The notes beneath the pieces were generated by a model. It ran no database searches and had not been told where the DNA came from. It was given only the letters and a program-made list of their open reading frames with translations. From Accumulibacter sp. (lineage in GTDB: Bacteria; Pseudomonadota; Gammaproteobacteria; Burkholderiales; Rhodocyclaceae): a DNA stretch of 32,620 bases. This document shows, piece by piece, positions 1 to 32,620 of this stretch. Numbering within the stretch: the first letter of the stretch is position 1; the number at the start of each line of letters is the position of its first letter. The stretch spans positions 1-32,620 of the forward strand of contig NZ_JAMTDQ010000022.1 in assembly GCF_023806635.1 (NCBI RefSeq). The letters run 5' to 3'. The translations under genes were made by a program, and so were the position numbers.

Positions 1-95
1 AATCGTCCTGAACCTCACCACTCCCGGCCATGGGGGTCGAAATGAGAACTGGTGGGCGGCAGCAGCGCTTGCCGCGTAAATGGGCAACTTCAAGG

Positions 96-101
96 TATAA
101 T
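96..101 (+). promoter_or_regulatory. Candidate -10 box (TATAAT) upstream of lepA operon
   Basis: This is a perfect TATAAT hexamer about 290 bases before lepA. No convincing -35 box lies 16-18 bases upstream; the nearest TTGCCG is 21 bases away. It stands out in GC-rich sequence, but the hairpin just downstream would sit at the very 5' end of any transcript started here. It could drive the lepA operon or a short leader RNA. Confidence 0.4.
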
Positions 102-116
102 CCGCCGCCACCCGGG

Positions 117-151
117 AGCCGGCTCGCTGCCCGAGCCGGTTTGTCGTTCTT
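117..151 (+). terminator. Hairpin with T-rich tail (terminator or leader hairpin)
   Basis: The arms CCGGCTCG (119-126) and CGAGCCGG (132-139) form a perfect 8-bp stem around a 5-base loop, followed by a T-rich tail from 140 to 151. This looks like an intrinsic terminator for a gene ending left of or near the window edge. Because a TATAAT box lies directly upstream, it could instead be a leader attenuator for lepA. Confidence 0.5.
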
Positions 152-385
152 CGCGGGCGTGATGACGCTGCCAGCTGCTGCCGAAAAGAGCCAGAGCAAG
201 CACGCCGGGCGGGCGTCAGGATGGATCCGGCGAGTTTCCGACAGCCGTTGCCGGTCGTTTTGCGGATGCTGTTGCGGCTGCCCCGCAGGGGATGCGAAGA
301 GCGTGCAGGACGCCGGCAATGAGGCCTGCAGGGCAGGGAACGGGAAGTTCAAGGAAGTCCTTCGGAATCGCTTGATGCAGGCCTA
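152..385. other. Leader region before lepA, no gene recognised
   Basis: The stretch is GC-rich. A 118-codon frame crosses it from position 30, but its product is compositionally odd (Arg/Cys-rich), runs through the hairpin, and matches nothing I know. The first 79 bases could hold the last codons of an upstream gene (frame 2 stops at 77-79, frame 1 at 43-45); neither tail is recognisable. It probably serves as an untranslated leader. Confidence 0.4.
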
Positions 386-2180
<1,795 letters not shown>

Positions 2181-2182
<2 letters not shown>

Positions 2183-2187
2183 AGGAG
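2181..2187 (+). promoter_or_regulatory. Ribosome binding site of lepB (supports GTG start)
   Basis: AGAGGAG lies 7 bases before the GTG at 2195 and overlaps the end of lepA. It fixes the unusual GTG start of lepB. Confidence 0.7.
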
Positions 2188-2194
2188 TGGGCGA

Positions 2195-2983
2195 GTGAAT
2201 TTTGCGTTGATCCTGTTGATCCTGCTGCTGCTCACCGGCGCCGTCTGGCTGCTCGACACCCTGGTCCTGCGCAAGCGACGTCCGGCCGACGCCAAGGACC
2301 CCTGGTGGGTCGAGTATGGTGCGAGCTTCTTCCCGGTGATCCTGGTCGTCTTCGTTCTGCGTTCCTTCATCGTCGAACCGTTCAAGATTCCCTCGGGTTC
2401 GATGATTCCGACCCTGCAGGTCGGCGATTTCATCCTGGTCAACAAGTACACCTATGGCATCCGCCTGCCGGTGGCGAACTGGAAGATCATCGACATCAAC
2501 AGCCCGCAACGTGGCGACGTGATGGTCTTCCGCTATCCGGAGGATCCCTCGCTCGACTACATCAAGCGGGTCATCGGGCTGCCGGGCGACACCGTCGCTT
2601 ACCAGAACAAGCGGCTGAGCGTCAACGGGCAGGCGGTGGCGACGCAGCGCGTCGACGACTACCTGCACGCCGAGCGGCTGTATTACTCGCGACAGTTCGT
2701 CGAGAAGATCGACGCCGCCGAGTACCGCACGCTCAACGACGTCGATGCGCCGCCCTACATTCCGGGCCCGTCTCCCTTTCCCAACCGCGAGGATTGTTCC
2801 TACAATAGCGCCGGTGTCGTCTGCAAGGTGCCGCCCGGACACTATTTCGTCATGGGTGACAACCGCGACAACAGCAAGGACAGCCGCTTCTGGGGCTTCG
2901 TTCCGGAGCAGAACATCGTCGGCAAGGCTTTCTTCATTTGGTTGAACTTCAGTGACCTGTCGCGGATTGGCTCGTTCAAGTAA
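2195..2983 (+). CDS. lepB: Signal peptidase I (leader peptidase)
   Basis: This inner-membrane serine protease with a Ser/Lys dyad removes signal peptides from Sec- and Tat-exported proteins. The 262-aa protein has two N-terminal membrane helices (about residues 3-25 and 43-60). The box IPSGSM carries the catalytic Ser69, DYIKRVIGLPGD carries the general base Lys124, and the conserved GDNRDNSKDSR box lies near residue 220. The S26A-type insertion with a Cys pair between these boxes is as in other proteobacterial enzymes. The gene starts at GTG, 12 bases after lepA, with a good ribosome binding site. Confidence 0.97.
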   Translation: MNFALILLILLLLTGAVWLLDTLVLRKRRPADAKDPWWVEYGASFFPVILVVFVLRSFIVEPFKIPSGSMIPTLQVGDFILVNKYTYGIRLPVANWKIIDINSPQRGDVMVFRYPEDPSLDYIKRVIGLPGDTVAYQNKRLSVNGQAVATQRVDDYLHAERLYYSRQFVEKIDAAEYRTLNDVDAPPYIPGPSPFPNREDCSYNSAGVVCKVPPGHYFVMGDNRDNSKDSRFWGFVPEQNIVGKAFFIWLNFSDLSRIGSFK

Positions 2984-2995
2984 GGAGCTCGGTTC

Positions 2996-3367
2996 ATGAA
3001 TCTGAATCGTCAGCGCGGCCTGGCGCTCTCGGCCCTGATTCTCTGGGGTGTGGTGATCTCGCTCGTCGCCATCGTCGGGATTCGCGTCCTGCCCGAGGTC
3101 ATCGATTATTACAAGATCAAGCGGGTGGTGAAGGTGGTCGCCTCGGAGTCTGCGGGCAAGACCGTGCCAGAGGTCAGGCAGGCTTTCAGCAAGTACGCCG
3201 AGGTCGAGCACATCAAGACGATCGGGCCGGCGGACCTCGACATCTTCAAGGAAGACAATCAGGTGGTGATCGCCTTTGCCTACAACCGCAAGGTTCATCT
3301 CGTCGGCAACGTCAGCCTGCTGCTCGAGTTCCGCAGCTCGACGTCGGGTCGCGGCTACGGCCCGTGA
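2996..3367 (+). CDS. DUF4845 single-pass membrane protein
   Basis: This small protein of 123 aa has one N-terminal membrane helix (about residues 9-30) and a short extracytoplasmic beta/alpha domain. It matches the DUF4845 family, which regularly sits between lepB and rnc in beta- and gammaproteobacteria. Its function is unknown; the position suggests a link with envelope biogenesis or with LepB. AAGGAG at 2982-2987 lies 8 bases before the ATG. Its stop overlaps the GTG start of rnc (GTGA), so the two are probably translationally coupled. Confidence 0.88.
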   Translation: MNLNRQRGLALSALILWGVVISLVAIVGIRVLPEVIDYYKIKRVVKVVASESAGKTVPEVRQAFSKYAEVEHIKTIGPADLDIFKEDNQVVIAFAYNRKVHLVGNVSLLLEFRSSTSGRGYGP

Positions 3368-4044
3368 CCGTCGCCCGGCTGCAGCGGGCGCTCGGCTACG
3401 TCTTCAGGGATCAGGAGCTGCTGCAAACCGCGCTCACCCATCGCAGTTATTGCTCGCCGCACAACGAACGGCTGGAGTTCCTTGGTGACGCGATTCTCAA
3501 TGCCGTGATTGCCCGCAGCCTGTTCATGCGCTTTCCGGAACTGCCCGAAGGGGATCTGTCGCGCTTGCGCGCCAGCCTGGTTCGCCAGGACAGCCTGCAT
3601 CAGCAGGCACTGGCCCTGTCGCTTGGCGATTGCCTGCGCCTCGGCGAAGGCGAGCAGAAGAGCGGTGGGCAGCAGCGGCCGTCGATCCTTGCCGATGCCC
3701 TCGAGGCGCTGTTCGGCGCCCTCTGGCTGGACGCCGGCTTCGATGCGGCGAGCGCGGTCATCGTCCGCCGTTATGACTCGGTCCTCGGACGGCTGACACC
3801 GGGGCAGGGAGGAAAGGACGCCAAGACGCGCCTGCAGGAACACCTGCAGGGGATCAGGCTGGCACTGCCACAGTACCGGCTGGCCGGGACCGAGGGTGAG
3901 GCGCACGCACAGCAGTTTCGCGTCGCCTGTGTGATCGACAGCCTCGGCATCCAAACCGAGGGTCGCGGCAGCAGCCGCCGGGCTGCCGAGCAGATGGCCG
4001 CCGAGCGGGCCCTGGTGGCGTTGGCCGTGGTGGACAGGCGATGA
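3364..4044 (+). CDS. rnc: Ribonuclease III
   Basis: This double-stranded-RNA endonuclease processes rRNA precursors and regulates mRNA turnover. The 226-aa protein has the N-terminal RNase III domain with the signature ERLEFLGD (residues 35-42). Metal ligands are Glu38 and Asp42 in that signature and Asp111 and Glu114 in [10 protein letters not shown]-terminal dsRNA-binding domain spans about residues 155-222, with the basic [15 protein letters not shown] helix. The GTG start overlaps the DUF4845 stop, and its own stop overlaps era (ATGA), giving the conserved rnc-era pair. Confidence 0.97.
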
Positions 4045-4925
4045 GCGGGCGCTGCTCGGGGCAGATCGCCATCGTCGGCCGGCCGAACGTCGGCAAGTCC
4101 ACGCTGCTCAATGCACTCGTTGGCGAGAAGCTGAGCATCGTGTCGCGCCGCGCGCAGACGACGCGGCACCGCATTGTCGGCGTTCTCACCCGGTCCGATG
4201 CGCAGTACGTCTTCGTCGACACGCCGGGCTTCCAGACGCGCCACGGCAACGCGCTCAATCGCGCGATGAACCGCGGCGTGCGGCAGGCTCTGGCCGAGGT
4301 CGACGTCGTCTTCCTGGTCGTCGAGGCCGGCCGGTTCGACGCGCGCGATCGTCAGGTCCGCCAACTGGTGCCGGCCGACCGGCCATTGATCATCGTCGTC
4401 AGCAAGATCGACCAGCTGCCCGACAGGAACCAGCTGTTGCCGTTCCTCGCTCGCCTGGCGGGCGAAGGGGAGTTCGCGGCGATCGTCCCGGTCAGCGCGA
4501 CGCGCGGCGACCAGCTCGACCTGCTGCTGGCCGAGGCGCGCAAGCATCTGCCGCTCGAGGGCCTGCTGTTTGCCGAGGACGAGCTCACGGATCGCAGCGA
4601 ACGCTTCCTGGCAGCCGAGTACATTCGCGAGAAGGTGTTCCGCCTGATCGGTGACGAGCTGCCGTACGCCGCCGCGGTGGAGATCGAACGCTTCGTCGTC
4701 GATGGCGGCCTGCGTCGCATCAGTGCGGCGATCCTCGTCGACCGCGAGGGACACAAGCCGATCGTCGTCGGCAAGGGCGGCGAGGTCGTCAAGCGCATCG
4801 CCACGGAGGCGCGGCAGGACATGGAGCGGCTGTTCGGCGGGCCGGTCTTTCTCGAGGTCTTCGTCAAGCTGAAGTCGGGCTGGGCCGACGATGAGCGCAT
4901 GTTGAGGACACTTGGCTACGATTGA
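4041..4925 (+). CDS. era: GTPase Era, 30S assembly factor
   Basis: Era is an essential GTPase that binds the 3' end of 16S rRNA and checks maturation of the small subunit. Of 294 aa, the N-terminal G domain carries G1 GRPNVGKST (13-21), a QTTRHR switch region (39-44) and G3 DTPG (60-63). The C-terminal KH domain has the [10 protein letters not shown] loop that contacts RNA. The G4 motif reads SKID (121-124) instead of the usual NKxD: Ser121 replaces the guanine-contacting Asn through a single AAC to AGC change at 4401-4403. This may be lineage-specific. The start overlaps rnc by four bases. Confidence 0.96.
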
Positions 4926-5083
4926 TCGGCAAGTCGCGCATGCGACTGACGAGTCTCTCCTGCCCATCGCCGAGCAGGGGTCGGCGGAGGCGGAAGCGGC
5001 CACGCCTTTGATGATTGAGGCTGCCGGGAGCGGTCTCGGCCGTCACCCGGCAGGCGAGCGATGACCGGCGGACGGGTCGGCGG
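4926..5083. other. era-recO spacer, no gene seen
   Basis: This 158-base gap is the only sizeable break in the housekeeping operon. It shows no clear promoter or terminator. The recO frame stays open back to a TTG at 5015, so part of the gap would be coding if that start were used. Confidence 0.4.
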
Positions 5084-5800
5084 GTGAACCAGCGGCACAA
5101 GGTCGATGGGCAGCCGGCTTTCGTCCTGCACGCCTACCCCTACAGCGAGACCAGCCTGATCGTCGACGTCTTTTCGCGCGACCACGGTCGGATTGCCCTG
5201 CTGGCACGCGGTGCGCGGCGGCCGCGCTCCGTCCTGCGCGGGGTGCTGCTCGCCTTCCAGCCGCTCGAGGTGGCCTGGGCCGGCCGCGGCGAAGTGTACA
5301 CCCTGATGCGGGCCGAGTGGCAGGGCGGGCAACCGCTGCTGGCGGGAAAGGCGCTGTTCTGCGGCTACTACCTCAACGAACTGCTGCTGCACCTGCTGCC
5401 GCGTGCCGACGCGCACGCGAAGCTGTTCGCGGTGTACGCCGCGACGCTGCGTCGCCTTGCCGACGGTGAGCAGGAATCCGACCTGCGCCGTTTCGAGCGC
5501 GCGCTGCTGCGCGAGCTCGGCTACGGACCGACCCTCGACGCCGACGTCGCCGGCGCCGCGGTCGAGGCCGACGCCCATTACGTCTACGAGATCGAACGCG
5601 GTCCGGTGCGCCTGCCGGGTCCGGCGGTGTCGCCGCTGACGCTTAGCGGCCGCACGCTGCTCGATCTGGCACGCGATGATCTTTCCGATCCGCGCTCGCT
5701 GGCCGAGGCCAAGCAACTGATGCGGACGCTGATCGGGCACCACATCGGCGGCAGGAGCCTCGTCAGCCGCCGGATTTTCAGGGAGCTACAGGAACTATGA
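5084..5800 (+). CDS. recO: DNA repair protein RecO
   Basis: RecO works with RecR (and RecF) to load RecA onto SSB-coated single-stranded DNA and anneals complementary strands. I chose the GTG at 5084, giving 238 aa that begin [20 protein letters not shown]; the family normally starts a few residues before this block, with an N-terminal OB fold. An in-frame TTG at 5015 would add 23 residues of unlike composition. The middle shows the helical RecO core ([15 protein letters not shown]), and no CxxC zinc finger is present, as in many proteobacterial forms. The stop overlaps the pdxJ start (ATGA). Confidence 0.92.
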
Positions 5801-6552
5801 TCGAACTTGGCGTCAACATCGACCACGTGGCGACGATCCGGCAGGCGCGCTGCACCTACGAGCCGGACCCGGTCTGGGCGGCGGTCGAAGCGCATCTCGG
5901 TGGCGCCGACGGCATCACCATCCATCTGCGCGAGGATCGCCGTCACATCCAGGACGTAGACGTCGAGAAGCTGCACGCACTGGCGCAGATCAAGCTCAAC
6001 CTGGAAATGGCGGCGACCGACGAGATGGTCGCCATCGCCTGCCGGATCAAGCCGCAGATGGCGATGCTGGTGCCCGAGGGGCGGCATGAGGTGACGACCG
6101 AAGGCGGCCTCGACGTGGTCGCACAGGAAGACCGCCTGCGCCAGGTGGTGAGCCGGCTCACCGACGCCGGCATCGTCAGCAGCGTCTTCATCAACGCCGA
6201 TCAGGAGCAGGTCGAGGCGGCGGCGCGCATCGGTGCGCGCGTCTGCGAGATTCACACCGGCCCGTACGCGCATGCCTTCTATACCCAGGGGCGCGATCCG
6301 GAGAGCCCGCCGGTACTCGCCGAACTCGAGCAGATCCGCGCCGCCGGCGAGGCCATCCGTCAACTCGGCATGCGCTTCAACGCCGGCCATGCGCTCAACT
6401 ACTTCAACGTGCAGCCGGTCGCGCAGTTGCGCGGCATCCGCGAGCTGCACATCGGCCATGCGATCATCAGCCGCGCGGTCTTCGTCGGCCTGCGCGAGGC
6501 GGTGCGCGAGATGAAGCGCCTGCTGCGCGAGGCGCAGGCGCGGGTCCGATGA
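5797..6552 (+). CDS. pdxJ: Pyridoxine 5'-phosphate synthase
   Basis: PdxJ condenses 1-deoxy-D-xylulose 5-phosphate with 3-amino-2-oxopropyl phosphate to give pyridoxine 5'-phosphate, the last ring-forming step of DXP-dependent vitamin B6 synthesis. This TIM-barrel enzyme of 251 aa shows NIDHVATIR at residues 7-15 and HLREDRRHI with catalytic His43 (43-51). LNLEMA carries Glu70, and NAGHALNY carries the late catalytic His198. Its length is normal. It lies between recO and acpS with 4-base overlaps at both ends, as in many proteobacteria. Confidence 0.97.
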
Positions 6553-6938
6553 TCTTCGGTGTCGGCACCGACATCGTCGCCGTTGCCCGTCTCGGCAGCC
6601 TGCATCGGCGGCATGGCGAGCGCGCGCTGCGCCGCATCCTGTCGCCGCCGGAGTACGCCGAGTTTGCCGGTGCGGGCGATCCGGCGCGCTTTCTTGCCAA
6701 GCGCTTCGCCGCCAAGGAAGCGCTCGGCAAGGCGCTCGGCATCGGCCTCGCCGCACCGGCGACGCTGTCGAACATCGGCATCACGCACGATGCACGCGGC
6801 CGGCCGGCATTCGTCTACGCGCCGCCGCTGGCTGCCCACCTGGCGCAGCGCCGGCTCGTCGCCCACCTGTCGATCAGCGACGAGAACGACTACGCCGTCG
6901 CCTTCGTCATCCTGGAACAGTCGTTGGAACCCTCATGA
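6549..6938 (+). CDS. acpS: Holo-[acyl-carrier-protein] synthase
   Basis: AcpS transfers 4'-phosphopantetheine from CoA to apo-ACP, activating fatty acid synthesis. The 129-aa protein has the two family signatures: GTDIV with Mg-binding Asp8, and [14 protein letters not shown] with Glu57. The length is typical of a homotrimeric AcpS. ATGA overlaps with pdxJ and nagZ place it firmly in the operon. Confidence 0.97.
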
Positions 6939-7963
6939 GCAACTTTCCCAAGCTTGCACCCGGGCCGCTGATGATCGATCTTGCCGGCTGCAGCCTCTCC
7001 GATCTGGAAAGAGAGCGCCTGCGGCACCCGCTGGTCGGCGGCCTGATCCTCTTCGCGCGCAACTACGAGTCACCGGAGCAACTGGCGCAGCTGACCGCCG
7101 AAGTGCATTCGCTGCGCTCGCCGCCGTTGCTCATCGGCATCGACCACGAGGGGGGCAGGGTGCAGCGCTGCCGCAGCGGCTTCACCCGCCTGCCGCCGAT
7201 GCGCCGCCTCGGCGAGTTGTGGGATCGGCAGCCCGAGGCGGCGACGCTGGCGGCGCGGCGCATCGGTTACGTGCTGGCGACCGAGTTGCGCGCCTGTGGC
7301 GTCGACCTGTCGTTCACCCCGGTTCTCGACCTCGACTGGGGACGCAGCGCGGTCATCGGCGACCGCGCGTTTCACGGCGACCCGCTGGCGGTCAGCGAAC
7401 TCGCCGCGGCGCTGGTCGACGGCCTGCACCGCGCCGGCATGGCCGCCTGTGGCAAGCATTTCCCCGGCCACGGCTGGGTCGCCGCCGATTCGCATGTCGA
7501 CCTGCCGCTGGACGAGCGCCCTCTGCAGGAGATGGTGCCCGATCTCGAGCCCTATCGCCGGTTGCGGCTCGATGCCGTGATGCCGGCACACGTCATCTAT
7601 CGGCTGCTCGACGCCCGCCCGGCGGGGTTTTCGCCGTTCTGGATCGACATGCTGCGCTGCGAACTGGCTTTCGACGGGGTGATCTTCAGCGATGACCTGT
7701 CGATGGCCGGCGCCAGCTTCGCCGGTGGCATCGTCGGCCGCTGCACGGCCGCCTGGCGGGCGGGTTGCGACCTGCTGCTGGTGTGCAACTCGCCGGACGC
7801 CGTCGGCGAAGTGCTCGCCGAGTGGCGGCCGCCGGCCGATCCGCAGCGGGCGCGTCGCGTCGAGCGCCTAGCGCCGGCGACCGACGCGATCGACCGGGAA
7901 ACTCTGCAGCGCGATCCCGACTACCTCGCCGGCGTCGCAGCCGCCGGTTCGCTGGCCGCCTGA
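6935..7963 (+). CDS. nagZ: Beta-N-acetylhexosaminidase NagZ (peptidoglycan recycling)
   Basis: This cytoplasmic GH3 glycosidase cleaves GlcNAc from anhydro-muropeptides during cell-wall recycling. The 342-aa TIM-barrel protein shows [11 protein letters not shown] near residue 69, KHFPGHG (174-180) on the loop with the catalytic His179, and SDDLSM, where Asp253 is the probable nucleophile. There is no signal peptide, as expected for NagZ. It ends the operon; 67 bases of convergent spacer separate it from the caspase-like gene. Confidence 0.96.
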
Positions 7964-7966
7964 TGC

Positions 7967-7996
7967 CGCCAGCGGGCCGCTGCCGCCCGGCTGGCG
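7967..7996. terminator. Hairpin between convergent nagZ and caspase genes
   Basis: CGCCAGC (7967-7973) pairs with GCTGGCG (7990-7996) and GGG (7974-7976) with CCC (7986-7988), with one bulged G and a 9-base loop. The stem begins 3 bases after the nagZ stop. There is no T-tract, so it would be an imperfect or bidirectional terminator. Confidence 0.35.
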
Positions 7997-8030
7997 CTGC
8001 GGCGTCGGCAGCGGTCGCCGACCACGCCGG

Positions 8031-8822
8031 CTAGCTGAAGACCTTCCACTTGCGGGCCGTCGCCGAGCCGAACAGCTGCGGGTCCTGCGGCAACTGGTTG
8101 GTCGGCAGGTAGGCCGGCGTGATGGCCTTGAACCACTGGGCGTAGGACGCGCCGGCGGCGAGCTTCGCCAGCGCCTTCAGGGCGTAGTACGTGAAGGCTC
8201 CGTTCGGCCGTCCATTGAAACGCGTGTCCCAGCTGAACTGGCTGTCGAGGCATCCGGCCATCAGCAGGTCGCCACCGGAGCGGGCGATGCCACCGGCCAG
8301 TCGGCGCGGTGTCGCGCTCGGCAGCGCGACATCGCGCAGCCATGCTTCCGGTGGCAGGAAGCGGGCGCGCGGCATGTCGGGATCGAGCTCCGAGCTGTCG
8401 CCGCGGGTGACCGAACCGGAGTGGCAGCTGTCCGACAGCAGGATGATGCGGACGCCTGCGGCGCGCTTCGCCAGCAGGAGGTGCAGTTCGTCGTCGAGCA
8501 GCGCCTTGCCCTCGCCGATGTCCCATGGGCAGAGCGCTTCGTCACGCTGATCCGGCTCGTCACCGTTTTGGTCGGGTACCCAGGTGCCATGGCCGGAATA
8601 GGTGATGACGAGCGTGTCGCCGTTCACCGCCTGGTCGACGAGGCCGCTGATGGCGGCGACCATGGCCGCCCTGGTGGCCTGCGAGTCGAGCAGCTTGCGG
8701 ACCTTGAAGCTGCGCGCGGCAAGTGCGGCAGCCCAGTCGTTGGCGTCGTTGACGCAGCCAGAGAGGTCATTCTGCGTGCCGGGGTAGTCGTTGATGCCGA
8801 TACATAGGGCCTGTTTGCTCAT
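8031..8822 (-). CDS. Caspase-fold (C14 family) cysteine protease
   Basis: This 263-aa minimal caspase-like/metacaspase protein belongs to the family cleaving after Arg/Lys or Asp. It opens with ALCIGINDYPG, the first strand of the p20 fold. ITYSGHGTW carries catalytic His78 and LLSDSCHSGS carries Cys133; a p10-like region with the GAFTYYALKAL helix follows. There is no signal peptide, membrane helix or extra effector domain. The frame is open 43 codons further upstream, but AAGGAG at 8830-8835, 7 bases before the ATG at 8822, fixes the start. It is transcribed divergently from a trypsin-like protease. Possible roles are regulated proteolysis, cell death or defence; none is shown. Confidence 0.9.
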   Translation of the reverse strand: MSKQALCIGINDYPGTQNDLSGCVNDANDWAAALAARSFKVRKLLDSQATRAAMVAAISGLVDQAVNGDTLVITYSGHGTWVPDQNGDEPDQRDEALCPWDIGEGKALLDDELHLLLAKRAAGVRIILLSDSCHSGSVTRGDSSELDPDMPRARFLPPEAWLRDVALPSATPRRLAGGIARSGGDLLMAGCLDSQFSWDTRFNGRPNGAFTYYALKALAKLAAGASYAQWFKAITPAYLPTNQLPQDPQLFGSATARKWKVFS

Positions 8823-9077
8823 CGCTTCTCTCCTTGGTCGAATCGGGACGTGCCGGCAAAAGCCGCTGCGGGTGGTCCCTGCGGCACACGCTTCGTCGGC
8901 AGCGGCTGCAGGATAGTCGATATCGGCCGCGCGGCGAGGCATTTTCTGCACCGGTCACGGCGACGCGGCGGTCCTCCGCGGCGCGTGTCCGGGCGCGACG
9001 CCACGGCCAGGCATTCGCCGATCGGCCCGGTTCGGGGTTAAGGTTGACCCTCCGACCGCTCCCGTGCCCGTTTTCCG
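8823..9077. other. Divergent promoter region between two protease genes
   Basis: These 255 bases must hold the start signals for both proteases. Apart from the caspase ribosome binding site (8830-8835) I could not pick a convincing sigma-70 promoter. TTGACC near 9050 resembles a -35 box on the + strand, but no -10 lies at the right distance. Confidence 0.35.
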
Positions 9078-9809
9078 ATGATCGACTCCATCCTCCTTGT
9101 TGCGACGCGGATCACCACTTTCGTCCAGCAGCAGCCACTGAGCAACGCCAGCGGCTTCTTCTTCGCCCGCGACGACCGACTGTTCCTCGTCAGCAGCCGG
9201 CATGTCCTGGTCGACAGGCCGAGCCACCATTTCCCGGACCGCATCGAGATCGAGCTGCATGTCGACCCGGCCAATCTGGCCGAGTCGAGGAAGTTCTCGA
9301 TTCCCCTCTACCGCGGTGGTCGCTGTCTCTGGCGACAGGGACGGGATTCCGCCGGTGACGTCGATGTGGCGGTGATCGAGGTCGATCGCAGCGCACTGCC
9401 GGTGCCGACCCTGCTGCGTGCCTTCGGGCCGCAACATCTGCCGGGCTGCGGTGATCGCGTCGAGATCGGTGGCTCGGTACTCGTCGTCGGCTTTCCGCTG
9501 GGATTCCACGATACCCTGCACCACATGCCGGTCGTCCGTCAGGCCGTGCTGGCGTCCTCCTACGGCCTGCGCTTCAAGGGCGAGGGTTATTTCCTCACCG
9601 ATGCGCGGACGCATCGCGGCACCAGCGGCGCGCCGGTGGTGATGCGCGTGCCGGCGGATGATGCGGCGGATTCCGGGCTGCCGTGGCTGCTGCTCGGCGT
9701 CCACTCGGCGCGGCTGGACGTCGGATCACGCGACCTCGAGCTCGACGAGGCACTCGGCCTCAACTGCGCCTGGTACGCCGACATCCTGATGACGCTGACC
9801 GCCGGCTGA
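9078..9809 (+). CDS. Trypsin-like serine protease
   Basis: This 243-aa protein has the chymotrypsin-fold layout: SSRHVL with His42, DVDVAVIEVD with Asp96 as the likely acid, and RGTSGAPV with the nucleophile Ser183. VLVVGFPLG before the Ser loop is typical of cytoplasmic bacterial trypsin-like domains. No signal peptide, membrane helix, PDZ or effector-associated domain is seen, so it is probably a soluble intracellular protease that needs a partner for control. It is divergent from the caspase-like gene, suggesting a shared switch. Its substrate is unknown. Confidence 0.85.
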   Translation: MIDSILLVATRITTFVQQQPLSNASGFFFARDDRLFLVSSRHVLVDRPSHHFPDRIEIELHVDPANLAESRKFSIPLYRGGRCLWRQGRDSAGDVDVAVIEVDRSALPVPTLLRAFGPQHLPGCGDRVEIGGSVLVVGFPLGFHDTLHHMPVVRQAVLASSYGLRFKGEGYFLTDARTHRGTSGAPVVMRVPADDAADSGLPWLLLGVHSARLDVGSRDLELDEALGLNCAWYADILMTLTAG

Positions 9810-10026
9810 CGCGCAGTCACCAGGCCGCTTCCGGGCGACGGGATGGTGACGGCGCTGGCGCCTGGTACTGCCGCCGGGGCGCGCTTCTGCCGGCTTTCGT
9901 GCGCCGCCGTACCGGTCGGGCGAGGCGGAATGGTGACCGCGCAACACGTCGCCCCGCGCTCCGCTGCCGACCCTTGCCCTTTGCCGGCGTATCCCGCATC
10001 ATCCGCCGCATCGTCTGGAAGGGATC
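9810..10026. other. Spacer upstream of the SpoIIM-MoxR cluster
   Basis: This is GC-rich spacer with no gene I can support. GGAAGGG at 10017-10023 is the likely ribosome binding site for the GTG at 10027. A promoter for the downstream cluster probably lies here, but no clear -10/-35 pair is visible. Confidence 0.35.
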
Positions 10027-11010
10027 GTGAAGGAACGTCAATACATCGCCCGCCGAGCCGCGGAATGGGAGGCCTGGGATCGCTGGCTGGCGCCGGCACG
10101 GGGGGCTCGCCCGGCAGCGCCGGCGGGTGACGCCGCCGGTGCCGCCGGGTTGCCACAGCGTTTCCGGCGGCTCTGTCACGATCTCGCGCTGGTGCTCGAC
10201 CGCAACTACTCGGCGGCCCTGGCGGAGGACCTGCACCGCCGCGTACTGGCGGCGCACCAGCGCATCTACGGCGCCGGCGAGCCGCAGGGGCAGGCCTGGC
10301 GACGCTTCTTCGGTGGCGACCTGCCGGCGCTGGTGCGCCGCGAGTGGCGGCTCGTGCTCGCCGCCGCCGTGCTTCTCCTGGTACCGCTGCTGGGCCTGCT
10401 GCTGCTGATCCAGGCCTGGCCGGATGCCGCCTTCCTGTTGCTGTCAGCGGAGACGGTCGGCGAGATCGAGGACATGTATTCGCCGACCGCGCGCCACCTC
10501 GGACGGCCGCGGGCGGCGAGCAGCGAGTGGGCGATGTGGGCCTTCTACATTGCCAACAACGTGCGCATCGACTTCCAGATCTTTGCCGGTGGCGTCGCTT
10601 TCGGACTGGGGACGATCTTCTACCTGATCTACAACGGCCTGCACATCGGCGCCATTGCCGGTCACCTGACGCAGATCGGTCATGTGACGACCTTCTGGGG
10701 TTTCGTTGCCGGGCACAGTGCCTTCGAACTGACCGGCGCCGTGCTGGCTGGCGCCGCCGGACTGAAGGTCGGCATGGCGCTGGTGGCGCCCGGGCGGCAA
10801 ACGCGGCTGGCGGCGTTGCAACAGCATGCGCGCGTCGCCGTGAAGCTCCTCTACGGTGCTGCCGCCCTGACCTTGCTCGCCGCCTTCGTCGAAGCCTTCT
10901 GGTCGCCCCGCCCCGAGGTTCCGTTCGCCGTCAAGATCGCCGTCGGCAGCGCGCTGTGGCTGCTGACCTGGGCCTACCTGCTGCTCGCCGGGCGCAACCG
11001 TGCGGCTTGA
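10027..11010 (+). CDS. SpoIIM-like (stage II sporulation protein M family) membrane protein
   Basis: This 327-aa polytopic membrane protein has a hydrophilic N-terminal segment of about 100 residues, then several helices. The first is LVLAAAVLLLVPLLGLLLLI near residue 110. The conserved family segment has NNVRIDFQIFAGGVAFGLG and the following YNGLHIG. Non-spore-formers carry such proteins next to MoxR-DUF58 genes, where they have no proven role. The start is GTG. Its end overlaps the DUF4129 gene by 11 bases. Confidence 0.85.
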   Translation: MKERQYIARRAAEWEAWDRWLAPARGARPAAPAGDAAGAAGLPQRFRRLCHDLALVLDRNYSAALAEDLHRRVLAAHQRIYGAGEPQGQAWRRFFGGDLPALVRREWRLVLAAAVLLLVPLLGLLLLIQAWPDAAFLLLSAETVGEIEDMYSPTARHLGRPRAASSEWAMWAFYIANNVRIDFQIFAGGVAFGLGTIFYLIYNGLHIGAIAGHLTQIGHVTTFWGFVAGHSAFELTGAVLAGAAGLKVGMALVAPGRQTRLAALQQHARVAVKLLYGAAALTLLAAFVEAFWSPRPEVPFAVKIAVGSALWLLTWAYLLLAGRNRAA

Positions 11011-12529
11011 GGACATCGCGGTCCGCCTGCGGCGGCGCAGTGCCCGGGAGGCCATCGACCTCGGTCAGGGCATGCTGCGGCAGTGGGCCGCACGCGTCTA
11101 CGGTGCGTGGTTCGCCACCTATTGGGTCGCCGGTCTGCTGCTGCTCGCCGTCTGGCCCTGGCCGGGATACGTGATCGCGTTGCTGTGGTGGCTGAAGCCG
11201 CTGTTCGACCGCGTGCTGCTGCACGTCTACAGCCGTTCGCTGTTCGGCGAGGCGTGCACCGTCGGCGATGTGCTGCGCGCACTGCCGCGCCTGTTGCGTG
11301 CGCCCGGGCTGATCTCCGGACTCAGCCTGCGCCGCTTCAGCCTGGCGCGCTCGCTGCTCCTGCCGGTCTGGCAACTCGAGGAACAGCGTGGCGCAGCGGC
11401 CCGCGCCCGCTTCGCGCTGCTCGGGCGGCGCTGCCACGGCCATGCCGCCTGGCTGACCTTTTTCTGCGCCAACATGTCTTCGGTCCTGCTGCTGTCGCTG
11501 CTCTTCGTGCTGCTTGCCCTGGTGCCGGGCGAGCATCCACAATGGTCACCATGGGACCTGCTCGGCGATGAGGAGTCGCGCTTCGGTCATCTGCTTGCCA
11601 CGCTTGGCTTCATGCTTGCCGAGACGATCATCGAGCCGCTGTATGTGGCCTCCGGCTTTTCGCTCTACATCAACCGGCGCAGCGAACTCGAGGGGTGGGA
11701 CATCGAGCTCGGTCTGCGGCGCCTGGCGCAGCGTCTCGAGGCCAAGCGCGTCGCCGCCGCATCGATGCTCGCCCTCGCCGTGCTGACCACCGGTGCCGTC
11801 TGGCTGTCGCCGGCGCCGGCTTTCGCGACCACACCGCCGGTGGACGCGCAAGCCGCCGGCGATGCGGGCGTGGCGGCGGCCGTGGTGGCGGTCAGGCCGC
11901 CGGCAGCGGCGCGCGAAGTGGTCGATGCCGTCCTTGCCGAACCGGTCTTCGGACAGATCCGCGAGGACTGGCGCTGGCGCTGGCGGCGGCAGGAGAGCGC
12001 CGTTGACGAGCCGCGGCATGACTGGCTGGCGACGCTGGCGGTCGTCGCCGAGAGCGTGGCCGAGTTCCTGCGCGGCCTGCTGTGGGTGTTCGCCGGGCTC
12101 GCCCTGGCGGCGCTGGTCCTGATGCTTGTCCGCTATCGGCCGCGACAGCCGGCGAGACGGTCGCAGCGCCTGCCCGAGTTCGTCGCCGGCGTCGACCTGC
12201 GGCCCACGGCACTGCCCGCCGCGGTCGCGACGGCGGCGGCTGCGGCGCTGGCGCGTGGCGCGACCGTCGAGGCCCTGAGCCTGCTCTACCGTGGAGCGTT
12301 GCGCAGCCTGATCGTGCAGCGGCAGATCGAATTCGCCGCCGGCGACACCGAGGAAGACTGTCTGCGCCGCGTCGCCGGGCAGGTGCCGGCCGCCGTCGAG
12401 CACTGTTTCGCCGAACTCGTCGAGGCCTGGCGCCTGGTCGCGTATGGCGGCTGGCCGCTGCCGGGGGCACGTGGCGAGCAGCTGCTGGCGGCCTGGCAGC
12501 GGCATTTCGACGGCAGCGGTGGGCAGTGA
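11000..12529 (+). CDS. DUF4129 domain membrane protein
   Basis: This 509-aa membrane protein has hydrophobic segments at about residues 40-62, 160-180, 196-215, 255-272 and 355-380. The soluble C-terminus (about 410-505) matches DUF4129, with ATVEALSLLYRGALRSL and the late EAWRLVAYGG. The middle region (about 275-345) is Ala/Pro-rich and probably periplasmic. DUF4129 proteins recur next to MoxR, DUF58 and DUF4350 genes. The GTG start overlaps the SpoIIM gene, and its stop overlaps the DUF4350 start by one base (TGATG). Confidence 0.85.
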   Translation: MRLEDIAVRLRRRSAREAIDLGQGMLRQWAARVYGAWFATYWVAGLLLLAVWPWPGYVIALLWWLKPLFDRVLLHVYSRSLFGEACTVGDVLRALPRLLRAPGLISGLSLRRFSLARSLLLPVWQLEEQRGAAARARFALLGRRCHGHAAWLTFFCANMSSVLLLSLLFVLLALVPGEHPQWSPWDLLGDEESRFGHLLATLGFMLAETIIEPLYVASGFSLYINRRSELEGWDIELGLRRLAQRLEAKRVAAASMLALAVLTTGAVWLSPAPAFATTPPVDAQAAGDAGVAAAVVAVRPPAAAREVVDAVLAEPVFGQIREDWRWRWRRQESAVDEPRHDWLATLAVVAESVAEFLRGLLWVFAGLALAALVLMLVRYRPRQPARRSQRLPEFVAGVDLRPTALPAAVATAAAAALARGATVEALSLLYRGALRSLIVQRQIEFAAGDTEEDCLRRVAGQVPAAVEHCFAELVEAWRLVAYGGWPLPGARGEQLLAAWQRHFDGSGGQ

Positions 12530-13662
12530 TGAGGAGGCGATTGCTGGCGGCCGGACTGCTCGCGTTGCTTGCCCTGGGCTCGCTCACGATCTGGCTTGTC
12601 GATCATCTCGAGCGTGTGCCGGTGTCCGTGCGCGAGGCGCCGCAAGCCGAGGCGCGGCGCAATCCGTATCTCGCGCTCGAGCGGCTGACCGCCGGCATGG
12701 GCGGCAGGCTGAGGCGGCAGTCCGATGCCCGTGTGCTCGACGATCCGCCAGCGGGAGCCACCCTTTTTCTCGACCGTCAGCGCGCGCATCTGCTGCCGCC
12801 GGAGCGTCTGCGTCGCCTGCTTGCCTGGGTCGCGGCGGGCGGTCACCTGATCGCGGTGGCGGAAGATTCGCAGCTCGCCGATCCGCTACTGGACAGTGTT
12901 GGCGTCGGCCGTGCGACCGGGGCAGTGGCCGAGATGCCGCGGCGACCCGCGTCGATCAGCGTGCAGCCGCCTGGCGGCAGCCGCCCGCTGCAGGTTGCCG
13001 CCAGCTGGCAGAAGCTCAGCGCCACGGCGCGGCAGCCAGCCTGGTCGGCTGGCGAGGACGGGCAGGAGGCGCAGATGCTGCAGTTCCGCATCGGCGAGGG
13101 GCGGCTGACGGTGGCCAGCGAACTTGACCAGCAGCTCGGCAACCGGCGAATCGGCGAGCTGGACCACGCCGAGTTCTTCTGGACGCTGATCGGTGGCGAC
13201 GAGGGCTCGCCGCCGCCGCAGGTTCTGCTGCTGTCGAGGCTGCAGATGCCGACGCTGTTCGAATGGCTCGCCGAGAACGCCCGCGCGGCGGCGTTTGCGG
13301 CGCTGCTCCTGCTGCTTCTCTGGCTGTGGCGCATCGTTCCCCGTTTCGGCGGCCTGCAGGCCGAGCCGGCGCCGTCACGCCGCGAACTGCGCGAGCACCT
13401 GGCGGCGGTCGGTCGCTACCTTTGGCGCTGCGGTCAGCTGGCGGCCTTGCTGCCGCCCGCCCGCGAGCATTTCCGCCACCGCCTCGGCCAGCGCCGACCG
13501 GGAATCGCCGGCCAAGCGCCAGCGGCGCAGGCGAGCCAGCTGGCAGCGCTTTCCGGTCTGCCGCCGGCGCGCATCACCGCCGCGCTGGCGGGTCACGCCG
13601 ACGGTCCGCACGCCTTCACCGACGCCCTGCGCACGCTGCGCGAGCTTGAACGGATCCTTTGA
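12529..13662 (+). CDS. DUF4350 domain protein
   Basis: This 377-aa protein has an N-terminal membrane anchor (about residues 5-25), a periplasmic domain, and a second membrane helix near residues 257-273 (AAAFAALLLLLLWLW) before a cytoplasmic tail. The periplasmic domain shows the pattern seen in DUF4350: NPYLALERL, a TLFLDRQRAHL strand and LLAWVAAGGHLIAVAE, like a glutamine-amidotransferase-type fold without catalytic residues. It is part of the MoxR cluster. The frame is open far upstream, but the ATG coupled to the DUF4129 stop is the sensible start. Confidence 0.85.
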   Translation: MRRRLLAAGLLALLALGSLTIWLVDHLERVPVSVREAPQAEARRNPYLALERLTAGMGGRLRRQSDARVLDDPPAGATLFLDRQRAHLLPPERLRRLLAWVAAGGHLIAVAEDSQLADPLLDSVGVGRATGAVAEMPRRPASISVQPPGGSRPLQVAASWQKLSATARQPAWSAGEDGQEAQMLQFRIGEGRLTVASELDQQLGNRRIGELDHAEFFWTLIGGDEGSPPPQVLLLSRLQMPTLFEWLAENARAAAFAALLLLLLWLWRIVPRFGGLQAEPAPSRRELREHLAAVGRYLWRCGQLAALLPPAREHFRHRLGQRRPGIAGQAPAAQASQLAALSGLPPARITAALAGHADGPHAFTDALRTLRELERIL

Positions 13663-13672
13663 GAACTCCACC

Positions 13673-14662
13673 ATGAACAGTCCAGCGATCAGCCTTTCGA
13701 CGGAGCAGTTGCAGCAGGCGGCGCAGTTGCTCGCCACCCTGCGCGGCGAGATGGCGAAAGCGGTGATCGGTCAGCAGGCGGTCATCGACGAGGTGTTGAT
13801 CGCGCTTCTTGCCGATGCGCATGTCCTGATCGAGGGCGTGCCGGGTCTTGGCAAGACCCTGCTGGTGAAGGCTCTGGCGAGGACCTTTGCCGGCGAGACG
13901 CGGCGCATCCAGTTCACTCCCGACCTGATGCCCTCCGACGTCGTCGGGCACACGCTGTTCGATGCGGCAACGGCACGCTTCGTCACCCGGCAGGGCCCGG
14001 TGTTCACTCATCTGCTGCTCGCCGACGAGATCAACCGGGCGCCGGCCAAGACGCAGGCGGCGCTGCTCGAAGCGATGCAGGAGAAGCAGGTGACGCTGGA
14101 GGGCAGCACGTCGCGCCTGCCGCAGCCGTTCATGGTCCTGGCAACGCAGAACCCGATCGAGCAGGAGGGAACCTATCCGCTGCCGGAGGCGCAACTCGAC
14201 CGCTTCCTGCTGAAGATCCGCATCGACTATCCGAGCGAGCAGGAGGAGATCGCCCTGACGCGGCAGGTGACCAGCGCCAAGACCGGTGCCGATCTCGACG
14301 TCGAGGCGGTGGCGACGCTGCTGCAACCGGCGGCCGTCGTCGAACTGCAGCAGTGGGCCGCACACGTGACGCTCGACGAGCGCGTTCTCGCCTACGCCGT
14401 GGCGATCGTTCGCGGCAGTCGCGATACGCCCGGCCTGGCCAGTGGCGCCGGGCCGCGCGGGCCGATCGCGCTGGTCCGCGCGGCGCGGGCGCGGGCGCTG
14501 ATCGGCGGGCGTGGCTTTGCCACCCCGGACGACGTCAAGGCCGTCGCCCTGCCGGCGCTGCGCCATCGCGTGACGCCGACCGCCGAGGCCGAGATCGAGG
14601 GGATGACTGCCGACGATCTGCTGCGCTCGCTGCTCGAGCGCGTGCCGGCGCCACGCCTCTAG
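13673..14662 (+). CDS. MoxR-family AAA+ ATPase
   Basis: This 329-aa AAA+ ATPase of the MoxR/RavA group acts as a chaperone-like motor on VWA-domain partners. Walker A is EGVPGLGKT (54-62) and Walker B LLLADEINR (114-122). The family segment ATQNPIEQEGTYPLPEAQLDRF carries the sensor 1 Asn and the pre-sensor insert, and GPRGPIALVRAARARAL lies in the lid with sensor 2. The upstream ribosome binding site is weak. The DUF58 gene, its usual VWA-like partner, follows after 8 bases. Confidence 0.95.
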   Translation: MNSPAISLSTEQLQQAAQLLATLRGEMAKAVIGQQAVIDEVLIALLADAHVLIEGVPGLGKTLLVKALARTFAGETRRIQFTPDLMPSDVVGHTLFDAATARFVTRQGPVFTHLLLADEINRAPAKTQAALLEAMQEKQVTLEGSTSRLPQPFMVLATQNPIEQEGTYPLPEAQLDRFLLKIRIDYPSEQEEIALTRQVTSAKTGADLDVEAVATLLQPAAVVELQQWAAHVTLDERVLAYAVAIVRGSRDTPGLASGAGPRGPIALVRAARARALIGGRGFATPDDVKAVALPALRHRVTPTAEAEIEGMTADDLLRSLLERVPAPRL

Positions 14663-14670
14663 ACTTCGCG

Positions 14671-15981
14671 ATGCTCCTGCCCGATCGTCCGCTCCTGCTG
14701 GCCGCCGGCTGTTGGCTGCTGCTGGCGGTGGCCGCTGCCGTCGTGCCCGCCTGGTTGCCTTTCTGGCAGGTCGCCGGCGTCGCCCTGGCTGCCCTGGCGG
14801 TCGCCGATGCGCTGGCTGCCCGCAGCCGGCGTGGCGAGGTCAGCGTGCAGCGGCAACTGGCGCACGCGATGCCGGTGGGGACCTGGCAGACCGTCGGCCT
14901 GCGTTTGCGCTGTGACAGCGCCGCTGCCCGCGGCTGGCTGACCGACGGCCACCCGGCGGCCTTCGCCAGCGACGGCCTGCCGCTGCGTTTTGCGCTCGCG
15001 CGCGGGCGCGGGCTGCGCCTGGCCTACCGCGTGGCGGTCAGCGAGCGCGGCCGACAGTGCTTCGACGGCATCACCCTGCGCCGCTCGTCGCCACTGCGCC
15101 TGTGGCAGATGCAGGAGCGGCTGCCGGCCCACGACGAGGTGCGGGTGTACCCGAACTTCGCGCGCATCGCCCACTACACGCTGCTCGCCACCGACAACCG
15201 GCTGTCGCAGATCGGCATCCTGCAGCGGCGGCGGCGCGGGCAGGGGATGGAGTTCCAGCAACTGCGCGACTACCGCCAGGACGATTCGCCGCGGCAGATC
15301 GACTGGAAGGCGAGTTCCCGCGTCAGCCGCATGATCTCGCGCGAATACGCCGACGAGCGCGACCAGCAGATCGTCTTCCTGCTCGACTGCAGCGCCCGCA
15401 TGCGCGCCCGCGACGGCGACCTGTCGCACTTCGACCATACCCTCAACGCCCTTCTCCTGCTCGCCTGGGTCGCCCTGCGCCAGGGCGACGCGGTCGGTCT
15501 CGCCACCTTCGGCCATGCGCGGCCGCGGGTTCTGCTGCCGGGCAAGACGGTGGCGACGGTCAACACGCTGATGAACGCGGTCTACGACCTCGAGCCATCG
15601 CTGCAGGTACCCGATTATCTCGCCGCCAGCGAGACGCTGAGCCACCACCTGCGCAAGCGGGCGCTGGTGATCCTGGTCACCAACCTGCGCGACGAGGACG
15701 ACGATACCCTGCTGCCGGCGGTGCGGCACTTGCGTCGCCGGCACGCGGTCAGCGTCGCCAGCCTGCGCGAACCGGTTCTCGATGAGGTGCTCGAGGCTCC
15801 GGTCGAGGACTTCCCTGCCGCCCTGCTGCGCGCCACCGGTCTCGAGTACCTGCAGGCCCGGCGGCGGCAACTGGCCCTGCTGCGCCACGGTGGCGTCGAG
15901 GTCCTGGATGTCAGTGCGAGCGAGTTGCCGGTTGTGCTGATCAATCATTACCGAGCCAGAAAGCGCGCGGGCACGCTATAG
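14671..15981 (+). CDS. DUF58 (VWA-like) protein, MoxR partner
   Basis: This 436-aa protein has two N-terminal membrane helices (about residues 8-27 and 31-48), a beta-rich segment, and the DUF58 signature GMEFQQLRDYRQDD followed by RQIDWKASSR. The VWA-like core begins FLLDCSARM, where the metal-site DxSxS is reduced to DxSxR. That is common in DUF58, so metal binding may be lost. It is the presumed client or adaptor of the adjacent MoxR ATPase at the inner membrane. The exact process served is unknown. Confidence 0.92.
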   Translation: MLLPDRPLLLAAGCWLLLAVAAAVVPAWLPFWQVAGVALAALAVADALAARSRRGEVSVQRQLAHAMPVGTWQTVGLRLRCDSAAARGWLTDGHPAAFASDGLPLRFALARGRGLRLAYRVAVSERGRQCFDGITLRRSSPLRLWQMQERLPAHDEVRVYPNFARIAHYTLLATDNRLSQIGILQRRRRGQGMEFQQLRDYRQDDSPRQIDWKASSRVSRMISREYADERDQQIVFLLDCSARMRARDGDLSHFDHTLNALLLLAWVALRQGDAVGLATFGHARPRVLLPGKTVATVNTLMNAVYDLEPSLQVPDYLAASETLSHHLRKRALVILVTNLRDEDDDTLLPAVRHLRRRHAVSVASLREPVLDEVLEAPVEDFPAALLRATGLEYLQARRRQLALLRHGGVEVLDVSASELPVVLINHYRARKRAGTL

Positions 15982-15982
15982 T
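15977..15982 (+). promoter_or_regulatory. Possible -10 box (TATAGT) before the BPSS1780-RDD pair
   Basis: TATAGT sits at the end of the DUF58 gene, 88 bases before the next ATG. No good -35 box is found, so it is only a weak hint that the last two membrane-protein genes have their own promoter. Confidence 0.2.
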
Positions 15983-16069
15983 ACGCGCCTGCGGACGGCG
16001 GCGCGACAGCGCCGCGGTGGTGACGACGACGATGGCGGCCATGGCGACGGCCGCGGCGCGGGGGGCGCG

Positions 16070-16849
16070 ATGAGTATCCAGGACAATCCATTTCAGACGC
16101 CGGTGGCGCGCCTGCAGGACCATGGCGAGCTGGTCGTAGGCGATTTCCAGGGCGGCGGTCGCCTGCTGCCGCTCAGCCACGGCTACCGCTGGCTGCAGAG
16201 GGGCTGGGAACTCTTCCGCACGGCGCCGGGGACCTGGATCGGCATCGCGGTCGCCTGTCTGGCGGTGTTGCTGATCCTCGGCAGCATGCCGTTCCTGAAC
16301 GTCGCCGTGAACCTGCTGGCGCCGGTGTTCATCGGCGGACTCAGCATCGGCTGCCGCGCCATCGAGGACGGGGAGGGCATCCGCTTCTCGCACCTGTTCG
16401 CCGGTTTCTCGCGGCGCCCGGGTACGCTGCTGATGGTGGGCCTGCTCTATCTTCTCGGCCTGTTGCTGATGGCCATCATCATCGGCGTGGTTGCCGCGCT
16501 GACCGGGGCGGTGGCCGTCGGCGCGGCGGACGGTGCGGGCGGCGAGGCGGCGCTGTGGACCTTCCTGCTGTCGCTCGGTGTGATGATCCTGGTGTTCACG
16601 CCGCTGGCAATGGCCGTCTGGCTGGCGCCGCCGCTGGTCGTACTGCACGACTTTTCGGCCAGCCAGGCGATCTGGACCAGCCTGCGCGTCGCCTTGCGCA
16701 ACTTTCCGCCGTTCATGGTCTATGGCGTCCTCGTCCTGCTCCTCGCGGTCTGCGCCAGCCTGCCGCTGCTGCTTGGCTGGCTGCTGCTGCTGCCGGTGAT
16801 CTACGCCTCGCTCTACGCCGCCTATCGCGACATCTTCTTCGCCGAGTGA
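16070..16849 (+). CDS. BPSS1780-family membrane protein
   Basis: This 259-aa polytopic protein has about six membrane segments (near residues 56-73, 75-95, 118-145, 161-185, 213-231 and 233-250). The N-terminal cytoplasmic NPFQTPVARL and the helix LSHGYRWLQRGWELF resemble the BPSS1780 family of uncharacterised betaproteobacterial membrane proteins. It is followed by an RDD gene through a GTGA overlap, so the two are likely coupled. Its function is unknown; the context suggests the same envelope system as MoxR-DUF58. Confidence 0.75.
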   Translation: MSIQDNPFQTPVARLQDHGELVVGDFQGGGRLLPLSHGYRWLQRGWELFRTAPGTWIGIAVACLAVLLILGSMPFLNVAVNLLAPVFIGGLSIGCRAIEDGEGIRFSHLFAGFSRRPGTLLMVGLLYLLGLLLMAIIIGVVAALTGAVAVGAADGAGGEAALWTFLLSLGVMILVFTPLAMAVWLAPPLVVLHDFSASQAIWTSLRVALRNFPPFMVYGVLVLLLAVCASLPLLLGWLLLLPVIYASLYAAYRDIFFAE

Positions 16850-17556
16850 CGGGCAGCGAGCGTCTGGATACGGTGCGCCGGCTGGCGACTCCCGAGGGTT
16901 GCATCATCGACCTGCGGCTGGCCGGTCCGGTGGTACGCGCGCGTGCCTGGCTGGTCGATTTCCTGATCCGCTTCGCTGTCTGGCTGCTGCTGGTGGTCGT
17001 CGCTTCCCGACTCGGCGACTTCGGCGCCGGCCTGCTCCTGCTCGCTGCCTTCCTTCTCGAGTGGATCTATCCGATCGTCTTCGAGATCTGGTTTCACGGG
17101 CAGACACCGGGCAAGAGGGCCTGCGGGCTGGCGGTGGTGCACGACGACGGGCGGCCGGTCGGCGGCAACGCGGGGTTCATCCGCAACAGCTTGCGCGCCA
17201 TCGACTTCCTGCCGCTGTTCTATGCCACCGGCTTCATCAGCAGCCTGCTTGACGCCGACGGCAAGCGGCTCGGCGATCTCGCCGCCGGGACGCTGGTGGT
17301 GCATGTCGGCAGTGGCCGCCGGCCGCCGATGAGCGCTGGCAGCGATGTCGGCAGCGAGCCACCGCCATGCGCACTCAGCCGTGAAGAACAGCTGGTACTG
17401 ATCGAGTTCAGCCAGCGGGCGCCGCTGCTGACGCCGGAGCGGGCCGCCGAACTGGCGGCGGCAGCCGGTCCCTTGCTGGCCGGCGTCGATGGCGAGGCGG
17501 CACCGTTACGCCTGCAGCGCATCGGCAGCTTCCTGCTCGGCAGCCGCGCGGGCTGA
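16846..17556 (+). CDS. RDD-family membrane protein
   Basis: This 236-aa protein starts at a GTG that overlaps the previous stop. The RDD domain covers about residues 20-155. RARAWLVDFLIRF holds the first conserved Arg/Asp pair, a second helix has LEWIYPIVFEIWFHGQTPGKRACGL split by the GQTPGK turn, and DADGKRLGDLAAGT ends the domain. RDD proteins are small membrane proteins, some implicated in ion exchange. The soluble tail is family-atypical and unassigned. RDD genes often border SpoIIM-MoxR clusters, but usually at the other end. Confidence 0.88.
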   Translation: MTGSERLDTVRRLATPEGCIIDLRLAGPVVRARAWLVDFLIRFAVWLLLVVVASRLGDFGAGLLLLAAFLLEWIYPIVFEIWFHGQTPGKRACGLAVVHDDGRPVGGNAGFIRNSLRAIDFLPLFYATGFISSLLDADGKRLGDLAAGTLVVHVGSGRRPPMSAGSDVGSEPPPCALSREEQLVLIEFSQRAPLLTPERAAELAAAAGPLLAGVDGEAAPLRLQRIGSFLLGSRAG

Positions 17557-17940
17557 ATTCGCCTCGCGGTCGCCGGCCATCACCGTCGGCGCCGGGCACT
17601 GACCGACGCAGAGGAATCGCGTCACCGAAGCACCGTGCGCGGTCGCCCCTTCCCTGACGGTTCGTTCCCCTCGGGTGCAGGCGTCGTCTGCCGCTGCCCG
17701 GCGGCGCCGAAGGCGGCGCTGCAGCGCTCTGCCGGCAGCATCCCGGGCGCCTGCCATCCGCCGGGGAGGCAGCCTGCCGTCCCCCTTCCTCTCGGCTGTC
17801 CTGCCGGCAGGCCGTGTTTGCGAACTGGCACTGTCCGGGCTTGCGCCGGTACCGTCATCAACCTGTCGGGTTTTTTTACAGTTATACCGTTCCGGCTGAT
17901 GAGGTATTCGCTCATAGTCTGATTTAATGGTCGAGCATCG
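17557..17940. other. Upstream region of the giant gene, no gene supported
   Basis: The first 300 bases are very GC-rich with short palindromes such as CCTGCCGGCAGG, and carry only unconvincing Arg/Ala/Pro-rich frames on both strands. From about 17870 the sequence becomes AT-richer, marked by a run of seven T at 17871-17877. The short arms AACC/GGTT just before that run could form a weak terminator for the RDD operon. This shift in composition marks the control region of the giant gene. Confidence 0.4.
17899..17915. promoter_or_regulatory. Inverted repeat ATGAG-N7-CTCAT, possible operator
   Basis: Perfect 5-base arms flank a 7-base centre (17 bases in total), about 30 bases upstream of the sigma-54-like -24 element. 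The size suits a dimeric regulator. Chance occurrence is possible. Confidence 0.25.
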
Positions 17941-17944
17941 ATTG

Positions 17945-17958
17945 GGCACGGATCTTGC
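17945..17958 (+). promoter_or_regulatory. Candidate sigma-54 (RpoN) promoter of the giant gene
   Basis: The sequence reads GGCACG-GATC-TTGC, matching the sigma-54 consensus TGGCACG-N4-TTGC except for the first T (here G). The key -24 GG (17945-17946) and -12 GC (17957-17958) are exactly 10 bases apart, as required. Transcription would start near 17970, leaving a leader of about 80 bases. No sigma-70 promoter of similar quality is visible. If real, transcription needs an enhancer-binding activator. Confidence 0.6.
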
Positions 17959-18005
17959 GTTGCGACGCTCATTCGAGCAGAGGGTTCGCGGAGCGGCACG
18001 CACGG

Positions 18006-18024
18006 ACTCCAGAGCACTCCAGAG
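18006..18024 (+). repeat. Direct repeat ACTCCAGAG x2 in the leader of the giant gene
   Basis: Two identical 9-base copies (18006-18014 and 18016-18024) lie one helical turn apart, just before the ribosome binding site. They could be a regulator or RNA-binding site, or simple slippage. Confidence 0.4.
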
Positions 18025-18035
18025 GTTGGCCTTTT

Positions 18036-18041
18036 AAGGGG
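18036..18041 (+). promoter_or_regulatory. Ribosome binding site of the giant gene
   Basis: AAGGGG lies 7 bases before the ATG at 18049. A GTG at 18046 is in frame but too close, so ATG is preferred. Confidence 0.75.
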
Positions 18042-18048
18042 ATTGGTG

Positions 18049-19251
18049 ATGAAAGTCTTCGGTGAAGAGCGGGTAAATTCCTATTTCTCCAACAGCCAGT
18101 CGGCTCCGGCCATGGCGCCCCTCGCCGGTGGAGGCTACGTCACCACCTGGGTCTCGAACAATCAGGATGGCAGTGTCGAGGGAGTTTACGCCCAGCGGAT
18201 GGATGCCAACGGGGTCGCCATCGGCCCCGAGTTCCGGGTCAATACGACCACCGGCAGCAACCAGACCGACCCGAGGATCGCCGCGCTCTCCGATGGCGGC
18301 TTCGTCATCGTCTGGTCCGACGATGGCGGCGCCGACGGCAGTGGCTGGGGCATCTATGCCCAGCGCTACAGTGCCGGCGGCGTGCCGCAGGGGGGCGAGT
18401 TCCGCGTCAACACGACGACCTACAGCACGCAGTATCAACCCAGCGTGGCAGCCTACACCGGCGGCTTCGTGGTCACCTGGGCCAACGCTGCCGGCAACGT
18501 GGATACCAGCAGTTATGGCGTCTTCGGCACCCGTTTCGACAATGCCGGCAACGTCGTGCAGACGGGTGGGCAGAACGAGTTCCAGGTCAACACCTATACC
18601 ACCAGTCACCAGTGGGAACCTGACGTCGCGGCCTATGCCGACGGCAGCTACGTGGTCGTGTGGCGTTCCGAAGGTCAGGAAGGCGATGGCTATTCGGGTG
18701 TCTACGGACAGCGCTACGCCAGCACGGGCGCCAAGGTCGGTGGCGAATTCCACGTCAACACGTATACGCCGACTTACCAGTTTGCGCCGCGGGTGGCGAC
18801 CCTGTCCGACGGCGGCTTCGTCGTCGTCTGGCAGTCGCGTGACCAGGACGGCGGCAGTGACGGGGTCTACGGCCAGCGCTACGATGCCTCCGGCAATGCC
18901 GCCGGCGGTGAGTTCCGCGTCAACGTCGCGACCGCCAACGACCAGGGCAATCCCGACGTGACCGGCCTGTCCAGTGGCGGCTTCGTCGTCACCTGGTACA
19001 GCTACTTCGTGCCGGCGGAAGGCAGGTATTACGAGATCTACACCCGCGAGTACGACGCCGCCGGGCTGCCGGCCAGCGGCGAGCAGAAAATCAACACCTA
19101 CGACAACGGCAGCAACGCACAGATCCAGCCAGTGGTGGCCGACCTCGGCAACGGCAACTACGTCGTGAGCTGGTCCTCCTACAACCAGGATGGCAGCAAT
19201 TACGGCATCTATCAGCAGATCTTCGGCGACCCGGCCGATTTCAGCCGCCAG
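18049..19251 (+). repeat. Propeller block 1 (seven blades)
   Basis: Blades start at 18064, 18229, 18397, 18577, 18745, 18910 and 19081. Blade 3 is longest (60 aa, with an insert near GGQN). The last blade carries the capping pattern NGNYVVSWSS and GIYQQIFGDPADF, seen at the end of later blocks too. Confidence 0.75.
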
Positions 19252-22200
19252 GCCGATCCGGTTCTGGCGGACTTCAGCGGGACCGTCAGCTTCGGCGAGA
19301 ACCTGGTCAACGCCGGTCTGCAGGTGCTCGATGCGGCGGTCAGTCTGACCGATGCCGACTCGGCGGACTTTGACGGCGGTCGTATCGAGCTGTACTACGT
19401 CAAGGCCGGCGCGGCCGCCGAAGACCAGCTGGGGGTGGTGCATGAGGGCACCGGACCCGGCCAGATCGGCGTCGCCGGTGCCACCGTCAGCTACGGCGGC
19501 ACCCCCATCGGCACCCTCAGCGGCGGCAGCAACGGCGCCAGCCTGATCATCGACCTGAACGCCAGCGCCACCCCGAACGCCGTCGAGGAACTGATCCAGC
19601 GCCTCGGCTACGGCAACAGCAGCGGCAACCCCGCCCTGACGCGCGAGGTGGGCATCCGCGTCTCCGACGGCGACGGCGGTTCGACTTTCGGTGGCATCAT
19701 CACCATCAACCTGACCCGGGAACTGGACGGGACTCCGGCCGCTTACGGCGAGGAGCGGGTCAACACCTACACCACCGACTACCAGCACAATCCCGAAGTG
19801 GCGCGCCTGGCGGGCGGCGGTTACGTGGTGGTGTGGACCTCGCGCAGCCAGGATACCCCCAGCGACGCCGACGGCATCTATGCGCAGCGCTACAACGGCA
19901 GCGGCGTGGCAGTGGGGCCGGAGTTCCGCGTCCCGACCCTGACCGGTGCCAGTCAGGAATACGCCCACGTGGCGGGTCTTTCCGACGGCGGCTTCGTCGT
20001 CACCTGGCAGGACAGCGCGGGCTACGACGGTTCCGGTTCCGGGGTCTTCGGCCAGCGCTACAATGCAGCTGGCGTCGCCCAGGGCGGGCAGTTCGTCCTC
20101 TCGAGCTACACCGCCAACAGTCAGTACCACGACGCCGTGGCCGCCTACAACGGCGGCTTCGCCGCGGTCTGGAGTTCCTACAACCCGGCCGACGGCGGTT
20201 ATCACGACATCTATCTGCGCCGCTTCAACAACGATGGTACGGCGTTGGACGGCAGCGGACTGCTGGTCAGCACCACCCCGGGCGACCCGGCCGACCCCCA
20301 GAACAGTCACCAGTACCTGCCCGACATCGCCACCCTCAACGATGGCGACCTGCTCATCGTCTGGCGGGACGATGGCAGTAACGACGGCAACAGCCATGGT
20401 GTATACGCCCGCCGCTTCGACGTGGGCAGCGGCACGTTCGGCAACACCTTCCTGGTCAACACGCGCACCGACGACGCTCAGTACGAAGCCCGGGTGGCTG
20501 CCCTCAGCGACGGCGGCTATGTCGTCGTCTGGCGCGAGAACAATCAGGACGGCAGCGGCTCGGCGGTGATGGCGCAGCGCTACGCGGCCAATGACGCAAA
20601 GGTCGGGGCGGCCATCCGGGTCAACGAATACACCACCGGCAGCCAGTACGAGCCCGACGTCATCGGCCTGTCGACCGGCGGCTTCGTCGTCAGCTTCTTC
20701 AACGACAACAACGGCCCCGACGGCACGCCGAACAACGTCCACGTCCGCGAATACGACGCCCAGGGCAAACCGGTGGACGGCGACCGGGTGGTCAACACCA
20801 CCACCAGCAACAACCAGCACCAGGCCGCCCTGGCCGACCTGGGCAGCGGCAACTACGTGGTGGTGTGGCGCTCCGACTACCAGGATGGCTCCAACAGCGG
20901 CATCTACCAGCAGTTGTTTGGCGACACAGCCGAACTGCCGCGCTCGGCCAACCCGGATCTCGCCGACTTCACCGGCACCGTCGGCTTCAACGAGAACGCG
21001 GTCAACGCCGGCCTGCAGATCATCGATGAATCGGTCGGACTCACCGACAGCGATTCCGCCAACTTCAACGGCGGCCGGCTCGACCTGTACTACCTCACCG
21101 GGCAGGCGGCCGAGGACCAGCTGGGCGTCGTGCACCAGGGCAGCGGTGCCGGCGAGATCGGCGTCTCCGGCAACACCGTCAGCTATGGTGGCACCGTCAT
21201 CGGCACGATCAGCGGCGGCGGCAACGGTGCGAATCTGCGCATCGACTTCAGCAGCGACGCCGCTACGCCGGATGCGGTGGAGGCCCTGATCCAGCGCCTC
21301 GGCTACGCCAACACCGACTCCAGTCCAAATGCCAGCCGTAGCCTCGGCCTGCGCGTTTCCGACGGCGACGGCGGCAACAGCATCGCCAACGTGCTGACCA
21401 TCAACCTCACCCGGGAACTGGACGGCACCCCAGCTGCCCACGGCGAGGACCGGGTCAATAGCTACACGGCAGATCACCAGCAGAACCCGAACGTCGCCAC
21501 CCTGGCCGACGGCAGCTATGTGGTGACCTGGATCAGCCAGTATCAGGACGGCAGCTCCTGGGGGATTTACGCCCAGCGGTTCAGCGCCAGCGGCGTGGCG
21601 GTGGGGCCCGAATTCAAAGTCAACAGCCTGACCGGCGGCGAGCAGAGCTGGCCGCACGTCGCCGGCCTGTCCGGCGGCGGCTTCGTCATCACCTGGCAGG
21701 ACAGCAACGGCCATGACGGTTCGGGCTGGGGCGTTTATGGCCAGCGCTTCGACGCTACCGGTGCGCCCGCCGGCAGCCAGTTCGTGGTCAACACCGTCAC
21801 CAGCAGCACCCAGTACCACGACGCCGTCGCCGCCTACAGCGGCGGCTTCGCCACTGTCTGGTCGTCCACCCAGAGTGGCGGAAGTAGCCAGGACATCTAC
21901 GTGCAGCGCTGGGACAATTCCGGCAACAGGATCGGGCCCGAGGTCCGGGTCAGCACCAACCCCGGCAGCGGCACCGCCCAGGCCGGCAACCAGTACGTAC
22001 CCGAGGTGGCCGCCCAAGCCAACGGCAACCTGTTCGTCGTGTGGACCGACGACGGCGGCAACGATGGCGCCGCCGACGGCGTCTATGGTCGCTTCTACCA
22101 TGCCGGCACGACCACCTGGAGCGACACCGTCCTGGTGAACACCACCACCTCCGGCTCGCAGGGCAACGGTGCCTCCGGTGACTACGAGCCGAACGTGGCG

Positions 22201-25200
22201 GCGCTCGCCGACGGCGGCTTCGTCGTCGTCTGGCCCTCCAACGCCAACGACGGCAGCGGCTGGGCGGTCATGGGCCAGCGCTTCACTGCCGGCGGCACCA
22301 AGGTCGGCGGCGAGTTTCAGGTCAATGAGTTCAGCAGTGGCAACCAGTACCAGGTCGACGTCATCGGCCTGTCTACCGGCGGTTTCGTCGTCGGCTTCTA
22401 TAACGACAACCCGGAACCCACCGGCACCTACTACGATGCCTACATCCGCGAGTTCGACGCCAGCGGCATGGCGGTGGACGGCGACCGCAAGGTCAACACC
22501 TACAACGGCAGCAACCACTACCAGGGCGAACCCGCCCTCGCGGATCTCGGCAACGGCAACTACGTGGTCACCTGGACCAGTCAGTACCAGGATGGCTCGG
22601 GTTCCAGCTACGGCATCTACCAGCAGCTCTTCGGCGCCACCGCCGAACTGCCCCGGCAGGCGAACCCGGACCTGGCCGATTTCACCGGCACGGCGACCTT
22701 CGACGAGAACGCGGTCAACGCCGGCCTGCAGGTCATCGACTCCGCCGTCAGCCTGACCGACAGCGATTCCGCCAACTTCAACGGCGGCCGCCTGGACCTC
22801 TACTATCTCGCCGGGCAGGCGACGGAAGACCAGCTCGGCGTCGTCCATCAGGGCACCGACGCCGGCCAGATCGGCGTCGCGGGCAACACCGTGAGCTATG
22901 GCGGTGTCGCGATCGGCACGCTCAGCGGCGGCAGCAACGGCAGCAACCTGCGCATCGATTTCAACAGCGATGCCGCGACCCCCGAGGCGGTCGAGGCGCT
23001 GATCCAGCGGCTCGGCTACGGCAACACGGACGTCAGCCCGAACGCCAGCCGCAGCCTGGGACTGCGCGTCTCCGACGGCGACGGCGGCAGCAGCATCGCC
23101 AACGTCCTCGACATCGTGGTCAACGACCAGGTCGACGGCACGCCCAAGGCCCACGGTGAGGACGGGCGCCTCAACACCCACGTCAGCGGCAACCAGTACA
23201 CCGAGGGCATCGCACGGCTCGCCAGTGGCGGTTACGTCACCATCTGGCGCAGCGACGACGCCCAGGACGGCAGCGGCAGCGGCATCTACGGCCAGCGCTT
23301 CAGCGCCAGCGGCGTCGCCGTCGGCCCGGAGTTCCGCGTCAACACGGCGACGACCGGTGATCAGCTCGAGGCCAGCGTCGCTGCGCTGTCGACCGGTGGC
23401 TTCGTCGTCGCCTGGACCAACCGCGCGAGCAATGTCGACGGCAGTTCGTACGGCGTCTACGCACAGCGCTACAACGCCAGCGGCGTCGCCGTCGGCCCCG
23501 AGTTCCGCGTCAATACCGTCACCACCAACGACCAGGCACAGCCGAGCGTCGCCGCGCACGGCAGCGGATTCATCGTCACTTGGTACTCCAACGGCCAGGA
23601 CGGCAGCGGTTACGGCGTGTACGCGCAACGCTACCTCAACGATGGCAGTGCCGTCGGTCCTGAGTTCCGCGTCAACACCACGACCAGCGGCAACCAGTAC
23701 GAGCCGGCAGTCGCCGCACGCAATGACGGGTCCTTCGTCGTCGCCTGGCGCTCGGACGGTCAGGACGGCAGCGGTGCAGGCATAGTCACGCAGCGCTTCG
23801 ACAGCAGCGGCACCAGGCTTGGTCCCGAGGCCGTCGTCAATGCCAACACCGGCGGCAATCAGTACGAGACGCGGCTGGCGATGCTCGACGGCGGCGGCTA
23901 CGTCGTCGTCTGGCGCGACGACAGCCAGGACGGCAGCGGAGCGGCCGTCATGGCGCAGCGCTACGACGCCGGCGGCGTCGCACAGGGCGGGAATTTCCGG
24001 GTCAACGAGTTCACCAGCGGCAATCAGTACCTGTCCAGCGTCACCGGGCTGTCCGGCGGCGGCTTCGTCGTCGCCTTCTACAACGACAATACGGGCCCCG
24101 ACGGCACGTCCGCCAACGTCTATCTGCGCGAATACGATGCAGCCGGCAATGCGCTCGATGGCGAACGCCTGGTCAACACCTTCACCTCGAGCACGCAAGC
24201 CTATCCGGCCGTTGCCGACCTCGGCAACGGCAACTACGTCGTCACCTGGGCCTCCTATACGCAGGACGGCAGTCTGTATGGCATGTATCAGCAACTGTTC
24301 GGTGATCCCGCCGAACTGCAGCGGCAGGCCAACCCGGTGCTCGACGACCTCGTAACCAGCCGCACGCTCGGTGCCGCCCAGGCGGTCACGGCGCAGTTCA
24401 TCGATGCCGACGTGCAGGTTGCGGACAGCGATTCTGCCAACTTCGACGGCGGCAGCCTCTGGGTCTACTTCAGCTCCGGTCAGCTGGCGCAGGATGTGCT
24501 GGCCGTCAACGACGAAGGCACGGGCACCGGCCAGATCGGCGTATCCGGCAGCGACATCAGCTACGCCGGCACGGTGATCGGTACCTGGGCCGGCGGCAGC
24601 GCCGGCGCCCCGCTGGTCGTCAGCTTCAACGCCAGCGCGACAGCGGCGGCAGTCCGTCACCTGGTCGAGAACATCACCTATCGCTACAACGACGTCACCG
24701 CTCCCAACGGCAGTCGCAGCGTGGCTTTCCGCCTGTTCGACGGCGACGGTGGCGCCTCCGAGCCGGTCATCGCCACGCTCACCATCCAGGCGGCCAACCC
24801 GACCGCCGCGCTCAGCCTCACCGATCTGGAAGCCGTCGTCACCCTCGGCGAAGCCGCCGCCCAGCTCGGCGCGGTGCTGGACGACAACGTTGCCGTCACG
24901 CAGGGCGCCAATCCGGTCACGACGTTGACCGTGTCCTACCTTTCCAGCACCGGTCGCGCCGACGACCAACTCGGCATCCGTCATCAGGGAACGAGCGCCG
25001 GTCAGGTGGGCGTGTCCGGCAGCGACATCAGCTACCAAGGCGTCGTCATCGGCAGCATCAACGCCGCCGACACCGGCGCCAACGGCGACCAGCTGGTGGT
25101 CAACTTCAATGCCTCGGTGACCGCGCAGGCGGTGGAGCGGGTGATCGAGAACCTGCGCTACCAGACCACCAGCGACGGCCCTCTGGCCAGCCGCAGCATC

Positions 25201-28200
25201 CAGGTCCAGATCCGGGATTCGGCCAGCGCCACGGCGTCGCAGAACCTGGTGATCGACATCACCCCCGAGGACGAGGGCGTGCAACCGCTGACCAGCGACG
25301 AGCAGGTGAACACCTACATGCCCGGCGACCAGTACTACCCGCGTGTGGTGGGTCTGGAAGGCCCCAACGCCGGCAGCTACGTGGTGGTCTGGCGCTCGCC
25401 CACCGAGGACGGCAGCGGCACCGGCGTCTTCGCGCAGCGCTACAATGCCCAGGGCGTGGAGGTGGGCACCGAGTTCCAGGTCAACACCTATGCCAGCAAC
25501 GACCAGGCCGAGCCCATGGTCGCCAGCCTGGCCAACGGCGGCTTCGTCGTCGTCTGGCGCAGCGAGGGCCAGGACGGTTCTTCGGGCGGCGTCTACGCGC
25601 AGCGCTACGACCTGAATGGCGCCCCGGCGGGAAGCGAATTCCTCGTCTCCACGGCCGTCACGCAATACGACCAGACGCATCCGACCGCCCTTGGTCTCGC
25701 CAATGGCAACTTCGTCATCGCCTGGGCGGACCAGTATCGGGACACCAACAACTACGGCAGCTTCGCCAGACTCTACGCGGCTGATGGCACGCCCGTCGGC
25801 GCGGATTTCCAGCTCAACAGCTACCTGCCGAACCAGCAGTACACGCCCTACCTGGCGGCGCTGAAGGACGACTCCGCAACCGCTGGAACGGACGAGAGCG
25901 GCTTCATCGCCGTCTGGCAGTCCAGCGGCCAGGACGGTTCCGGCTGGGGTGTCTATGCGCAGCGTTTCGACCTCACCGGCACCAGGGTGGGCAGCGAATT
26001 CCGCGTCAACACGAACACCAGCAGCAACCAGGCCAACCCCGACGTCGCGGTACTGGCCAACAGCCGCATCGTCGTTGTCTGGCACGATGACTCCAACAGC
26101 AGCGTCCGCGGCCAGCTCTACACCGCGGCCGGGGTGACTGTCGGCGGCGAATTCACCGTCAGCACCAGCGACTTCGACTCCTCCTACGGCCAGTGGCCGC
26201 ACGTGACCGCCCTGCAGGGTGGCGGTTTCGTCGTCAGCTGGGACGGACATGCGAGCCCCAGCGACAGTGGCTACGGAGTCTACGCGCAGGAGTTCGACGC
26301 CAGCGGCAACAAGGTCGACGGCCCCTTCTCGCTGAACAGCAACACCGCCAACAATCAGCACTACCCGGATGTCGCCGCCCTCACCGGCAACAACTTCGTC
26401 GCCGTCTGGATGAGCAACTACCAGGAAACCGATGGCAACAGCAGCCACGGAGTCTTCCAGCGGGTGTTCGGCACGCCGGGCAGCGTCACCCGGCAGGCGA
26501 ATCCCGAACTGCTGGACCTCGAGACCGCCGTCAGCTTCAACGAGAACGACGTCAACGCCGCTGCCCAGCTTGTCGATCCGGGCGTTCGCGTCGTTGATGG
26601 CGACTCGACCAATTTCGACGGCGGTCGTCTGGTGGTGAGCGTCATCACCGGCTATGGCGCCGCCCAGGCCTTCGACCCCGCCGCCCACCAACAGGACCAC
26701 TTCAGCGTGCGTAACCAGGGCAGCGGCGCCGGCCAGGTGGGTCTCGCCGGCAGCACCGTGAGCTACGGTGGCACGGCCATCGGCAGCGTGCTGAGCAACG
26801 GCCAGAACGGCGTCGATCTGGTGCTGCAGTTCAACGTCAGCGCCACCGCCGAGGCGGTCGAAGCGGTCATCGAGAACCTCACCTACCGCAACAGCTCGAG
26901 CAACCCGACCGCCAGCCGCACGGTATCGATCGTCGTCTCGGACGGCGACGGTGGCCAGAGCGCACCGCGCACCATGACCATCGACGTCGCTGCCCAGACC
27001 GACGGCGCCGTGGCGCTGCTGAGTCAGGAACAGCGCGTCAACACCTACACCACGAGTGACCAGATCGAACCGATCATCGCCGCCCTGCAGGGCGGCAACG
27101 CCGGTCAGTACGTGGTGGTCTGGGAATCCAACGGCCAGGACAGCGACGGCTGGGGCGTGTTCGCCCAGCGCTTCGACGCCAACGGATCGGCGATCGGCCC
27201 CGAGTTCCAGGCTAACAGCTACACGCCTGATAGCCAGCACAGCCACTCGCTGCTCGGCGTGGCCGGGCTGTCCACCGGGGGCTTCGTCGTTACCTGGGAC
27301 TCCAATAACCAGGATGGCTCCTACTACGGTGTCTACGCGCAGCGCTATGGCGCCGACGGCCAGCCGGTAGGCGGCGAGTTCCTGGTCAACACCGCCACCA
27401 ACTACCACCACCAGTTCCAGGCGCAGGTGCTCGGCCTGAACGGCGGCGCCTTCGTCATCGCCTACACCGACTACAGCAACGCCGACGGCAACGACTACGG
27501 TGTGCGGGTGCAGCACTACGACGCCGGCGGCGTCGCCCAGGGTGCGCCGTTCACCGTCAACACCTATGTTTCTGGCAACCAGTCCTTCCCGCAGTTGGCC
27601 AGGCTCGCCGACGGCGGCTACGTGGTGGTGTGGCACTCCAATGGCCAGGACGGTGACGGCTGGAGCGTCCAGGCCCGGCTGATGAATGCCAACGGTGCGG
27701 TCCGCTCCGCCGAGTTCCAGGTCAACACCTACAACATCAGCGATCAGTCCAACCCTGACGTGGCGGTGTTGAGCAATGGCGACTTCGTGGTCAGTTGGGT
27801 CAGCAACAACGCCGGTCTCGGCGGCTGGTCGATCATGGCGCAGCGCTACACCGCGGCAGGCGTCAAGATCGGCGGCGAGGTGCTGGTCAACGACGGCCCC
27901 ACTGCGCCCAGCAATGGCGACACGTACAGCCGCATCAGCGCGCTCGGCAATGGCGGCTACGTGGTGGCCTGGAGCGACAGTTCCGGCGTCAGCGGACACG
28001 ACAGCTTTGCGCAGCAGTTCGACGCCGCCGGCAACAAGGTCGACGCGCCGCTGCTGTTGAACAGCACGACCAGCAGCACGCAGTACCGCCCCGACGTGGC
28101 GGGCCTCGGCGGTGACCGCTGGGTGGCGGCGTGGCAGTCCCACGGTCAGGATGCCAACAACACCTACGGCATCTACCAGAACCTGTTCGGCCCGGCCGGC

Positions 28201-31200
28201 TCGCTCAGCAAGTCCGCTGCCCCGGTCATCAGCGACCTGGCAGCCAGCGTCAGCGTGCTGGAGAACGACGCCAATCTGCCGGCAGGTGTCCTCCTTGACC
28301 CGGCCGTCAGCGTCAACGACAGCGATTCCGCCGACTTCGCCGGCGGCCGCCTGATCGTGTCGGTGATCTCCGGTTACAACAGTCTGGGGTCCGACCTGTC
28401 GCAGAACCTGCCGACGCAGGACCACTTCAGCGTGCGCAACCAGGGCAGCGGCGCTGGCCAGGTCGGCTTCAACGCCGGCACGGGGGTCGTCAGCTACGGC
28501 GGTACGGCGATCGGCGCCATTGTCTCCGGCTTCAACGGCCAGAACGGCGTCGACCTGGTGATCGAGTTCACCGCCAACGCCAACGCCGACAAGGTGGAAG
28601 CGGTCATCGAGAACCTGACCTACCGCAACAGCTCCAGCGACCCGGTGCCAAGCCGCCTGGTCAGCGTCACCGTGAGCGACGGCGACGGCACGACCTCCGA
28701 GCCGCGCACCGTGCAGATCGACGTCACGCCGCAGGCTGACGCCCCCATCCCGCTGTTCAGCGCCGAGCAGGTCAACACCTACACCACCAGCACGCAAAGC
28801 GCGCCCGCCATGGCCAGGCTGGCGGACGGCGGCTACGTCACCCTGTGGCAGTCCAATGGCCAGGACGGCTGGGATTACGGCATCTTCGGCCAGCGCTTCG
28901 CAGCCGACGGCACGCGCGTCGGCAACGAGTTCCGGGTGAGCGACTTCACCCCCTACAACCAGACCGAGGTGGCGGTGGCCGGCCTCATGGATGGCGGCTT
29001 CGTCGCCGTTTTCCGAGGCCAGTACCGTGATGCCTCGGGCGATGGCCTCATCGGCCAGCGCTTCGACGACGACGGCCTCAAGGTGGGGTCCGAGTTCCTG
29101 GTCAACACCACGGCCGATGGCACCCAGCACCAGCCGGCGATCACCGCCCTGGCCGATGGCGGCTTCGCCGTCGCCTGGTATTCCAGCGGCGTGCGCGACG
29201 GCCGCTACTACGACGTCTTCTTCCAGCGCTTCGACGCTGCCGGTGTGGCAGCCGGATCGGAAACCCGGGCCAACACCAGCACGGGTTACGAAGACGCCTA
29301 CCAGTCGGAACCCGCCGTCATCCAGCTCGCCAGTGGCGACATCCTGGTGGCGTGGCGCGGCGAACAGCAGGACGGCTCCAGTTCCGGCGTCTATGCGCAG
29401 CGCTTCAGCGCCAGTACCGGCGCCAAGCTGGGCAGCGAGTTCCAGCTCAACACCTACACCAGCGACTACCAGTACGCCCCGAGCATCACCGCCACGGCCA
29501 ACGGGTTCGTCGCCGTGTGGGTCTCGCGCGGCCAGGACAGTTCCGTCGACGGTATCTATGCGCGCCTGTTCGATCAGGCGGGCAGCCCGGTGACGGGCGA
29601 GTTCCGCGTCAACGACACCTACTACAACTGGCAGAATGAGCCCCAGGTGGCCACCCTGGCCAATGGCGGCTTCGTCGTGACCTGGTACGACAACAGCAGC
29701 GGCCACCGGATCCTGGCCCAGCAGTACGACGCGCTGGGCAACCGGGTGGACGGCGAGCTGCAGCTCAACGGTCCGGGCACCACCAGCGACCAGGAGCCGG
29801 CCGTGGTGGCCTTGGCCAATGGCAGCTTCGTCGTCAGCTGGTGGGGCTACTACGACGCCAGCGACAGCGGCATCTTCCAGCGCATCGTCGGCAACCCGGC
29901 CGACTTCCCGCGCCAGACCGCGCCGCAGATCGTCGATCTGGTCTCCAGCGTCACGTTCATGGAGAACCTGATCAACGACACGCCGCAGCTCATCGACGCG
30001 GGTGTCGGGCTGATCGATCCGGATTCGAGCAACTTCGCCGGTGGTCGCCTCGACGTGAGCTATGTCACGCCCTACGGCAACGCCAATCAGTTCGACATCC
30101 CCGGCATCAACGCCCAGGACCAGCTCGGCATTCGCAACGAGGGCACAGGGGTCGAGCAGATCGGCGTTTCTGGGAACCAGGTCACCTTCAACTTCGGCAC
30201 CGGCGCCGTGGTCATCGGTACGATCTTGTCGGATGGCGTCAACGGCAAGCCGCTGACGGTGTTGTTCAACGCCAACGCCACGCCTGACGCGGCGGAAGCG
30301 CTGATCGAGAACCTGACCTACGCCAACCCGCTGTCCAACCCCGAGCCGAGCCGCACCGTCTCGCTGAGCCTGTCGGATGGCGACGGCGGCGTGACGCCGC
30401 CGCGGGCGATCACCATCAACATCACCGCCCAGCCGGATGGCGCCTCGCTGTATGGCGCCGAGAAGGTGGTGAACAGCACAACCGGAGGCACGCAGGAAAA
30501 TCCGTCCATCGCCTATCTGTCGAACGGCAACTATGTCGTGGTGTTCACCGACACCAACGGCCAGGACACCAGCGGCTACGGGGTGTTCGCCCGGGTCTAC
30601 GACAGCAACGACAATCCGCTGGGCAGCCAGTTCCAGGTCAACACCACAACCGCCAGCACCCAGTACCAGCCCACGGTCGTCGCGCTGCAGGGCGGTGGCT
30701 TCACCGTGGCCTGGGCGGGATACAACCAGATTGCTGGTAACACCGGCTACGACGTCGTCGGCCGCACCTTCGACAACGGCGGCACCGCCACCAGCGCCGA
30801 GTTCGCCATCAACCAGAACGTGGCCGGCGAAGTGATCTACGAGCAGTCGATGCCCAATCTCGCCGCGCTGCACAACGGCGGCTTCGTGGCGGTGTGGTAT
30901 GGCTATTACGAGCAGGCCAGCGCCCGTTACCAAGATATCTATGCCCAGCGTTTCGACGCGGCCGGCGTTAAGGAAGGCGCCCAATTCCGCGTCAACACCA
31001 GCACCGGTTTCGAGAGCAGCTACCAGGACAGCCCGCAGGCGGCCACGCTCGCCGATGGTCGCTATGTGGTGGTGTGGCGTTCCAACGACCAGGACGGCAG
31101 CAGCGCCGGCGTCTACGGCCAGCGCTTCAACGCCGACGGCACGAAGGACGGCAGCGAATTCCGCGCCAACACCTACACCGCCAACGGCCAGTACCAACAG

Positions 31201-32620
31201 GACGTGGCGGCGCTGAACGACGGTGGTTACGTCGTGGTCTGGGGTTCCGACAGCAACCAGGACACCAGCGGCTGGGGGGTCTATGGCCAGCGTTTCGACA
31301 CCAACGGCAATCCCGTCGGCGCCGAGTTCCGCGTCAACTACACCGTCAGCAGCAACCAGTACCTGCCGGCCGTGGCCGGGCTGGCCAACGGTGGCTTCGT
31401 CGTCAGCTGGAGCAATGGCGATGAACTCCTGTTCCAGCAATACGATGCCGCGGGCCGCAAGGTCGACAGCGAGCAGCAGGTCAACCCCGACGCGAACTAC
31501 GGGTACACGGCGGACTCCGACCTGGTCGGCACGCCCGACGGCGGCTTCATCCTCACCTGGGGCGGCTACAACCAGGGCAACAGCACCCACGATGTCTTCC
31601 TGCAGCGCTACAGCAACCAGGCGCCACAGGTGCAGGATGTCAACGTGGTGGGCCCGGAAGACGCGGCGATCATCCTGAGCGACGATCTGTTCGCCTCCGG
31701 CTTCTACGATGCCGAGGGACAGACCCTGGCAGCGATCAAGATCATCACCTTGCCGGCGTCCGGCATCCTCAAGCTCGACGGTGTCGCGGTCACTGCCGGA
31801 CAGGTCATCAGTGTGGCCGAACTGGCCGCCGACAAGCTGACCTACCAGGGCAACCCGAACTTCTACGGATCCGACCAGTTCCGCTGGAACGGCAGCGATG
31901 GCAACGTCTTCGCCACTGCCTCGGTGTTCACCAACATCACCGTCAACAACGTCAACGACGGCCCGGCGCTGGAAGCCGGCGCCGGCCAGACGGCCAATGA
32001 AGGTACCTCATTCGGCCACAACATCTTGATCGGCGATCCCGATCTGTCGGACGTTCATCTGGTGACGGTGAGCTGGGTGGGCAGCGGCGGCCAGACCGGC
32101 GGCTACAGCTTCAGCACCGGCTCCGGCAACCCCTCCATCGGGCTGACCCTGCCCGATGACGGCAGCTACACCGTGACCGTGACCGCCAACGACCAGCAGG
32201 GCCAGGCCAACAGCATCGAGACCGACAGCTTCACGGTGACGGTGAACAACGTGGCGCCGACGCTGCCGTACATGAGTGGCAACAACACGGTCGAACAGGG
32301 CCTGGTCTATACGCTCGACCTGAGTGGGCCGAGCAACTTCGGGCCAGTGTACGATCCCGGCACCGACACGGTGACCGAATACCACATCAACTGGGGCGAC
32401 GGCACCGCCGTCGAGGTCATCCCGGCGGCGTCCCTGCCGGCGAACGGGCAGGTCACCCACACCTATGCCGCGCCGGGTACGCCGACCATCGCTGTCGCGG
32501 TGGTCGACGAGGACGGCACCCACGCCAATGCGGGCACCAAGAGCATCACGGTGACGCCGCCGGCCGAAGTCATCGTCGTCGATGCCGGCGTCGATGCCAG
32601 CGTCAATGAAGGTACGCTGT
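18049..32620 (+). CDS. Giant secreted-type repeat protein: eight predicted 7-bladed beta-propellers, cadherin-like and PKD-like domains (3' end outside window)
   Basis: The frame is open from ATG to the window edge, at least 4857 residues. Eight blocks of seven repeats of about 55 aa alternate with beta-rich linker domains. They are followed by a cadherin-like domain (31618-31965) and PKD-like domains. The repeat consensus is EF-VNT-T--Q--P-VA-L-DGGFVVVW, then SNGQDGSG-GVYAQR and D-A-G---G, with four likely strands. The protein is rich in Asp, Gly, Asn, Ser and Thr and appears almost free of Cys and Lys, as in type I-secreted adhesins. Residue 6 already belongs to the first blade, so there is no signal peptide; secretion would need a C-terminal signal beyond the window. 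Base composition matches the neighbours. A likely role is matrix, adhesion or biofilm; RTX repeats are not seen yet. Confidence 0.95.
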   Translation, partial: MKVFGEERVNSYFSNSQSAPAMAPLAGGGYVTTWVSNNQDGSVEGVYAQRMDANGVAIGPEFRVNTTTGSNQTDPRIAALSDGGFVIVWSDDGGADGSGWGIYAQRYSAGGVPQGGEFRVNTTTYSTQYQPSVAAYTGGFVVTWANAAGNVDTSSYGVFGTRFDNAGNVVQTGGQNEFQVNTYTTSHQWEPDVAAYADGSYVVVWRSEGQEGDGYSGVYGQRYASTGAKVGGEFHVNTYTPTYQFAPRVATLSDGGFVVVWQSRDQDGGSDGVYGQRYDASGNAAGGEFRVNVATANDQGNPDVTGLSSGGFVVTWYSYFVPAEGRYYEIYTREYDAAGLPASGEQKINTYDNGSNAQIQPVVADLGNGNYVVSWSSYNQDGSNYGIYQQIFGDPADFSRQADPVLADFSGTVSFGENLVNAGLQVLDAAVSLTDADSADFDGGRIELYYVKAGAAAEDQLGVVHEGTGPGQIGVAGATVSYGGTPIGTLSGGSNGASLIIDLNASATPNAVEELIQRLGYGNSSGNPALTREVGIRVSDGDGGSTFGGIITINLTRELDGTPAAYGEERVNTYTTDYQHNPEVARLAGGGYVVVWTSRSQDTPSDADGIYAQRYNGSGVAVGPEFRVPTLTGASQEYAHVAGLSDGGFVVTWQDSAGYDGSGSGVFGQRYNAAGVAQGGQFVLSSYTANSQYHDAVAAYNGGFAAVWSSYNPADGGYHDIYLRRFNNDGTALDGSGLLVSTTPGDPADPQNSHQYLPDIATLNDGDLLIVWRDDGSNDGNSHGVYARRFDVGSGTFGNTFLVNTRTDDAQYEARVAALSDGGYVVVWRENNQDGSGSAVMAQRYAANDAKVGAAIRVNEYTTGSQYEPDVIGLSTGGFVVSFFNDNNGPDGTPNNVHVREYDAQGKPVDGDRVVNTTTSNNQHQAALADLGSGNYVVVWRSDYQDGSNSGIYQQLFGDTAELPRSANPDLADFTGTVGFNENAVNAGLQIIDESVGLTDSDSANFNGGRLDLYYLTGQAAEDQLGVVHQGSGAGEIGVSGNTVSYGGTVIGTISGGGNGANLRIDFSSDAATPDAVEALIQRLGYANTDSSPNASRSLGLRVSDGDGGNSIANVLTINLTRELDGTPAAHGEDRVNSYTADHQQNPNVATLADGSYVVTWISQYQDGSSWGIYAQRFSASGVAVGPEFKVNSLTGGEQSWPHVAGLSGGGFVITWQDSNGHDGSGWGVYGQRFDATGAPAGSQFVVNTVTSSTQYHDAVAAYSGGFATVWSSTQSGGSSQDIYVQRWDNSGNRIGPEVRVSTNPGSGTAQAGNQYVPEVAAQANGNLFVVWTDDGGNDGAADGVYGRFYHAGTTTWSDTVLVNTTTSGSQGNGASGDYEPNVAALADGGFVVVWPSNANDGSGWAVMGQRFTAGGTKVGGEFQVNEFSSGNQYQVDVIGLSTGGFVVGFYNDNPEPTGTYYDAYIREFDASGMAVDGDRKVNTYNGSNHYQGEPALADLGNGNYVVTWTSQYQDGSGSSYGIYQQLFGATAELPRQANPDLADFTGTATFDENAVNAGLQVIDSAVSLTDSDSANFNGGRLDLYYLAGQATEDQLGVVHQGTDAGQIGVAGNTVSYGGVAIGTLSGGSNGSNLRIDFNSDAATPEAVEALIQRLGYGNTDVSPNASRSLGLRVSDGDGGSSIANVLDIVVNDQVDGTPKAHGEDGRLNTHVSGNQYTEGIARLASGGYVTIWRSDDAQDGSGSGIYGQRFSASGVAVGPEFRVNTATTGDQLEASVAALSTGGFVVAWTNRASNVDGSSYGVYAQRYNASGVAVGPEFRVNTVTTNDQAQPSVAAHGSGFIVTWYSNGQDGSGYGVYAQRYLNDGSAVGPEFRVNTTTSGNQYEPAVAARNDGSFVVAWRSDGQDGSGAGIVTQRFDSSGTRLGPEAVVNANTGGNQYETRLAMLDGGGYVVVWRDDSQDGSGAAVMAQRYDAGGVAQGGNFRVNEFTSGNQYLSSVTGLSGGGFVVAFYNDNTGPDGTSANVYLREYDAAGNALDGERLVNTFTSSTQAYPAVADLGNGNYVVTWASYTQDGSLYGMYQQLFGDPAELQRQANPVLDDLVTSRTLGAAQAVTAQFIDADVQVADSDSANFDGGSLWVYFSSGQLAQDVLAVNDEGTGTGQIGVSGSDISYAGTVIGTWAGGSAGAPLVVSFNASATAAAVRHLVENITYRYNDVTAPNGSRSVAFRLFDGDGGASEPVIATLTIQAANPTAALSLTDLEAVVTLGEAAAQLGAVLDDNVAVTQGANPVTTLTVSYLSSTGRADDQLGIRHQGTSAGQVGVSGSDISYQGVVIGSINAADTGANGDQLVVNFNASVTAQAVERVIENLRYQTTSDGPLASRSIQVQIRDSASATASQNLVIDITPEDEGVQPLTSDEQVNTYMPGDQYYPRVVGLEGPNAGSYVVVWRSPTEDGSGTGVFAQRYNAQGVEVGTEFQVNTYASNDQAEPMVASLANGGFVVVWRSEGQDGSSGGVYAQRYDLNGAPAGSEFLVSTAVTQYDQTHPTALGLANGNFVIAWADQYRDTNNYGSFARLYAADGTPVGADFQLNSYLPNQQYTPYLAALKDDSATAGTDESGFIAVWQSSGQDGSGWGVYAQRFDLTGTRVGSEFRVNTNTSSNQANPDVAVLANSRIVVVWHDDSNSSVRGQLYTAAGVTVGGEFTVSTSDFDSSYGQWPHVTALQGGGFVVSWDGHASPSDSGYGVYAQEFDASGNKVDGPFSLNSNTANNQHYPDVAALTGNNFVAVWMSNYQETDGNSSHGVFQRVFGTPGSVTRQANPELLDLETAVSFNENDVNAAAQLVDPGVRVVDGDSTNFDGGRLVVSVITGYGAAQAFDPAAHQQDHFSVRNQGSGAGQVGLAGSTVSYGGTAIGSVLSNGQNGVDLVLQFNVSATAEAVEAVIENLTYRNSSSNPTASRTVSIVVSDGDGGQSAPRTMTIDVAAQTDGAVALLSQEQRVNTYTTSDQIEPIIAALQGGNAGQYVVVWESNGQDSDGWGVFAQRFDANGSAIGPEFQANSYTPDSQHSHSLLGVAGLSTGGFVVTWDSNNQDGSYYGVYAQRYGADGQPVGGEFLVNTATNYHHQFQAQVLGLNGGAFVIAYTDYSNADGNDYGVRVQHYDAGGVAQGAPFTVNTYVSGNQSFPQLARLADGGYVVVWHSNGQDGDGWSVQARLMNANGAVRSAEFQVNTYNISDQSNPDVAVLSNGDFVVSWVSNNAGLGGWSIMAQRYTAAGVKIGGEVLVNDGPTAPSNGDTYSRISALGNGGYVVAWSDSSGVSGHDSFAQQFDAAGNKVDAPLLLNSTTSSTQYRPDVAGLGGDRWVAAWQSHGQDANNTYGIYQNLFGPAGSLSKSAAPVISDLAASVSVLENDANLPAGVLLDPAVSVNDSDSADFAGGRLIVSVISGYNSLGSDLSQNLPTQDHFSVRNQGSGAGQVGFNAGTGVVSYGGTAIGAIVSGFNGQNGVDLVIEFTANANADKVEAVIENLTYRNSSSDPVPSRLVSVTVSDGDGTTSEPRTVQIDVTPQADAPIPLFSAEQVNTYTTSTQSAPAMARLADGGYVTLWQSNGQDGWDYGIFGQRFAADGTRVGNEFRVSDFTPYNQTEVAVAGLMDGGFVAVFRGQYRDASGDGLIGQRFDDDGLKVGSEFLVNTTADGTQHQPAITALADGGFAVAWYSSGVRDGRYYDVFFQRFDAAGVAAGSETRANTSTGYEDAYQSEPAVIQLASGDILVAWRGEQQDGSSSGVYAQRFSASTGAKLGSEFQLNTYTSDYQYAPSITATANGFVAVWVSRGQDSSVDGIYARLFDQAGSPVTGEFRVNDTYYNWQNEPQVATLANGGFVVTWYDNSSGHRILAQQYDALGNRVDGELQLNGPGTTSDQEPAVVALANGSFVVSWWGYYDASDSGIFQRIVGNPADFPRQTAPQIVDLVSSVTFMENLINDTPQLIDAGVGLIDPDSSNFAGGRLDVSYVTPYGNANQFDIPGINAQDQLGIRNEGTGVEQIGVSGNQVTFNFGTGAVVIGTILSDGVNGKPLTVLFNANATPDAAEALIENLTYANPLSNPEPSRTVSLSLSDGDGGVTPPRAITINITAQPDGASLYGAEKVVNSTTGGTQENPSIAYLSNGNYVVVFTDTNGQDTSGYGVFARVYDSNDNPLGSQFQVNTTTASTQYQPTVVALQGGGFTVAWAGYNQIAGNTGYDVVGRTFDNGGTATSAEFAINQNVAGEVIYEQSMPNLAALHNGGFVAVWYGYYEQASARYQDIYAQRFDAAGVKEGAQFRVNTSTGFESSYQDSPQAATLADGRYVVVWRSNDQDGSSAGVYGQRFNADGTKDGSEFRANTYTANGQYQQDVAALNDGGYVVVWGSDSNQDTSGWGVYGQRFDTNGNPVGAEFRVNYTVSSNQYLPAVAGLANGGFVVSWSNGDELLFQQYDAAGRKVDSEQQVNPDANYGYTADSDLVGTPDGGFILTWGGYNQGNSTHDVFLQRYSNQAPQVQDVNVVGPEDAAIILSDDLFASGFYDAEGQTLAAIKIITLPASGILKLDGVAVTAGQVISVAELAADKLTYQGNPNFYGSDQFRWNGSDGNVFATASVFTNITVNNVNDGPALEAGAGQTANEGTSFGHNILIGDPDLSDVHLVTVSWVGSGGQTGGYSFSTGSGNPSIGLTLPDDGSYTVTVTANDQQGQANSIETDSFTVTVNNVAPTLPYMSGNNTVEQGLVYTLDLSGPSNFGPVYDPGTDTVTEYHINWGDGTAVEVIPAASLPANGQVTHTYAAPGTPTIAVAVVDEDGTHANAGTKSITVTPPAEVIVVDAGVDASVNEGTL
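19252..19749 (+). other. Linker domain 1 (166 aa)
   Basis: Key segments are SLTDADSADFDGGRIELYY, EDQLGVVHEGTGPGQIGV, a VSYGG strand, VEELIQRLGYGN and the closing VSDGDGG. The pattern resembles the cadherin-like beta-sandwich units of large bacterial adhesins, with acidic clusters that could bind calcium. I cannot name the family. Confidence 0.65.
19750..20946 (+). repeat. Propeller block 2 (seven blades)
   Basis: Blades start at 19750, 19921, 20089, 20260, 20446, 20611 and 20782. Blade 4 has an extended first loop (TTPGDPADPQNSHQY). Blades 5 (AVMAQRY) and 6 (VSFFNDN, VREYDA) have close counterparts at the same places in blocks 3 and 4. Confidence 0.75.
20947..21444 (+). other. Linker domain 2 (166 aa)
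   Basis: It is the same length as linkers 1 and 3, with LTDSDSANFNGGRLDLYYL, EDQLGVVHQGSGAGEIGV, VEALIQRLGYANT and VSDGDGG. It is closest to linker 3. Confidence 0.65.
21445..22659 (+). repeat. Propeller block 3 (seven blades)
   Basis: Blades start at 21445, 21610, 21778, 21940, 22126, 22312 and 22483. At 405 residues it is the longest block, because the turns of blades 4 and 5 carry Gly/Ser-rich insertions. Blade 6 again has the VGFYNDN and IREFDA variant. Confidence 0.75.
22660..23157 (+). other. Linker domain 3 (166 aa)
   Basis: It is nearly a copy of linker 2 in pattern: SLTDSDSANFNGGRLDLYYL, EDQLGVVHQGTDAGQIGV, VEALIQRLGYGNT and VSDGDGG. Confidence 0.65.
23158..24327 (+). repeat. Propeller block 4 (seven blades)
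   Basis: Blades start at 23158, 23329, 23500, 23662, 23827, 23992 and 24163. This is the most regular block. The DNA at 23305-23342 and 23476-23513 is identical except for one base, with an offset of 171 bases (one blade), which points to recent duplication or gene conversion. Confidence 0.75.
24328..24798 (+). other. Linker domain 4a (about 157 aa)
   Basis: This divergent linker has VADSDSANFDGGSLWVYF, GTGTGQIGVSGSDISYAG, RHLVENITYRYND and FDGDGG. It is directly followed by a second linker domain, unlike elsewhere in the protein. Confidence 0.6.
24799..25296 (+). other. Linker domain 4b (about 166 aa)
   Basis: The second, tandem linker lacks the DSDSANF motif at its start. It keeps DDQLGIRHQGTSAGQVGV, SGSDISYQG, VERVIENLRYQT and a degenerate RDSASA in place of the SDGDGG ending. 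It shares SGSDISY with 4a, which suggests a local duplication that then decayed. Confidence 0.6.
25297..26496 (+). repeat. Propeller block 5 (seven blades)
   Basis: Blades start at 25297, 25471, 25636, 25804, 25996, 26149 and 26323. Blade 4 carries an insertion (DDSATAGTDESG) before its central strand, and blade 5 is short (51 aa). The capping blade ends GVFQRVFGTPGSVTRQ. Confidence 0.75.
26497..27027 (+). other. Linker domain 5 (177 aa)
   Basis: This is the first of the longer linker type shared by 5, 6 and 7. It has an added VITGYGAAQAF segment before QQDHFSVRNQGSGAGQVGL, then VEAVIENLTYRNSSSNP and VSDGDGG. Confidence 0.65.
27028..28215 (+). repeat. Propeller block 6 (seven blades)
   Basis: Blades start at 27028, 27202, 27376, 27547, 27712, 27877 and 28048. 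Several blades lose the usual QDGSG turn (for example SNADGNDYGV and SNNAGLGGWSI). The capping blade reads TYGIYQNLFGPAGSLSKS. Confidence 0.75.
28216..28764 (+). other. Linker domain 6 (183 aa)
   Basis: This long type has VNDSDSADFAGGRLIVSVI, TQDHFSVRNQGSGAGQVGF, VEAVIENLTYRNSSSDP and VSDGDGT. Its closest relative is linker 5. Confidence 0.65.
28765..29916 (+). repeat. Propeller block 7 (seven blades)
   Basis: Blades start at 28765, 28927, 29092, 29260, 29437, 29599 and 29755. At 384 residues it is the shortest block. Blade 6 lacks the QDG turn (YDNSSGHRILAQQYDA), and the capping blade ends GIFQRIVGNPADFPRQ. Confidence 0.75.
29917..30459 (+). other. Linker domain 7 (181 aa)
   Basis: This long type has LIDPDSSNFAGGRLDVSYV, an inserted TPYGNANQFDIPGINA loop, QDQLGIRNEGTGVEQIGV, EALIENLTYANP and LSDGDGG. 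It mixes features of the early and late linker types. Confidence 0.65.
30460..31617 (+). repeat. Propeller block 8 (seven blades)
   Basis: Blades start at 30460, 30628, 30799, 30982, 31156, 31324 and 31471. The last blade is atypical (TPDGGFILTWGGYNQGNS, then DVFLQRYSNQ) and lacks the capping GxxxLF signature. No linker of the usual type follows. Confidence 0.72.
31618..31965 (+). other. Cadherin-like domain within the giant protein
   Basis: About 116 residues follow the pattern of bacterial cadherin-like repeats: PQVQDVNVVGPEDAAIILS, GILKLDGVAVTAGQVIS, ADKLTYQGNPNFYGSDQFRW and the terminal VNNVNDGP. Such domains are calcium-binding beta-sandwiches common in type I-secreted adhesins. Confidence 0.7.
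31966..32620 (+). other. PKD-like / Ig-like domains at the right edge
   Basis: Two units are visible. The first (to about 32265) reads ANEGTSF, GDPDLSDVHLVTVSW, LPDDGSYTVTVTANDQQG and TVTVNNVAP. The second has YHINWGDGTAVEVIPA, VTHTYAAPGT and VAVVDEDGTHAN, the classic PKD WGDG and HTY pattern. A third begins (VDAGVDASVNEGT) and is cut off. Confidence 0.75.

Follow-up and report, generated by a model that had tools for sequence, protein, structure and literature searches.

A giant protein of an Accumulibacter sp. with eight predicted seven-bladed beta-propellers and a promoter resembling those of PEP-CTERM genes

The giant gene and its repeat array

The window analysed here is a stretch of 32,620 nucleotides from a contig of an Accumulibacter sp., one of 119 contigs of a 4.47 Mb genome. 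An open frame without a stop codon runs from a TTG at 18043 to the end of the window (4,859 codons). The probable start codon is the ATG at 18049, which has the Shine-Dalgarno sequence AAGGGGA (18036..18042, + strand) six bases on its 5' side. From this ATG the giant frame occupies 18049..32620 on the + strand, and its protein starts with MKVFGEERVN. The original prediction, which was made by eye from the sequence, had placed the start at the same ATG and had described a single polypeptide of more than 4800 residues, in agreement with the frame found here. Counted from the preceding stop codon across the whole contig, the frame has 4,899 codons and ends with the window, which means that the contig ends at 32,620 and that the gene is incomplete. 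This truncation, the promoter and the downstream partner in relatives, both described below, were absent from the original prediction.

The part of the protein that is seen contains no cysteine and no RTX nonapeptide, and has a net charge of -314. No hydrophobic N-terminal signal was found by eye in this protein or in its Thauera sp. 2A1 homologue, and the first blade of the array begins at residue 6 from ATG 18049, or residue 8 in the frame as translated. An antisense open frame of 4,518 codons lies opposite the giant on the minus strand (18034-31590). Long frames antisense to the giant were also present in relatives, and high GC content and codon bias are the most likely reason for the antisense frame.

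Genes on the 5' side code for an RDD protein, a MoxR-type ATPase and a SpoIIM-like protein, together with a core cluster including lepA, rnc, era, recO and pdxJ. The SpoIIM-like, MoxR-type AAA and RDD genes (10027-17556) resemble one functional group. A caspase-like (Peptidase_C14) protein is encoded on the minus strand at 8031-8951, near a trypsin-like one at 9078-9809.

An iterated repeat profile detected 56 repeat copies in the protein, the lowest of which scored 40.1 bits. In 20 shuffled proteins used as controls, the best score was 2.6 bits and no copy exceeded 20 bits. The scores of the real copies are inflated because the profile was trained on these 56 copies, and all four profile rounds gave 56 copies over 4 bits. 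It had been claimed from reading the frame that 56 copies of a repeat of about 55 aa fall into eight blocks of seven; the profile recovered the same number and the same grouping, with none in the shuffles, and its matched units were 50-65 aa long. Chance or low complexity as the source of the repeats was ruled out by the 20 shuffles. The consensus of the 56 blades is EFrVNTyTs..Qy.P.VAaLadGGFVVvW.S..QDGSgyGVYaQRFdA.G..vGgE. Tandem Repeats Finder reported only a 12-bp array at the 3' end, because the DNA of the blades is too diverged to be matched.

All eight blocks were delimited with the repeat profile, lie on the + strand and have seven blades each. Propellers 1 and 2, as we call the first two blocks, occupy 18064..19251 and 19750..20946, and propellers 3 and 4 occupy 21445..22656 and 23161..24327. 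In the second half, propellers 5 and 6 are at 25297..26499 and 27028..28218, followed by propeller 7 (28762..29907) and propeller 8 (30460..31638), which cluster with propellers 7 and 8, respectively, of other giants. The first spacer domain (19252..19749, + strand) has about 165 aa and no Pfam match over the cut-off. A double spacer of about 321-323 aa (24328..25296, + strand) splits the array 4 + 4, and the spacers other than this one have 162-182 aa. Behind the array, the start of an extender region (31639..32619, + strand) consists of a tandem-95-like stretch and then PKD domains, and ends at the contig end. With 27.7 bits, the PKD_4 match in Pfam just exceeded its cut-off of 27, and the tandem-95 match in NCBIfam scored 25.1 bits, under its cut-off of 90.

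Predicted fold, family membership and constancy of seven

Block four was modelled alone by AlphaFold2 from a 57-row alignment, with a pLDDT of 92.9 and a pTM of 0.93. The model has seven repeats of four strands each, of which the fourth strand is short in repeats 5 and 6. The chain opens with the VN strand, residues 4-5 being in the strand state, and the last repeat gives three strands, a pattern that matches velcro closure. When propellers 3 and 4 were modelled together with the spacer between them, two propellers were obtained (pLDDT 88.8, pTM 0.71), suggesting that the domains are confident and their relative placement less so. The spacer was predicted as a beta-rich domain with a pLDDT of about 92. 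These models of block four and of two neighbouring blocks bear out the propeller fold that had been guessed from the repeat count: the prediction gave a propeller rather than an open solenoid or beta-helix. A free-growing solenoid or beta-helix was ruled out by the near-constant seven together with the AlphaFold2 model. That each block is a seven-bladed beta-propeller, with a ring that would be closed by a velcro strand, is well supported by prediction.

A Foldseek search of the PDB returned 461 chains at E <=0.001, headed by Dfer_1899 (5hx0), a rhamnose-glucuronate lyase and sialidases. The best 50 of the 461, which include sialidases, a lyase and arabinanases, scored TM 0.37-0.64 at 7-14% identity. 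The viral library gave a match to a predicted NHL-repeat protein, with a TM-score of 0.80 of the query. We take these matches of block four to be proteins with propeller folds. A profile search of PDB sequences with the block gave four matches, the best with an E-value of 0.25.

The blade repeat had no name in the libraries searched, as the original prediction had suspected. Apart from PKD and CopC, nothing in Pfam or NCBIfam exceeded its cut-off for the window protein. The CopC match, over the Pfam cut-off and also seen in 33 of 57 blocks, was rejected as spurious as it covers 29-50 residues within one blade. Of the three families proposed for comparison (Delta-60, FG-GAP and integrin-type propellers), none fitted when the Pfam and NCBIfam check was run. 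The delta-60 repeat (TIGR02608) matched one of 57 blocks (E 0.0075) and was not among the seven NCBIfam matches of the window protein; FG-GAP or VCBS appeared neither among its five Pfam matches nor among the 25 of 37 block families listed. Where the calcium loop DxDxDG of VCBS, FG-GAP and integrin repeats lies between strands A and B, the blade reads L.DGGF. The Asp-box (BNR) motif S-X-D-X-G-X-T-W, which occupies the loop joining strands C and D in the parts of PMC2716378 and PMC8023676 that define it, is absent from the 56-blade consensus; in the block-four model, strands two and three of the repeat flank the conserved DG of the blade. Among named families, the PDIAV_lipo (NF053835) and LIC12048 (NF038383) lipoproteins are probably the closest to the blade, judged from matches at E <=0.01 in 24 and 12 of 57 blocks, respectively. 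The whole window protein scored 26.3 bits against PDIAV_lipo, whose curated cut-off is 90, and had no match to LIC12048. Weak block matches were also obtained to Glyco_hydro_43 (4 of 57) and BNR_4 (2 of 57).

Seven blades were counted in 107 of 128 uncut blocks with a mean blade score >=30 in the fetched records, and in 112 of 167 distinct uncut blocks when the score cut was dropped, the 39 blocks below the cut including five sevens. The tally covers 109 records, among them many related sequences as well as the blocks of the window itself, so the blocks are not independent; the well-scoring seven-blade blocks come from 50 records. The 21 well-scoring blocks with another number had one (two blocks), two (four), three (three), four (two), five (two), six (four), eight (two) or 14 blades (two). 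Three of them are in L020, two each in L028, L047, L067 and L093, and one apiece in L029, L046, L068, L081, L083, L091, L101, L102, L107 and L109. Nine non-seven loci were inspected by eye. Blades were weak or absent in L046, L068, L079 and L102, L029 ends abruptly, L083 is interrupted, six blades were visible in L107, and L081 and L091, which are distant homologues, were apparently true eight-bladed. L020 and L028 are distributed over several frames, and L067 has an internal stop.

Eight blocks of seven were found in all five Zoogloea-Thauera-type eight-propeller proteins (the window's and four further ones) and also in an eight-propeller protein on a Rhodobacteraceae plasmid (L148). The double spacer stands behind propeller four in all six. 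Another genome, G408, which was examined after the block tally, has blocks of 1 (cut), 6, 7 and 7 blades, a double spacer, and then 6, 7, 7 and 7. The gap behind each of its six-blade blocks is about 50 aa longer than most, and the profile may have missed one blade there. Single-propeller proteins with seven blades were found in Bradyrhizobium, Salipiger, Microvirga, Rhizobium and Jannaschia. A 4,178-aa frame in G337 (C1:954333-966867, L157) has 49 contiguous blades without spacer domains. The start-to-start step at every seventh blade is 74-76 residues there (6 of 6), and the full step pattern is common to units 1-2 and 5-7, with units 3 and 4 deviating. These 49 blades read as seven runs of seven, i.e. 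seven propellers without spacers. In G150 (C1:1918895-1924703, L158), six blades were detected in each of five near-identical tandem units of 363 aa, which have space for a seventh; the array would be either a recent amplification or an assembly feature. A giant on a Pantoea agglomerans plasmid (L047, 12687-24851) has two runs of 14 blades and adjoins TolC, ABC and HlyD genes; each run would fit two propellers without a spacer.

We concluded from these comparisons of sequences that seven is the rule within the giant's family, not in every distant relative. Free variation of the blade number among homologues, which would have spoken against closed propellers, was not seen, given the 107 of 128 blocks with seven and the 49-blade homologue. 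The closest named block relatives in the scan were from Zoogloea, Thauera and a betaproteobacterium, with a best identity of 60%, and the family is patchy, being present in 5 of the 31 nearest genomes. No relative was matched in 50,697 phage records. In the search for relatives, 19 Pantoea records were matched. A frame of 26,117 aa in G128 was discarded as an artefact of a long stretch of unread bases.

Blades at the same position in different blocks are more alike (42.6% identity) than other pairs across blocks (36.3%), and the best out-of-block match is at the same position for 33 of the 56 blades, where chance gives 8. A tree of propellers places the propellers 7 of different species together, and likewise the propellers 8, with more mixing among propellers 1-4. 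Recent identities are between whole propellers: in G034 the distance is zero between propellers 2 and 3 and also between 5 and 6, and in G032 propellers 5 and 6 are at a distance of about 0.01, although assembly may account for part of this identity in draft genomes. As far as alignments can tell, the recent copying units are whole seven-bladed propellers. A survey describes new propellers as continuously amplified from single blades (PMC9218822, in part), and the passages on WRAP and recently amplified propellers in PMC9218822 and PMC6805158 give a case in which a single chain folds 14 near-identical blades into two seven-bladed propellers. The amplification unit is thus a single blade in the WRAP-type proteins of these passages and would be a whole propeller in the giant family. 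Since propellers number one, six, seven or eight in a chain and blades stay near seven, a change of copy number can be followed in this family at the level of whole domains.

Promoter of the PEP-CTERM type and the downstream partner

A PrsR-type enhancer of motif 1 (TGTCGGGTTTTTTTACA, 17864..17880, + strand), an exact TGTCG-N6-TTTACA, was found upstream of the giant. A sigma-54 promoter of the form GG-N10-GC (GGCACGGATCTTGC, 17945..17958, + strand) lies downstream, with 64 bases between it and the enhancer and 90 bases to the ATG. In the proteobacterial PEP-CTERM genes studied by Haft and colleagues, a 17-nt motif ending in TTTACA is followed after a mean spacer of 62.8 nt by a sigma-54 motif, which lies about 71 nt from the start; a few further sites stand before other genes, according to the relevant part of the paper (PMC1569441). 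Our pattern was derived from the giant's site and the partner genes, and was compared with motif 1 of PMC1569441 afterwards. At <=1 mismatch it matched twice in the window against 0.09 expected. The window's genome has 18 exact sites and none of the reversed pattern; a PEP-CTERM frame follows 11 of the 18, and a sigma-54-like site lies within 140 bases of 9. Of the 18 sites (L165-L182), seven, the giant's included, have no PEP-CTERM frame downstream by pattern. Genes other than PEP-CTERM genes may be among the members of the regulon.

The sigma-54 site by itself is within chance in the window (4 found against 7.17 expected at <=2 mismatches), and the giant's counts because it is paired with motif 1 and its position is conserved in 12 loci. 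With a consensus fixed beforehand (<=3 mismatches, 350 bp), a sigma-54 site was found in 9 of 12 giants against 6.6% of random windows. The pattern GGYAY-N5-WTGC occurs within 130 bp of the start at all 12 giant loci, the control frequencies being 0.7% for random windows and 4.8% for low-GC windows; it was drawn after viewing the alignment of these loci, some of which are closely related. Motif 1 is exact in six of the 12 giants and has one mismatch in five and two in one. Five of six partner genes, that of G031 included, have an exact motif 1 together with a sigma-54 site by a looser pattern. PrsR was over the cut-off in five of the six genomes, including the window's, the exception being G031, which has giants with the promoter. 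An exosortase was found in five of the six, the window's over the cut-off, and none was found in G002 (87% complete). No sigma-54 site was present within 350 bp of the assumed starts in 12 relatives from Bradyrhizobium, other alphaproteobacteria and Pantoea, which suggests that the link to this promoter belongs to the Zoogloea-Thauera-type lineage. By its sequence and spacing, the giant's promoter fits the PrsK/PrsR/sigma-54 (PEP-CTERM) regulon, as do those of 11 relatives, and a giant without a family name is now tied to this regulon.

The 3' end missing from the window was sought in relatives. The Thauera sp. 2A1 homologue has a frame of 7,144 codons to the stop. Its final 1,853 aa contain 11 PKD stretches, and the protein has a C-terminal domain of about 220 aa; Pfam matched essentially PKD in this tail. 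The end of this full protein has no PEP-CTERM tail. The C-terminal domain is present in 4 of the 6 genomes, and in the class 2 of 274 gave no more than a weak match; it was found in no plasmid record and had no match in the window's genome. In G032 and G033, propellers and the 3' end are on the same contig (with a frame change ahead of the giant's end in G033), and the product of the next gene in both, about 200 aa long, apparently has a Sec signal and ends in a PEP-CTERM tail. In three other cases (G034:C27, G002:C105 and G002:C101), the C-terminal domain ends a contig-edge frame without propellers, and a PEP-CTERM gene is again next (3 of 3); these frames would belong to giants.

The five PEP-CTERM partners are a single homologous set, and the PEP-CTERM model matched every one of them. 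Four are weakly like the flocculation protein PepA, below the cut-off where scored and partly by the tail alone. In G031, a member of the set lies 178 bases from the contig start, which fits the pairing and proves nothing. The window's genome has a weak match to the partner profile elsewhere (1.5e-7) and no clear member. A VPLPA-CTERM protein just downstream in Rhodovulum was not counted, as blastp found no similarity to the Thauera-type partners.

Exosortase substrates have a Sec signal and a PEP-CTERM tail; no Sec signal was seen by eye in the window giant, and the one homologue read to its stop codon, that of Thauera sp. 2A1, lacks the tail. The giant shares with the PepA/PEP-CTERM-exosortase systems, as portrayed in parts of PMC1569441 and PMC9850573, the type of promoter, a genome with exosortase and PrsR, and floc-forming relatives. 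The giant therefore looks like a companion of the PEP-CTERM system, not a substrate.

Proposed role and its alternatives

We consider it somewhat probable that the giant is a secreted multivalent matrix protein or adhesin of flocs or biofilm, regulated by PrsK/PrsR and sigma-54, whose propellers bind exopolysaccharide. Its N-terminal array would be eight closed seven-bladed propellers joined like beads on a string by beta-rich spacers, behind which cadherin-like and PKD extenders and, in relatives, a C-terminal end domain would follow. The PrsK/PrsR two-component system and sigma-54 would turn on the giant along with the exported PEP-CTERM proteins, and the small neighbouring PEP-CTERM protein of relatives would probably be its anchor or partner. 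Eight propellers would offer repeated sites for exopolysaccharide, and one molecule could then cross-link a large number of polymer chains or cells. What we infer here is the secretion of the giant, its ligand, its function, its regulation in vivo and the role of the partner.

To our knowledge, how PEP-CTERM proteins retain exopolysaccharide on floc-forming cells is an open question. In Aquincola tertiaricarbonis, RpoN1 was required for flocculation, not for polymer production, and over-expression of PepA stopped polymer release in an rpoN1 mutant; further work on regulation is called for, in the portion of the report that deals with it (PMC9850573). The propeller of the Vibrio cholerae matrix proteins Bap1 and RbmC binds matrix polysaccharide, and loss of the velcro strand left Bap1 adhesion-defective, according to the corresponding part of PMC10102183. 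Analogy with PepA/RpoN1 flocculation and with the Bap1/RbmC propeller is what points to the giant as a multivalent binder of polymer, produced when the PEP-CTERM regulon is active. Bap1 and RbmC are biofilm matrix proteins whose velcro-closed propeller binds exopolysaccharide, a role like the one proposed for the giant's propellers, but they are described there with one eight-bladed propeller, no array and no PEP-CTERM link (PMC10102183, in part), and the likeness is one of function alone, without a sequence comparison. BapP of Pseudoalteromonas tunicata is a large biofilm adhesin with an N-terminal propeller, then Ig-like and cadherin-like repeats, and a suggested type I secretion as inferred for the giant. 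Its single propeller is predicted to be five-bladed, however, and the pertinent passages of PMC12153261 give it a Sec signal peptide and no array.

The ectodomain of LRP2/megalin, an extracellular giant, resembles the array in having many beta-propellers per chain, with low Foldseek TM-scores (0.04-0.20) and no sequence relation found. It is eukaryotic, with six-bladed YWTD propellers and EGF spacers. No multi-propeller bacterial giant of this kind was found described in the open-access literature, most subscription journals lying outside that scope. As far as we searched, propellers and giant matrix proteins are known and the eight-propeller array and its regulon are undescribed; the bacterial biofilm proteins with propellers in the literature found, as far as their sources detail them, have one propeller each. 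The giant is a direct candidate, open to testing, for a missing exopolysaccharide cross-linker of floc-forming cells.

More tentatively, the giant and its partner may form an undescribed two-gene scaffold, in which a non-Sec eight-propeller giant is made under PrsK/PrsR and sigma-54 along with an exosortase-anchored PEP-CTERM protein, is displayed on this partner and acts as a multivalent cross-linker of floc exopolysaccharide, with whole propellers duplicated or replaced in a conserved 4 + 4 array and blades locked at seven. This fuller version is possible but rather doubtful; if true, it would supply the cross-linker that the PEP-CTERM field has lacked.

Export is the weakest step of the explanation. 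In a different reading, the giant is an RTX adhesin in the manner of LapA, secreted by a type I system and tethered to the outer membrane, with propellers that act as host- or surface-binding heads rather than as cross-linkers of exopolysaccharide. RTX nonapeptides were found in propeller proteins of Salipiger, Microvirga, Rhizobium, Jannaschia and Pseudooceanicola and in the eight-propeller protein of strain SC52. These RTX-tailed relatives, and the Pantoea giant beside its type I system, point to type I secretion, which is also the probable route in the reading that we prefer. A transporter of the LssB/LapB type was over the cut-off in four of the six genomes, the window's included, and in neither Thauera genome. 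No type I secretion genes were found in the 20 upstream frames of the window, nor in the few downstream frames in Thauera. RTX repeats were absent from the window part, from the full Thauera protein and from the Bradyrhizobium and Rhodovulum propeller proteins. With its first blade at residue 6, the giant has no space for an N-terminal retention module, and the protein encoded next to it in relatives is of the exosortase type and does not belong to a Lap system. We therefore regard the LapA-like adhesin as unlikely.

An array of enzymes, each propeller being a glycoside hydrolase, lyase or sialidase-like unit that trims exopolysaccharide, is suggested by the solved neighbours, which among the best 50 of 461 are mostly sialidases together with the rhamnose-glucuronate lyase and arabinanases, and by the few Glyco_hydro_43 and BNR_4 matches. 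TM-scores and identities as low as those of these 50 speak for a shared fold, not a shared function, and the ten invariant columns of the 57 blocks are scattered glycines, leucines, aspartates and glutamines, as for structural positions; we hold this to be quite improbable. A pure structural spacer, in which the propellers bind nothing and only make the chain larger and longer, as extender repeats do in other giant adhesins, would agree with the ready gain and loss of whole propellers, as in the six- and eight-propeller forms and the near-identical neighbours. Filler would not need propellers 7 and 8 to hold their separate identity across species, and dedicated extender domains are already present behind the array, making this improbable, if slightly less so than the enzymes. 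A secreted multivalent binder of exopolysaccharide remains the reading that we favour.

Propeller proteins were also seen near polysaccharide genes on alphaproteobacterial plasmids (L045, L151 and L152), and those of L045 and L151 are near 'calcium-binding' proteins as well.
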